From: Methylobacter sp. BlB1
GTDB lineage: Bacteria > Pseudomonadota > Gammaproteobacteria > Methylococcales > Methylomonadaceae
Reading direction: 5' to 3'
Assembly (NCBI RefSeq): GCF_015476545.1
Contig: NZ_JADMKV010000027.1
Span: 1 to 55,077, forward strand
DNA: 55,077 bases
Made by a program: the position numbers and the translations under genes. Positions within the stretch are counted from its first letter, which is position 1, and every line of letters begins with the position of its first letter. Below the pieces are notes generated by a model. That model was not told the origin of the DNA and ran no database searches. It saw nothing but the letters and a program-made list of their open reading frames with translations. Of this stretch, positions 1 through 55,077 are shown one piece after another.

Positions 1-257
1 CGTTGCGATCGAAGAGAAAAAGCTTGCAAAACGGAGGAGTCCATATATGTGCTGAGCGAAAAGCGAAGCGGATCGGCCGCGATCGATACCCAAAGGGCAC
101 GAGTGCGCTTCACGCTATTCACGGCATCCTACGCGCTGGCATGCCCCTCTTGAGCAGGCCATGAAGGCTAAACTGTTTTCATCGTTCCCACACGCCAGTA
201 TGGCAACGGCCAATGCTGATAACGCCTTACGGCTGGCCGACTACCGTGGTCCACGCG

Positions 258-1283
258 ATGGCTAAAAGCTACCAACCACCCTATACCATTACGCCTTCCA
301 TCATTCGCCTGATCTCCGACATCAGCGAACAGCTCGGGCGATTATCAGTGTTGGAGGGTGAAAAAAACCTCCGTCTTCGCCGTATAAACCGCATTCGCAC
401 CATTCAAGGCTCACTTGCCATTGAGGGCAACACCTTGAGCGAAGACCAGATCACCGCCATTTTGGAAGGCAAGCGGGTTATCGCTCCACCCAAGGAAATT
501 CAGAAAGCCCGCAATGCCATTAAAGCCTACGAACAATTTGAAAGCTGGCAACCGGCCAACGAAAAACAGTTATTGCAGGCACATCAGGTGTTAATGGCTG
601 GTTTGATTGACGATGCTGGCCGCTATCGCAAGGGCAACGTCGGCGTGATGAATGGCGAAGCGGTGGTGCACATGGCACCGCCTGCCAGTCGCGTTAAAAA
701 GCTCATGGGCGATTTGTTTAGCTGGCTGGCCGCCAGTGATCAACACCCGTTAATCACCCGTTCGGTATTCCACTACGAATTCGAGTTCATTCACCCGTTC
801 GCCGATGGCAACGGGCGTATGGGGCGCTTATGGCAAATACTGATCCTGAGCCAGTGGAAGCCGTTGCTCGCTCAGCTACCCGTTGAAAGCATGGTGCACG
901 CGCATCAAAGCGAGTATTACCAGGCGATCAACCTGAGCACGCAAAAGACCGATTCCGCGCCTTTTGTCGAGTTTATGCTGGGCGTGATTTTAGAAACCGT
1001 TCAAAGCACTGCCGGAAACAACACCCAGCAAGTCGGCCAGCAAGTTACCCCGCAAGTCGAGGCATTGATAAAAGCGCTTTTTAGAGTTGATAAGCCGCTG
1101 ACTCGAAACGAATTGCAAACCGATCTAACACTAAAAGACAGGGAATCATTCCGCGAGTGCTACCTGAAACCGGTATTGGATATGGGGCTGATCGAAATGA
1201 CCATTCCCGACAAACCCAACAGTCGATTGCAGCAATATCGCCTCACGGAGCAAGGCCGAAAATTGGCGGGAACGTTCACATAG
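258..1283 (+). CDS. Fic family protein (probable AMPylase) with N-terminal inhibitory motif
   Basis: Fic enzymes transfer AMP or other phospho-groups from nucleotides to hydroxyl side chains of target proteins. The Fic core motif HPFADGNGR is intact at residues 179-187 from this start, with the catalytic His and the phosphate-binding Gly/Asn/Arg. The N-terminal domain carries SLAIEGN (residues 52-58), which fits the S/TxxxE(G/N) inhibitory helix of class II Fic proteins, so basal activity is probably self-restrained. The last ~75 residues look like a winged-helix domain. The reading frame is open from an ATG at 213, but the 15 extra residues look non-native and MAKSYQPPY is the usual style of start; neither start has a strong Shine-Dalgarno. 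No antitoxin gene adjoins it. It has its own terminator just downstream. Target unknown. Confidence 0.9.
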   Translation: MAKSYQPPYTITPSIIRLISDISEQLGRLSVLEGEKNLRLRRINRIRTIQGSLAIEGNTLSEDQITAILEGKRVIAPPKEIQKARNAIKAYEQFESWQPANEKQLLQAHQVLMAGLIDDAGRYRKGNVGVMNGEAVVHMAPPASRVKKLMGDLFSWLAASDQHPLITRSVFHYEFEFIHPFADGNGRMGRLWQILILSQWKPLLAQLPVESMVHAHQSEYYQAINLSTQKTDSAPFVEFMLGVILETVQSTAGNNTQQVGQQVTPQVEALIKALFRVDKPLTRNELQTDLTLKDRESFRECYLKPVLDMGLIEMTIPDKPNSRLQQYRLTEQGRKLAGTFT

Positions 1284-1328
1284 TCGACTGTGCCTATCGA
1301 AAATTAGCGTAATAGAAGCACATAAGAT

Positions 1329-1361
1329 GCAAGGTGAAATCAACTTTCACCTTGCGTTTTT
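1329..1361 (+). terminator. Rho-independent terminator after the Fic gene
   Basis: A perfect 11-bp stem (GCAAGGTGAAA at 1329-1339 and its complement at 1345-1355) with a 5-base loop is followed by GTTTTTC. It lies 46 bases after the Fic stop, before the convergent gene. The T tract is on the plus side only, so it serves the Fic gene. Confidence 0.88.
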
Positions 1362-1415
1362 CATCAATTAAAACGGTACAGGCCGGGTTAAAACACTGTG
1401 TTTTGCAGCAGGTGG

Positions 1416-4289
1416 TCAGGGAGCCGCAGAAGAGTGCGGGACTGTGATAGTCACTGAATCAGTAGCGGCATTTCCTGCTGCATCGGTACACTGAACATTG
1501 GCTGTATATACCCGACCGCTGCCTTGGCCGGAACGTTCAGCCCGCAGTAGCATTTCAAGATTGCCATTGATCTTCCAGTCAGCATCGGTGTTGCCATCGC
1601 CAAGACCATTGACTGTCTCGTTACTGCTGACAGAAACAATTTTGCACACTGGAGGCTGTACGCTGCACCAGTCCGTCGTGTTTGCCTTTATTGTTACTGC
1701 AACCATTTTATGGTTAACCGGCCATAAAACATCGGGCGCGGCTTCCAGACCATTGATCGTAGGCGGCTCATTGTCTGCCGCTTTGATTGCAGCCAGATCC
1801 TGCTCGTCCACCAATCCATCACTATTCATATCCACTGCCGGATTGAATGCGGCATCGCCCACTCTGCTTCCGAGTGAGATTTTGACCAATGCAAAATCGT
1901 CGCAATTCACTACGCCATCGCGATTGGTATCGCCAGGGAGAATTGGATTAACCACATTGCTTTTAACCACGGCATAATTGATTGCCTTGGGATTGTCTGC
2001 CTGGATCACGGTGAACGTCAGTGTATCCGGAGTACCGATCGGCGTCGATAATGGCGGATGCATGACCACTTTGACATTGGCGCTGCCGTTTGCCGGGATA
2101 CTTACCGAGCCTGACGTCAGACTCACCTGATAGTTTTTATCATCCAGTGCTGAAAAGTTAAATTTTGCATCATTCCCATAATTCTTTATCTGAAAAATAT
2201 AAGAAGTATCCTGATCTCGGCTCATATTTACTGCTACGGGCGGAAAAATGGCAAACGACTGCGGTGAGAATTGGGATGCGCGCACACGTTGGAAAGGTTG
2301 CCCACTCGCATCATTGCCCACGGCATAGACTACAAATTCTTGTGTAGGAATGGTCAATTTTCCCAGCAGTTCGCCAACATCAGCATCAGGCGAGTCCAGG
2401 TTGAAAGACTGTATGACTTGCCCGTTCCGCGTCCGAAGTTCGAAAGAGACGGATTGCGGCTTACCTGACATACGTGCGATTGCCTCTTGGGTTTTGCCTA
2501 CAATAGGGAAGCCGGAAATGGGGAAATATCCCTCATGTCCCGGGCGTCCTCCCGGCTCGACAAACCGGAAGGCATTGAACAGCAGATTGCTGTCGCCATT
2601 GACCAGAGCCGAATAATCTCCGCTGCCTTGGATAGAAATGCGCCAATCGCCAGGTTGGGGCGCATCGATTGAGTACACTTTTGCAGATCCTGCTGCCGTC
2701 GGGATAGTCGGTTGCATTACGCCAGTATCATTAGCAGAGACGATACTGCCGTCCGGGCGGATAACAGAAATACTGGAAACGCCGGTACTGGTTACTGAAA
2801 CAGTGATTCGGCTGGTTTGAAGGTCTACAGGGAAGTGGTGATCGACTACAGTAGTGCCCAATGGTCCGGCAACGGCCAAAATATCAGCAGCATTACTGCG
2901 CGCCAGGAGATTCGCTAGTTGCGAAAAGCCTGCGGTTTTGCCTGGTTGCAGGATAAATGTTTGCCCTCCAGAACTATTGGAGATATCGAAGTATGCCGGA
3001 TCATAAGGAGAGCAGTGTCCATAAAGGCCATTAAAAACTTTGACATCCTTCTGTTGCGCAACCGTTTTCACTTGCCCTTCCAAATAAGCATCTTTGGCGC
3101 TCGCATCTGTGTACATGAAGAGTTCTCCTCCGGTTTCTGAGGCCGACAATGCATCATATTCGCCTTTCATCGACAGCTCTGGACAATCACCGCCTCCCCA
3201 TGGAGACAGACTATCCACTGCATTCAGGAAGCGGTCGGCATCGTTTGTAGAGGTCAAAGGTCCCGTAGAAGGATCGTTAAACGGCGACAGGATATAGCGT
3301 GTCGGTTCATCCGGCGTACCATACCGCGAATTCAAAATATTACGAATGTCTGTTTGTACACCATTGATTACTGAACCCATGCTGCCCGTTGTATCTACAG
3401 CAAATGCCAATGAAGGGCCAATTCCAAGCAGACTTTTGAACTCATGCTCACTGACTTGCTCCTTGATCGCACGCAGCGCTTCGACGGTGGCATCTTGCGC
3501 CACAAGGGTCGCAGCCGGGTTATCATCGGCATGAGGAGACACACCAACGGGAACTGGCCCGGCCATTACAAAACAGGTGCTTGAGTCCTTGTTGATACCG
3601 CCATAGCCGCCGGTATGGTCAAAGGAACCGCCGTGGGCACATTTTCTACCAGCCTGATATAAATGTGTCCTGTCCTGGTTAGAGAAATAGCCGCTGGTCA
3701 GGTATGAAGACGTCAAATTGTCCGTAAAGCAAAGATCCAGCGCAGGGGCGTCGGTGCATGTCTGTGCATCCTGTGGCGCAACATTAGCGATAGAGCCTTT
3801 TCCAAGGTCCGGATTGGGCGATGAATTTCCTAGTTCTATCCAGGTACTGTGTGAATAAAAATCCTGCAAGGTATGAAAAGCTTCACCAAGCATTTTTCGG
3901 GCAGAATCCGCATCTTCGTTTTTGAGTGAATCGACGGTTTCCTGGTATAAGTCTTTGATCAGGTCGCTACAGGCCTGTAAATTTTCCGCATCGCAATGCC
4001 GTGCGCTTGTCGAGGGATAATTATTATCCACCGAGGCGTTGGCGTCTGCGATCTGTTCTCGTGCATAATTCATGGTTTTGGTGAGTGGCGTGGCATCGGC
4101 GCCATAACCATATTCGGCATAGAACACGTCGAGCGCATCCCGAGTCATCTGTTTATGGCTTTTTCCACCCGTCGCTGCACCTTTAAGACCGCCGGGAACA
4201 AAGGCTCCGACATCCGCCGGAAGTAGTGTTGTTCCCCAGATCGTTATAACAATAGAGAGCCGGCTAAAATATAATGGCTTATGTATCAC
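1416..4289 (-). CDS. Secreted VWA-domain protein with Het-C-like N-terminus and dockerin-like module
   Basis: A 957-residue secreted protein. A signal-peptide-like hydrophobic stretch opens the sequence. Residues ~25-280 resemble the N-terminal region shared by Het-C and VWA7 proteins (motif LGEAFHTLQDFYSHS). A von Willebrand A domain follows with a MIDAS-type DTTGSMG near residue 300. Beta-rich Ig/Calx-like segments make up the middle. Near 787-837 there is a duplicated calcium-loop module, DTNRDGVVNCDD and DMNSDGLVDEQD, of dockerin type I form, then a final Ig-like domain. The frame is open to an ATG at 4346, but a GTG at 4289 has a perfect AAGGAG six bases upstream, so I take the GTG. It follows a small exported-protein gene by 47 bases and is probably co-transcribed. 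Role unknown; adhesion or matrix binding is a guess. Confidence 0.85.
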   Translation of the reverse strand: MIHKPLYFSRLSIVITIWGTTLLPADVGAFVPGGLKGAATGGKSHKQMTRDALDVFYAEYGYGADATPLTKTMNYAREQIADANASVDNNYPSTSARHCDAENLQACSDLIKDLYQETVDSLKNEDADSARKMLGEAFHTLQDFYSHSTWIELGNSSPNPDLGKGSIANVAPQDAQTCTDAPALDLCFTDNLTSSYLTSGYFSNQDRTHLYQAGRKCAHGGSFDHTGGYGGINKDSSTCFVMAGPVPVGVSPHADDNPAATLVAQDATVEALRAIKEQVSEHEFKSLLGIGPSLAFAVDTTGSMGSVINGVQTDIRNILNSRYGTPDEPTRYILSPFNDPSTGPLTSTNDADRFLNAVDSLSPWGGGDCPELSMKGEYDALSASETGGELFMYTDASAKDAYLEGQVKTVAQQKDVKVFNGLYGHCSPYDPAYFDISNSSGGQTFILQPGKTAGFSQLANLLARSNAADILAVAGPLGTTVVDHHFPVDLQTSRITVSVTSTGVSSISVIRPDGSIVSANDTGVMQPTIPTAAGSAKVYSIDAPQPGDWRISIQGSGDYSALVNGDSNLLFNAFRFVEPGGRPGHEGYFPISGFPIVGKTQEAIARMSGKPQSVSFELRTRNGQVIQSFNLDSPDADVGELLGKLTIPTQEFVVYAVGNDASGQPFQRVRASQFSPQSFAIFPPVAVNMSRDQDTSYIFQIKNYGNDAKFNFSALDDKNYQVSLTSGSVSIPANGSANVKVVMHPPLSTPIGTPDTLTFTVIQADNPKAINYAVVKSNVVNPILPGDTNRDGVVNCDDFALVKISLGSRVGDAAFNPAVDMNSDGLVDEQDLAAIKAADNEPPTINGLEAAPDVLWPVNHKMVAVTIKANTTDWCSVQPPVCKIVSVSSNETVNGLGDGNTDADWKINGNLEMLLRAERSGQGSGRVYTANVQCTDAAGNAATDSVTITVPHSSAAP

Positions 4290-4295
4290 AAGTAT

Positions 4296-4301
4296 CTCCT
4301 T
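4296..4301 (-). promoter_or_regulatory. Shine-Dalgarno that fixes a GTG start
   Basis: AAGGAG on the minus strand, six bases before GTG at 4289. The longer ATG reading at 4346 has no comparable site and would put charged residues ahead of the signal peptide. Confidence 0.75.
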
Positions 4302-4336
4302 CTTAATGATATTTACTGCGAATGACTGGCGATAAA

Positions 4337-4813
4337 CTACCGCCAATTTGTTGTCGACCTTGCCTTGATTGCATCCAGCTCATCTTTCCATATTGCTCTT
4401 TCAGCCTGTGAGATCGATGGATCATGGTAAAGCCGTAATACCGGCGCTTTAGCTTTGTCTTTAAAAAAAGACAGCACCCAGATAGCGGAATTGGTTTCCG
4501 CATTCAAAAGCCCTTTTCCTTGCGCTACATCGGCGCGGATAATGTTGATCAGTACCGGAATATCATCGTCGGTGAGCTGCTTGAAAACCTCGATAACATC
4601 TTCTTCATCCGGCCATTTATAAGGTTTAGTGAGGGAATGGGTGCCAAACGCCCAGGATAGGTTGTCATGTAGCAGTTCGCGTATTTCAACTTCGCGTTGG
4701 GATGTGCCGGCATGATGGGAATTGGCGCTCGCACAACCTTCGCTGATGAATATCGCAGCAGACAGGCAAACAGTTCTTAATAAGCGTAAAAAATTCAAGT
4801 CCTTTATCTCCAT
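4337..4813 (-). CDS. Small exported or lipoprotein-like protein of unknown function
   Basis: 158 residues starting with a hydrophobic stretch and then a Cys in the context EGCAS near residue 27. This is a poor match to a lipobox, because the -3 position is Ser, so lipidation is uncertain. The rest is soluble and helical with acidic and Trp-rich patches, and I recognise no family. It is the first gene of a probable two-gene operon with the VWA protein downstream, which suggests both act in the envelope. Start choice is weak: no good Shine-Dalgarno precedes this ATG. Confidence 0.65.
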   Translation of the reverse strand: MEIKDLNFLRLLRTVCLSAAIFISEGCASANSHHAGTSQREVEIRELLHDNLSWAFGTHSLTKPYKWPDEEDVIEVFKQLTDDDIPVLINIIRADVAQGKGLLNAETNSAIWVLSFFKDKAKAPVLRLYHDPSISQAERAIWKDELDAIKARSTTNWR

Positions 4814-5463
4814 AGGTCAACTAAAGCTATCGTCCTAAAATGAGGAAACGGAAATAGCGCAAATAAAAGCCCGATATCACGCTATCGTAAAATTCCTTGC
4901 TTCTTGATGAGTGGATTTATCTTATTATTCTTGGAAGTGCTGTCTTTTTAAGACAAACATAATTCTTAAGCAAATATTAAGCTTAAAGTTATAGGGATTA
5001 TGATTTGTGTCAAATTGAATTTATGAAAGTGTGATGGAGTTCATATAAAAAAATCCAGTCGTATGATTAATAATGAGATGATTGAGTGGGATACAGTTGT
5101 CATTGCTGGGATAGATTCTGCATGCACTATACTGGTGGCCTATTCTGATTCGGGGCTTTTTCGAGTAGAAGCGTGATTTCTCTTTTAGCGGCTCCTGCTT
5201 TGGAGAAGGCAGTGATAGTTTAGAACTGGTATGTATGAGCGACATTGAACATTGATTTGTCAGTAGTGGAATACTTCAAGATAAAAAACAGCAATAAATC
5301 ACAACACTTTGGCGGGATTCTAAAGGACTGGAACTTACAGAAAAATCTAGCCTCCGAAACATCCAATAGTCCAGTGAAGTCGGCCCAAGCTTGCTAGCCA
5401 TTTTAACGGGTTTTGCCTCAAAATAGCCTCCTCATAATAATCAATAACAGGGACATTTTCGCT
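4814..5463. other. AT-rich intergenic region
   Basis: About 650 bases between divergent units, strongly AT-rich from 4880 to 5060. It presumably holds the promoters of the exported-protein operon (minus) and the beta-helix pseudogene (plus). I see no convincing gene, RNA or hairpin in it. Confidence 0.5.
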
Positions 5464-6300
5464 ATGAGCCAAGCGACTTTGACAATCCGTAATCCGGCTA
5501 TCATCCTGGCAGCCTTAACCATTGAGGCAGATGCCTCCAATCTGATTCTCTCAAACGATGCGACATGGCATGCCGGTGAAGAGTATGACCTCACTGATGT
5601 GACAGTTCAAATTGCAAACGGGGCCACGCTGACGATTGAAAAGGGAGCAAGATTAAAAACGGGCGCTTCGAGGTGTTCGGCGCGCTTAATGCGGTAGGCG
5701 CACCTGATGCGTTAGTTTATTTTCGGGATGTATCTATTGCCATGGCGAACAATGATCCTCTCGCCATCAATGAAGGGCGGATCAATATCGCCTATGCGAA
5801 TATCATCGGTGCATCTTCTTATCTCAGTGGGGCAGGCTATGGTTCCGTTACCCTAACCGATTCAATAGTCAGTTACACCAACTACATGCCCTGTCTGGGC
5901 CTCGGTTATCCCATAGCGGATGCTCATATTGAAAGAAATATCTTCTATCTGTCCGGAGGTATCTCTACCGCTACAAATAATAATGTCTCGGTCTATATCA
6001 AAAAAACGCTTTTGCCGAGCAGATGACTCCTGCGGTTGAGAATAGGGATAGCAGCAGCGGTGCAACGGTTGCAGAAAACAACAGCTTTCTCAGTACGGAT
6101 CGCATGGCCCTCGTTTTAAAAAATGGCTATGGCAGCGATTCCAATTCCGCAGCGATTTCCGCCGCTTCGTTTATCAGTACCTCTCATATTAACGCGCCAT
6201 CGCCGGATGCTCCGAGACTTTTTGCCGGAACTGACGGCAGTGGGGGTGTTGATCTGCTTGACGATGTGGAGCGGCTGCATTTTTCCGACAAATCAATCGC
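5464..6300 (+). pseudogene. Frameshifted beta-helix / calcium-binding surface protein remnant
   Basis: Three reading frames join into one protein if two single-base losses are restored. Frame 1 starts at ATG 5464 (AGGGA upstream) and contains GATLTIEKGARLK, typical of right-handed beta-helix proteins. At the A-run 5655-5659, one extra A would continue as NGRFEVFGALNAVG. At the A-run 6000-6006, one extra A would continue as NAFAEQMTPAVEN. The last recognisable piece, VERLHFSDKSIAL, resembles the segment ending many hemolysin-type repeat proteins, and the frame then runs into the tail of the opposite gene. Both lesions sit in A homopolymers, so sequencing error is possible, but the 3' truncation argues for a real pseudogene. 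Confidence 0.7.
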
Positions 6301-6310
6301 CTTATTGTTT

Positions 6311-6808
6311 TTACTCGCGCTTTTCGGCGGCAGCGTGTTTAGGCGCAGGTTTTTCGATGGCAGCGTGTTTAGGCTCGTGCTTTTCGGCGGCAGCGCGTTT
6401 GGGCTCAGGTTTTTTGGCTGCAGCATGTTTAGGCTCAGGCTTTTTTGCTGCAGCGTGTTTAGGTTCGTGCTTTTCGGTGGCAACAGGCTCTTGCTTTTGC
6501 GTTTTGAAATCCTTATGCGCCACCTTTGCTCCCTCATGAAAACCTTTGATGACCGAACCATTGGCGGGCAGCATTTTTGTGACCATCAAAGAGCTGAACA
6601 CGGCTCCATAGGATAGTCCGTAACAGACGCCATAGACAGTGTTGTCCAATAGCTTGGATGGCGCCGAGACAATTTTGCTTGCCGCTTGTTTGGCCGCTAA
6701 AGCGCCTTTTTTGACTCCAGCCACTACCATGCCGGGTTGATTGTCAGTTTCTGTTGCATCATCGACTGTCGATGTTTCATCGGGTTTGCGAGAGGTTTTT
6801 GTAGCCAT
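6311..6808 (-). CDS. Conserved small protein with Lys/Ala/Pro-rich repeat tail
   Basis: 165 residues. The N-terminal ~40 are polar and charged. A conserved core follows (AGVKKGALAAKQAAS, then VYGVCYGLSYGAVFSSL and KGFHEGAK) with a moderately hydrophobic segment. The final ~55 residues are about five 10-residue repeats of the form KxEPKHAAAK, giving a basic, disordered tail like those of histone H1-like or phasin-type proteins. A second copy of the core lies at 16341-16700 with a nonsense codon, and their upstream regions are also similar. The two copies bracket the HMA_2/ATPase locus. Function unknown; binding to a polymer, membrane or nucleic acid through the tail is a guess. Confidence 0.75.
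   Translation of the reverse strand: MATKTSRKPDETSTVDDATETDNQPGMVVAGVKKGALAAKQAASKIVSAPSKLLDNTVYGVCYGLSYGAVFSSLMVTKMLPANGSVIKGFHEGAKVAHKDFKTQKQEPVATEKHEPKHAAAKKPEPKHAAAKKPEPKRAAAEKHEPKHAAIEKPAPKHAAAEKRE
6329..6478 (-). repeat. In-frame 30-bp tandem repeat, five copies
   Basis: Units begin near 6329, 6359, 6389, 6419 and 6449, each encoding ten residues around EPKHAAA. Unit length is a multiple of three, so copy-number change would keep the frame. The paralogue at 16341-16700 has only one such unit. Confidence 0.85.
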
Positions 6809-7088
6809 TGTTATCTCCCGAACATCAAATTAAAAAATATTTACGTGGGGTGTTTCGATAGGCAAACTTATGTTTTATAGACTGTCCGAAACCTCCTGTT
6901 AGGATAAAAATAACGCTGGCAAGTTCACAAAAATGTAGTTTTACGAGCAATATTGCTTGGTTTGTCTGAGTTATAAACTGAGGTTACGCATGGGCCGTTT
7001 TTTATCCTGTTAGCCGCGCTGGCGGCAGGTCATGAAACCGATCTTCAGTCAACTCGCCGCACCTTGCCGCCTGAATCGTGATGCGTGC

Positions 7089-7183
7089 GTAGGTGCGAAT
7101 TCACTTGTGCCCCTTGCGGGTATTCGCACTTAACCATCTTTAAAAAAATAGCAGCGTTTCGGGTCGAATGAATTCGACCCTAC
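7089..7183. repeat. Dispersed palindromic intergenic element, copy A
   Basis: Bounded by GTAGG and CCTAC. It contains the inverted pair GTGCGAAT / ATTCGCAC around ACTTGTGCCCCTTGCGG, and ends in the perfect palindrome GGGTCGAATGAATTCGACCC. Related copies lie at 13501, 16052, 27366 (partial), 42573 and 52399. The surrounding gap 6809-7432 holds no other gene I can support. Confidence 0.8.
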
Positions 7184-7432
7184 AGTTACCGTCGCGCTGG
7201 CGTTATTTTTTAAACCCGTCTCAGTTCAACCGATGCGTAACATCAGTAAGGAATTTGAAACCAGAGTGAATGATTCCAAACTAATCAATGAACTTCTGGA
7301 ATCCGATTTATCTAAAATATAAATTGATAATCCAGCGATAAGCGATCTTTGGCAATCCGTGCATCGGTTGCGGCAGTTGCAGTTTATTAAAAACTACTGA
7401 AATTTATGAGAAATTGACTACTCATTGAAGCA

Positions 7433-7843
7433 ATGAAAGACGCGGCGCAAGACCTGATCACCGTAATCCACAACAAGGTTCCGAACAGGATTCGCATCCG
7501 GGTGCCGTCGATCAAACATAAGCAGACCTACGCCAACTTACTCAAGCATGACCTGCTCAGTGATGAAAAGGCAAAGGGCATTTATCATGCAGAGCCCAAT
7601 ATTGTGACGGGAACCCTGCTCGTTAAATATCACCCGGCTTACCATAGCGAGGAGGAAGTGGTTCAACTGGTCATGAGAGCCGTCAGTAAACTGCGCAAGG
7701 GAAAGATCGAGATTACTGAGAAACACAAGAACCCTAAGTTGGGCAAAATGGCCCCAGGCGCCTTTTTTACCCGGGAGCTCCTGGTCAATATCGCCGGAAA
7801 TGTCATCGCAGGCGTCTTGGTGGCCGTTATGGCCACACGTTGA
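7433..7843 (+). CDS. HMA_2-type domain protein with C-terminal membrane segment
   Basis: 136 residues. Residues ~8-95 match the pattern shared with the ATPase N-terminus and the 12269 gene: a strand HNKVPNRIRIRVP, then a helix, then NIVTGTLLVKY. This is the ferredoxin-like fold of heavy-metal-associated domain 2, which lacks the CxxC metal site of classical HMA domains; none is present here. The C-terminus has one hydrophobic helix (about residues 112-133), so the domain is probably membrane-tethered. It lies 85 bases before the P-type ATPase in the same direction and is probably in its operon. It may be a partner or regulator of the pump; metal binding cannot be claimed from sequence. Confidence 0.78.
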   Translation: MKDAAQDLITVIHNKVPNRIRIRVPSIKHKQTYANLLKHDLLSDEKAKGIYHAEPNIVTGTLLVKYHPAYHSEEEVVQLVMRAVSKLRKGKIEITEKHKNPKLGKMAPGAFFTRELLVNIAGNVIAGVLVAVMATR

Positions 7844-7928
7844 AAATAAGCAGACGGCGCAACATGCCCCGTCCGGCCCGAGCCGGCTAGACGTGCGACC
7901 GTGAAATCGAATTCTGAAATTTAATTCA

Positions 7929-10900
7929 ATGGCTTCGATAACAGATACCGGTTCATACGAACATAAACCGCGCTATTGTGTATTGGTCATCCATAACAGC
8001 GTAGCCGGCAGGACGCGTTTTCATGTGCCCGGCTTATATCGCAACGAGTCTTTGCGCGCCAGCTTGGAATCGAAATTAACCGCCTTGGCCGAATTGAAGT
8101 TCGTCCGCGCCAATACCCTGACCGGTAATTTGTTAATCCAATATGCGGTTTCCCGAGATGATGAGGCTATGCCCGCCAGCATAGCGGGCGTGCTGGAAGC
8201 GGTAACCGGCTGTTCGATTATCCACGAGCATGTTCACAGGCCTTCGCCCAAACCCAGGGCGTTCAAAACCAAAGAAAAAAAACGCGCGCCTGCGGCGACG
8301 AGATACCGGAAGCCGCCTTACCATTTGTGGCACACGCTTGCCGGTTCCCGAATCATCAAGCTCGTCGAGGGCGAAGAGGAGGGATTGACCAACGAAAGCG
8401 CTCATCAACGGCTGGCTGAATACGGCCCTAATGTTTTATCCGAACATCGCGGACGTTCTTCTCTACAGATCTTTCTACAACAGTTTGTGTCCGCTCCCGT
8501 GGCCCTGCTCGGATTATCGGCAGGCATTTCATTGGCTACCGGAGGCGTGGCCGATGCGTTTGTCATTGCAGGCGTTGTGCTGATCAATTCGGTTATCGGC
8601 TATGCAACCGAGAAATCGGCTGAAAAAACCATTAATGCTCTGGGCCAGTCGGCGCCCGGAATCGCAGCCGTTATTCGAGACGGCAAAAAAACGGATATTG
8701 CCTTAACGGATGTAGTAATCGGCGATATTCTGGTGCTTGCGCCGGGAACTTATATTCCCGCTGATGCTCGCTTGTTAAAAAGCAGTCGGTTGAGTATAGA
8801 TGAATCGCTTTTGACCGGGGAAAGCCTTCCCGCCAGCAAAAGGCATGCTTTCCTGGGAAAAGCTCAAACAGCCTTGGCAGACAGGCACAATATGATTTAT
8901 AGGGGCACAACGGTAATAGGCGGTGACGGCCGCGCCATTGTCGTGGCTACCGGCCGCCATACCGAAATCGGCAAGATTCAAAGCATGGTGGGTGAAACGG
9001 TCACGCCCGAAACGCCGATGCAAAAGCAGATCAATGAGATGGGCCTGCAATTGGCCTTGTTCAGCTCAGGGATCTGCGCGCTGGTATTCTTTGTGGGATT
9101 GCTGCGCGGCAGGCCTTTGCCGGAAATGCTCATGTCGGCTATTTCGCTGGCCGTAGCGGCAGTCCCGGAAGGCTTGCCGGCTGTGGCGACTACTACGCTG
9201 GCGCTTGGCATCAAAGACATGCAGCGGAACAAGGTACTGATCCGTCAATTGCCGGCCGTTGAAAATCTGGGATCGGTTCAGGTCATTTGCCTTGATAAAA
9301 CCGGCACGTTGACGTTGAACCAGATGAGCGTCGTTGCGCTAAAGACCGTGCAATCGGCTATTAGTGTAAAAGAAGGCCGTTTTTTCGACGGCGAGGCTGA
9401 TATCGATCTTTATCAGGCTGACGGGGCATTGCAGCGCATGATGGAAGTGCTGGTGCTTTGCAATGAATCGACAATTGCCAAGGAAGGCAGCCAAGATTTG
9501 CAGGGATCGCCTACCGAGAACGCATTGCTTCAGGCGGCTATCGATGCGGGTGAAGATGTCGCTGCATTAAGAGCGCGCCGGCCTTTGGCAAAGGTGGACT
9601 ACCGCGCCGAAGCCCGTCCCTACATGACGACGGTGCACCAGCTCGAGGACGGGCGGTTTTTCACAGCTGTCAAAGGAAGTCCGGCGGCGGTCCTGGAACT
9701 TTGCCGGCAATGCAGCAATAACGGCCATTTAAAGGCTTTGTCGGAAGACGACCGGCAATCGATTTTGATCTGGAACGAAAGGCTTGGCGCCGATGCGTTG
9801 CGTGTGTTGGGCGTGGCTTATTGCATGACCGGGGATGCAGCCGATTATAAACGGCAAGGGCTCATTTGGCTGGGACTGGTGGGCATGGAAGATGTGATCC
9901 GGCCGGGCATGGAAGCGCTCATGGCCGAGTTCCATGACGCCGGCATTGAGACCGTCATGATTACCGGCGATCAAAGCTCCACCGCTTTTTCAGTAGGGAA
10001 AAGGCTGGGCTTGAATGGCAGGTACGGTAAATCGCTGGAAATTATCGATTCCGAGCATTTGGATAAATTGCATCCTTCCGTGCTCGCCGGTTTGATCGAT
10101 CACACCACCATTTTTTCCCGCGTCAGTCCCGCTCACAAGCTGCGCATTGTTAAAGCCTTGCAGCAAAACGGCAAGGTTGTCGCGATGACCGGCGACGGCA
10201 TCAATGACGGCCCTGCGCTTAAAGCGGCCGATATCGGCATCACGCTGGGCGAGAAAGGCACTGACTTGGCGCGCTCGGTAGCCGATATGATTCTGCAGGA
10301 AGACGATCTGAAAACCATGGTGACGGCGATACGCGAAGGGCGCGCTATCTATGACAATATCCGTAAAAGCCTGCACTTCTTGCTGTCGACCAATCTCAGC
10401 GAAATCGAAGTGATGCTGTTCAGCGCCATGATCGGGCGTACCGAGATACTCAATCCGATACAGCTGTTGTGGATCAATCTGATCACCGACATTTTTCCGG
10501 CGCTGGCGCTGGCGTTGGAGCCTCCTGAAGAGGATGTCCTGAAGCGGCCGCCGCGCGATCCGCAGGCTGCGATCGTAGACCGCGGCGATTATGCTGAATT
10601 GATCCGGGAGTCGGGCATCATCACAGCGGGCGCTCTAGGCGTTTATGGGTATGGTTTGCTGCGTTACGGGCCGGGCCAGAACGCCGGCACCCATGCTTTT
10701 ATGTCATTGACGCTTGCGCAATTGTTGCATGCCTATCATTGCCGCTCGGGGAGAACCTCTATTTTTCGTTCGGAAAATCGCCCTTCCAACCGCTATCTCG
10801 ATGCCGCGGTTGGCTTGTCAGGCATGCTGCAGGTTTTGGCGGCGTTCCTGCCGCCTCTGCGCAGGCTGTTAAGGCTGAGTCCGGTGGGCGCAATTGATAT

Positions 10901-10997
10901 AGTGGCCATCCTGGCGGGAGCAGGGTTGCCGCTGATTGCCAATGAAGCGATAAAAGGCATCGGCAAAAATACCTTTCATAAGGATGATAAGCCATGA
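7929..10997 (+). CDS. P2-type cation-transporting ATPase with N-terminal HMA_2 domain
   Basis: A 1022-residue ion pump. Residues 1-100 are an HMA_2-like domain without CxxC, followed by a basic linker and then a complete P-type ATPase: actuator TGES at 296-299, membrane PEGLP at 413-417, phosphorylation motif DKTGT at 456-460, KGSP near 582, TGDQ at 679-682, TGDGIND at 754-760 and NLITD in M6 near 850. PEGLP and NLITD are of the Ca2+/Mn2+ P2 type, not the CPC type of copper or zinc pumps, so the HMA_2 domain is unexpected by class. Transport of a divalent cation across the inner membrane is likely; the ion is not certain. The last four bases overlap the start of the next gene, so the two are translationally coupled. 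Confidence 0.92.
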   Translation: MASITDTGSYEHKPRYCVLVIHNSVAGRTRFHVPGLYRNESLRASLESKLTALAELKFVRANTLTGNLLIQYAVSRDDEAMPASIAGVLEAVTGCSIIHEHVHRPSPKPRAFKTKEKKRAPAATRYRKPPYHLWHTLAGSRIIKLVEGEEEGLTNESAHQRLAEYGPNVLSEHRGRSSLQIFLQQFVSAPVALLGLSAGISLATGGVADAFVIAGVVLINSVIGYATEKSAEKTINALGQSAPGIAAVIRDGKKTDIALTDVVIGDILVLAPGTYIPADARLLKSSRLSIDESLLTGESLPASKRHAFLGKAQTALADRHNMIYRGTTVIGGDGRAIVVATGRHTEIGKIQSMVGETVTPETPMQKQINEMGLQLALFSSGICALVFFVGLLRGRPLPEMLMSAISLAVAAVPEGLPAVATTTLALGIKDMQRNKVLIRQLPAVENLGSVQVICLDKTGTLTLNQMSVVALKTVQSAISVKEGRFFDGEADIDLYQADGALQRMMEVLVLCNESTIAKEGSQDLQGSPTENALLQAAIDAGEDVAALRARRPLAKVDYRAEARPYMTTVHQLEDGRFFTAVKGSPAAVLELCRQCSNNGHLKALSEDDRQSILIWNERLGADALRVLGVAYCMTGDAADYKRQGLIWLGLVGMEDVIRPGMEALMAEFHDAGIETVMITGDQSSTAFSVGKRLGLNGRYGKSLEIIDSEHLDKLHPSVLAGLIDHTTIFSRVSPAHKLRIVKALQQNGKVVAMTGDGINDGPALKAADIGITLGEKGTDLARSVADMILQEDDLKTMVTAIREGRAIYDNIRKSLHFLLSTNLSEIEVMLFSAMIGRTEILNPIQLLWINLITDIFPALALALEPPEEDVLKRPPRDPQAAIVDRGDYAELIRESGIITAGALGVYGYGLLRYGPGQNAGTHAFMSLTLAQLLHAYHCRSGRTSIFRSENRPSNRYLDAAVGLSGMLQVLAAFLPPLRRLLRLSPVGAIDIVAILAGAGLPLIANEAIKGIGKNTFHKDDKP

Positions 10998-12178
10998 TCA
11001 CTGACTATGTGTTTACCTCCCAATCTGTCACGGAAGGACATCCCGATAGGCTTTGCGACACCATCAGCGATGCGATCGTCGACGCCTATCTGCGGCAGGA
11101 CCCGACTGCCCGCATCACGGCGGAATGCGCGATATCGAAAAATGTGTTGTTTCTTGCCGCACGATACGCGAGCGAGGCCGTTGTCGATATTCCGGAAATT
11201 GCGCGTTCCGTCATCAAAGAGGTTGGCTATTGGCCCAGGGACTTCAACGCCGATGAATGCGCCGTTGTCACGAGTCTGATAGAACAAGCAAAGACGGTCA
11301 GGGAAACAAACTTTTCAATGGACGACGAACTGGATCGTATCACCGTTTCGCACCAGGCCACGGTCTTCGGGTACGCTTGCCGTCATACGCCGGAATTGAT
11401 GCCGCTGCCCATTACCCTGGCGAATCGGCTTTCGAGGCAGCTGTCCGAAGCCCGGAGACAGCGCAGTATCGAATACCTGTCCCCCGATTGCACTACGCAA
11501 GTAGGCATTGGATTCGTCAACGATTTTCCCGACCGGATCCACAGCATGACGCTCATCACCGGCTGCAATAGCCCGGATTCAATGCCAGCCTTTGAGCAGA
11601 TTGAAGAAGATCTTTGGCAGCATGTCATCAATCCGGTTTTTCAGAATGCCGCTATCAAACCGGATACTATGACCCGGGTGATTATCAATCCCGAAGGGCC
11701 TTTTATGCGCAGCGGTCCGGCAGTCCACTCCGGCATGACCGGCCGGAAAACAGATGGCGATACTTACGGAAGTTACGCCAGGCATTGCGGGGCGGCTTTA
11801 AGCGGCAAAGGGCCGTCGCGCATCGACAGAGTCGGCGCCTATGCGGCGCGTTATGCCGCCAAAAATGTCGTCGCTGCGGGGCTGGCAGAGCAATGCGAAG
11901 TGCAGCTCAGTTATACCATCGGTTTTCCCGGGCCGGTCAGCGTCAATCTGACGACCAAAGGCACGGGCATCATCGACGACCATGAGATCCGCAAACGCCT
12001 GCTCAGACATTTTGATTTTCGCCTGGGAGCCATTATCAGGGATTTGGCGTTGCGCGAACTGACGCGGAAACATGATGGCGTTTTTTATCAGAAATTGCCT
12101 GTTAACGGGCATTTTGGTTCAGAGGGTTCGCTTTTACCTTGGGAAAAGACTGACAAGGCCGAGTTACTGGCTGAATAA
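10994..12178 (+). CDS. Divergent S-adenosylmethionine synthetase homologue
   Basis: 394 residues, similar along their whole length to MetK, which makes S-adenosylmethionine from methionine and ATP. Conserved: EGHPD (14-18), PDCTTQVG, SGMTGRKTDGDTYG (246-259), SGKGPSRIDR (270-279) and AAKNVVAAGLA (288-298). Several positions that bind substrate or metal in E. coli MetK differ by my alignment: the Asp of GDQG is His (SHQATVFGYA), the Asp before the GLTGRK motif is His, the Lys after PDxK is Thr, and the second Lys of the KDPxK motif is Arg. It may be a weak, altered or regulatory paralogue. It begins inside the last codons of the ATPase gene (ATGA overlap), so its job is probably linked to that pump, not to general methionine metabolism. 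Confidence 0.85.
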   Translation: MITDYVFTSQSVTEGHPDRLCDTISDAIVDAYLRQDPTARITAECAISKNVLFLAARYASEAVVDIPEIARSVIKEVGYWPRDFNADECAVVTSLIEQAKTVRETNFSMDDELDRITVSHQATVFGYACRHTPELMPLPITLANRLSRQLSEARRQRSIEYLSPDCTTQVGIGFVNDFPDRIHSMTLITGCNSPDSMPAFEQIEEDLWQHVINPVFQNAAIKPDTMTRVIINPEGPFMRSGPAVHSGMTGRKTDGDTYGSYARHCGAALSGKGPSRIDRVGAYAARYAAKNVVAAGLAEQCEVQLSYTIGFPGPVSVNLTTKGTGIIDDHEIRKRLLRHFDFRLGAIIRDLALRELTRKHDGVFYQKLPVNGHFGSEGSLLPWEKTDKAELLAE

Positions 12179-12268
12179 GAAAATGAGTGGGATTGTGGGG
12201 CTGCTGTCAAAGGCTGAGCCAAGCTTGTGGTTGATGTGGCGATTTATTTTGTTGAACTGCCCAAATGT

Positions 12269-12811
12269 TCACTCACCTTCGGAATCGGCTTTTTGTTCGT
12301 ACTCAATCTGATTTATGTCTTTCACACCCAGCAACTGAAACGCATACACCAGAAAGGTGGACGCAGGCGCCAACACGTTACCCCGCGCCGCTTGATGAAT
12401 CGCTAATCCGATCAAGGTCAAAAATACAAATGAGCGGGCATCGAGCCGGCCTTTACTGTAATCCAGCAGCGCTTTGTCAAACCGATCGAACCCGTTCAAG
12501 GCCAGCGCTTTAATATACAAATTCGGAACTGTTTCATCATGATCTTCAGCCTCTTTTACTAAGTTGAAGAGGTTTTCTGTTTTGGCAAATTCGGCAATAT
12601 CCTGGAAAGGGACATCGGCTTCGTGGTTGATCACAATGCTTGCCGTCGATGGATTCAATTTCAATTCATTGATGCCGAGAAAATGGGAAAACAGTTCTTC
12701 AAGACGATTAAAATAATTAATATCGCCGCGTTTTTGCGGTATTTTCAGTCTGACTCGTCCCGGCAATTGATGCTTAATGAAAGCGGAAGGCTGAATTTCG
12801 TCATCGGTCAT
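12269..12811 (-). CDS. HMA_2-type domain membrane protein
   Basis: 180 residues. The N-terminal ~90 are the third HMA_2-like domain of the locus (HQLPGRVRLKIP, then ASIVINHEAD) and again lack CxxC. Two hydrophobic stretches near residues 127-141 and 148-163 suggest a hairpin in the membrane, and the tail is acidic. It overlaps the upstream DUF5132-like gene by four bases (ATGA) and faces the ATPase operon convergently. Probably an accessory membrane protein of the same system. Confidence 0.78.
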   Translation of the reverse strand: MTDDEIQPSAFIKHQLPGRVRLKIPQKRGDINYFNRLEELFSHFLGINELKLNPSTASIVINHEADVPFQDIAEFAKTENLFNLVKEAEDHDETVPNLYIKALALNGFDRFDKALLDYSKGRLDARSFVFLTLIGLAIHQAARGNVLAPASTFLVYAFQLLGVKDINQIEYEQKADSEGE

Positions 12812-13119
12812 GATTCACCCTGGTCGGAGGCGGCTTCACTGGATTCAGGAGTTTCGGATGGGCTTACGTCATATTTTTGCTGAAGATCGGATCGGGCTTC
12901 CGCCAATATATCTTCAACTTCTTCGCTGATTTCGGCGAGGATTTCCCGTCCCTGTTCCATAAGCAATATCCCTGACTTGAGCGCCTCGCGCGCGCCAGGG
13001 CGGGCCGCTCTGACAAGGTCAGGCAACAGGGGTATTACGGCTTTAGCTAAAATTGTTGCGCCGACACCAATGGCGATTCCAAGCGGGACGCCGTTCTTAT
13101 ATAAGTCGTCTATTTTCAT
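12808..13119 (-). CDS. DUF5132-like small membrane protein
   Basis: 103 residues from the chosen start. A Gly/Ala/Val-rich membrane segment (GVPLGIAIGVGATILAKA) is followed by an amphipathic helix with ARPGAREALKSG and MEQGREILAEI, and an acidic tail. This is the layout of DUF5132 proteins, which I recall often beside HMA_2 genes. The frame is open to 13185, but that extension looks unnatural; ATG at 13119 has GAGGA about 10 bases upstream. First gene of a two-gene minus-strand operon with the HMA_2 protein. No biochemical role is known to me. Confidence 0.72.
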   Translation of the reverse strand: MKIDDLYKNGVPLGIAIGVGATILAKAVIPLLPDLVRAARPGAREALKSGILLMEQGREILAEISEEVEDILAEARSDLQQKYDVSPSETPESSEAASDQGES

Positions 13120-13500
13120 ATTCAGCTTGTCCTCGATACGCATACAGACAGCAGTCGAAAGAATCAGCGCCCGAGAGGGTCTCAACGTTTACTGATGACG
13201 CCGCCAATATGTCCGGTTTATTGCAATTAGCCAGCAGATGCCCGTCCCTTCCGTTTGAAAATGATAATTGCCAACGGAATAGCCCGGCATCAATAGATCA
13301 GCAATCTTCATAGCTCTAAAGTTACACGGCCATAGATATGGCAGTGCTTATTTTAAATTCGTGTAATGCAATTTTTTGACAGTAATAGCCATGAGCAGTT
13401 TCACTTTTTATTTTGGACGGTGATGAAGCTGATCGCTGCAGGCAGTCATTCCGGCACTTGAGTGAGGGTATCCTGGCGGCGGCACGGATGTCTATGCCGT

Positions 13501-13594
13501 GCAGGTGCGAATCTACTTGTGCCCCTTGCGGGGCGTCGCACTGCCTAGGCCGGTACCCGGGCGTTTGCGCCGGGTCAAATGAATTCGACTCTAC
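13501..13594. repeat. Dispersed palindromic intergenic element, copy B
   Basis: Shares GGTGCGAAT, ACTTGTGCCCCTTGCGG and AAATGAATTCGA with copy A, followed by CTACAACTGCATAACATCAG, which also follows copy C. The 670-base gap 13120-13790 around it has no other supported feature. Confidence 0.75.
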
Positions 13595-13790
13595 AACTGC
13601 ATAACATCAGTTAATAAAACTTCCTGGCTACCGAATATCTTGAAATCCGGGCAAGAAACAGCCCAAACTCGACAGGCCTGTCACAAACTTACAATCATTT
13701 TTAGCATCGACTATGCCCAATTAGAAAACACCAAAGCAAAGAACCTATCTAAACAGTTGCTATGACATCACTATTTTCTGGGTACACACA

Positions 13791-14054
13791 ATGAAAACAC
13801 CAAAATCAATACAGATAGAGATTTTTGATCATCCGGATGAACTGATTACCAAAGCGAAGGAAACTGCCCAAAAATACGGTGTGCATTTCCTGGGCGATAC
13901 TGATCAGGGCGTAATAAAAGGTTTTGGATTTAAAGCGGACTATCTTTTTCAGGAAAATGTTCTGACTATTACCGTTTTTCGTAAACCCGCCTTCCTGCCG
14001 TGGACGACAGTAGAAGAAAAGGTAAGGGCTTTAGTGAATATGGACCCAAGATAA
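13791..14054 (+). CDS. Small hypothetical protein, possibly PHA-granule-region-like
   Basis: 87 soluble residues with an alpha/beta pattern: a helix (ELITKAKETAQKYG), then alternating strands with FLGDTDQGVIKGFGFKADY, then a final helix. The shape and length resemble the 'polyhydroxyalkanoic acid system' small proteins (helix, GD, strands, G-rich turn), but I would not rely on that. It stands alone between a repeat element and an IS remnant. Confidence 0.6.
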   Translation: MKTPKSIQIEIFDHPDELITKAKETAQKYGVHFLGDTDQGVIKGFGFKADYLFQENVLTITVFRKPAFLPWTTVEEKVRALVNMDPR

Positions 14055-14128
14055 ATTATTGTCTCGCTTCATGTTTGTCATAGTTGGTTAACCGCATTGA
14101 GGTGGTCGAGAAAAATCGACCAGCTCCG

Positions 14129-14262
14129 TTAAGCGACATTTTGTAGTTGCGCCATTTCTGCTTCATGCTGATCAGGGCTTTTGTAACCCAAGTACGAAAT
14201 AGCCGATGAGGATTATAAAACATCGCGATATAATTCAGAATAGCCTGTGCGCTTCTTACTAA
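14129..14262 (-). pseudogene. Remnant of an IS3-family transposase C-terminus
   Basis: Minus-strand translation gives AQAILNYIAMFYNPHR, then after a frameshift SYLGYKSPDQHEAEMAQLQ, ending at a TAA (14129-14131). The consensus YI..FYN..RRHSxLGYxSP is the end of IS3-family OrfB (DDE integrase). Only ~40 residues remain and the frame is broken between NPHR and SYLGY, so it is inert. It fills most of the gap before the antiporter gene. Confidence 0.72.
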
Positions 14263-14316
14263 CCCACACCCGCTTCTATACTATATAGATTGCTTGAATA
14301 AAACAGGAACTCATCC

Positions 14317-15999
14317 ATGACAGAATTAGTTTGGGTCGGCACGGCTTATCTGGTCGGCCTGATCGCAAGCCGTTTATCTTTTCCGCCGCTGGTCGGCTAT
14401 TTGGCCGCCGGCTATATGCTGCACGCCCTGGGCGTGGAGTCTGCACAAACCTTGACTCATCTGGCTGAAATCGGCATCGAGTTATTATTGTTCACGGTAG
14501 GCTTGAAGCTTAAATTGAGCTCCCTGCTGCGGCGGGAAGTGGTCAGCGTCGGCGGCCTGCATTTGGCAGTGGTCACCGGCTTTTCCGGGCTGGTTTTTCT
14601 GGTGCTGGGCGAGCATACAATTGGCGGACTGGTTTTGGGGGCGAGCCTGGCTTTCTCCAGTACCGTGCTCGCGATCAAGGTCCTGGACGACAATGGCGAG
14701 CTGTCGTCCTTGCATGGCCGGGATGTGCTCAGTATCCTGATTCTGCAGGATATCGTCGCGATCGCGCTGTTGGCCTTGGCCGACGGCAGACAGCCCTCGT
14801 ATTGGGCCTTGGCTTTATTGCTGTTGCCTTTGCTGCGCCCGCTGGCGCATCGTTTGCTCACAGCCAGCCGTACCGATGAGCTGAGGCTGCTGATGGGCGT
14901 CTCTCTGGCGCTCGCCGGCGGGGTCACCTCTGAAAGCGTCGGCATTTCACCGGATATCGGTGCCTTGCTGACGGGCGTGATGCTGGCGACTCACCCGCAA
15001 ATCGATGATCTTTCCGATAAGCTCTGGAGTCTCAAGGAAGTTTTTCTGGTGGCCTTTTTTCTGCAAATCGGCCTGGCCGACTTGCCCAATCGCGATCAAA
15101 TCATTCAGGCGCTCGGCTTGCTGGGACTCTTGCCGCTGCAGGGACTGTTGTTCTTTGCGCTGTTTTTGCTGGCCAAATTACGTGCGCGCACCGCCTTTAT
15201 CTCGTCGCTGGCCTTGATGACCTACAGCGAATTCGCCCTGATTACGACCGGCTCGGTTGTGCATGCGGGACTGCTGGCGCCGGAGTGGAACGCCACCATT
15301 GCCCTGGCAGTCGCCGGATCGCTTGCCATTGCCGCGCCGTTGAACCGGTATTCTCATCGTTTGTTTTCCTGGCTTGAGCCTGTACTGATTCGCTTCGAGA
15401 AAAAATCCGGGCACCCGGACCGACTGCCCGAGTCCATCGGACTGGCGGAATGGCTGGTCGTGGGCATGGGGCGTACCGGACTTTCCGCCTATCTGTCTTT
15501 GTCTCAGCGGGACAAGCGGGTCGTCGGCCTGGATGCCGACCCGACCGTTTTGGAAAGCCTGCTGGCCAAGGGCAAACGCGTGATTTACGGGGATTCCGAA
15601 GACCCCGAGCTATGGTCGGGACTGCCGTTGGACAGAGTGAAAGGCGTCATTCTGACCCTGCCTGAATTCGATGCCCGATGCTCGGCTGTGCGCCAGCTCC
15701 GAAAAAACGGCTATACCGGGCAGATCGGCACGATTGGGTATCTCCCCGAAGAGGAACAGCAATTGAAGCAGCTCGGCGCGGATTTTATCATTCATCCGCT
15801 GATTGAGGCCGGGAATCAGCTAGCCCGGCAAATAGTGGGCAACCAGCCCGAAGCCAATACCGTCGAGGACTGGCAGATGCTCGAGAGCGCGCACACACCC
15901 ATGGCCGGCATTGACATGATAGCCCTCGCCCACGGTGAGGAAGAAGCCCTGCTGCAGGAGCGGGAAGCGGCGGAAAAAGCCGTTATTCATCGAGAATGA
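14317..15999 (+). CDS. CPA2-family cation:proton antiporter with TrkA-N domain
   Basis: 560 residues. About 12-13 membrane segments fill residues 1-355, starting LVWVGTAYLVGLIASRL, in the manner of KefB/KefC/YbaL transporters that exchange K+ or Na+ for H+. A cytoplasmic Rossmann domain follows at ~378-500 with GMGRTG and a distal acidic residue (VVGLDAD), the NAD(H)/nucleotide-binding RCK/TrkA-N fold that gates such carriers. The C-terminal ~50 residues are acidic and helical. AGGAA lies just before the ATG. It is monocistronic and next to the HMA_2 locus without evidence of shared control. Confidence 0.9.
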   Translation: MTELVWVGTAYLVGLIASRLSFPPLVGYLAAGYMLHALGVESAQTLTHLAEIGIELLLFTVGLKLKLSSLLRREVVSVGGLHLAVVTGFSGLVFLVLGEHTIGGLVLGASLAFSSTVLAIKVLDDNGELSSLHGRDVLSILILQDIVAIALLALADGRQPSYWALALLLLPLLRPLAHRLLTASRTDELRLLMGVSLALAGGVTSESVGISPDIGALLTGVMLATHPQIDDLSDKLWSLKEVFLVAFFLQIGLADLPNRDQIIQALGLLGLLPLQGLLFFALFLLAKLRARTAFISSLALMTYSEFALITTGSVVHAGLLAPEWNATIALAVAGSLAIAAPLNRYSHRLFSWLEPVLIRFEKKSGHPDRLPESIGLAEWLVVGMGRTGLSAYLSLSQRDKRVVGLDADPTVLESLLAKGKRVIYGDSEDPELWSGLPLDRVKGVILTLPEFDARCSAVRQLRKNGYTGQIGTIGYLPEEEQQLKQLGADFIIHPLIEAGNQLARQIVGNQPEANTVEDWQMLESAHTPMAGIDMIALAHGEEEALLQEREAAEKAVIHRE

Positions 16000-16051
16000 G
16001 CTAACCAGGGGCATGAGAAGACGGCTTGCAGCAAAATAGAACAGCGATGCG

Positions 16052-16144
16052 GTGTAGTTGTGAGTTTATTCGCACTGCATAAGTCGGCATACGGGCGCTT
16101 ATCCCGGGCCAAATACCCAAGGGCACAAGTACATTCGATCCTAC
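16052..16144. repeat. Dispersed palindromic intergenic element, copy C
   Basis: A decayed copy: GTAGTTGTGAGTTTATTCGCAC, then CCCAAGGGCACAAGTACATTCGA and CCTACAACTGCGTAACATCAGTT (matched piecewise). It is the only feature I see in the gap 16000-16340. Confidence 0.65.
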
Positions 16145-16340
16145 AACTGCGTAACATCAGTTAAAGAATATCGCACGGAAGCAATCGAAACGCGGGCCGG
16201 GCAATTTGTCGCCAAAATGGGTTTAAGGTTATTTAATTTTAAGCCCAAGCTAAAATCTACCTCGTCAATATAACAGTATCATCTTATCCCCAGCCTGTAT
16301 CCAACAGGCAGGGAATAAGGTGTTTAAGATTTACTCGGGT

Positions 16341-16700
16341 TTAGCTTTCCGACACTGTTTTTTCAGCAGCATGTTTATACTCGTGCGTTTTGAAATCCTT
16401 GCGGGCCGCTTTCGCCCCTTCATGAAAACCTTTGATCGCTAAGCCATCGGCAGGCAGCATTTTTACAACCATCAAAGCGCTAAATACCGCTCCATAGGAG
16501 AGTCAATAGCTGACGCCATAAACGGTGCTATCCAATATCCTGGAAGGTGATGAAGCAATTGTACTTACTGCTTGTTTAGCGGCTGCCGCGCCTTTTTTAA
16601 CGCCAGCCAATGCCATACTGGCTTCTTTACCAGCGCCAGTTGCCGATGCATTATCAACTGTCGCTTTTTCAGTGGCTTTGTGAGAGGTCTTTTCAGCCAT
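16341..16700 (-). pseudogene. Paralogue of the 6311-6808 protein interrupted by a TGA
   Basis: The reading from ATG 16700 gives AGVKKGAAAAKQAVS and VYGVSY, then TGA at 16503-16505. It then continues in frame with LSYGAVFSALMVVKMLPADG and KGFHEGAKAARKDFKT to a TAA at 16341. In the intact paralogue the interrupted codon is Gly (CYGLSYG), so a GGA to TGA change explains it. The total would be 119 residues, with only one copy of the KHAAE repeat. Conservation after the stop shows recent loss, or readthrough. The upstream sequence is also similar to that of the intact copy. Confidence 0.75.
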
Positions 16701-16959
16701 TGTTGTCTCCTAAATATAAAACTAAAAATGTCTGAGTTGTTTCAATGTGCAAACTTACTCTTTCAATGTAAAGAGTTCGTTCTGTTAGAAATATCCTATT
16801 AAGATTAAGAATAGAATTGGCTAGTTCATAAAACTGTCATTTTACAATCAATTTTTTTTAATATATTTGAGTTATAAAGATCATGTAAGCCTGTTTAATC
16901 CGCCAATCATACGCATTCCTCAAGAGGGATGGTCAGTAAAAACTCGAAGGTAATCAGAA

Positions 16960-17226
16960 ATGGACAATGACACTCTCATCGATCAAGCACGGCGTCTTTA
17001 TGCTGTATTACATGTCGAGCAATATGCGCAATCCATCGAAAACAAAGCCCGATTTGATCGTCTTGATTATCTGGTGAGGTGGGCGTATTGCCGTTATCAG
17101 CGTCGGTTAAATCGCTGTGTGTTATGTTATCGGCATCGGGTAAGAGACTGCCCTCGGGAATTTTGGGAAAGCAAACGCCGAGATTGCCCGGGTTGCCTTA
17201 ATCGTTTGGTTAACCCCGAGGCTTAG
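16960..17226 (+). CDS. Small Cys/Arg-rich hypothetical protein
   Basis: 88 residues, rich in Arg and Tyr, with cysteines at CVLCYRHRVRDC and CPGC in the C-terminal half. The four-Cys spacing could hold a zinc ion, but no named family is recognised. GAAGG lies about nine bases before the ATG. It is isolated and could be a chance frame, though composition and start context favour a real gene. Confidence 0.45.
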   Translation: MDNDTLIDQARRLYAVLHVEQYAQSIENKARFDRLDYLVRWAYCRYQRRLNRCVLCYRHRVRDCPREFWESKRRDCPGCLNRLVNPEA

Positions 17227-17353
17227 TTGTCGGCTTCTGCTTGATTCTATCGACGCGTCATACCTATAGAGGCTTGATTCTCGTTGACCTTGATCCGGCG
17301 TACTTTCGGGGCGTAAATCTACGCTGTCATCGTTCCTGATTGCTCCTGTCCCT

Positions 17354-17416
17354 TGAAGTTTTAACATATTCTCCGCGAGCTATGGCGTTAGCAGTCCAAA
17401 CGGAGTTAAAACTTCA
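17354..17416. repeat. 12-bp inverted repeat with 39-base spacer
   Basis: TGAAGTTTTAAC at 17354-17365 is exactly complementary to GTTAAAACTTCA at 17405-17416. It is the only structure I see in the 441-base gap 17227-17667 ahead of the glycosidase/GT4 operon. It may be an operator, a transposon scar or a weak hairpin. Confidence 0.6.
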
Positions 17417-17667
17417 TATTACCGAATCTATAGCTATTTTTCTTGCCAGGCCGGAATAAAATCTGGCAAAAATGATCTACATCGCAAAAGTGTGTGTTAA
17501 CTTCATAAAGAGAGGTTTTTGAGGAATAGATGGATTTCGGAATCCGTTTTTCTGTTTTTGCAAAAACCGTCCGCTTTCCTTATCCCAAATTCAGGTTATA
17601 TCAATATCGTTTGGCCCGCCAAGCCTCGGCCAAGTATATGCAAACAATGAAGGTAAGGAGGTAACTG

Positions 17668-19962
17668 ATGTGGTTGAAATGGTTGCCCTGGCGCTATTTG
17701 ATCAGCCGCGCGGCTCGCTCCCGCGGTTTTCTCGACCCGATGAGCGTGTGGGCGCGCCTGCACGGCTTTGCCCAGCCTTCAGAGGTGGGCGAGCCCATCG
17801 AACTGCTGCGGGCAGGGGTGGTGTTCCATGCCCGCGGCCTTATCAACAGCCGGGTGATCCAGCACAATCTGGACTGGGTGTGGCCCTACTGGATCGAACG
17901 CCAGTTCGATCCCCATGACGACGCCTTCGTGCCGCGGGCGTTTTCCATTACCCATATCAATCTCACGCACCGGAACTGGACCGCTGTCGGCCGGCCCGAT
18001 TGCCCGGACCTGCCTATCGTCGACCCGCGCGGTCTGCTTACGCCCCTGCTTGATGGCTGGTCGCTGGAAGGCTGGATCGAGACCGACGACGGGCGCTGGC
18101 TGTTGCCTTCACGCACGGATGGCCATGTCGGTCAGGAAAGGCTTAGCGCCGAGGATGCAGGCGTGACCGTGCAGCGCCTCGACTTGAGCGACGGCGTCTC
18201 CGTGGTCACGACCAGCCGCGCAACGGGGCTGGAGCTGATCAGCAATGCTGCGGTCACACAGGGTTCCGCTCAGCCGGTCTGCGAATTATCGCTGACCGCG
18301 CAGTCAGACAGCGGCGGCTGGCTGGTGCTGGCCCTGCGTCCGTACAATCCCGAGGGAATCAGCTTTATCCATAAAGTCAATCTGTCGCCCGAGCGCACCG
18401 TATGGAGCATCGAGGGCCAGCACGCTGTCGAATTCGACGCCCCGGCTGAACGGCATCATGTCTCCGACTACCGGGCCGGCGATGTGCATATCCATCTGCA
18501 AGACATCGAGGATCAGCAAAGCGGCGCGTGCAAGGTGGGCATGGCCACGGCGGCGGCTTTGTTCAGGCTGGAAGCCGGCCGGCCGCGCACTGTCCGAGCC
18601 CGTGTGCCGCTGAAGAGCGCCCAGAAAATCGCAAGCTCAGCTGGCGACACTTGGGAAAAAAGCTTGCACGGTCATTGCCGGCTGCATATTCCCGATGCGC
18701 ATTTTCAGTTCCTTTACGATGCGGCGTTGCGCACGCTGATCCTGCACTCGATCGATGACGTTTATCCCGGCCCGTATACCTACAAGCGCTTCTGGTTCCG
18801 CGATGCCGCTTTCATTATTCACGGGCTGTTGTGTGCCGGCCTGACCGAGCATGCCGAGCGCGCGCTGGACCGTTTTCCGCTCCGCCAAACCGTGCTGGGC
18901 TATTTCCGTTCCCAGGAAGGGGAATGGGATTCCAACGGCGAAGCGCTGTGGATCATGCGCCGTTTCTGTGAATTCACGGGCCGCGCGCCCAAGCCGGAAT
19001 GGAGCAAGTCCATCGTGGAAGGCGCCCGCTGGATCGTGCATAAGCGCTTGTCCGAGAATCTGGATGCTCCGCACGCGGGCCTGATGCCGGCAGGCTTTTC
19101 CGCCGAGCATCTGGGCCCCAACGACTACTACTATTGGGACGATTTCTGGAGCATCGCCGGCTTGCGCTCAGCGGCGGTACTGTGCGGCTTGACGGGTGAA
19201 GCGTCCTGGCGCGCGACGTTTCTGAGCGAAGCGGAGCGATTCCAAGAGGCGGTCGACCGCAGCCTTGCCGAGGTGGCCGGACGGTTGGGGCAGGCGGCCA
19301 TACCGGCCTCGCCCTACCGCCGGCTGGATGCGGGGGCTATCGGTTCGATTGCCGTGGGCTACCCGACGCAACTTTGCGCGCCGGACGATGTGCGCCTGCT
19401 CGATACGGTCGAATTCCTGCTGGCTAATTGCTTGGTCAGGGGCGGCTTCTTTCAGGACATGATCCATTCGGGCATCAATGCCTACCTGACTCTGCATCTG
19501 GCCCAGATACTGCTGCGCAACGGCGATCCGCGATACCTGGCGCTGATGGACGCAGTCGCAAAGTTAGCTTCGCCCACCGGCCAGTGGCCGGAGGCCATCC
19601 ATCCGCGCACGGGCGGCGGCTGCATGGGCGATGGCCAGCATGTCTGGGCGGCGGCGGATTGGGTGCTGATGCTGCGCCATTGCTTCGTGCGCGAGGAGGG
19701 CGAAACGCTGATCCTGTGCCAGGGCGTGCCGGAACGATGGCTTGCCGGAACCGCGCCGGTGACGTTCGGCTCTGCGCCGACAGCATTCGGCCCGGTTTCA
19801 ATCAGCGTCGAGCGCAGTGCAGATACCGGGCGGGTAAGCGTCGCCTGGCAAGCCGCCTGGCATGGCGCGGCGCCAACCATTCAGGTGCGCATGCCCGGAT
19901 TCCTTCCCTATACTGCCGAACCGGGCGCAGTGTCCGTCGAACTGGAAAAGGCGAGCGCATGA
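17668..19962 (+). CDS. (alpha/alpha)6 glycosidase-like protein (amylo-1,6-glucosidase / GH15-type fold)
   Basis: 764 residues, cytoplasmic (no signal peptide). Residues ~50-330 are beta-rich and form a probable N-terminal sandwich. From ~350 the sequence is helical with aromatic/acidic motifs spaced as in six-hairpin toroid enzymes: YKRFWFRDAAF, EGEWDSNGEALW and YYYWDDFW. These acidic positions are candidates for the catalytic pair, but the exact family is not clear. GGAGG stands six bases before the ATG. Its TGA overlaps the ATG of the GT4 gene (ATGA), so the two products probably act on the same glycan or glycolipid. GC content is clearly higher than in region 13-17 kb, hinting at separate ancestry. 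Confidence 0.75.
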   Translation: MWLKWLPWRYLISRAARSRGFLDPMSVWARLHGFAQPSEVGEPIELLRAGVVFHARGLINSRVIQHNLDWVWPYWIERQFDPHDDAFVPRAFSITHINLTHRNWTAVGRPDCPDLPIVDPRGLLTPLLDGWSLEGWIETDDGRWLLPSRTDGHVGQERLSAEDAGVTVQRLDLSDGVSVVTTSRATGLELISNAAVTQGSAQPVCELSLTAQSDSGGWLVLALRPYNPEGISFIHKVNLSPERTVWSIEGQHAVEFDAPAERHHVSDYRAGDVHIHLQDIEDQQSGACKVGMATAAALFRLEAGRPRTVRARVPLKSAQKIASSAGDTWEKSLHGHCRLHIPDAHFQFLYDAALRTLILHSIDDVYPGPYTYKRFWFRDAAFIIHGLLCAGLTEHAERALDRFPLRQTVLGYFRSQEGEWDSNGEALWIMRRFCEFTGRAPKPEWSKSIVEGARWIVHKRLSENLDAPHAGLMPAGFSAEHLGPNDYYYWDDFWSIAGLRSAAVLCGLTGEASWRATFLSEAERFQEAVDRSLAEVAGRLGQAAIPASPYRRLDAGAIGSIAVGYPTQLCAPDDVRLLDTVEFLLANCLVRGGFFQDMIHSGINAYLTLHLAQILLRNGDPRYLALMDAVAKLASPTGQWPEAIHPRTGGGCMGDGQHVWAAADWVLMLRHCFVREEGETLILCQGVPERWLAGTAPVTFGSAPTAFGPVSISVERSADTGRVSVAWQAAWHGAAPTIQVRMPGFLPYTAEPGAVSVELEKASA

Positions 19963-21248
19963 ATATCGTCATGCTGACCAATACCTACACGCCGCATGTG
20001 GGCGGGGTGGCTCGCTCGGTAGAGGCTTTCACCGCCGAGTACCGGCGTTGCGGCCATCGCGTGCTGGTGGTGGCGCCAGCGTTCGACGGCATGCCGCAGA
20101 ACGAGACGGATGTCGTTCGCGTGCCGGCCATCCAGAACTTCAACGGCAGCGATTTTTCCGTCGCGCTGCCGGTTCCGGGTTTGCTTACCGAGGCCCTGGA
20201 CGCCTTCCAGCCAGACCTTGTGCATGCCCACCATTCATTCCTGCTGGGCATGACGGCGCTGCGCGTGGCGCGCTACCGGAAACTGCCGCTGGTCTTCACC
20301 CACCACACATTGTACGAACAGTATACCCATTACGTACCCGGCAACTCGCCGGCTTTGCGGCGTTTTATCATCGAGCTGGCCACCCGCTACGCAAACCTGT
20401 GCGATCAGGTGTTCAGTCCGAGCGAAAGCATCGCCGAACTGCTGCGCGAGCGCGGCGTCGAGACGCCCATCGCTGTAGTGCCCACCGGTGTAGACGTGGA
20501 GCACTTCGCGCAGGGGGATGGGACTGGCTTCCGCAAGAATCTGGGCATCCCCGAAAATGCCTTTGTGGTCGGACATGTGGGTCGGCTGGCGCCGGAGAAG
20601 AATCTGGTGTTTCTGGCCGAGGCGGCAGCGGCCTTTCTTAAGCTGGAGCCTCGCGCCCGTTTCCTGCTGGTTGGCACCGGCCCATCGGAAGCGGATGTGC
20701 GGGCGATTTTCGAGCGCGAGGGCTTGAGCGCGCGCCTGTATGTGGCAGGCATCCTGGAATCCCGGCAATTGGCAGATGCCTACCACGCCATGGATGTGTT
20801 CGCTTTCTCTTCCAAGAGCGAAACCCAGGGCATGGTACTGGCCGAGGCTATGGCCGCGGGCGTGCCGGTGGTGGGTCTGGATGCGCCCGGCGTGCGGGAA
20901 ATAGTCAAGGACCGGCGCAACGGGCTGCTGCTGCGTGAGGAGAGCGCCTCGGCTTTCGTTTCTGCGTTGCAATGGGTCGCCGGTCTGGTCCAGACTGAAA
21001 GACAAGCGCTCAAGCAGCGCGCCCTTGATACGGCTGAGGAGTTTTCCATGCCGCGCTCGACGGCTACGGCACTGGCCTGTTACGAGACATTACGTGCGCG
21101 GGTATTGGCCGATCATACTGCAGAAGATGAGCAATGGGAGCAGGTGGTGCATCTTGTCGAGGCCGAATGGAACATTCTCAAAGGTTTGACAGGCGCCGCC
21201 GTGGCCGCACTCGGCAGCCCGGAAGCGCAGGGTCGGGGGGCTGTATGA
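19959..21248 (+). CDS. GT4-family glycosyltransferase
   Basis: 429 residues from an ATG overlapping the previous stop; the frame is open further upstream (to 19428), but that part is a shadow of the glycosidase gene. GT-B fold: N-terminal GGVARSVEAF, then HAHHSFLLG and TGVDVEHF, then HVGRLAPEKNL, and the E-x7-E nucleotide-sugar motif in SETQGMVLAEAMAAG. The closest overall look is to diacylglycerol 3-alpha-glucosyltransferases and related mannosyltransferases, so glycolipid synthesis is plausible, though acceptor prediction from sequence is unsafe. The final ~50 residues are an acidic helical tail. Confidence 0.88.
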   Translation: MNIVMLTNTYTPHVGGVARSVEAFTAEYRRCGHRVLVVAPAFDGMPQNETDVVRVPAIQNFNGSDFSVALPVPGLLTEALDAFQPDLVHAHHSFLLGMTALRVARYRKLPLVFTHHTLYEQYTHYVPGNSPALRRFIIELATRYANLCDQVFSPSESIAELLRERGVETPIAVVPTGVDVEHFAQGDGTGFRKNLGIPENAFVVGHVGRLAPEKNLVFLAEAAAAFLKLEPRARFLLVGTGPSEADVRAIFEREGLSARLYVAGILESRQLADAYHAMDVFAFSSKSETQGMVLAEAMAAGVPVVGLDAPGVREIVKDRRNGLLLREESASAFVSALQWVAGLVQTERQALKQRALDTAEEFSMPRSTATALACYETLRARVLADHTAEDEQWEQVVHLVEAEWNILKGLTGAAVAALGSPEAQGRGAV

Positions 21249-21403
21249 TTTGTTGTTTCGAGGACCGTTTGCAGCATGCATCATGCCTGTCCCGGGAAAG
21301 CCGGCCAGCTCGGTGTTCGCTTCACTGCCTGTGTCTCAGTTATTGGACCAGCAGATAGCGGCCCAGCGCGTACTGGCCGGATATGCAAATCAGATATTAA
21401 GTC

Positions 21404-21736
21404 TTATTTTTTCTTGTAAAAGTTAGCGGTGTAGCAAGACATAAGCGCGCCCCTGACCATTGCCGCATCATTTTGTTTATATAGCTTGCTGTCCTTATCG
21501 CTCATAGTCGACATAAGCTTTTTGGTTTCATCGGAAATGTCCCTGTTGCTGAAAACCGAATCGGCTACGCAATCACAGTAGGATTGGGCCTGTTCTTCAG
21601 AACGTGAGGAACTCTCCTGTTTTACGCAACTATTGATAAAAGCGGACTTAACTTTATATTCATCGCCTTTCTCTCCACTGCATGCCGATAAGCCGATGCA
21701 TAAAGACGCTGTGATTACTAAAATTTTCTTATTCAT
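21404..21736 (-). CDS. Small lipoprotein of unknown function
   Basis: 110 residues with a signal peptide and a good lipobox, LSAC at Cys19. The mature part is polar with four further Cys (NSCVKQ, YCDC, MSCYT), probably two disulphides in the periplasm. AAGGA precedes the ATG. It lies alone; the 150 bases before it and the 280 bases after its start hold no other supported gene. Confidence 0.75.
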   Translation of the reverse strand: MNKKILVITASLCIGLSACSGEKGDEYKVKSAFINSCVKQESSSRSEEQAQSYCDCVADSVFSNRDISDETKKLMSTMSDKDSKLYKQNDAAMVRGALMSCYTANFYKKK

Positions 21737-22016
21737 TTCATTCCTTATTATTGATTGTCGTTATGGAATAGTTAAGTTCGCCTGTTAATGCAGTGGGCGA
21801 GGGTTGATCGTATAAAAATACTATCAGCAAGAATAGAAAAATTCTAACGTAATCCGATGCGAAGACAAATCCATTTCTTGTTGCTTTAATGATCCTTTGA
21901 AGCCGATCATTGCGATCCGTTTGACGGAGAAATGCCTTGCTTGAGTCAGGCGCCTTTCGGCTAACGCGACAGAATGGAAAGGGACAGTCCGGGCACACCT
22001 GGCGAGGCGGGCATAT

Positions 22017-23030
22017 TCATGCAGGTCTGTTCTCATTCATCCATTGAATGGTATCGCGCAGCGATTCCTGCAACGGGCGGGGTTTCCAGCCGAGTTCATC
22101 GTGCGCGCGGCTGGCGTCATACCAGGCATAGCGTCCCCATAGGTCAAGCAGGCTGGGAGCTACTTTGACCGGTTTGCCCCTGAGTCTGCTCCATAGCGCC
22201 AATGCTGAGATAATGGGACGAATCATCCAGGCGCGCAGGGAGAACAGCCAGGCAGGCGGTTTTATCCCGGCCGTTTCTGCGACTTTTCTTACGAGCGGAT
22301 CAGGCATCATATTCTCTCCGCTGAGAATGTAGCGCTGGCCGGAGGTACCGCGCTCAGCGGCGCGCAGCACGCCATCGGCGTAATCGCGAACGTCGAGAAT
22401 GCCGAAACCGATCGGCGCGGTAATGCGGAATCCGGGTTTAGCCATTTTCATTATCAGTTTGTTTGCCGGTGCTCCGACCCAGTCTTCGGGACCTAATGTA
22501 AAGGCAGGATTAACCACGACAACCTTGGGCATGCCCTCGGGGAAGCGAGCCAGCGCCTCCTGCTCGGCCTGACGTCGGGACAGGGCATAGGGCAGGGAGA
22601 TGGCGTAACGATCCCAATCGGCTCCCTCATCGAGCGGAAGCGGATTGTGGTTCAGGCCTACGGTAAGCACACTGCTGCTCACTACGACATTCGCTACACC
22701 GGCACGTGCGGCGGCATCCAGCAAATTGCGCATGCCGACTACATTTTTTTCGTACAAAGTCCGTTCTGCCTGCTCGCCGCTGCCCAACGCAATCGCAAAT
22801 TCCAGATGCAAGGCCGTATCGATGCCTGCACAGGCGGCCTGCAGTGAAGCCATGTCATGCGTGTTGCCTTCAATCACTTCAATGTCGAGCTTTTTCAGGG
22901 CTTTCAGGGCCGGCAAATTGGGATCAATGTCGGCAGGCAGTAATACGCGGGGTCGTTCCTTGCGGATGTTAAGCAGCTTAACAACGTGATACCCAAGGAA
23001 GCCAGTCGCTCCGGTAACAAGTATATTCAT
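22017..23030 (-). CDS. Extended SDR (NAD-dependent epimerase/dehydratase or reductase)
   Basis: 337 residues. The Rossmann motif TGATGFLG is at residues 6-13, a Ser-rich strand VVSSSVLTVG near 116-125 places the catalytic Ser, and PYALSRRQAE (147-156) is the active-site helix. The usual YxxxK is here YxxxR (Tyr148, Arg152), a rare change of the catalytic Lys. Overall it resembles dihydroflavonol-reductase-like and HpnA-like proteins. It follows the P450 gene by 67 bases on the same strand and may reduce or oxidise a P450 product. Confidence 0.85.
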   Translation of the reverse strand: MNILVTGATGFLGYHVVKLLNIRKERPRVLLPADIDPNLPALKALKKLDIEVIEGNTHDMASLQAACAGIDTALHLEFAIALGSGEQAERTLYEKNVVGMRNLLDAAARAGVANVVVSSSVLTVGLNHNPLPLDEGADWDRYAISLPYALSRRQAEQEALARFPEGMPKVVVVNPAFTLGPEDWVGAPANKLIMKMAKPGFRITAPIGFGILDVRDYADGVLRAAERGTSGQRYILSGENMMPDPLVRKVAETAGIKPPAWLFSLRAWMIRPIISALALWSRLRGKPVKVAPSLLDLWGRYAWYDASRAHDELGWKPRPLQESLRDTIQWMNENRPA

Positions 23031-23097
23031 GTCGAAATTCCCTGTGAGCGTTTAATTGTCAAAGGATTGAATAACAATAAATGTAAGCGCTTCATCG

Positions 23098-24951
23098 TTA
23101 ACTAAAACCCACGCGTAAACTGACAGCATAAAGGTTTCGATCATCCATCTGCAGATGGCCAAGCCGTTCCAGATTGCCTAAGCGCAGCATGGCCCGCAGC
23201 GTTTCCTGGAGGGTAATTTCCGAAGCGTAGCGGCCGAGGCATTTATGCCGCCCAAAGCCGTGCTGGAGATAAAGAGTGCTTTGCGGCGCCTCGTCGCCCC
23301 GCGTCCGATCTTTATGGTAAGCGGCAAGACGCTCGTCCCGGGTAATATCAAAAGCCAGGGGATCGGGCACGGCTTCCGGGTCCCGCATCGCCGCCGCGTG
23401 AGAGACGAAAACTAGAGTTCCCTTGCGGATGGGTATGCCGTCAAGTTCCGTATTGTCCTTGATGCAGCGCCTGATCAACACTTCCCCTTGCGGTTCAAGG
23501 CGCAACCCTTCCAGGGCATACTTGCGCAGGATGCCGAGGCTTTCAGTTTCCCGCGGGCTGCCCGCCGGTACTTGAGCCATTTCCAGCGCCCGCTGATAGG
23601 TGGAGCCGTTTAACACCGGATACTTGCCATCCTTCAGGGACAGGATCGCGTCGATGACCCTTGCGCTGGCTTCCTCCGGATTGACGACGCCGCCGACAAC
23701 CGTGCCGAAGACATTGGCGCGGATCTGCGAGTCGGACAACCGTCTGCCTAATTCGCCGGAGGGCAGGAGAGACCCAAGCGCGTCCTGCACTTCCTGCTCC
23801 AGCGCCGTATCCTGACCGCTGGCTAAATTCAACTGTAATTGCAGGAGACGGGTCAGCATGGTGTCGGGAACCGGCTCGCCTCGCTGAAGTTTCTCCTTGT
23901 AGAATTTGAGCAGTTCGTGGATATAGGCGGTCAGGTATTCGGTGGCTTGCAGGCCTTGCTGGCGAAACTGGGCAAACAAAGGGTCTACGGGGTTGAAGTT
24001 GTTAAAGATATTGCGGAAGGCGTCTTTCACCCAGTTGAACAGATTGTCGCCTGTCGGTACGATGCCTTCCTGAATCTGCTGAAAGGTGAAGACCTGCCGC
24101 AGTTCGTCATCCAGATGAAACGTGTCCCCGCCTCGCAGGCCGGGCAGGCAGGAAGGCTCGCCGGCGGAATAATAATGAACCCCCAGATAATCGCTGACGA
24201 TGCGCAAGGGGACGAAGCGCGCAAGGGTCGGTACAATGTCGATTTCGCCTCGGCCTTCTTCTTTCGCCCGCTGCGTCCAGTATTCCGCCTCCTGCCTTGC
24301 CAGCGCGGTCAGGATTTTTTCATCCTGGCGGGAGACGACCCGTCTCAACAGAACGTCGTCCGGGAGATACCATTCATCTTTGTCCGTGCCCAGCATGAAG
24401 GGAGGCGAAAGTTCGGGATTTCTGGCGTTATCGTCATTGGCCTTGACCATCTCCAAGACATAGGGATCCACAGTAAATAAATCCGTGCGTTCCAGGCATT
24501 TGATCACGTGAGCATGGCGTACCACTACGGCCGGACCGACAGCCGGCTTGAAAAACGGCATCGCGTCCTTTGGCTGGTCCAGCAATTCCTGCAGCATGTC
24601 ATAAGGCTGGGTTCTCAAGCCAGCGGCAATGATACCGGCGACTGCGGCGCCGCGCGCCTGGAGTGCAGCTTCATAGGCTTTTTTGTCCGCTTCATAAGCG
24701 GCGCGGTCAGCATCGTAGCGGGGATCATTCGGATCAGGCATGGGAACTAAAGGGGTTTTTTGTTCCGCTGCGGCAATTTTTCCCAAAAAACCCGCGGTCG
24801 GGATATTTTCCGGCTTATCGTCGGTTTGCGCAGGCGTTTTCCCCATTTCAGCAGAGCTTATTCCCGTGCATATCCGTTTTGCCAGCGTAATTACCGTGTT
24901 AAAAAACGCGGCGGGGCTGTTTATCAGCGTATGCCAATTCCAAAGAGCCAT
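23098..24951 (-). CDS. Long atypical cytochrome P450
   Basis: 617 residues, well above the usual 400-500. Haem-thiolate motif HGFGRHKCLGRY has its Cys near residue 570, and the K-helix ExxR is EGLR in YALEGLRLEP. The I-helix region reads FGTVVGGVVNPEEA and lacks the normal (A/G)Gx(D/E)T acid-alcohol pair, with Asn at the Thr-like place. That is seen in P450s that rearrange fatty-acid hydroperoxides (CYP74, fungal Ppo fusions) rather than activate O2. The N-terminal ~130 residues, with an Ala-rich helix (YEADKKAYEAALQARG), are extra. AAGGAGA lies seven bases before the ATG. It is 20 bases after the haem-c lipoprotein gene, so co-transcribed with it. Confidence 0.9.
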   Translation of the reverse strand: MALWNWHTLINSPAAFFNTVITLAKRICTGISSAEMGKTPAQTDDKPENIPTAGFLGKIAAAEQKTPLVPMPDPNDPRYDADRAAYEADKKAYEAALQARGAAVAGIIAAGLRTQPYDMLQELLDQPKDAMPFFKPAVGPAVVVRHAHVIKCLERTDLFTVDPYVLEMVKANDDNARNPELSPPFMLGTDKDEWYLPDDVLLRRVVSRQDEKILTALARQEAEYWTQRAKEEGRGEIDIVPTLARFVPLRIVSDYLGVHYYSAGEPSCLPGLRGGDTFHLDDELRQVFTFQQIQEGIVPTGDNLFNWVKDAFRNIFNNFNPVDPLFAQFRQQGLQATEYLTAYIHELLKFYKEKLQRGEPVPDTMLTRLLQLQLNLASGQDTALEQEVQDALGSLLPSGELGRRLSDSQIRANVFGTVVGGVVNPEEASARVIDAILSLKDGKYPVLNGSTYQRALEMAQVPAGSPRETESLGILRKYALEGLRLEPQGEVLIRRCIKDNTELDGIPIRKGTLVFVSHAAAMRDPEAVPDPLAFDITRDERLAAYHKDRTRGDEAPQSTLYLQHGFGRHKCLGRYASEITLQETLRAMLRLGNLERLGHLQMDDRNLYAVSLRVGFS

Positions 24952-24971
24952 AGTGTTCTCCTTGCCAGCGC

Positions 24972-26915
24972 CTAGAGTGTTTTCATATATTCGATGACCG
25001 CCCGTACCTGGTCATCGGTCCATTGGCTGCCGAAGGTATGCCCCTGATTCGAGTTGCCACGCAGGCTGGCGTCATGTTCGGCATAATGTACGGCGTCGCC
25101 CTCGCCGTATTCATCCGGCTTCGGAGTTTTATTCCAGACAAAGCCGACACGGGCTTCATCATATTTTATATTGCCCCGGATGAATGTTGTCGGCCGTTCT
25201 GCCGGGCGCATAAGGTGCCAGAGGGTCGGCACGGAGCCGTTGTGCAGGTAGGGTGCCTGGGCCCAGATGCCATGCAGCACATTGGCCTTATAACCGGCCT
25301 TGTCGCCGCGAGGCGTGACGAAATACGCCTCATCATCCGCTTCCCGGCTGCCCTGTTTAGGTCGGCACCAGTCACTGCCCCCCTGTTCCACATAACGTTC
25401 ACAAGCTTCCCGGGTGAGCTCCAGCAATCCGAGACGGGCAGTGGGAGAGATCTGTGCCGCACGATTCATATCGGTTGTGACGTTATAGATCTTGGGATTG
25501 TCGGCGAAATGGCAAGCGCTCGCGCATTCTTTCTCAAACAGGGGTTTGCCTTGATCCGCCAGCTTGAGATTGACATTGAAGGGGTAGGGCGAAGGGGGCA
25601 AATCGTTAATGAGAGGATTCATGGCTTCATGAATACGAATATCGACTTTGGATGGATCGCCGACGGAGGAGACTCCGGAGGCTATAACCCGAGCTTCCTC
25701 TGCCTGGTTTCCATCCCAATTCGCATAGGCGTTGTCATGCAGATTCCAAAGCGCTTTGATGTCGGAGGGGGCGGGATCGTGAGGCATCCATTGCGGTGCG
25801 GTTTCAAACAGTCTCTGGCCGGCCGCCTGGTATTTGGCGCTGCCCTCGAGATTCTCCAATCCTTCAAAGAACGGATGATTGCCGGGCAAGCGTTCAAAGA
25901 AACTTTCCCGCTTGGCATGCAGCGCCACCAATCCCGTCGCGAGGCCAAAAGCATCCATGCGTCCGGGACGCGGACCGAAAATGCCTGGCGATTGCTGGCC
26001 GTTTTTCTCTGTATAAGATAATTTGGAGGCAAGCGTAATATACATGAGTTCGGTTTTGGCGGAAGATTGCGCCAACGTCCCAAGCGCCCTGTTGAAGTTC
26101 TTGAGAACGCGGCCCACCTGCACCGTGGCCTTCTCTATGTTGGCATGACGCTCTTCGTCCGTCCGTCCGCCGTAAAACCAGGCGGGATCCGCCGCTATCT
26201 TGTTCTTTAGAAAATCGGCAATTTTGACAGCCTCTGCGGGGTTGACCTGCACTTGCACCGGCGTGGTGGAGTTATCGATTTTCAGGATCGCTTTTCCTGT
26301 CTTGTAGATTAAGCCTGCATAAGCTTGCGCTTCAATTTCGGTATTGGGCGCCCCGACGTAATGCCGAACCCGGCCTTTTACGTAGACCCGTCCGGTATGG
26401 CAGGCGGCGCAGGAGAAAAATACATTGTCGGTTCTCTCCTCCTCAGGCAGGTTTGGATCCTGGGCGGTAACCAGTCCATAGGGTAAAGGATGGCGCTGCT
26501 CGGCCGGCAAGAGTTTTCCCGTGGTTGGATCATAGTCGTCCGGATGCGGCCCGAAGCCGAGGTTTCCGAGCGAACCTTCGCCGTGCCAGATTTCCGGATA
26601 CAGCTCAATGAGGGCTCGCAATAATACGTAAGGGGTTCCGTTCAAACCCAAAGGGCTGTCAGTAAACCAGGCATACCCCAGGCGATTGCTGTACCAGGGT
26701 TCGCGGGTGGCGTCGTCGGTGGATATGGATCTGATTGTTGTATCGTTTAAGTAGGACGCCTGTTGTTGTTCACGCAGTTTTTTCTCTTGCGCCCAGTTGT
26801 GTTTTTTCTTCGCTTCGGGTGCTTCGCGCGAATAATCGGTTTCTGTACAGGCGCTTAAAGCGGTCAGTGTAACCGCTAGTGTGCCCGCGCTGAATAAATT
26901 GAAATACGACCTCAT
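24972..26915 (-). CDS. Haem-c lipoprotein, RoxA/di-haem peroxidase-like
   Basis: 647 residues from ATG 26915, where AGGAGGAG is well placed; a GTG one codon earlier is less likely. Lipobox LSAC at Cys23. One normal c-haem site, CAACH, is near residue 169. A second site near 464-469 reads CASACH, a CxxxCH spacing. RPGRMDAFG and the C-terminal NVLHGIWAQAPYLHNGS (a distinctive signature of di-haem peroxidase/MauG/RoxA-type cytochromes) place it in that group. It is probably a periplasmic or outer-membrane-anchored oxidase or peroxidase. First gene of a three-gene operon with the P450 and SDR. Substrate unknown; lipids, isoprenoids or hydroperoxides are possible. Confidence 0.85.
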   Translation of the reverse strand: MRSYFNLFSAGTLAVTLTALSACTETDYSREAPEAKKKHNWAQEKKLREQQQASYLNDTTIRSISTDDATREPWYSNRLGYAWFTDSPLGLNGTPYVLLRALIELYPEIWHGEGSLGNLGFGPHPDDYDPTTGKLLPAEQRHPLPYGLVTAQDPNLPEEERTDNVFFSCAACHTGRVYVKGRVRHYVGAPNTEIEAQAYAGLIYKTGKAILKIDNSTTPVQVQVNPAEAVKIADFLKNKIAADPAWFYGGRTDEERHANIEKATVQVGRVLKNFNRALGTLAQSSAKTELMYITLASKLSYTEKNGQQSPGIFGPRPGRMDAFGLATGLVALHAKRESFFERLPGNHPFFEGLENLEGSAKYQAAGQRLFETAPQWMPHDPAPSDIKALWNLHDNAYANWDGNQAEEARVIASGVSSVGDPSKVDIRIHEAMNPLINDLPPSPYPFNVNLKLADQGKPLFEKECASACHFADNPKIYNVTTDMNRAAQISPTARLGLLELTREACERYVEQGGSDWCRPKQGSREADDEAYFVTPRGDKAGYKANVLHGIWAQAPYLHNGSVPTLWHLMRPAERPTTFIRGNIKYDEARVGFVWNKTPKPDEYGEGDAVHYAEHDASLRGNSNQGHTFGSQWTDDQVRAVIEYMKTL

Positions 26916-27634
26916 CACTCCTCCTGCTATGTAAATACTCTACAAATACGCCAGTCCTTCGCAATGCGGTGATGATGGTAAGCGCCGCCCGACGGGGTCT
27001 TAGATTGTATTAATGGAGAAAATACCCGGTTATGCGGATATGATTTTCCAGTTTTTCAATGACAATGTCATTCTCGGCAAAAGTGAAGCCCATTGTCGCA
27101 ACATACAATTTAAAGCGTATAGTTAAGACGATTTATGACTGATTTATTGTTTTTATTGCCACCTTCACTCCGGCGCTTTGCCGGAACAGTAAAGTAATGG
27201 AGCTACATAGAATTGGCGTAGGTTGTTTTTTACAATTGATGTGGCGCATTGTCAACACTTTTACATCATCGGCCAGCCTGAAGACCTGGCATATCTGCTG
27301 GATCAACAGAGTTGCCGGGCATGTCAGGTTTAGATTCCGGCTCTTTGGAGGGAGACGTTTCGTTTAGGATACGGCGAGAAATAACTTCCCTGAATTTTGA
27401 CGAGTCGCCATAGGTGAATGAATTCGCCCCTACATAAGAACTGATTTTATCAATAAATCGGAAAGTTATTTTTTAACCAGATCCTTAGTATGCGCCAGGG
27501 CTTGCGCATCAAACCATGTTGAGCGATTGGTGAAGTGAATCGTTTTTATGCGGGCTTTTCAGGATGATAACTTTCCTGGCTGGGCGCCCATGACGCCGGG
27601 ATAAAAGGCATCTCCTTATTTTTCTGATGAAGGG
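26916..27634. other. Intergenic region with a partial repeat element (copy D)
   Basis: 719 bases between two minus-strand operons. It must contain the promoter of the haem-c/P450/SDR operon. At 27366-27449 is a shortened copy of the dispersed element: GGCGAGAAATAA, TTCCCTGAATTTTGAC, then GAATTCGCCCCTACATAAG. These blocks recur at 42573-42714. No gene is supported here. Confidence 0.6.
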
Positions 27635-29266
27635 TCAACGGCGGCCCGCGCCGCCAGAAGCCGCCGGCGCTGTTCTAATCAGCGGTATCAGCAATAAGGC
27701 CAGGAAGAAGATCAAGGCCAGGATATTGAACAGGGTATTGATGGTAAGCACTTCCGCTTCGCGTCTCACCAGACCGTAAACCTGCTTCAGCGCGGCGAGA
27801 TCACTGTCGGGCAGTGACGCATAGCTGAATCGTTCCTGCAAACTGCCCAACAGGGCCTGAGCTGTTGCCGAACCGGGCTTCACCGCTTCGCGCAATATGG
27901 CGTAATGTTCCTTGTTCAGCCGGATCATGAGGGTGTTGGCGAGTGCTAGGCCGATGGCTCCGCCCAGATTTCGCATGAGATTGTACAGTCCGCTGGCGTT
28001 TTTCACTTCTTCCGGCGGCAGCGTGCCGAAAGTCAGGTAATTGATGGGCAGGAAGCAGAACATCAGGCAGAAGCCCCGGAGCGCCTGCGGCCAGAAGAAT
28101 TCCCAGTATCCGGCTTCATGGGTCAGGTTGCTGTTTATCAGGGTGCCGAGGCCGAAACCGAACAGCCCAAGGGCCAACGTCAGGCGCGGGCCAAGCTTTT
28201 TGGCAACCCGGCCGGCGATGAAGGCGGAGGCGAACTGAAACAGTCCGGTGACCATGATGTACTGGCCGACCTGCAGGCTGTTCAGCCCTTTGACAGTGGT
28301 CAGATAGGTCGGCATCAGGAAAATGATGGAGTAAAGCCCGATGCCGAGAATGAAGCTGAACAGGCAGCCTATGGCGAAATTGCGGTTGCGGAACGCCCAC
28401 AGGTCCACGATCGGGTGTTCGATGGTCAGTTCCCGATAGAACATGGCGATGCCGGAGACGGCCGCAACTAAGGTGAAGAACACGATCTCGCGACTGTCGA
28501 ACCATTCCTCGCGCACGCCTTCCTCCAGCACGAATTCCGTGCTGCCGAGGAACACGACGATATACAGGATGCCGCGGAAGTCGATCCGCTTCAGCAGCGC
28601 CCAGTCCGGCTCGTCCACGCGCAGAAACATCCCGGTAGCCACGGATACCAGGATGCCCGGCACCAGGTTGATCAGGAACATCGTGTTCCAGGACGCCACT
28701 TCGGTGAGATAGCCGCCCAGCACCGGGCCCGCCGTGGGCGCGACCGTCACCACCATGGCGACGACGATTGTCATCGTGGGCTGAAGACGGCGCGGAAACA
28801 AGGTGTAGGTGACGGCGAACACCGATGGAATCATCGCGCCTCCGAAAAATCCCTGGAGTGCGCGGAACGCTATCATGGACGGCAGGTTCCAAGCGAACGC
28901 GCACAAGAGGCTCATCACGGTGAAGCCACCGCTGGACAGGGCGAACAGGTAGCGCATGGACAGCGCCCGCCCGAGCCAGCCGGATAACGGAATGATGACC
29001 ACTTCCGCCACCAGATAGGCGGTCTGCACCCAGGTGATCTCATCTTGAGTCGCCGACAGCGCAGCCTGGATCTGTTCCAGGGAACTGGCGACGATCTGGA
29101 TATCCAGGACCGCCAGGAACATCCCCAGGACCATGGCGAAAAAGCCTATCCATTGCTGGGGACTGACCGTCTTCTCGTCGACGTTGACCGGGGCCGCGAC
29201 GATCTCAGGCAGTTTTTCGCCGGCGCTCGTCGACTGGGGCGGGGAGGGCTTTACTACCGCTGCCAT
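27635..29266 (-). CDS. emrB: DHA2-family MFS exporter, EmrB-like
   Basis: 543 residues, about 14 membrane helices, with the DHA2 antiporter signature LDIQIVASSL followed by ITWVQTAYLVAEV. EmrB-type proteins expel hydrophobic compounds by proton exchange and join a periplasmic EmrA adaptor and an outer-membrane channel. The gene starts 6 bases after the emrA stop. The pair is transcribed away from the isonitrile-type biosynthetic operon, whose last gene is a NodT/OprM channel, so all three probably form the exporter of that product. The symbol is by family; the substrate is inferred. Confidence 0.9.
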   Translation of the reverse strand: MAAVVKPSPPQSTSAGEKLPEIVAAPVNVDEKTVSPQQWIGFFAMVLGMFLAVLDIQIVASSLEQIQAALSATQDEITWVQTAYLVAEVVIIPLSGWLGRALSMRYLFALSSGGFTVMSLLCAFAWNLPSMIAFRALQGFFGGAMIPSVFAVTYTLFPRRLQPTMTIVVAMVVTVAPTAGPVLGGYLTEVASWNTMFLINLVPGILVSVATGMFLRVDEPDWALLKRIDFRGILYIVVFLGSTEFVLEEGVREEWFDSREIVFFTLVAAVSGIAMFYRELTIEHPIVDLWAFRNRNFAIGCLFSFILGIGLYSIIFLMPTYLTTVKGLNSLQVGQYIMVTGLFQFASAFIAGRVAKKLGPRLTLALGLFGFGLGTLINSNLTHEAGYWEFFWPQALRGFCLMFCFLPINYLTFGTLPPEEVKNASGLYNLMRNLGGAIGLALANTLMIRLNKEHYAILREAVKPGSATAQALLGSLQERFSYASLPDSDLAALKQVYGLVRREAEVLTINTLFNILALIFFLALLLIPLIRTAPAASGGAGRR

Positions 29267-29272
29267 GATCGC

Positions 29273-30298
29273 TTACCCGACCCTGACTTTGACCACCGTG
29301 GACAGGCCGGGCCTCAGGCGGCCCAGATCGGTGCCGGGTTTGAAGCGGATCTTGACCGGCACGCGCCGCACGATCTTGGTGAAATTGCCGGTGGCGTTTT
29401 CCGGCGGCAGCAAGCTGAATTCGGAACCGGAAGCAGGTGCGAAGCTGTCCACCATGCCTTCGAACCGGCTGTCGGGATAAGCGTCGATCAGGATGTCTAC
29501 CGGCTGGCCCGGTTGCATGCGCCCGATTTGAGTTTCCTTGAAATTGGCCTCCACGAACAGGCCGTCGGTCGGAATCAGGTAGGCCAGCACGCTGCCGGGC
29601 TTGACCAGTTGCCCGACCTGCACGCTGCGATTGCCGATGACGCCGGCGATGGGGGCGACTATGCGCGTGTTCGCCAGGTCGATGCGGGCTAGCTCCAGGG
29701 CTGATTGGGCTGCCTTCAGTTTGGCCCGGGTTTCGTCGATGCGCGCTTCCAATGAGGCCAGTTCGCTCTCCGCTTCCAGCCGTGCCGAGAGAGTTTTCTC
29801 CCGTTGAGCCGCCGCCTGCTTGAGGGCGGATTCGGCGGCATCGCGGGTTTGGGCTGAAACAGCTCCCTCCGCCGCCAGGTTGCCGAAGCGTTTCGTATCT
29901 TTCGCGGCGCGCTCCAGATCGGCTTCCGCGGCGGCGATATTGGCTTCCTGCTGACGGATTTTGGCGCTCTGCGTGCGTTTCTCGGTTTCCAGCGTATGGA
30001 TGTGCGCCGTTTCTATCAACACTTGCGCTTCCGCCTGAGCGACTTTGGCCTGGAAATCATGGTCGTCGATCACAACGAGCAGATCGCCCGGCATCACTTT
30101 CTGATTGTCCTCGAACAGGACTTCCTTGACGTAGCCCGTCTCCTTGGGGCTGACCAGGCTCAGGTGCGATTTGAGGTAGGTGTTGTCGGTGGTTTCGAAG
30201 GGATGGATCGCTTTGAGCCAGTACATTGTGCCGCCCGCAATAGCGGACACAATTATCAGGAGGATCAGGAGGGTTCTCGGAAAAAGGGAAAAGCGCAT
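29273..30298 (-). CDS. emrA: HlyD/EmrA-family periplasmic adaptor
   Basis: 341 residues. One N-terminal membrane helix (LLILLIIVSAIAGGTMYW), a biotinyl-lipoyl-like half (YVKEVLFEDNQKVMPGD), a long coiled coil (about residues 85-190 with many Glu/Ala/Lys), the second lipoyl half (IVAPIAGVIGNRSVQVGQ) and a beta-barrel end (PVDILIDAYPDSRFEG). This is the standard EmrA layout. It links the MFS pump to an outer-membrane channel. First gene of the emrAB operon, divergent from the biosynthetic genes across a 941-base region. Confidence 0.92.
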   Translation of the reverse strand: MRFSLFPRTLLILLIIVSAIAGGTMYWLKAIHPFETTDNTYLKSHLSLVSPKETGYVKEVLFEDNQKVMPGDLLVVIDDHDFQAKVAQAEAQVLIETAHIHTLETEKRTQSAKIRQQEANIAAAEADLERAAKDTKRFGNLAAEGAVSAQTRDAAESALKQAAAQREKTLSARLEAESELASLEARIDETRAKLKAAQSALELARIDLANTRIVAPIAGVIGNRSVQVGQLVKPGSVLAYLIPTDGLFVEANFKETQIGRMQPGQPVDILIDAYPDSRFEGMVDSFAPASGSEFSLLPPENATGNFTKIVRRVPVKIRFKPGTDLGRLRPGLSTVVKVRVG

Positions 30299-31239
30299 GT
30301 TCTTTCAGTGCCTTATCAAACGGTGTGTGTAGTTCAAAAAACAGCAATAGGCCAGTCCCGGCAAACGGATGCCTGGCCGACAGTAGTTATCCGCCGATTA
30401 AGCGGATAAAGCCTCCTGAACCGGTGCCGGACATTCTGCCGAGGTCGTATTTTTTAATCCCATTTTTTGCACTGTTTTTTCCTGCGTTTTGAAAGATTTA
30501 TAAGTTGTTTTAAGCGCACTTAGAGAAATCCAAAGTCCCCAAATAACTCCCGGAGGAGAGGCTGCCTGACTGTAATGACGACAACAACCCGATAAGTTGC
30601 GCACCTGTCAGATAACATAGATCTCCTGCAAGTACCATGCCATTCGATGAAAACATTCCGGGGCTGACAAACCCGAGCCGGTTGATTTCCGGCTTTGAGA
30701 ATACTTGGGTAAAAACGGAAACGACTCGGTATTCAACCAGCCAACACGTAGAAATATGCAGAGGGTTAAGGGATGCAAGCGACGAACTCAATTCCTTATA
30801 TGAAAGCTTCCTTAACGGCGAATCTACGCGTACCCGAAGCGGGCATCATTCTACTATAGGCCAAGTCAGCCGCGAAACAGGTCAAATAACACAATACAGA
30901 ATATTAGTAAAATAATAACTTATTGTTTTTTATAATAATTATTATTTAATCGGTCAAATCCCATATATCAAGTGCGGTATATAACATAATTTTTGGCTAA
31001 AAATCGATGAATATCGATAGAAATCGATGAATACGCCAAAAATCTTCTGGATGAAGTTACGCAGCTCATGCTCGGAAGGAAATGCATAAGATCGAGCCGA
31101 GCCCCGCCAAACCTGGAACGCGGCTTATTTTTCCGTCTCGCCAGCCGGGGTTGGATTATCGGTTGGCATAGCAATTGCAATCTGGAAGACAGTGTCAATT
31201 TCCCATCAGTACGGGCCGATAAGAAGGAGTCTTTAATCC
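30299..31239. other. Divergent promoter region of the biosynthetic cluster
   Basis: 941 bases between emrA (minus) and the acyl-AMP ligase gene (plus). It is AT-rich around 30900-31020. Minus-strand frames at 30398-30791 together read like a broken membrane segment (GAQLIGLLSSLQ; GVIWGLWISLSAL) but match nothing I know. No regulator gene is present. Confidence 0.5.
31001..31033. promoter_or_regulatory. Direct repeat AAATCGATGAATA, 20-bp period: candidate operator
   Basis: Two exact 13-base copies, at 31001-31013 and 31021-31033, are separated by one ~20-base period, so both face the same side of the helix. Each holds the palindrome ATCGAT, and a third TCGAT lies between them. It sits ~210 bases before the first biosynthetic gene. 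A binding site for a dimeric regulator is plausible. Confidence 0.4.
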
Positions 31240-32814
31240 ATGAAATCCAGTGAGTTTCAAACCCTTGCCGAGATGTGCATCCAACAGGCCCAAGCGCGGC
31301 CGGATGCCGTTGCCTTTATAGCGGGCAGCAATCGACAGACGTTTCAGCAGCTTGATCTAAGCAGTAATCAAGTCGGCCACGGCTTGATCGCAGCCGGCGT
31401 CAAGCCTGGCTCCAGGGTGGCGATAATCGGCAAGGATACTATTGCTCACTATGAGATTCTGTTCGGCTGCGCCAAGATCAAAGCGGTGCTGGTCGACCTG
31501 AACTGGCGGCTGGCTTCGCCCGAGATACTTTATATCCTGAACGACAGCGAAACCGAAGTGCTGTTCGTGGCGAAGGAGTTTTTCCCGTTAGTGCAGTCGC
31601 TGACGTCGCAGCTGACCACTATACGGACGATAATCGCCCTGAATGAAGGGTATCCGGATTGGCCGGCTTACGAGGACTGGAAAACCGCGAAACCGGCCAC
31701 GCCATTTGATTGCGAATACAGCGCCGACGATGCGGCCGTGCAAATGTATTCCAGCGGCACGACAGGACGGCCTAAAGGCGTACAGCTCGCGAATTACAGC
31801 TTTTTCAGGCTGATGCAAGGCATGCGGGCGGCCGGCGATACATGGATGTCGCTGAATCCGGCCGACACCCTGCTGCTGGCTCTGCCGCAGTTTCACATAG
31901 GCGGGCTCTGGTGGGCCATACAGGGTTATGCAGTCGGCGCTGCCGGCGTCATCGTTGACACCTTCGTCGCCTGGCAGGCCCTGCAGCTGATCGAGCGGCA
32001 TCAAGTCACCAAAGCCGTGCTGGTGCCGTCGATGATCCAACTGATGCTGGAAGAACCCAGCTGCGCGCAAACCGATTTATCGTCGTTCAAAGGACTGCTC
32101 TATGGCGGCTCGCCGATCGCCCCGCCGCTGCTGCGCAAGGCCATGGAAATCTTCGGCTGCGACTTCTTCCAGATATACGGGCTGACCGAGACCGGCAATA
32201 TGGCCGTGTGTCTGCGTCCTGACGATCATTGCCCGGAAGGCAGTCCAAGGATGAAAGCCGCAGGCCGGCCTTTGCCCGGCGTCGAGATCAAGATCATTGA
32301 CGGGCAAGGCCGGCTATTGCCGGCAGGACGCAGCGGCGAAATCTGCATTAAATCGCCCAGCAACATGCTGGGCTATTGGAAGAATGAATCCGCCACCGCG
32401 CAAACGCTGGTCGGTGGCTGGGTACATACCGGCGACGTGGGCTATAGGGATGAGGAGGGCTACGTTTATGTCTGCGACAGGATCAAGGACATGATCATCT
32501 ACGCGGGAGAAAACCTGTTCCCCGCCGAAATTGAAGCCGTGCTCAGCGAGCATGAGGCGGTCGCCGAAGTCGCTGTCATCGGGATTCCCGATGAGAAATG
32601 GGGGGAGGTTGTAAAAGCCTTTGTCGTGCCGCGCCAGGGCGGCGAAATCAAGCAACGGGAGTTGATCGATTTTGCCAGAAGCCGGATCGCGGATTTCAAA
32701 GTGCCTAAATCGGTTACGTTTGTCGATGCCTTGCCGAGAAATCCAAGCGGTAAAGTCCTTAAACGGGTGCTGAGGGCGCCGTTTTGGCAAGATCAGGACA
32801 GGCAGGTTAGTTAG
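31240..32814 (+). CDS. Acyl-AMP ligase, FadD10/ScoC-like (isonitrile lipopeptide pathway)
   Basis: 524 residues of the ANL superfamily. AMP-binding P-loop SSGTTGRPKG near 171-180, YGLTETGN, HTGDVGYRDEEGYVYV, and PRNPSGKVLKR with the catalytic Lys are all intact. In isonitrile lipopeptide clusters ScoC (Rv0099/FadD10) activates the unsaturated fatty acid, and later the isonitrile acid, as acyl-AMP and loads it on an acyl carrier protein. The identity is inferred mainly from the two following genes. AAGGAG precedes the ATG. First gene of the operon. Confidence 0.85.
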   Translation: MKSSEFQTLAEMCIQQAQARPDAVAFIAGSNRQTFQQLDLSSNQVGHGLIAAGVKPGSRVAIIGKDTIAHYEILFGCAKIKAVLVDLNWRLASPEILYILNDSETEVLFVAKEFFPLVQSLTSQLTTIRTIIALNEGYPDWPAYEDWKTAKPATPFDCEYSADDAAVQMYSSGTTGRPKGVQLANYSFFRLMQGMRAAGDTWMSLNPADTLLLALPQFHIGGLWWAIQGYAVGAAGVIVDTFVAWQALQLIERHQVTKAVLVPSMIQLMLEEPSCAQTDLSSFKGLLYGGSPIAPPLLRKAMEIFGCDFFQIYGLTETGNMAVCLRPDDHCPEGSPRMKAAGRPLPGVEIKIIDGQGRLLPAGRSGEICIKSPSNMLGYWKNESATAQTLVGGWVHTGDVGYRDEEGYVYVCDRIKDMIIYAGENLFPAEIEAVLSEHEAVAEVAVIGIPDEKWGEVVKAFVVPRQGGEIKQRELIDFARSRIADFKVPKSVTFVDALPRNPSGKVLKRVLRAPFWQDQDRQVS

Positions 32815-32856
32815 TAAGTAAATTCACAATATAGATCATAAAAGGAATAATAAATC

Positions 32857-33762
32857 ATGAATGCAGTGGTATCTGAAAATCGAGTAACCATCACCGAAGC
32901 AGCACCAGGGAAAATCGGCGCCGAAGTCAGGGGATGGGATGTTACGACCTTTACCCCGGGCTGTCCCGAAGCGGAAATGCTCCGGCAATTGATCTACCGT
33001 AATAAAGTGGTCGTCATGCGCGGCCAGCGCCTTGACATGACCGAACAGGAACAAGTCAACTTCGCCAGAGCGGTAGGCCGGCCTCAAGTTTATTTCCAAG
33101 CGAATTATCACCACCCCGATTATCCCGAGATTTTCGTTTCCAACAACCTCAACGAAGACGGCAAAAAATTCGGCGTTTCCGGCACAGGACGCTATTGGCA
33201 TACGGATTGTTCTTTCGAGAAACATCCTCTGCCCTTTACTTCGGTACGCCCTATATTCTTCCCTAAATCGGCTAGGGAAACCTCTTATATCGATATGGCG
33301 CGCGTCTACCGCGAACTCCCCGATGATTTGAGGCGCTATGTGGACGGCAGGATGGCGATGCAGGAAGCCTGGCCGCGTTACAAAGTACAGGCATGTGATC
33401 TCGACCGTTCGATTGACGAACTCATCGCCAACTTCAAAGCCGAATGTCCGCCGCAAGCCCACCCTGCCGTCATTGAACATCCGGTGACCGGCGAAAAAAT
33501 CCTCTATATCAGCAGCGGTTTTACCAGCGGATTGGTTGGACTGTCCTATGAAGAAAATCAGCGGGTGATGAAGGCCCTGTTCGAATTCGCCGAGCAGCCG
33601 AAATTCATGCATACGCATTTCTGGGAGGAAGGCGACATGATTATCTGGGACAACCGTTCGTTGGTTCATAAAGGTTCCAAGGCCAAGCCAGGCGAATACA
33701 GCAGAATGTACCGCATCGGCATCTACGACGATCTGCCATTTTATGTAGGGATAGAACAATGA
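32857..33762 (+). CDS. Non-haem iron(II)/2-oxoglutarate oxygenase, ScoE/Rv0097-like isonitrile synthase
   Basis: 301 residues of the TauD family. Iron ligands are WHTD (His115, Asp117) and WDNRSLVH (His271); Arg286 in MYRIG would bind 2-oxoglutarate. Sequence around YHHPDYPEIFVSNN and a Lys in PRYKVQ match Rv0097 and ScoE, where that Lys binds the substrate carboxylate. These enzymes turn the N-carboxymethyl group of a 3-amino fatty acid into an isonitrile by oxidation and decarboxylation. Context (ligase before, FcoT-like gene after with ATGA overlap) is the same as in the actinobacterial clusters, which supports the specific call over generic taurine dioxygenase. Confidence 0.87.
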   Translation: MNAVVSENRVTITEAAPGKIGAEVRGWDVTTFTPGCPEAEMLRQLIYRNKVVVMRGQRLDMTEQEQVNFARAVGRPQVYFQANYHHPDYPEIFVSNNLNEDGKKFGVSGTGRYWHTDCSFEKHPLPFTSVRPIFFPKSARETSYIDMARVYRELPDDLRRYVDGRMAMQEAWPRYKVQACDLDRSIDELIANFKAECPPQAHPAVIEHPVTGEKILYISSGFTSGLVGLSYEENQRVMKALFEFAEQPKFMHTHFWEEGDMIIWDNRSLVHKGSKAKPGEYSRMYRIGIYDDLPFYVGIEQ

Positions 33763-34301
33763 ACATGTTAAGGATGGTCGACCCTCTGGAGAATGTCACC
33801 GTTACAGATATCGATGATGGTTTTATGGCCGAGGTGTTAAAGCCTTATTTCAACCACAGTCGTTATCTGAAACAGGCCTGGTTTATGCAATCGGACAGCT
33901 CTGATCCGCAAGGCCTGATCATGAACGGAGAATTCTCGATTCCCGAGTCCTGTTATATCGACGACACCGGGCATTTTAACGCCGTTGAGTTCAATATCTG
34001 CTTCAACCAGATTTGTTATGTGCATTTGGCACATTGCATTAAAAACGCGTTGATACCGGAATTATCGGATGATTACGATATGGACACGTTCTTCGAGAAG
34101 CAGCTGCCGAACGTCTTGATCGCAAAACTCACTTCGAGCTATCAAAGCCAGCTGAACGCCAAGCATTTTTACGGTACTTACGGCATTAATAGCATCAAGA
34201 AGACGTCGACATGCACATTCATCAAAACCTATTGCCGTTTTCATGATGACGCCAACGGCAGAAGCAAAGGAGAAGTGACACTCGCAGTAATGGCGCCATA
34301 A
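33759..34301 (+). CDS. FcoT-like thioesterase, ScoD/Rv0098-like
   Basis: 180 residues of the hot-dog fold group of Mycobacterium tuberculosis FcoT (Rv0098). The signature ESCYIDDTGHFNAVEF followed by CFNQICY is very close to FcoT, including the Tyr and two Asn of the active site. In isonitrile lipopeptide assembly ScoD adds glycine to the beta-carbon of the carrier-bound enoyl chain and then frees the product. The ATG lies in the stop of the preceding oxygenase gene. FcoT-type proteins are narrow in distribution, so this is the most diagnostic gene of the cluster. Confidence 0.85.
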   Translation: MNMLRMVDPLENVTVTDIDDGFMAEVLKPYFNHSRYLKQAWFMQSDSSDPQGLIMNGEFSIPESCYIDDTGHFNAVEFNICFNQICYVHLAHCIKNALIPELSDDYDMDTFFEKQLPNVLIAKLTSSYQSQLNAKHFYGTYGINSIKKTSTCTFIKTYCRFHDDANGRSKGEVTLAVMAP

Positions 34302-34405
34302 AGTCCGAAGTATCGCCTGCTTTCCGCGAAACCTGAAACAGGTTCGTCCCCTCCCGATTTCAGGAGCGGAAAACGGGCGACGATTGTTGTTGCGGCGGCG
34401 CATTC

Positions 34406-34448
34406 GTCCTGAGCTTGTCCTGGGCTCGTCCTGAGCTTGTCGAAGGAC
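34406..34448. repeat. REP-like GTCCTGAGCTTGTC repeat pair
   Basis: GTCCTGAGCTTGTC occurs at 34406-34419 and 34428-34441, the second extended to CGAAGGAC, which pairs with GTCCT. This word is a common extragenic repeat in many bacteria. It sits in the 279-base gap between the thioesterase and megasynthase genes and may act as a hairpin affecting expression of the latter. Confidence 0.65.
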
Positions 34449-34580
34449 GGCCGCCTGCACCGCAACTGCGATAAAACACCGGGTCTTCGGCTATGCGTAG
34501 GCCTCGTTCGTTTGCGGGTTCTCGACTTTCTATGTTCCTTCAACGCCTTAGTTTTCCAGTTCAATAGACCAGCAACCGTT

Positions 34581-37500
34581 ATGTATCCCAGCCCGATCAT
34601 CACTACGTTACAACAAGCCCAGCCAGCCCAAAGAAAGCCGATATTGAACGCCTATATTCGCGAGTTACTGGCGAATTTTATCGGCATGGACAGTGCGGAA
34701 GACATAACACCCAATCAAAGCTTTATCGAACTGGGCACGGATTCTCTGCAAGCGGTGGGATTCAAGTCCAGGCTGGAATCGAATCTGGTTTGTTCGCTGC
34801 GCACGACCTTGTTATTCGATCATCCCAGGATGGATTTGCTGGTCGATTATCTGATCGACGAGGTATTGCCGCTAGAGCCGATGTCGCCGGAAGAAACGCC
34901 GGACGCCGCCTTGGCGGCGCCGCCGCGCATCGGCAGCGCCCCGCTGTCCGTTGGCCGGATGCAGCCGATAGCCATTGTCGGATTGGCCGGATTATTTCCC
35001 GGCGCCGATAACGCGGAATTGTTATGGGAAAAAGTCATGGCCGGCGAATGCCTGCAGCCGGACCCATACGTGCCGGCAGTTGCGTTCGGATACGGCCGCA
35101 TCGACGAAAGCAGTCCGCCCGAAGATACCGAGGCTAACGACCTTGCCGACCGCCAACTGCAACTTCTGAAGCGGCTCATTGCGCAACTACAGAACGAATA
35201 CGAAATTACCGGGCGGATGCTCTCGGAGCCCATGACCGGCGTTTTCATAGCCGCCCAATCGTTCGTCGATCGCCTGGGTTGCTGCGATAACGGCGGCCAG
35301 CCCTATCGGGTTCCCATCGCCAACCAGCTATCCTTTCAATTCGACTTGAAAGGACCCAGCGAAGTCATCAATACCTTTTGCACCAGCGTCCACGTCGCGC
35401 TGCACCGCGCCGTGCAAAGCATCCGCTCCGGCGAATGCGAACAGGCCATCGTAGGCGCCGTCAACCTCATAGATGCCGGCGAATTCGCGTCCATGGCCAT
35501 GCATGGCCTTTACGATCAACTCCTGAGCAGCCGCAACCGGACGCGCAGTTTCAGTGACGAAGCCGACGGTTTCGTCCGCAGCGAAGGCGCGGGCGTCGCC
35601 ATTCTCAAACCGCTGGAGCAGGCGCTGGCGGACGGCAACCGGATTCTGGCGATCATCAAAGGCAGCGCCGTGCACCACGGCGGTCGCGGCTATTCGCTGG
35701 AAGCCCCCAACGTGCAGGGGCTAAGGCACGCCATAACAGCCAGCATAGCCCAGACCGGCGTCGGCACCGATACGATAGATTATGTGGAAGCCCACGGCAT
35801 CGGCAATACGCTGGCCGATGCCCTGGAACTGACCGCAATCAGCGACGCTTATCAGCTGTTGAGCGCGAATCCCGGCAAAAACTGGTTTGTCAGCAGCATC
35901 AAGCCCAGCATCGGCCATCCGGAGGTCGCATCGGGCATGGCTTCGCTGATCAAGGCCGTCAAGGCCCTGGAGCATCAGGCCATACCGGGCATAGCCGGGC
36001 TCGGAGAGCTCAATCGCGAATTGCCGGCCGATCATACCCTGATTCTGCAGAGCCAGTCCACCCATTGGCAAAACGGCTCCGCGCCACGCCGGGTAGCGCT
36101 CAACAGTTACGCGATCGGCGGCGTCAATGCGCACATTGTGCTGGAAGAATATTGCGGACAGCAGGCGGCCGATGCCGGCGCCGCTTTTACTCAGCCATCA
36201 GCAAGTGCGGCTAACGCTCAGGCAATGCAAGCCGCCGCTTTGAACGACGATACAGAGGCGGCGCTGGCGAGTCTGGTCGCCGAGGTGTTCGGCAAGGAGC
36301 TGTCGGCCATCGACCGTTCGCTATCGCCCGTCCATTACGGTTTCGATTCGATTCAGGTGGTGCAATTCATCAAGCGCCTGAACGAACGGCTGGGCTTGAA
36401 CATCAAGGTCGCCCAGGCGATGGGCGCCAAAAACTTCGGCGAATTTTTCGATATGCTGGCGCGGCAAACGCGCAGCTCGGACACTAGTGCGCCTGAAATG
36501 CCGCAAACGGCGGCGAGCGTGCCGACGACGCCGCAACCCTTGTCGGAAACCCAGAAAGGCCTGTGGTATATTCAGGAAACCTTTCCCGAGTCCACCGGTT
36601 TCAACGTCCCGCTGATTTTCCGGCTCAAAGCCCCAGCGGACCACGACTGTTTGCGAATGGCTCTGCTCGCGGTGCTGGAAGAGCGGCCGTTGCTGCGCTG
36701 CCGCTTTGAATGCCAAAAGGACGCAGCGGGCGAAGACATCGTCCAGAGGGTAGGCAGAGCCGCCGACAACCTTGTCATCGAGCACCTGACCCTGCCGGAA
36801 AGCGAACAGGCGGCGCCGTTCCTGCGCCAATTGCTGCAGCAGCCGTTCAATCTGAAAACCGATCCGCCGCTGCGGTTGTATACCGTAGAATGCCCGGCGG
36901 ACCAGCGCTACTATGTGTTCTTCGTCATACACCACATCGTCATCGACGGGTTTTCCGGCATGTTGTTTGCCAACGAGCTCTGGGGCAAATACCAGATCCT
37001 GGCCGCCGGCGGTCATCCGGCCGCGCAGGCGCCCGACACGGCCTTTTTCGACTTCATCGCCTGGGAGCGCGCCTATCTGAGCTGCGCGCGCGCCGAAGAC
37101 GACCTGGCCTGGTGGAAAAGCCGCCTGGCCGGCGTGCCGGCGACCATCGCCATGCCTTACGATACCCTGCCGCAACCCGATTTGCCCGATTTAGGGCTGG
37201 GCTGCGAAACGCTGACGCTGAACAGCGCAACCCTGTCCGCGCTGAAATATCTCGGCTCCATGCTGAACCAGAACTTGTCGGCGTTATTGCTGGGCGTCTT
37301 CAATATCCTGATCCACCGGCTGAGCGCGGAAGACGATATCGCCGTGAACATGCCGGTGGCCGGCAGGCCCTTGCAGCGCCATGAAAACACCATCGGCTGC
37401 TACATCAACCTGATGATCGTCAGAAACCAAGTCCGCCCGGACGATACTTTTCTGCAACTGGTAAAACAGATTGGCGCAAACCTTGCCGAAGCACTCGATC

Positions 37501-40496
37501 ACGCCAATTACCCGTTTATCCGGTTAATGCGCGAGTTGAGGCTCACGCTGCTCAACCCGAGCGAAGTGCCGTTTTCGGTGTCGTTCACCTACCAGAACAT
37601 CTTCGACGGCATACTAGGAGCCGAAGAGCGGCTGGGCGACGTCGAGCTGAGCTACGACGTGTATCAGGAAACGATGGACAGCTACATGCTGGAAGTCTAC
37701 GATTTCCGCGACAAGGTGGAACTGCACCTGAAATACCAGCGCAATCTGTTCGACGCCGCCACGATCCGCCGCCACCTCGGCTATCTGGAAACCCTGATAA
37801 CGGCTATCATCGAAGATCCCGGCCGACGCATCGATGAATACGATTGCCTGCCGGAGCAGGAGATAAGCCTGTTGCTGGACGGCTTCAACGATACCGCCGA
37901 GGAATTTCCCAAAGCGCATTGCGTCCATGAACTGTTCGAAGCCCGGGCGGCCCTGGCGCCGGACAGCACGGCCCTGATTTTCGCCGGCCGGCCAATGTCC
38001 TATGGCGCCCTGGCGGAACGCAGCCGGCGTCTGGCGATCTATCTGCAGGCCCAAGGCATGGGGCCGGATCGGCTGGTCGCGGTATGCATGGACCGATCCG
38101 CGGACATGGTTATTGCGGTGCTGGGCGTGCTGGGCGCCGGCGCCGCTTACCTGCCCATCGATCCGCATAACGGCGAGGACAGAATCCGCTACATGCTGAC
38201 CGACGGCGGCGTCAGCCTCTTGCTGACCCAATCCCATCTGCAGCCGCGGCTGTCCGGCTTATTGGCTGACTGCGGCTGCCGGACCGTGGCCGTGGACGAT
38301 CCCGCCTGGACCGACCAGGTATCCCGTAACACCGAACTGCGCCGCGAGGCCGGTCCGCAACATCCGGCTTATGTGATCTACACGTCCGGCAGCACCGGCA
38401 ACCCGAAGGGCGTAGTGATCGCTCACCGGTCGCTGGTGAATCTTTGCCATGCGATGACCGTAAAATACGGCATTACCGAGCAGGACAGAATCCTGCAGTT
38501 TGCCTCATTGAGCTTCGACATGTCGGTGGAGGAAATCTTTCCTTACCTGCTGACCGGTGCCGGCATCGTGATCCGTCAAGACGCCGATATCGAAGTGGAC
38601 AGTTTCTATCGGGTCGTCGTCGACAACGGCGTCACGATACTCAATCTCCCGCCGCAGTTCTACGGCGTGATCGCCGCGCTGGAACCGGAGCGGCAACAGC
38701 AACTGTTCAGCCAGCTGCGCCTGATCTCCTTCGGCGGCGAGGCCTTGCCGGAGACGACGCTGCAAGCCGTGCAGGACCGCGGCGTCCGGATATTCAACGC
38801 CTACGGCCCGACCGAATACACCGTCAATGCCGCGATCGCCGAGCTTGGCGCCGGGCAGCGCCTGACCATCGGCAAACCGATCGCCAACACCCGCCTGTAT
38901 GTGCTGGGCAGATACCTCGAGCTGCTGCCGATAGGCGTGGCCGGTGAACTGCATATCGCCGGCGAGGGGCTGGCACTGGGCTATCTGAACAATCCGGAAC
39001 TGACCGCCGAGAAGTTTATCGACAACCCCTACGCCCCCGGCAAGCTGTACAAAACCGGCGATCTGGCGCGCTGGCTGCCGGACGGCACTGTCGCCTATGT
39101 GGGCAGAACCGACCATCAGGTCAAAATTCGCGGCTTCCGGGTCGAGCTGGGCGAGATCGAAAATGCGCTGGCCGCGCTGCCGGAGGTAAAAAGCGCCGCC
39201 GCGATAGTGGCAAGGCCCCGCACCGGCGGCGAACGTCTGGTGGCCTATTACACGACCAATTTGGAAGCCATCGATGCCGACGGACTGCGCGAGCAATTGC
39301 GCCGCCGCCTGCCCGATTATATGGTGCCGGCCGCATTCGTCCGTCTGGACACGCTGCCGCTGACCGCCAACGGCAAAATCGACCGCAAGCAGCTGGAACA
39401 GATGCCGGTGGAATTCGACGCCGGCGAGCACTATGCCGCACCGCAGACCCCGGCCGAAAGGCAACTGGCGGGCATCTGGGAAGACGTGCTGGGGCTTGCG
39501 CGCGTCGGGCTCAACGACAACTTTTTCGAACTCGGCGGCCATTCCCTGCTGTCGATACAGTTGGCGAACAAAATCAATCAACAGCTGCCGTCCTCGCGCA
39601 TCGGCATTGCCGACATCATCCAATGCCCGACCGTGGGGGAACTGGCCGATCGCATCGGCAACGCCGACGGCAAGCCGGCAGGCTCGCCTTATGTCGTCAG
39701 TCTGCGCGACAGCATTCCGACCTTCATCATTCCGGGCATGCCGGGCTTAAGCGACGGTTACCATCAGCTGGCGGCGCGGATCGGCGATTGCGGCCCAGTG
39801 TACGGCCTGCAGATGAAAGGCTACGCCGGCAGCGCGCCGGCCGGATCGGTAGAGGAAATGGCCGCTCACAACATCGAGCAGATCAGAAGCATTAAGCCGC
39901 GCGGCGCAATCAGGCTTTATGCCCACAGCTACGGCGGAACCGTGGTCTACGAAATGCTCAGGCAGCTGCAAGACAGCGGGATTGTGGTCGAAGATGTGGT
40001 GCTGATAGACAGCGGCGTTGCCAGTTGGCCGAAGCAAATGGACAAACTTTCGGTCATCGCCTTCTGCAGGATGATTCTCGAAAATGCCGGCATCGATCCG
40101 GCCGGCCAGGAGGCGTTCATCACAGCCATTCTGGAAGACAAGCCTTATCCGCTCTGGAAAACCGAACTGGCAAAGTTGCTGCACGCGGCGATGGGCATTG
40201 CCGCCGACTATTTTCTGGATCTGTGGCATGTGGTCGAGACGTCGCTGGCCGTCGATTACCGCTATCCGCACGGCAAACTGCCGCACCGGCCGACGCTGAT
40301 CATCGCCGAGGAGAGCGAGCGCTGGCTGGAACCGGACTGCTGGAACGCCTACTACGACGAGGTCAGGATCATCCATGCCGGCGGCGGGCATTACTCCGTC
40401 GTCGCCGAGCCTTATTGCTCGAAATGGCTGAAAGAACTGAAGCCTGGATGCCGTTTAGGTCCGGAACATCTGGAAGGGCACTACTATGGCGCTTAA
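34581..40496 (+). CDS. Hybrid megasynthase: ACP-KS-ACP-C-A-PCP-TE
   Basis: 1971 residues from ATG 34581; the frame is open to 34437, but that part crosses a REP-like repeat and looks non-native. Domains in order: acyl carrier (Ser55 in LGTDSLQ, ~20-95); ketosynthase ~127-525 with Cys267 (NTFCTSVHV), His405 (VEAHGIGN) and His446 (SIGHPEVASG); second carrier (Ser590, YGFDSIQ); condensation ~652-1092 with HHIVIDG at 784-790; adenylation ~1112-1602 (TSGSTGNPKG); PCP Ser1655 (LGGHSLL); thioesterase ~1702-1965 with Ser1783 (AHSYGG). No acyltransferase, epimerase or reductase. My hand-read adenylation code is D-M-E-N-I-F-A-V-N-K; its Glu hints at a basic residue such as ornithine or lysine. Probable assembly line for an isonitrile acyl-amino acid, released by hydrolysis or cyclisation. 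Confidence 0.9.
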   Translation: MYPSPIITTLQQAQPAQRKPILNAYIRELLANFIGMDSAEDITPNQSFIELGTDSLQAVGFKSRLESNLVCSLRTTLLFDHPRMDLLVDYLIDEVLPLEPMSPEETPDAALAAPPRIGSAPLSVGRMQPIAIVGLAGLFPGADNAELLWEKVMAGECLQPDPYVPAVAFGYGRIDESSPPEDTEANDLADRQLQLLKRLIAQLQNEYEITGRMLSEPMTGVFIAAQSFVDRLGCCDNGGQPYRVPIANQLSFQFDLKGPSEVINTFCTSVHVALHRAVQSIRSGECEQAIVGAVNLIDAGEFASMAMHGLYDQLLSSRNRTRSFSDEADGFVRSEGAGVAILKPLEQALADGNRILAIIKGSAVHHGGRGYSLEAPNVQGLRHAITASIAQTGVGTDTIDYVEAHGIGNTLADALELTAISDAYQLLSANPGKNWFVSSIKPSIGHPEVASGMASLIKAVKALEHQAIPGIAGLGELNRELPADHTLILQSQSTHWQNGSAPRRVALNSYAIGGVNAHIVLEEYCGQQAADAGAAFTQPSASAANAQAMQAAALNDDTEAALASLVAEVFGKELSAIDRSLSPVHYGFDSIQVVQFIKRLNERLGLNIKVAQAMGAKNFGEFFDMLARQTRSSDTSAPEMPQTAASVPTTPQPLSETQKGLWYIQETFPESTGFNVPLIFRLKAPADHDCLRMALLAVLEERPLLRCRFECQKDAAGEDIVQRVGRAADNLVIEHLTLPESEQAAPFLRQLLQQPFNLKTDPPLRLYTVECPADQRYYVFFVIHHIVIDGFSGMLFANELWGKYQILAAGGHPAAQAPDTAFFDFIAWERAYLSCARAEDDLAWWKSRLAGVPATIAMPYDTLPQPDLPDLGLGCETLTLNSATLSALKYLGSMLNQNLSALLLGVFNILIHRLSAEDDIAVNMPVAGRPLQRHENTIGCYINLMIVRNQVRPDDTFLQLVKQIGANLAEALDHANYPFIRLMRELRLTLLNPSEVPFSVSFTYQNIFDGILGAEERLGDVELSYDVYQETMDSYMLEVYDFRDKVELHLKYQRNLFDAATIRRHLGYLETLITAIIEDPGRRIDEYDCLPEQEISLLLDGFNDTAEEFPKAHCVHELFEARAALAPDSTALIFAGRPMSYGALAERSRRLAIYLQAQGMGPDRLVAVCMDRSADMVIAVLGVLGAGAAYLPIDPHNGEDRIRYMLTDGGVSLLLTQSHLQPRLSGLLADCGCRTVAVDDPAWTDQVSRNTELRREAGPQHPAYVIYTSGSTGNPKGVVIAHRSLVNLCHAMTVKYGITEQDRILQFASLSFDMSVEEIFPYLLTGAGIVIRQDADIEVDSFYRVVVDNGVTILNLPPQFYGVIAALEPERQQQLFSQLRLISFGGEALPETTLQAVQDRGVRIFNAYGPTEYTVNAAIAELGAGQRLTIGKPIANTRLYVLGRYLELLPIGVAGELHIAGEGLALGYLNNPELTAEKFIDNPYAPGKLYKTGDLARWLPDGTVAYVGRTDHQVKIRGFRVELGEIENALAALPEVKSAAAIVARPRTGGERLVAYYTTNLEAIDADGLREQLRRRLPDYMVPAAFVRLDTLPLTANGKIDRKQLEQMPVEFDAGEHYAAPQTPAERQLAGIWEDVLGLARVGLNDNFFELGGHSLLSIQLANKINQQLPSSRIGIADIIQCPTVGELADRIGNADGKPAGSPYVVSLRDSIPTFIIPGMPGLSDGYHQLAARIGDCGPVYGLQMKGYAGSAPAGSVEEMAAHNIEQIRSIKPRGAIRLYAHSYGGTVVYEMLRQLQDSGIVVEDVVLIDSGVASWPKQMDKLSVIAFCRMILENAGIDPAGQEAFITAILEDKPYPLWKTELAKLLHAAMGIAADYFLDLWHVVETSLAVDYRYPHGKLPHRPTLIIAEESERWLEPDCWNAYYDEVRIIHAGGGHYSVVAEPYCSKWLKELKPGCRLGPEHLEGHYYGA

Positions 40497-41922
40497 GGCC
40501 GGCTATTTATTGCTGCTGTGCAGTCTGGCGGGATGCACCATGGGGCCCGATTACCGGCCGCCTTCGCTCGCCGTACCGGGTCATTGGCAGGCCGAAAAGG
40601 ACACCGGCCCGAATCTGAAATTCACAACCTCGGAAAAACTGAGAACCTGGTGGAAGAGCTTCGGCGATCCCCAGCTTGACCGGCTGATGGAACTGGCGCT
40701 GACCGACAATCTGGACCTCAAGATGGCATTGACACGCATCGATCAGGCCCGCGCCGACCGGCGCTCGGTCCGGGCGGAGCTGTTTCCGCAGATTGGCATA
40801 AAAGCGGGCGGCCAGCGTCACCAGAACCTCTCTCCCATCTACGCGCGCGGCGTCCGTTTCAATATATTCGAGCTGGGTTTCGACGCCCTGTGGGAAGTCG
40901 ACTTGTTCGGGCGCCTGCAGCGTCAGCTGGAGGCAGCCAGCGCCGATCTGGAAGCGGCGGAGGAGGAGCACGCCCAGGCGCTGGTGACGCTCACGGCGGA
41001 ACTGGCGCGTTCTTACGTGGAATACCGCAACCTGCAGAACCAGCTGCGGATCACGCGCTCGAACCTGGAAGCGCAACGGCACACGCTGAAGCTGACCGAA
41101 AGACTATTCAATGAAGGCGTCGGCACGCGACATGACGTGGTCAGGGCGCGTGCCCAGGCCGAGAACACCGAGGCGCAGCTGCCCACACTGGAAGCCGGGG
41201 TGACTGCCACACTCAGGCAGCTGGAAGTGCTGATCGGCAGGCAACCCGGCACGCTGGACGGCGAGTTGCAGGCAACCGCCGCACTGCCGGTTGCATCGGC
41301 GCAAAAACTGCTGACTTCGCCGGCCGAAACCATTCGCTGGCGGCCTGACGTTCACGTCGCCGAACGCCGGCTCGCGGCTGCGACTGCCCTGCAAGGCGCG
41401 GCTATTGCCGAATTGTTCCCGAAAATCTCGCTGTCAGCCTTTTTGGGGCTGCGCAGCACCGACGTTGAAACCCTGTTCAAGTCAGCGGCCTTTTCCTACA
41501 GCACGGCTGCCAATTTGCTACAGCCGCTGCTCAATTTCGGCCGCATCCAGGCCGGCATCGATCTGACCAAGGCGCAGCAGCAGGAAGCCTATCTGATCTA
41601 CGAAAAGACCGTGCTCGAAGCGCTGAGCGAGACCGAAATTACTCTGACCCGCTATTTGAAGGAGGAGGTGCGGCGGCAAACCCTGGCCCGCGCCGTGGCA
41701 GATCAGCGCGAATCTGTCCGGCTGTCCCAGCTGCGTTATCAGGAAGGGGTCATTACCTTTTTGGACGTGCTGGATGCCCAGCGCGCCCTCTACGCCGCCG
41801 AAATCGAGCTGGCTCGCTCCGAAGCAGAGACTTCCACGAATCTGATCGCCTTTTACAAGGCGCTGGGAGGCGGCGCGAACTCAGCATCGGCATTAGAAGA
41901 AATCGCTCAGGGGACATCATAA
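40486..41922 (+). CDS. NodT/OprM-family outer-membrane efflux lipoprotein
   Basis: 478 residues. Signal peptide with lipobox LAGC (Cys16), then GPDYRPP, the typical start of NodT-type RND/EmrAB channel proteins. Two internally repeated long helices follow, with LEAAEEEHAQALVTLTAELA and WRPDVHVAERRLAA, as in TolC-like trimers. The ATG lies inside the last codons of the megasynthase, so export is coupled to synthesis. With the divergent emrAB genes it would complete a tripartite exporter. Confidence 0.9.
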   Translation: MALKAGYLLLLCSLAGCTMGPDYRPPSLAVPGHWQAEKDTGPNLKFTTSEKLRTWWKSFGDPQLDRLMELALTDNLDLKMALTRIDQARADRRSVRAELFPQIGIKAGGQRHQNLSPIYARGVRFNIFELGFDALWEVDLFGRLQRQLEAASADLEAAEEEHAQALVTLTAELARSYVEYRNLQNQLRITRSNLEAQRHTLKLTERLFNEGVGTRHDVVRARAQAENTEAQLPTLEAGVTATLRQLEVLIGRQPGTLDGELQATAALPVASAQKLLTSPAETIRWRPDVHVAERRLAAATALQGAAIAELFPKISLSAFLGLRSTDVETLFKSAAFSYSTAANLLQPLLNFGRIQAGIDLTKAQQQEAYLIYEKTVLEALSETEITLTRYLKEEVRRQTLARAVADQRESVRLSQLRYQEGVITFLDVLDAQRALYAAEIELARSEAETSTNLIAFYKALGGGANSASALEEIAQGTS

Positions 41923-41928
41923 GCAAAT

Positions 41929-41958
41929 GGCCTGACTGTTGCCGATCGTCGTCAGGCC
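41929..41958 (+). terminator. Probable terminator of the biosynthetic operon
   Basis: GGCCTGAC (41929-41936) pairs with GTCAGGCC (41951-41958) across a 14-base loop, six bases after the channel gene stop. Only two T follow, so it is an imperfect Rho-independent site. Confidence 0.5.
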
Positions 41959-42071
41959 TTGGCTCTCAGCCAGGAAAATATCAAGGCAAACAACAGCGGC
42001 CTGAAAATCAGTTTTGGTGCGGGAGCTAAGGAACATCATCTGGTGGAAACGGATTTCCACCGCGCCACCTA

Positions 42072-42296
42072 TCAATTCATTGCCTTTCCATCATTTTTTA
42101 TCCGCCGCGATCTCAGGAAATGCGCAGCCATCTTGGGGCGCCGGTCGCGGATGACGTTCTGGCCGGTCTTAAAAACGGCGAAAGCCCACACGTGCATGCC
42201 GGCTACAAAAGGCCGATTCGTCACGGCATCGAGATAGTGTCTCAGGAATTCGACCTGATATTCCTCCATCCACATCTCCGGCGGAATACTGTGCGC
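42072..42296 (-). pseudogene. Duplicated 3' fragment of the GH2 beta-glucuronidase gene
   Basis: Bases 42114-42296 match 46508-46726, the end of the GH2 gene, at high identity but with 36 bases missing. Translation gives EEYQVEFLRHYLDAV and RPFVAGMHVWAFA, then NVIR joined directly to DRRPKMAAHFLRS. The lost 12 residues include the NxK motif needed for glucuronic-acid recognition. A short CGCGG repeat flanks the deletion. The fragment lacks the catalytic domain and is inert. Confidence 0.85.
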
Positions 42297-42350
42297 TTTG
42301 TCAAGTTGAAGGCGCTCCAGCGGCAGTCGCGCTATGTTGAAACTTCCGCC

Positions 42351-42373
42351 GGACGGGTTTTTTAAACCCGTCC
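42351..42373. repeat. Palindromic hairpin, GGACGGGTTT stem
   Basis: A perfect 10-base inverted repeat with a 3-base loop. A related palindrome lies 110 bases away. There is no T tract, so it is more likely a REP-type element than a terminator. Confidence 0.6.
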
Positions 42374-42460
42374 GAACGTTTTACCGAAGCCATGAAATCG
42401 GTTTGAAACGTTCTGGACAAACTGGCAAGCCTGCCTTTTTGGAACATGCCCGAACGTTAC

Positions 42461-42482
42461 GGACGGGATGAATATCCCGTCC
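42461..42482. repeat. Palindromic hairpin, GGACGGGAT stem
   Basis: GGACGGGAT and ATCCCGTCC enclose GAAT, a perfect 9-base stem sharing the GGACGGG core with the 42351 hairpin. It is part of a 929-base gene-free stretch (41923-42851) filled with a terminator, a pseudogene fragment and repeats. Confidence 0.6.
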
Positions 42483-42572
42483 GGCGTTTGGACCGTAGTC
42501 GCGTCGCACTGATCTTCGGAAAAAAGATATAGCGCGATTGCCCTGGCTCCAGCGCCAGGGCAGAGGAACGGA

Positions 42573-42714
42573 CTGAGGATAAGGCGAGAAATAATTTCCC
42601 TGAATTTTGACCAGCAACAGTGTGGGGGCGACTTCGCCTACCAACAGTAGGCGCTCTAGGCGAATACCCGCAAGGGGCACAAGTGAACTCGCCCCTACAT
42701 AAGCGCTGATTTCA
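42573..42714. repeat. Dispersed palindromic intergenic element, copy E
   Basis: Begins GAGGATAAGGCGAGAAATAA and ends GCCCCTACATAAG, both shared with copy D. Its centre has GGCGAATACCCGCAAGGGGC and ACAAGTGAACTCGCCCCTAC (matched in pieces), the reverse orientation of the core in copy A. Confidence 0.7.
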
Positions 42715-42851
42715 GCAACTCTCTGGCGCACCATCGGCGCCAATTAATGGATCGTTTTCAGGCCGACGAGTGCATGAATTTCTTGAGACACCCTGGCAAA
42801 AAACCGATATTTGTCTATGCTTAGGTCAATATAAAAACAAAAAATTGACCT

Positions 42852-43343
42852 ATGAAAAAATTAAAGTTCTCGGGCTTCACGGCGCTTGAGCTCATGATCG
42901 TTATCGCCATCATTGCCATCCTGGCGGCGCTGGCCGTGCCTTCATTCAGAACCACTCTCGACAAGCAACGCATCACCCACGCGGCGGAAGCCGTGTTGGC
43001 CGATCTGCGCTGGGCGCGGGCCGAGGCCATTAAGCGCAATAGGCCAGTCAGAGTCACCTTCACCACCGGCAGTACATGGAGTTATACCTTGCATGCCGAT
43101 CCCGCCGGCAGCAACACGCTGCTCAAGACCGTCAGCGGCAGCGAGTTTGCCTCGACAACCCTGACCACAGCCAGTTTTGCCGGCGACGTTGCCTATACCA
43201 CTTTTGACCCGACACGCGGCATCGCCCTTAATGACGGCACGGTCATGCTCACGTCCTCTGATTTTAGCGCCGGCGTTATCGTCAGGCCTCTGGGGCGGGT
43301 ACATATCTGCGGCTCAATGGGAGGCTACGAAGCATGCCCCTAA
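42852..43343 (+). CDS. fimT: FimT/GspH-family minor type IV pilin
   Basis: 163 residues. Class III signal peptide cut at G/FTALELMIVIAI with Glu5, then a GspH/FimT-type globular domain with a helical ADLRWARAEAIKR segment. It is processed by PilD and helps prime pilus assembly; FimT proteins in some species bind DNA for uptake. First gene of a four-gene minor-pilin operon; it overlaps pilW by 10 bases. Confidence 0.88.
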   Translation: MKKLKFSGFTALELMIVIAIIAILAALAVPSFRTTLDKQRITHAAEAVLADLRWARAEAIKRNRPVRVTFTTGSTWSYTLHADPAGSNTLLKTVSGSEFASTTLTTASFAGDVAYTTFDPTRGIALNDGTVMLTSSDFSAGVIVRPLGRVHICGSMGGYEACP

Positions 43344-44158
43344 TCCAGAAACGGCAAACCGGCGTCACGCTGATCGAATTGCTGATCGGCATGCTGATCG
43401 GCTTGATTGTGGTTGCCGCCGGCCTCAGCGTTTTCATCACCTCGCTCAAAGGCCAGGCCGACAACATTAAGCTCAGCCGCCTGAACCAGGACATGCGGGC
43501 CATGATGGACCTCATGGAACGCGATATCCGTCGGGCCGGCTTCGTGACCTCTGACCCCACGACTAATCTGGCCGCGCTGCAAAACAACCCTTTTTTTGAT
43601 GCCGCGACCGGCGGCGCTAGCACCGAACTGACCGTTTATAACGGCGGCGCCTGCCTAGTCTACGCCTACAACCGCGATAACGACAGTCCGCCGTTCGTCG
43701 ACAGCAATGAACGTGCCGGCTTTCGTCTGAACAATGGCAACCTGGAAATGCGCCGCAGCGGCGACACCAACGAAGATTGCGACAACGGCGACTGGCAGTC
43801 CATTACCGAAGCGGAAGTGGAAATTACCGGCCTGACTTTCACCTTAACGACCGCCGCCTTGAATGTCAGCAGCATGATGACCGATACCGATGGCGACGGC
43901 TGCCGTGATGGCGATGATCAAGACCCTGCCACCGCGGATTCGGGGTGCAAAACCGGCAATTACGGCAATAACCTGTGCGATAGCGGCGAAAGCTGCAACA
44001 CCTGCACGCGCGATGGCAGCCCCGATCCCGCCTGCCTGTATGTGCGTGACGTTGCCATTTCGCTGTCCGGCCGCTTGCGCGATGACCAAACCGTCACCCA
44101 AACCATCACCGAGCAGGTGCGGGTGCGCAACGACAAATACTTGGCGGCCCTGCCTTAA
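43334..44158 (+). CDS. pilW: PilW-family minor pilin with calcium-loop and Cys-rich insert
   Basis: 274 residues. Prepilin site G/VTLIELLIGMLIG, then the PilW-type LMERDIRRAGF. Unusually, residues 184-195 read DTDGDGCRDGDD, an EF-hand or thrombospondin-3-like calcium loop, followed by a Cys-rich stretch (about seven Cys between 190 and 235: SGCKTGN, NLCDSGESCNTC, DPACLY). These are likely disulphides exposed on the pilus tip. Minor pilins PilV, PilW and PilX form the tip complex that primes assembly. Confidence 0.87.
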   Translation: MPLIQKRQTGVTLIELLIGMLIGLIVVAAGLSVFITSLKGQADNIKLSRLNQDMRAMMDLMERDIRRAGFVTSDPTTNLAALQNNPFFDAATGGASTELTVYNGGACLVYAYNRDNDSPPFVDSNERAGFRLNNGNLEMRRSGDTNEDCDNGDWQSITEAEVEITGLTFTLTTAALNVSSMMTDTDGDGCRDGDDQDPATADSGCKTGNYGNNLCDSGESCNTCTRDGSPDPACLYVRDVAISLSGRLRDDQTVTQTITEQVRVRNDKYLAALP

Positions 44159-44176
44159 CCGTCCCGTTCTGCAAAA

Positions 44177-45400
44177 TTGATCATGAAATTTCCACATTTC
44201 GAGTTAAAAGCCCGCCAGCAAGGCGCCGCTACCTTACTGGTGGTGCTGGTGCTGGCGTTAATCATGGGCATTGTCGCGCTGACCACCGCGCGCACCGGCC
44301 TGATGGAACAAAAAATGACCGGCAACGATCTGCGGGCCCGCGAAGCCCAGGAGGCGGCCGAGGCCGGGCTGGAGTATGCGGTGGCCTGGGCGCAAAACAA
44401 TAACATTCCCGCTACCGTCACCTGTTCCTCAGGCTCACTGCCGGCCGGGTGTCCTGCGGTCTTGACGACGGTCACCGGCTCATCGACCGGGGAGAGCTAT
44501 GTCTATACCCTGACTTACACGAAAGGCGCCGACTCGGTCAAAGTCACCTCGAGCGCACGGGGCGCCGCTGACAACAGTATTGCCGCCACCTCGGAAACCT
44601 TCGTTAAGCAAACGCCTGTCGGCTTGTTCGATGTCGGTATGGTCATGCCGCCGCCCTGGGTGATCGCCGGCTGCATTACCAGCGCAGCCACCGGCACGCC
44701 CGATACGTTTGTGCTCAACGGCGCCAATAACGCGGTGATCAGCGGCACTGCCGCCGATTCCGCCTGCTTGCCGCAAGGCCACCTGGACGTGACCACCTGG
44801 CATGACGACAATGGCAACGGCATCAAGGATGCGGGCGAGGAAGGGGCTCCAACGACCTTCAACCGCGGCACGTTTCCCGGCTGTCCCGGTACGCATTGCG
44901 CCTGGAATTACGTGTTCCAAATGCCCTTGGAAGACGCCATCGAGCGGGCTACCGCCGCGGGCCACGTTTATGCCAGCGATATTCCCTGCGGCCCTGCAAC
45001 GTCAGCGCCCGCCATTTATGTGATCAACAACGGAGGCCCGATCAATAGCGCCGACATCGCCGGTTACTGTACCGGCACGGGCGTTGATTCCACCACGATA
45101 GGCGCCCCCAATCAGCCGGTGCTGCTGATTGTCCCCAGTGCCAATGGCTGCCCGAAATTCAATGGCGGCGTCACGATTTACGGCATCATCTATTTCGAGT
45201 CGACGACCGACTGCGCCTCTAACGGCTGGGGCGGCGCAACCGTATACGGCTCGGTCATCTGGGAGGGCAGCGTTGACAAACCCAATGCCAACTCGGAATT
45301 CATCGAGGTGGATTATGAAGACGCTGGCGACCTGAATACCATATTCAATACCGGCATGGACGATGCGACGCGCATCCCCGGCACCTGGAAAGACTTTTAG
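44177..45400 (+). CDS. pilX: PilX-family minor pilin, enlarged
   Basis: 407 residues, about twice the usual PilX. An atypical prepilin region: QQGAATLLVVLVLALIMGIVALTTAR, cited here in parts as QQGAATLLVVL and LIMGIVALTTAR, then MEQKMTGNDLRAREAQEAAEAGLEYA, i.e. the conserved AxEAAExGLEYA block. Residues 210-221 form an EF-hand-like loop DDNGNGIKDAGE. The C-terminal ~150 residues are Gly/Asn/Thr-rich with a beta-solenoid look (NGGVTIYGIIYFES; GGATVYGSVIWEG), possibly an added surface domain. Confidence 0.83.
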   Translation: MIMKFPHFELKARQQGAATLLVVLVLALIMGIVALTTARTGLMEQKMTGNDLRAREAQEAAEAGLEYAVAWAQNNNIPATVTCSSGSLPAGCPAVLTTVTGSSTGESYVYTLTYTKGADSVKVTSSARGAADNSIAATSETFVKQTPVGLFDVGMVMPPPWVIAGCITSAATGTPDTFVLNGANNAVISGTAADSACLPQGHLDVTTWHDDNGNGIKDAGEEGAPTTFNRGTFPGCPGTHCAWNYVFQMPLEDAIERATAAGHVYASDIPCGPATSAPAIYVINNGGPINSADIAGYCTGTGVDSTTIGAPNQPVLLIVPSANGCPKFNGGVTIYGIIYFESTTDCASNGWGGATVYGSVIWEGSVDKPNANSEFIEVDYEDAGDLNTIFNTGMDDATRIPGTWKDF

Positions 45401-45412
45401 AGGAGATTCACG

Positions 45413-46459
45413 ATGAGAAGAACACAGCCTGCTGGGCAACAGGGCTTCAGCTTGTTGGAAGCCTTGATTGCGGCCTTGGTCGTCGCGGTGGCGATGCTGG
45501 GCGTAGCCCGGCTGCAAGGCCTCACCATGCTGGAAAGCGGGGACAGCCGCATGAAGACCCACGCCCTGAATCTGGCGCAAGACAAAATCGAAGAACTGCG
45601 CAGTTTCTCCAATCAGGATGCTTACTTAGGCATGGCTTCAGGCAGCGATACCCACGCCGGCGCCAACGGCACCTTTACCCGCACCTGGACCGTCATGAGC
45701 TGCGCCAACTTGTCCCCCTCTTGCGACAGCAACGGCAATGGCAGCATTGATGACAATGAATCCAATTACAAGCAAGTCAACGCCCAAGTCATCTGGACGG
45801 ACCCGCGAGGCGCCGAGCAAACCGTGCAGTTGACTTCGTACATCACCGGCGTCGAACCGGTGAAATCCGGCATGGCATTGGCATTGTATACGTCAGGATC
45901 GGGAGCAGGAACGGAACCGGAACCGGAACCCGAACCCGAAACAATACCGGACCCAGCCTCCGACCCTCATCCGGAACCCGAACCAATACCGGACCCGGTC
46001 ACGGAGCCGGTACCGGATCCCGTACCGTCCTCCCCGCCTACCGGCGGTGCCTGCACAGGCCTTGTGACAGCCGCGATTGTCACCGGCTCTTTTGAAAGCG
46101 CCCAGTCGCTTACCCTGGGGAGCCAATTTAAGCTTAGCACCAAGCCGCTGGCTGTCTGCACCGTCATCGCCCTTAACAGCGTACTTGATCTGGCGGCGAA
46201 AAAAGGCACGTACATTTGCAGCCTACAGGATCTGGACCCGGCGATTGTCTCGCTGGACGTAGGCGGAAAAGCCCTCGACTTAAGCGTCAATCTGGCGCTA
46301 TCCGATATCCCGCTGCCAGGCCTGGCCGGCCAATTGAACTCATTGTTGAAACCGCTCAATCTGCCGCCTGATCTTGCCTGCGTCAAAGCCAACGTCACCC
46401 TGCCTATAAAAATAACAGGGAATGAGAAAAATTATAATGTCACCATCAAGGAACTATAG
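45413..46459 (+). CDS. pilV: PilV-family minor pilin with Pro/Glu linker and extra C-terminal domain
   Basis: 348 residues; usual PilV is ~160-200. The prepilin site G/FSLLEALIAALVVAV is standard. Residues 105-116, DSNGNGSIDDNE, are a canonical 12-position EF-hand loop. The PilV part ends near 160. A linker rich in EPEP and PDP follows (161-211), then a separate ~135-residue domain with three Cys (AVCTVIALN, TYICSL, LACVKAN) that I do not recognise. No pilY1 or pilE follows, unlike most minor-pilin operons; the next gene is convergent. Confidence 0.85.
   Translation: MRRTQPAGQQGFSLLEALIAALVVAVAMLGVARLQGLTMLESGDSRMKTHALNLAQDKIEELRSFSNQDAYLGMASGSDTHAGANGTFTRTWTVMSCANLSPSCDSNGNGSIDDNESNYKQVNAQVIWTDPRGAEQTVQLTSYITGVEPVKSGMALALYTSGSGAGTEPEPEPEPETIPDPASDPHPEPEPIPDPVTEPVPDPVPSSPPTGGACTGLVTAAIVTGSFESAQSLTLGSQFKLSTKPLAVCTVIALNSVLDLAAKKGTYICSLQDLDPAIVSLDVGGKALDLSVNLALSDIPLPGLAGQLNSLLKPLNLPPDLACVKANVTLPIKITGNEKNYNVTIKEL
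45908..45942 (+). repeat. Hexanucleotide repeat encoding Glu-Pro
   Basis: About five near-exact copies of GGAACC/CGAACC within pilV, encoding EPEPEPEPE. Six-base units keep the frame, so linker length could vary by slippage. Confidence 0.7.
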
Positions 46460-46483
46460 AACAGCACGGTAACGGTATTTCCA

Positions 46484-48331
46484 TCAGCTTTCTGCCCACC
46501 TCGAACGCAGGAAATGTGCAGCCATTTTGGGGCGCCTGTCGCGGGTGAACACGCCCTTGAAGTTCATCGCGGCCGCGCGGATGACGTTCTGGCCGGTCTT
46601 GAAATCGGCGAAGGCCCACACGTGCATGCCGGCTACAAAAGGCCGGTTCGCCACGGCATCGAGATAGTGCCTCAGTAGCTTGACCTGATACTCCTCCGTC
46701 CACATCTCCGGCGGAGTATTGTGCGCACCGGGAAGGGTGTCGGCGCCGAACTCGGTCATGATGATGGGTTTGCCCAGCGACTCGTGCAGTGCATCCAGCT
46801 CGCGCTCCAGCTCCTGCTTTGCCCGGTCGAGCTGACCCGGCATGGTGTACCAGCCGTAGTAGCGGTTGATGCTGACAATGTCGAACAGCCCGAGCCACTC
46901 GGTCGGTCCGCCTTGCAAGCCGACGAGCGTAACAGGCCGTGTCCCGTCGAGCCTGTGCGCATCGTCGTAGAGCTGGCGAAAGAAGGATGTGCCTGCCGCG
47001 ACAGCTTCCGGCATCGATACGTCAAGCGCCGATCCTGTCACCGGTTCGTTCGCTACGCTCCAGATGATCGTGCTCGGGTGGTTCTTGTCGCGTAGGATCA
47101 GTTCGCACAGCTGCTGCCGACATTGCACAAGGCGGCTGGCGCTCAGCGCCTCCCCATCCCCGAAGTTCAGGCCGACGGCGGGAATCTCGTTGATCACCAG
47201 TACGCCGAGCCGGTCGGCTAGCATCATGGCCTCCTCCGCGTAGGGATAATGCGAGGTCCGGTACGAGTTGGCGCCGATCCATTTGAGCAGTTCGTAGTCC
47301 CGCACCCACATGGGCAGGTTCTGTCCGCGGCCGCTGAGCGGGAAATCCTCATGCTTGCCGAACCCTGTCAGTTTGATCGGCTGCCCGTTCAGCAGCAACT
47401 GATCCCCGCACACCGCAATGGTGCGGATGCCGATGTCGAGCGAGTAGGCATCGATAGTTTGGTCTTCGTCGGTGAGCGTAACGGTTAGAAGGTAAAGGTA
47501 CGGATCTTTTGGGCACCAGAACCGCGCCGAGGGTACGCGCAAACTGGCTTCAGCCGAACCGGCGCAGAAGTTCAGTTCGGCTTCGCTATCGTTCAACAGC
47601 AACTTTCCCTTGCCGGCATATCCGCCGGCGGACACCGTGACTTTGACGACGCCGTCCTCGCCGTCGAGCGTCGTAACGACCGTGACGTCATCGATGTGCG
47701 CGGCGGCTGGGACAGAGTAGAGCAGCACGGGTCGGTGCAGCCCTGCATACGGGAAGAAGTCGTACGTTGTCGCCGGGAATGGGGGCAGGCTTCCGAACGC
47801 TCCGGCTCCCACTGCCGCAGGCCCAGGCGGCACGCGCTCGGGCAATTGTCTGTTCTCGATGAAGATGGCGATGATGTTTTTTCGATCCCATAGCAATTGA
47901 TCAGTGATCTCGACAGCGAAAGGCAGGTGTCCACCGAAATGTTCGGCAGCGGCAATGCCGTTGACCCACACCTTGGCAGCATAATTCGCCGAGCCTACGC
48001 GCAGAAACACGCGTTGTCCACGCCAGAAGGACGGAACGTATCCCTCATGCCGGTACCAGGCGAGGCCCAGGTAGTCCCGTGCATCATCGAACAGGTCGTT
48101 CCAACTGCATGGCACCGGAATCATGCGCGGCGAGGGCAGGGCATTGAACCACGCCTGCGCTTCGCCTTCTTCCTTCGGGTCGAGCTGGAACTGCCAAAGC
48201 CCGGAAATATCCAGCACGTTGCGCAGCAGGTTCTGCTGCGGGTAAAGCAAGCCGCCGCTGCCGGGTATGGCGGGCTTGTGCGCTGCTTTTTTATGGTCGG
48301 TATCGTTGCCGTGCGAAAGCGGATCCTTCAT
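46484..48331 (-). CDS. uidA: GH2 beta-glucuronidase-like glycosidase
   Basis: 615 residues: N-terminal jelly-roll (SGLWQFQLD, WYRHEGYV), an Ig-like middle and a TIM barrel with acid/base Glu in WSVANEP and nucleophile Glu in MTEFGAD. The C-terminal NFKGVFTRDRRPK holds the NxK motif that binds the glucuronate carboxylate in GUS enzymes, so beta-glucuronidase is preferred to beta-galactosidase. No signal peptide: acts in the cytoplasm. GC is higher than in the genes to its right, and a 3' fragment is duplicated at 42072-42296, which suggests local rearrangement. No glucuronide transporter adjoins it. The symbol is by family only. Confidence 0.88.
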   Translation of the reverse strand: MKDPLSHGNDTDHKKAAHKPAIPGSGGLLYPQQNLLRNVLDISGLWQFQLDPKEEGEAQAWFNALPSPRMIPVPCSWNDLFDDARDYLGLAWYRHEGYVPSFWRGQRVFLRVGSANYAAKVWVNGIAAAEHFGGHLPFAVEITDQLLWDRKNIIAIFIENRQLPERVPPGPAAVGAGAFGSLPPFPATTYDFFPYAGLHRPVLLYSVPAAAHIDDVTVVTTLDGEDGVVKVTVSAGGYAGKGKLLLNDSEAELNFCAGSAEASLRVPSARFWCPKDPYLYLLTVTLTDEDQTIDAYSLDIGIRTIAVCGDQLLLNGQPIKLTGFGKHEDFPLSGRGQNLPMWVRDYELLKWIGANSYRTSHYPYAEEAMMLADRLGVLVINEIPAVGLNFGDGEALSASRLVQCRQQLCELILRDKNHPSTIIWSVANEPVTGSALDVSMPEAVAAGTSFFRQLYDDAHRLDGTRPVTLVGLQGGPTEWLGLFDIVSINRYYGWYTMPGQLDRAKQELERELDALHESLGKPIIMTEFGADTLPGAHNTPPEMWTEEYQVKLLRHYLDAVANRPFVAGMHVWAFADFKTGQNVIRAAAMNFKGVFTRDRRPKMAAHFLRSRWAES

Positions 48332-48798
48332 TTTGTCTCCTTAGTTTGCCTCATGCCAGGATGGTGTTTTGATGGGGTGAAGGTGTCATCGTATGCTCGC
48401 TAATTCAGTAAAAATTGGCAGCTGATTTACGAAGAACCTCTTCAAATCATCTCCGCCCCATTCCGCGCGCGTCAATTTTATTCTTTACTTTAACAGGCAT
48501 TTGGCTGCGGGCAGTCGTGCACCGGTTTTCAGCATTAAATAATGCCATCACAATGTTTGTAACATAAATTTCATTTCCTTTTGTTAGCATTCCATAGATG
48601 TAGACCTTTCTGGGGGTAACCCTTCATTCACTAGGGAGAATAGTGTTGCCTGATCCTAACATTGCCTTTGGAGATGATTTATGCACGATCATGACCTTGT
48701 AAAACAGTTCAACATATTGTCTGGCGAGCCACGGTAATTCTGTGAGCTACGGTTAAGCGGGCAGTCTCAGAGCGCCTCATAACATTGACATTTTTATT
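48332..48798. other. Promoter region with a possible 18-codon leader ORF
   Basis: 467 bases between divergent genes. At 48681-48737 an 18-codon frame (MHDHDLVKQFNILSGEPR) has a good GGAG eight bases upstream; it could be a leader peptide or chance. At 48556-48575 TTTGTAACATAAATTTCAT only loosely resembles a PHO box. Otherwise nothing is evident. Confidence 0.35.
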
Positions 48799-49635
48799 AT
48801 GGACAATCATTCCTATCGCACCATCTGGATTTCTGATCTCCACCTTGGCTCTACCCAGTGCCAGGCGGATGTTTTGCTGGATTTCCTAAAGCACAACGAC
48901 AGCGAAAAGCTTTACCTGGTCGGCGACATTATCGATTTTTGGGCACTTTCCAAGAAATCGTACTGGCCCAGGGACCATAATACGGTAATCCAGAAGGTAC
49001 TGAGAAAAGCGCGGCATGGCACCCAGATTATTTACATACCCGGCAATCACGACGAAAACGTAAGGGACTACCACGATTATGTTTTCGGCGACATCATCGT
49101 GAAAAATTCGGATGTTCATGTTACGTCCGCAGGGAAGCAATTCCTGGTGGTCCACGGCGACGAATACGACACGATCGCCAGATACCATAAGTGGATTGCC
49201 AAGCTGGGCAGCGTGGGATACGACCTTCTGCTTGAAATCAACCGCTTTTTACGAATGGCCAGGCGTTGGTTCGGCATACAGTCGCACTTCTCTCTTGCCG
49301 CCTTCGTGAAGTTCAAAGTCAAGAATTTGGTTCAGTTTATTTCAGATTACGAAGAAAGCATCGTCAGCACGCTCAGAGACCAGAACCTGGACGGCGTTAT
49401 CTGTGGACATATACACCATGCCGAAATCAAGCAGATAGACGGATTTCTGTATATCAACACAGGTGATTTCGTGGAAAGCTGCACGGCTATAGTGGAACAC
49501 GCCAATGGCGCTCTGGAACTGGTGAAGTGGCACAAGACTCAACTGGCCCTTGCTTATAATGAAGCTCAGGAAGCTGATATGCCTAAACAGATAAACTGGT
49601 TAATGGCTAAACGCGACAACATCAAACGACAATGA
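48799..49635 (+). CDS. plcP: PlcP-like metallophosphoesterase (LpxH-related)
   Basis: 278 residues. Calcineurin-type metal sites: SDLHLG (9 residues in), GDIIDFW, GNHDE, VHGDEYD and CGHIHHAE. The opening RTIWISDLHLG and the length fit the group first annotated as UDP-2,3-diacylglucosamine diphosphatase but shown in Sinorhizobium and marine bacteria to be PlcP, a phospholipase C that removes phosphate head groups in phosphate starvation. The glycosyltransferase two genes downstream is the partner that would use the diacylglycerol released. LpxH activity is the alternative. The symbol is an inference from family and context. Confidence 0.75.
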   Translation: MDNHSYRTIWISDLHLGSTQCQADVLLDFLKHNDSEKLYLVGDIIDFWALSKKSYWPRDHNTVIQKVLRKARHGTQIIYIPGNHDENVRDYHDYVFGDIIVKNSDVHVTSAGKQFLVVHGDEYDTIARYHKWIAKLGSVGYDLLLEINRFLRMARRWFGIQSHFSLAAFVKFKVKNLVQFISDYEESIVSTLRDQNLDGVICGHIHHAEIKQIDGFLYINTGDFVESCTAIVEHANGALELVKWHKTQLALAYNEAQEADMPKQINWLMAKRDNIKRQ

Positions 49636-49753
49636 ATTCAATAAATATCAATGCAGTCAGCAAGTTTATGGATAGGCTTTATCGCTTGTTCCGGTTCAAG
49701 TTTGCAGCCGATGGACTCAATGAAATAAATCTTCAACCATTCAGGGTACAATA

Positions 49754-51022
49754 ATGGTGGTTTCCGTAAAGTCGCGCAGCGCAGATAATTCCATAAGCCG
49801 CGGTTTCAACACCATTCTTGCGGCACAGTTTTTTTCATCGCTGGCGGATAACGCGCTTCTCTTTGCCGCTATCGCGTTGCTCAAGGATCTGGATGCGCCT
49901 TCCTGGCAAACGCCTGTATTACAGCAATTTTTCGTCTGCGCCTTTATCGTGCTCGCACCTTTTGTCGGCGCATTCTCCGATGCGCTGCCGAAGGGGCAGG
50001 TCATGTTCATCAGCAACAGTATCAAGATAGTAGGCTGCACTGCCATGCTGCTGGGGTTGCATCCGTTGCTCGCTTACGGTTTCGTCGGCATTGGCGCGGC
50101 GCTGTACTCGCCGGCCAAGTACGGCATCCTGACCGAGTATCTTCCTGCCGATAAACTGGTATGGGCCAACGGCTGGATGGAAGGTCTGACCGTGGCGGCC
50201 ATCATTTCGGGCGCTATTTTTGGCGGTTTATTGATTGGTCATCGTGTCGAGGATCAGGTTGTCCAGAGGCTGGGCGGGCTTGAGTTCAATGGCGGTATCG
50301 ATACCGCTCCGGAGTTCGCGATTTTTGTCATACTGGGTCTTTATCTGACGGCGGCGATACTCAATTATTACATTCCCAAACTGCCTATTGAGCATACTTT
50401 ATCGAAACGAACGCCAGGGTTCCTGTTGGCTGATTTCTGGCGGACTTTTCTGCTTCTGTGGAAAGATCCGCTGGGGCAGGTATCTCTCGCGGTAACCTCC
50501 CTGTTCTGGGGTGCGGGAACAAGCTTGCGTTTCATCATTCTTGCCTGGTCTGCGGCAGCGCTGCAGCTTGATCTGGAGCAGGCAACGCAATTGACGGCAG
50601 TCGTCGCGGTAGGCCTTGCTATCGGTTCTGTGGTGGCGGCCAAGGCTGTGCCGTTGGAGCATGCCGTGAAAGTATTGCCCTTGGGGATAGCCATGGGATT
50701 CGTTGTATTGGCGATGATATGGGTGACCGATTGGCGGCTGGCGGTGCTGATGCTGATACTGATCGGGACCCTGGCCGGCAGTTTTTTGATACCGATGAAC
50801 GCATTGCTGCAGCACCGCGGGCACCAGTTGATGGGCTCCGGGCACTCCATCGCCGTGCAGAACTTCAACGAAAATCTAAGCATTTTATTGATGCTTGGCG
50901 CTTATGCGCTGATGATCAAGGCCGGACTTTCGGTGAATACGATCGTGGTCGTGTTTGGGCTGTTTGTATCGATTACGATGGCTTGGCTTACCAAAAAACA
51001 TGGCCACGATCAGGACAGATAA
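49754..51022 (+). CDS. lplT: LplT-like lysophospholipid transporter (MFS)
   Basis: 422 residues, about 12 membrane helices, opening with FNTILAAQFFSSLADNALLF, then SDALPKGQVMFISN and ADKLVWANGWMEG, all characteristic of LplT, the flippase that brings lysophospholipids from the periplasm to the inner leaflet. In E. coli it is paired with the acyltransferase Aas; no Aas is present here. Placed between PlcP and a diacylglycerol glycosyltransferase, it fits a phospholipid turnover module. Confidence 0.88.
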   Translation: MVVSVKSRSADNSISRGFNTILAAQFFSSLADNALLFAAIALLKDLDAPSWQTPVLQQFFVCAFIVLAPFVGAFSDALPKGQVMFISNSIKIVGCTAMLLGLHPLLAYGFVGIGAALYSPAKYGILTEYLPADKLVWANGWMEGLTVAAIISGAIFGGLLIGHRVEDQVVQRLGGLEFNGGIDTAPEFAIFVILGLYLTAAILNYYIPKLPIEHTLSKRTPGFLLADFWRTFLLLWKDPLGQVSLAVTSLFWGAGTSLRFIILAWSAAALQLDLEQATQLTAVVAVGLAIGSVVAAKAVPLEHAVKVLPLGIAMGFVVLAMIWVTDWRLAVLMLILIGTLAGSFLIPMNALLQHRGHQLMGSGHSIAVQNFNENLSILLMLGAYALMIKAGLSVNTIVVVFGLFVSITMAWLTKKHGHDQDR

Positions 51023-51147
51023 AAAGGCGCGTCAACCTGTTTCAGGCAGGGCTGTATCCGAGTCCCGAAAGCAATTGGAATTGACGTGCGTGTGATTGAC
51101 AACCTTGTCCAGTTTTCAAATAACTCAAGCAGGTACGTTATACACAA

Positions 51148-52386
51148 ATGAAGAAACGGGTTTTGATTATGTCGGCAGGTGCGGGGACCGGTCACATTAA
51201 AGCGGCCGAAGCCTTGGAGAAGTCTTTTGCCGCTGACGATCGGGTCGCCGAAGTCATCAGCAACGATGCGCTGCAGTACACCAACAAGCTGTTCCGGGAT
51301 TTCTATTCCAGCTTTTACACATCGCTGGTACGGTCCGCGCCCAATTTTCTCGGCTGGTGGTACAAAACCAGCGATGAACCCTGGTACACAGACAGAATGC
51401 GCCATATGATAGACCGGCTCAATACCAAGCCGCTGGTGCGGTTTATCCGGGAATTCAATCCGCATATCACGGTCTGCACGCATTACATGCCAGCCGGCAT
51501 CATTTCCCATTTGATCGCGACCAACCAGCTGCAGGCGCATTTATCCATTGTGGTCACGGATTTCGATTTTCATGCCATGTGGCTGTCGCGCTCATTCCAT
51601 CGCTACTTTGTCGCCATCGATGAAACCAGGGCGTACCTTGAAATGCTCGGGATTCCCAGTGAGAGGATTACGGTGTCCGGCATACCCATAGATCCCGTTT
51701 TTCAGCTGCCCATCAACCGCGAAGAAGAAAGGCTTCGTTTCGGATTGAACCCGGAAAAACCGGTTCTGCTCCTGTCGGCGGGCGCCCTTGGCGTGGGGCC
51801 GGCCGAGTTCATGGTGGAGCGGATGCTTAATCTGAATAGCGATGCGCAGACAGTGGTCGTCTGTGGGCGCAACGACGAACTGAAACAGCGTATTCTGCAA
51901 TTGGTCGACAGCCGAAGCTCAAGATTCAAGGTTCTGGGTTACAGCGGCGAAATGCACAAGCTGATGAAGATGGCCGATATTTTTATCGGCAAGCCCGGCG
52001 GCATGACGGCCTCCGAGGCTATCGCCTGCGGGTTGCCCATGTGCGTGGTTTCTCCCATTCCCGGACAGGAGGAAAGAAACAGCGATCATCTGCTGGAAGA
52101 AGGTATTGCCGTCAAGTGTAACGATTTGACGACGCTGCCTTTCAAACTGGAGCGCTTGCTGGAGGACCCTGCCAGGTTGAGCCGAATGAAAGCCAATGCC
52201 CTGCGTTTTGCCCAACCTGCTGCTTCGGCAACGATTGTCGATACGTTGCTCGAGGACCGTCTTCCGCCTTTATCGCTTACCAAGAATCAGTGGGCGGCAA
52301 TTACGCTGGCATCGGGAGCTGACAGTCAGCGCCGTTCATACGCTGCCGGCCTCGCTTCTTACTATAGCTTCAAATTCCGTAACTGA
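51148..52386 (+). CDS. MGDG-synthase-like diacylglycerol glycosyltransferase (GT28)
   Basis: 412 residues with no signal peptide. N-terminal MSAGAGTGHIKAAEAL is the MGDG synthase/UgtP signature; the C-terminal half has GKPGGMTASEAIACGLP and PGQEERNSDHLLE, the nucleotide-sugar site of GT28 enzymes. Such proteins add glucose, galactose or glucuronate to diacylglycerol at the membrane face. The combination with a PlcP-like gene matches the agt-plcP pair of phosphate-starved bacteria. Confidence 0.87.
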   Translation: MKKRVLIMSAGAGTGHIKAAEALEKSFAADDRVAEVISNDALQYTNKLFRDFYSSFYTSLVRSAPNFLGWWYKTSDEPWYTDRMRHMIDRLNTKPLVRFIREFNPHITVCTHYMPAGIISHLIATNQLQAHLSIVVTDFDFHAMWLSRSFHRYFVAIDETRAYLEMLGIPSERITVSGIPIDPVFQLPINREEERLRFGLNPEKPVLLLSAGALGVGPAEFMVERMLNLNSDAQTVVVCGRNDELKQRILQLVDSRSSRFKVLGYSGEMHKLMKMADIFIGKPGGMTASEAIACGLPMCVVSPIPGQEERNSDHLLEEGIAVKCNDLTTLPFKLERLLEDPARLSRMKANALRFAQPAASATIVDTLLEDRLPPLSLTKNQWAAITLASGADSQRRSYAAGLASYYSFKFRN

Positions 52387-52398
52387 TGGTATGCAACT

Positions 52399-52504
52399 GT
52401 AGGGTCGAATTCATTCGACCCGGGACGCATGCAGGCTTCCCAAAAGGCAATAGGTTTTTGTTGAGTGCGAATACCCTAAAGGGCACAAGTGAATTCGCAC
52501 CTAC
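52399..52504. repeat. Dispersed palindromic intergenic element, copy F
   Basis: A complete 106-base copy in the opposite sense to copy A: starts GTAGGGTCGAATTCATTCGA, then AGTGCGAATACCCTAAAGGG and ACAAGTGAATTCGCACCTAC (matched in pieces). It is the only recognisable structure in the gap 52387-52785. Confidence 0.8.
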
Positions 52505-52785
52505 GCGCATATTGGATCGGTCGACTACCCTTTCTTCATGAGGCTTAAACCGAATTGAGGTTATTCAACCATATCTCAATCATCGCCTTAAATGAAAATC
52601 CGGCCGGAAGTCGGGAATGCTTCATCAAACTGTCACAAAGCCGATTTACTATTGCTTATAAGTTCTCAGACAATCCGGTGGCGCCGCTATTGAGCCGTTC
52701 AGCATCAGGGCGACTTTTCTGGCGCAGTGAATCAATTCAAAAGGCAATAGTGTAGCGCTATTTGTCGGGCATGTTATAGGTTGAT

Positions 52786-53298
52786 ATGAACATATTAAAA
52801 CTGTTGAAACTAGCTGATATCTTCACTATTGCCAATTTATCGTGCGGAATACTGTCCATCACGATGTCGATCGAAGGCGACTTCAATATAAGCGCTTCAT
52901 TGTTGTTTTTAGCGGTGATTTTCGATGTACTGGATGGAAAAATAGCCGGTTTATTGCATCAGAAAAATCTTTTCGGAAGACAAATCGATTCAATGTCGGA
53001 TTTGGTTTCATTCGGCCTTGCGCCCATGCTGCTTTTTTATTCATTGAATACGCCGGGAATATTGATATCTGCCTTATCAGTGTTTTTCATCACTTGCGGC
53101 ATGCTTAGACTGGCCAGATACAATGTTTCCGATGCGCCCGGCTTCGAAGGCGTGCCTATTACTGTCAATGGCGTTTTGTTCCCCATTCTTTTTTTGATTT
53201 ACAGCAATAATCCGGTCAGCTTGAATTTTTGGCCAATCATTATATTGATCCAAGGTTTATTAATGGTTTCCACCATTAAGGTCTCTCGAATATTTTGA
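52786..53298 (+). CDS. CDP-alcohol phosphatidyltransferase, PssA-like
   Basis: 170 residues, 5-6 membrane helices, short for the family. The CDP-alcohol motif is DVLDGKIAG, eight residues, then GRQIDSMSD: all metal-binding Asp are kept, but the Arg of the usual DGxxAR is Gly. SMSDLVSFGLAPM is the hallmark of phosphatidylserine synthase rather than phosphatidylglycerophosphate synthase. It would make a phospholipid from CDP-diacylglycerol and serine or a similar alcohol. It follows the lipid-remodelling genes and precedes serA, which supplies serine, a suggestive order. Confidence 0.82.
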   Translation: MNILKLLKLADIFTIANLSCGILSITMSIEGDFNISASLLFLAVIFDVLDGKIAGLLHQKNLFGRQIDSMSDLVSFGLAPMLLFYSLNTPGILISALSVFFITCGMLRLARYNVSDAPGFEGVPITVNGVLFPILFLIYSNNPVSLNFWPIIILIQGLLMVSTIKVSRIF

Positions 53299-53434
53299 AG
53301 CGAGCAGGGCTGTTTTTGCCTATTTTTCTGGGCAAATAATTTAGCTAAAGAAATATTATTGGGTGCAGGGGTTGAGGTGCGGACCGATTCCAATAAACGA
53401 TATCCGAGTTCAATAGTATTTGCAGGGTTTTACG

Positions 53435-54616
53435 ATGAATCACTATTCACCCATATTCAAGATCAAAACCTATAACGCCTTGTCAAGCAGCGGTCTGGAA
53501 AAATTTCCGGCTGAACGCTATGAAGTCGGGCCGGAGATTGAACGTCCTGATGCGATTCTGCTGCGCTCTCAAGATCTGTATGATGTTCCCATACCCGAGA
53601 CCGTTAAAGCCGTGGGCAGAGCGGGTGCTGGCATTAACAATATTCCTGTTTCCGAATATTCAAAGCGAGGCATTCCCGTATTCAACACACCAGGCGCCAA
53701 TGCAAATGCCGTGACTGAACTGACTATCGCCGGCCTGTTGCTGGCGGCGCGCAATATTGCCGAGGCCTGGTATTTCGCAAAAAATCTCGATGGAGATGGG
53801 GAATCACTTGATGCATTAGTTGAGCAAGGCAAGAAGCGCTTCTCCGGATTCGAGTTGGCCGATAAGACATTGGGCGTAGTGGGACTGGGCGCCATTGGCG
53901 TAAAAGTGAGCAATGCCGCTACGGCTCTCGGTTTGAAAGTAGTGGGGTTCGATCCCCAGATTACTGTGGAAAGTGCATGGCGACTCTCGGCAGATGCCAT
54001 TCCTGCCGGCAGCTTGGACGAGCTGTTGTCAGGCTCGGATTTTGTCAGTCTGCACGTACCGCTGAATGATCATACCCGACAGCTTATTAATGAGTTATGC
54101 ATCGATAAGATGAAGCCCAAAGCGACTTTGCTGAATTTCTCGCGAGCCGCAATAGTCGAGGAAACTGCCGTCCTGGCGGCGCTGGAATCTTCTAAACTTC
54201 ATGCTTATGTTTCGGATTTTCCATCGCGGGCCTTGTTGAATCATCCGCGAACAATCGTATTGCCGCATCTGGGCGCATCGACCGCTGAAGCAGAGGATAA
54301 TTGCTCCGTTATGGTTTCTCAACAGGTGCGTGACTTCTTGGAAAACGGCAATATTCGCAATTCGGTCAATTTTCCGGATGTCAATTTGCCTCTTAACGAT
54401 GGCTTTCGGCTTGCGATTGCTAACAAAAACGTCCCCGGCATGGTCAGTCAGATTACTGCGGTTCTGGCAGAGAACAGGATTAATATTGTTGATATGTTGA
54501 ATAAGTCTCGCGGGGATTATGCTTATTCGTTGCTCGATATAAACGATAAAGTCCCGATGGAAGCCCTTGCTCGGCTAAGTTCCATCCAGGGAGTGCTTTC
54601 AGTGCGGGCGATTTGA
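53435..54616 (+). CDS. serA: D-3-phosphoglycerate dehydrogenase
   Basis: 393 residues. First step of serine synthesis: 3-phosphoglycerate to 3-phosphohydroxypyruvate with NAD+. Rossmann motif GVVGLGAIGVKVSNAA, then SLHVPLNDHTRQLIN and the His-containing LPHLGASTAEAEDN, and a C-terminal ACT domain (NVPGMVSQITAVLAENRINI). This is the shorter, single-ACT form. ATG 53435 has AGGG eight bases upstream and is preferred to a TTG at 53420. Separated by 136 bases from the phosphatidyltransferase gene. Confidence 0.92.
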   Translation: MNHYSPIFKIKTYNALSSSGLEKFPAERYEVGPEIERPDAILLRSQDLYDVPIPETVKAVGRAGAGINNIPVSEYSKRGIPVFNTPGANANAVTELTIAGLLLAARNIAEAWYFAKNLDGDGESLDALVEQGKKRFSGFELADKTLGVVGLGAIGVKVSNAATALGLKVVGFDPQITVESAWRLSADAIPAGSLDELLSGSDFVSLHVPLNDHTRQLINELCIDKMKPKATLLNFSRAAIVEETAVLAALESSKLHAYVSDFPSRALLNHPRTIVLPHLGASTAEAEDNCSVMVSQQVRDFLENGNIRNSVNFPDVNLPLNDGFRLAIANKNVPGMVSQITAVLAENRINIVDMLNKSRGDYAYSLLDINDKVPMEALARLSSIQGVLSVRAI

Positions 54617-54688
54617 AAAGTTTTGCGCAAATATTCAATTTTTTGCCTAAAGATTTTGCCGTGATCCATTCGCGGTGCAAAGACGGAC

Positions 54689-55077
54689 TTAGCTGGGTAT
54701 ATGGTCGGGAAATGATGGTTGGGTCAAGGCGCCCTGTAGTTCGTCAAAATCGACCGGCTTGGTCAGGTAACCGTTGAATCCGGCTGTTTTCGCCTGTTCA
54801 TGATCACCTTGCCGCCCGTAGCCGCTCAATGCGATCAGTTGCATCCTTTTCAGGGCGGGATCTTGCCTGAGCGCCCGCGCGACCGCGTAGCCATCCATGC
54901 CGGGCAGGCCGATGTCAAGCAGCATAATCTGCGGCCGTTCAGCCAGAGCGACTTCCAGTGCCGTGTAACCGTCATAGGCCAACCGTACAGCGTGGCCTTC
55001 GCTGGTCAGCAGCATGGACAGGCTCTGGGCGGCATCGCGGTTGTCGTCGACTACCAGAATGCGGAGCGGGCCTTCAT
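54689..55077 (-). CDS. Receiver domain at the C-terminus of a sensor/response-regulator protein (partial)
   Basis: The frame is open to the window edge on the minus strand; reading from the edge gives EGPLRILVVDDNRDAAQSL, so the gene starts outside. CheY fold: acidic pair DD, phospho-Asp in MLLDIGLPGMDGY, Thr/Ser in IALSGYG, and Lys in YLTKPVD. It ends soon after the receiver domain, as hybrid histidine kinases do. I see nothing else of the protein. Confidence 0.88.
   Translation of the reverse strand, partial: EGPLRILVVDDNRDAAQSLSMLLTSEGHAVRLAYDGYTALEVALAERPQIMLLDIGLPGMDGYAVARALRQDPALKRMQLIALSGYGRQGDHEQAKTAGFNGYLTKPVDFDELQGALTQPSFPDHIPS

Follow-up and report, generated by a model that had tools for sequence, protein, structure and literature searches.

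Introduction

Actinobacterial isonitrile lipopeptide clusters (Sco, Sfa, Mma and Rv0096-0101) have in common ScoC-, ScoE- and ScoD-type enzymes that adjoin a non-ribosomal peptide synthetase (NRPS) with a C-A-T core. Their isonitrile chemistry and their role in copper handling are described in passages of PMC7949033, PMC11284099 and PMC9600254. Isonitrile metal binders are known mainly from Streptomyces and mycobacteria, and here we describe a conserved gene set of this type in a methane-eating bacterium. Methanotrophs need copper for the particulate methane monooxygenase, and a copper-binding product would suit such a host. The locus lies in a stretch of 55,077 nucleotides from Methylobacter sp. 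BlB1 (contig NZ_JADMKV010000027.1), which is called the window below.

Results

The gene order, the families of the proteins and the type of the host were observed directly. The host was a gammaproteobacterial methanotroph, as the initial annotation had suspected: its genome carried a pmoA-family gene and belonged to the same genus as Methylobacter marinus and M. luteus. The soluble methane monooxygenase family gave no match, but the control was silent too, so that the family may still be present. FcoT was found in all four genomes of the host genus and in 15/311 genomes of the order Methylococcales, and was rare phylum-wide (1/398 genomes, that one being the host). ScoE adjoined ScoD in every one of the 15 cluster genomes of Methylococcales, and ScoE/ScoD pairs were also present in Marinibactrum, Aquimarina, Sporocytophaga, a planctomycete and cyanobacteria, with varying synthetase designs. 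The open reading frames (ORFs) lay where they had been placed initially, the genes were real and the reading frames correct; the start of the FcoT ORF overlapped the end of the oxygenase ORF by 4 bp, and the channel ORF overlapped the end of the megasynthase by 11 bp. The ligase, oxygenase, FcoT protein, ketosynthase (KS), synthetase and channel were all under purifying selection (dN/dS 0.03-0.21); the whole synthetase of locus L020 was unscored owing to an internal stop with the coordinates used, and the channel gene of this locus was left out. Alignment A1 held 15 of 17 rows (without L058 and L061), and alignment A2 held 26 of 31 (without L058, L061, L021, L031 and L034).

The 301-aa protein at 32857..33762 (+ strand) was assigned from models, residues and the tree as a ScoE-like Fe(II)/2-oxoglutarate oxidase-decarboxylase of the TauD fold. 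It scored 243.7 bits with the NCBIfam ScoE model, under the curated cut-off of 400, versus 121.9 bits with the taurine dioxygenase model. The closest solved structures were those of ScoE, 6dch (6.8e-58) and 6l6w (8.4e-58), followed by 6l86 (1.3e-56; titled 'Taurine catabolism dioxygenase' in its deposition), which we take to be SfaA, and structures named (3R)-3-[(carboxymethyl)amino]fatty acid oxygenase/decarboxylase were matched as well (2.8e-41). In the tree, the ScoE-like rows, including this oxygenase, were separate from five TauD outgroups (split 100/100). Direct inspection of the active site, in a residue table from which L054 and L062 had been removed as duplicates of L053 and L022, showed that H132, D134, H295, R157, K193 and R310 (ScoE numbering) were conserved in 31/31 rows and Y96 in all 30 readable rows, with Y96, R157 and K193 missing from the five TauD outgroups. 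The TauD Arg four residues ahead of the last Arg, found in 5/5 outgroups, was replaced by Ser in the oxygenase. On the tree, the residues and the model scores, a taurine dioxygenase was rejected. Apart from the operon's oxygenase, the genome gave no TauD-family match.

One position of the active site differed from ScoE. The residue corresponding to His299 was Lys, and His was present there in none of the 24 non-actinobacterial rows, nor in Williamsia or Halotia. In ScoE, where His299 anchors 2-oxoglutarate, this residue is essential: the mutation H299Q abolished activity (a passage of PMC7949033). Judging from the alignment, a Lys or Arg three residues ahead of R310 (Arg at position 307, ScoE numbering, in the Methylobacter oxygenase) may substitute for His299; it was missing in some rows, and Lys was found there in one of the five TauD outgroups too.

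The 180-aa protein at 33759..34301 (+ strand) was identified as ScoD/FcoT-like from PF10862 (173.3 bits, cut-off 27), the NCBIfam ScoD model (139.5 bits, under the cut-off of 250) and the tree, with predicted glycyl-transferase/thioesterase activity. In the ScoD tree, built without the Pleurocapsa fragment L046, it grouped with ScoE-linked relatives, outside a 13-row clade lacking a ScoE match. The loci without a ScoE match formed one separate actinobacterial clade, the lack of ScoE meaning no tblastn match in the stretch examined, some stretches being short. A Pfam scan of the operon's five genes found no FAD oxidase; this and the position of the FcoT protein outside the clade without ScoE disfavoured a beta-amino-acid pathway. 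The initial annotation had proposed an isonitrile-acyl gene set outside Actinobacteria, and had named as contrary outcomes an oxygenase among the TauD proteins and a 180-residue protein outside FcoT. The trees and PF10862 showed neither, and the proposal was upheld, with the oxygenase among ScoE-type enzymes and the smaller protein ScoD/FcoT-like.

The ScoC-like acyl-AMP ligase (524 aa, 31240..32814, + strand) was annotated from profile models, solved-structure matches and identity to actinobacterial ligases. The evidence for the match to ScoC claimed for it was mixed. It was 43-47% identical to the ligases of six of the seven actinobacterial loci with ScoE and ScoD (none was found in the Williamsia stretch), but general acyl-CoA ligases scored best: its best NCBIfam model was the general long-chain-fatty-acid-CoA ligase, and the top solved structure was a feruloyl/fatty-acyl-CoA synthetase, with FadD10 (4ir7) lower in the ranking. 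The ScoC assignment would be weaker if drawn from the ligase alone.

The megasynthase (1971 aa, 34581..40496, + strand) had the order ACP-KS-ACP-C-A-PCP-TE, read from three PP-binding stretches, both KS halves, the Condensation, AMP-binding and Thioesterase domains and their motifs. Its first ACP was fused to the N terminus of the synthetase, not stand-alone as ScoB. The divergent KS domain (34962..36150, + strand) had codons for Cys (35379), His (35793), Lys (35901) and a second His (35916). The condensation domain (36534..37874, + strand) carried the HHxxxDG motif, and the terminal domain (39723..40400, + strand; AHSYGG) was a thioesterase, not the reductase seen in the Streptomyces clavifer and Aquimarina muelleri clusters. 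The adenylation domain (37935..39380, + strand) showed the code DMENSGAVNK, identical in Marinibactrum, which we take to resemble the ornithine code, a Lys- or Orn-selecting A domain being expected of an isonitrile lipopeptide cluster; the ornithine code itself had no match in the literature searched. Glu239 of this code was also found in the reductase-ended S. clavifer cluster (DTEDIGTVVK).

A predicted sigma-54-type -24/-12 promoter, TTGGCATAGCAATTGC, was located at 31163..31178 (+ strand), 76 bp upstream of the ligase start, using what we take to be the sigma-54 consensus. Its conservation was directly visible: TGGC-N7-TTGC preceded the ligase gene, at a distance of about 53-85 bp, in 13/13 Methylococcales loci (8 distinct sequences), with a background of 0.010 per 100 bp. 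These loci represent 13 of the 15 cluster genomes; in Methylocucumis and G598, the contig does not include the ligase gene start. In the window alone, a longer sigma-54 pattern was not significant (3 observed vs 1.38 expected). The exporter genes had a site of this type in the preceding 300 bp in one of seven loci (L057), and neither the first gene of three Aquimarina loci nor the oxygenase gene of Marinibactrum was preceded by one. An RpoN gene was present in the host genome; a search with two enhancer-binding protein motifs found no such protein in 22 stretches.

Export genes lay at both ends of the operon. A NodT-family outer-membrane efflux channel (40486..41922, + strand; TIGR01845 347.5 bits, cut-off 210) was located downstream, as in five relatives, and no terminator was found 3' of it. 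An EmrA-type periplasmic adaptor (29273..30298, - strand; TIGR00998 257 bits, under the cut-off of 390.8) and an EmrB-type DHA2 MFS exporter (27635..29266, - strand; TIGR00711 427.7 bits, cut-off 230.2) were divergent, an arrangement repeated in six relatives. The coupling of export genes to the operon noted initially was supported. A conserved-looking secreted protein beside the two-module clusters was considered as a copper-binding surface protein and rejected, as its L059 and L063 copies had no solved-structure match.

Discussion

We consider it likely that the operon directs the synthesis and export of a small compound in which an amino acid, probably ornithine, carries beta-isocyano acyl groups. 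We infer the catalytic steps as follows. The ScoC-like ligase would load an alpha,beta-unsaturated fatty acid onto the first ACP, the ScoD-like enzyme would add glycine to the beta carbon and then release an N-carboxymethyl-3-amino acid, and the ScoE-like oxygenase would convert the latter to the isonitrile by oxidation and decarboxylation. The isonitrile acid would be reloaded and reach the C-A-PCP module through the leading ACP-KS-ACP part, the thioesterase would release the product, and EmrAB and the NodT channel would export it. Transcription would start from the sigma-54-type promoter. By analogy with the Streptomyces and mycobacterial products, the molecule is plausibly a copper ligand.

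The role of the KS bears on the structure of this product. The catalytic Cys, both His and the Lys were conserved in 17/17 KSs from Methylococcales, Marinibactrum and Aquimarina, and dN/dS was about 0.2, like that of the whole synthetase; a decayed relic is disfavoured because of these two results. The same results speak for a single decarboxylative extension that would use malonyl-ACP provided in trans and yield a delta-isocyano-beta-keto acyl amide. This tentative idea would refine the isonitrile pathway, not oppose it. However, the Pfam scan found no AT, KR or DH domain in the megasynthase, and the first half of the KS was divergent: PF00109 scores were 87-118 bits for the five such KSs scanned, whereas the four ordinary KSs found in L025 and L027 reached 278-313 bits. 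A cyanobacterial cluster of the order ACP-C-A-T-TE does without a KS, and the KS may therefore merely pass or hold the chain. The altered 2-oxoglutarate site raises another reading, in which the oxygenase would catalyse a different reaction, such as removal of the carboxymethyl group to leave a beta-amino acid, and the product would be a beta-amino-acyl peptide. The replacement of His299 in all non-actinobacterial rows is in its favour, as is the CmiS1/ScoD chemistry, which serves beta-amino acids too (a passage of PMC11284099). This reading is very unlikely, since the ScoE residues contacting the carboxymethylamino acid are conserved and the loci without a ScoE match form their own actinobacterial clade.

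An isonitrile product could also serve as an antimicrobial or a signal rather than a metallophore. A scan of 20 proteins, 10 more from the window and 10 that flank the cluster in relatives, revealed neither a TonB receptor nor a metal importer or metal regulator (5 of the 20 had no Pfam match). In the S. clavifer cluster, by contrast, genes next to the NRPS encode Peripla_BP_2 and iron-type permease proteins, and sigma-54 control is not metal-specific. On the other hand, the scan covered part of the neighbours, uptake genes may be located elsewhere in the genome, and diisonitrile lipopeptides relieve copper starvation of mycobacteria (a passage of PMC9600254). We regard a non-metallophore function as somewhat unlikely. 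The preferred isonitrile pathway can be extended to a chalkophore that gammaproteobacterial methanotrophs would make non-ribosomally. It would be an ornithine with an isonitrile acyl chain, to which the AT-less KS may add one ketide. A ScoE variant with a re-invented 2-oxoglutarate anchor would form the isonitrile, sigma-54 would switch production on, and the compound would provide copper for the particulate methane monooxygenase. Taken whole, this picture is speculative and rather improbable.

No report of an isonitrile-lipopeptide cluster in methanotrophs was found among the literature matches listed, whose scope leaves out most subscription papers. By term search, 'isonitrile', 'isocyanide' and 'chalkophore' were absent from the main text of a methanotroph gene-cluster survey (PMC11964084). 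In the main text of a 2013 methanobactin genome-mining paper, all five 'Methylobacter...' words were Methylobacterium (PMC3621798).

Compared with the actinobacterial clusters, the Methylobacter locus has a synthetase-fused ACP, an extra KS with a second ACP, a thioesterase in place of the reductase, Gram-negative export genes, a sigma-54-type promoter and a replaced His299, and it shares Glu at A-domain position 239 with the S. clavifer cluster. The KS, the thioesterase end, the ornithine-like A domain, the promoter and the His299 change are additions to the initial annotation. The CmiS1/SAV606 beta-amino-acid starter pathways (5wsy and 5wsx presumably being SAV606) share the FcoT-type enzyme that adds glycine. 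They use an FAD-dependent oxidase, according to a passage of PMC11284099, where the Methylobacter locus has the ScoE-type oxygenase. The cluster of M. tuberculosis has a second module, as do some relatives of the Methylobacter cluster (a passage of PMC9600254). If the metallophore reading holds, the product would resemble the methanobactins as a copper-binding compound secreted by methane oxidisers; unlike the predicted Methylobacter product, methanobactin is a ribosomal peptide. Two MbnB-family loci, each beside a Cys-rich small protein, were found in the host genome, and to us they look bufferin-like. The genus-wide putative isonitrile operon offers a concrete, testable candidate for a secreted copper ligand of Methylobacter.

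Gene identities and distribution

The gene positions claimed in the initial annotation agreed with the ORF coordinates. Its assignment of the FcoT protein was confirmed by a strong match to PF10862 (173.3 bits), and the solved-structure matches of this protein were Rv0098 and the entries 5wsy and 5wsx, both deposited as uncharacterized proteins, which we take to be SAV606. The oxygenase scored 243.7 bits with the NCBIfam ScoE model, below its curated cut-off of 400 bits, and 121.9 bits with the taurine dioxygenase model, and ScoE entries were its top solved-structure matches. In a 38-row tree, 33 ScoE-like rows, the window among them, were split from five TauD outgroups with support of 100/100, which upheld the proposed ScoE type, while the fine placement was unsure owing to long branches. 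The ScoC-like ligase was supported in part: it was 43-47% identical to the ligases at six actinobacterial ScoE/ScoD loci, but on its own it was less diagnostic in the NCBIfam models and the solved-structure search.

The 44-row ScoD tree grouped the window protein with the ScoE-linked proteins. The 13 loci lacking a ScoE match in the examined stretch formed a single actinobacterial clade (100/99) that may correspond to the CmiS1 beta-amino-acid type known from the available text of PMC11284099.

The host genome (4.87 Mb, of which the window is one entire contig) contained a pmoA/amoA-family gene, in keeping with the methanotroph host that had been raised as a possibility. FcoT was found in 4/4 genomes of the genus, 14/237 of the family and 15/311 of the order, and phylum-wide in one of 398, the host itself. 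The 15 genomes of the order that carry the cluster all had ScoE next to ScoD. The search gave 36 loci, including those of Methylocucumis, Marinibactrum, Aquimarina, Sporocytophaga, a planctomycete and cyanobacteria. Ordinary polyketide synthase modules adjoined the ScoE/ScoD genes in Aquimarina aquimarini and a planctomycete (L025, L027).

Active site of the oxygenase

The residues binding iron, substrate and 2-oxoglutarate in ScoE were taken from the available text of PMC7949033. H132, D134, H295, R157, K193 and R310 were kept in 31/31 aligned ScoE-like rows and Y96 in 30/30 readable ones, whereas Y96, R157 and K193 were missing in all five TauD outgroups. His299, required in ScoE according to the same text, was kept in just 6 of the 31 rows, every one actinobacterial; the Streptomyces clavifer row of the 38-row comparison also carried it, and the Methylobacter oxygenase had Lys at this position. 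The loss of His299 counts against the ScoE-type isonitrile reading.

All 15 Methylococcales rows, Marinibactrum and the three Aquimarina rows had Lys or Arg at the position three residues N-terminal to R310. Arg was aligned at 299 in four rows (L028, L030, L031, L037), where an adjoining insertion made the alignment less sure, and the planctomycete, Xenococcaceae and Halotia rows had neither feature. Given these exceptions, and since one of the five TauD outgroups also had Lys three residues before the Arg, a substituted 2-oxoglutarate anchor in the Methylobacter-type oxygenases is proposed as a hypothesis. Four relatives (G503-G506; L058-L061) carried a tandem pair of ScoE-like genes, with the substrate residues in both copies.

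Putative promoter

The putative sigma-54-type site TGGC-N7-TTGC (31163..31178 in the window, + strand) lay 53-85 bp 5' of the ligase gene in 12/12 loci of one scan, with a background of 52 matches in 516,380 strand-bases, the twelve included, and about 80 bp 5' of it in a thirteenth locus. The 13 sites comprised 8 distinct sequences, so there were fewer than 13 independent cases. In the window alone the pattern was not significant, and the case for the site rests on its constant position across genomes. RpoN was encoded in the host genome. Two exact copies of AAATCGATGAATA (31001-31013 and 31021-31033), 20 bp apart and 5' of the site, are possible activator sites.

Export, metal and neighbouring genes

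The coupled export genes of the initial annotation were also recovered: EmrAB-type genes were divergent both in the window and in six relatives. A NodT channel lay 3' of the cluster in the window and came next in five of those six. A scan of 20 more proteins encoded nearby, ten in the window and ten in relatives, found no TonB receptor or metal-uptake system. A P-type cation ATPase, in which a heavy-metal-associated domain was weakly matched, lay 20 kb upstream. Upstream of the exporter was a di-haem cytochrome c peroxidase-like gene (24972-26918; NF040606, 162.7 bits), adjoined by a gene for a 617-aa protein (23101-24951, - strand) with a cytochrome P450-like match of 67 bits.

Elsewhere in the host genome, two MbnB/TglH-family genes (L076, C111:48125-48910; L077, C209:9649-10434), presumably bufferin-like loci, each adjoined a Cys-rich small protein, in which repeats such as EGKCGEGKCG occurred, and another protein that looked conserved. 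A copper role is known from mycobacteria, according to the available text of PMC9600254, and by analogy the Methylobacter product may have one.

Synthetase architecture and comparison with known clusters

The megasynthase had the domain order ACP-KS-ACP-C-A-PCP-TE, and the domain scan found no AT, KR, DH or reductase in it. The first half of the KS was divergent, with PF00109 scores of 87-118 bits in the five KSs of this kind scanned, whereas the four KSs of ordinary type, from L025 and L027, gave 278-313 bits; the Cys, both His and the Lys were kept in 17/17. The A-domain code DMENSGAVNK, identical in Marinibactrum, appears close to an ornithine code, of which the literature search found no record.

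Among the relatives, the second protein of G658 was C-A-T-TE fused to an ABC ATPase (L063:13656-18668), and its Methylocucumis counterpart (L062 7884-12910) was broken across several reading frames. In G504 as well as in Methylocucumis an ABC-2 permease came next; farther along, G658 and Methylocucumis encoded an MMPL protein. In L059 and L060 the pocket stretch was nearly the same in the A domains of both modules, suggesting a recent duplication. Near two-module clusters, three proteins (L059:2082-3101; L060:17981-18988, - strand; L063:3707-4540, - strand) had signal-like starts and no Pfam match, and two of them had no solved-structure match.

As a pathway, a methanotroph isonitrile-acyl peptide operon, with its product predicted, is well supported for the Methylobacter cluster, and the layout of this operon is new. 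The terminal domain was a reductase in Aquimarina muelleri, and a Xenococcaceae cluster had no KS. The actinobacterial comparison cluster of S. clavifer is C-A-T-R and ends in a reductase, whereas that of Methylobacter ends in a thioesterase.
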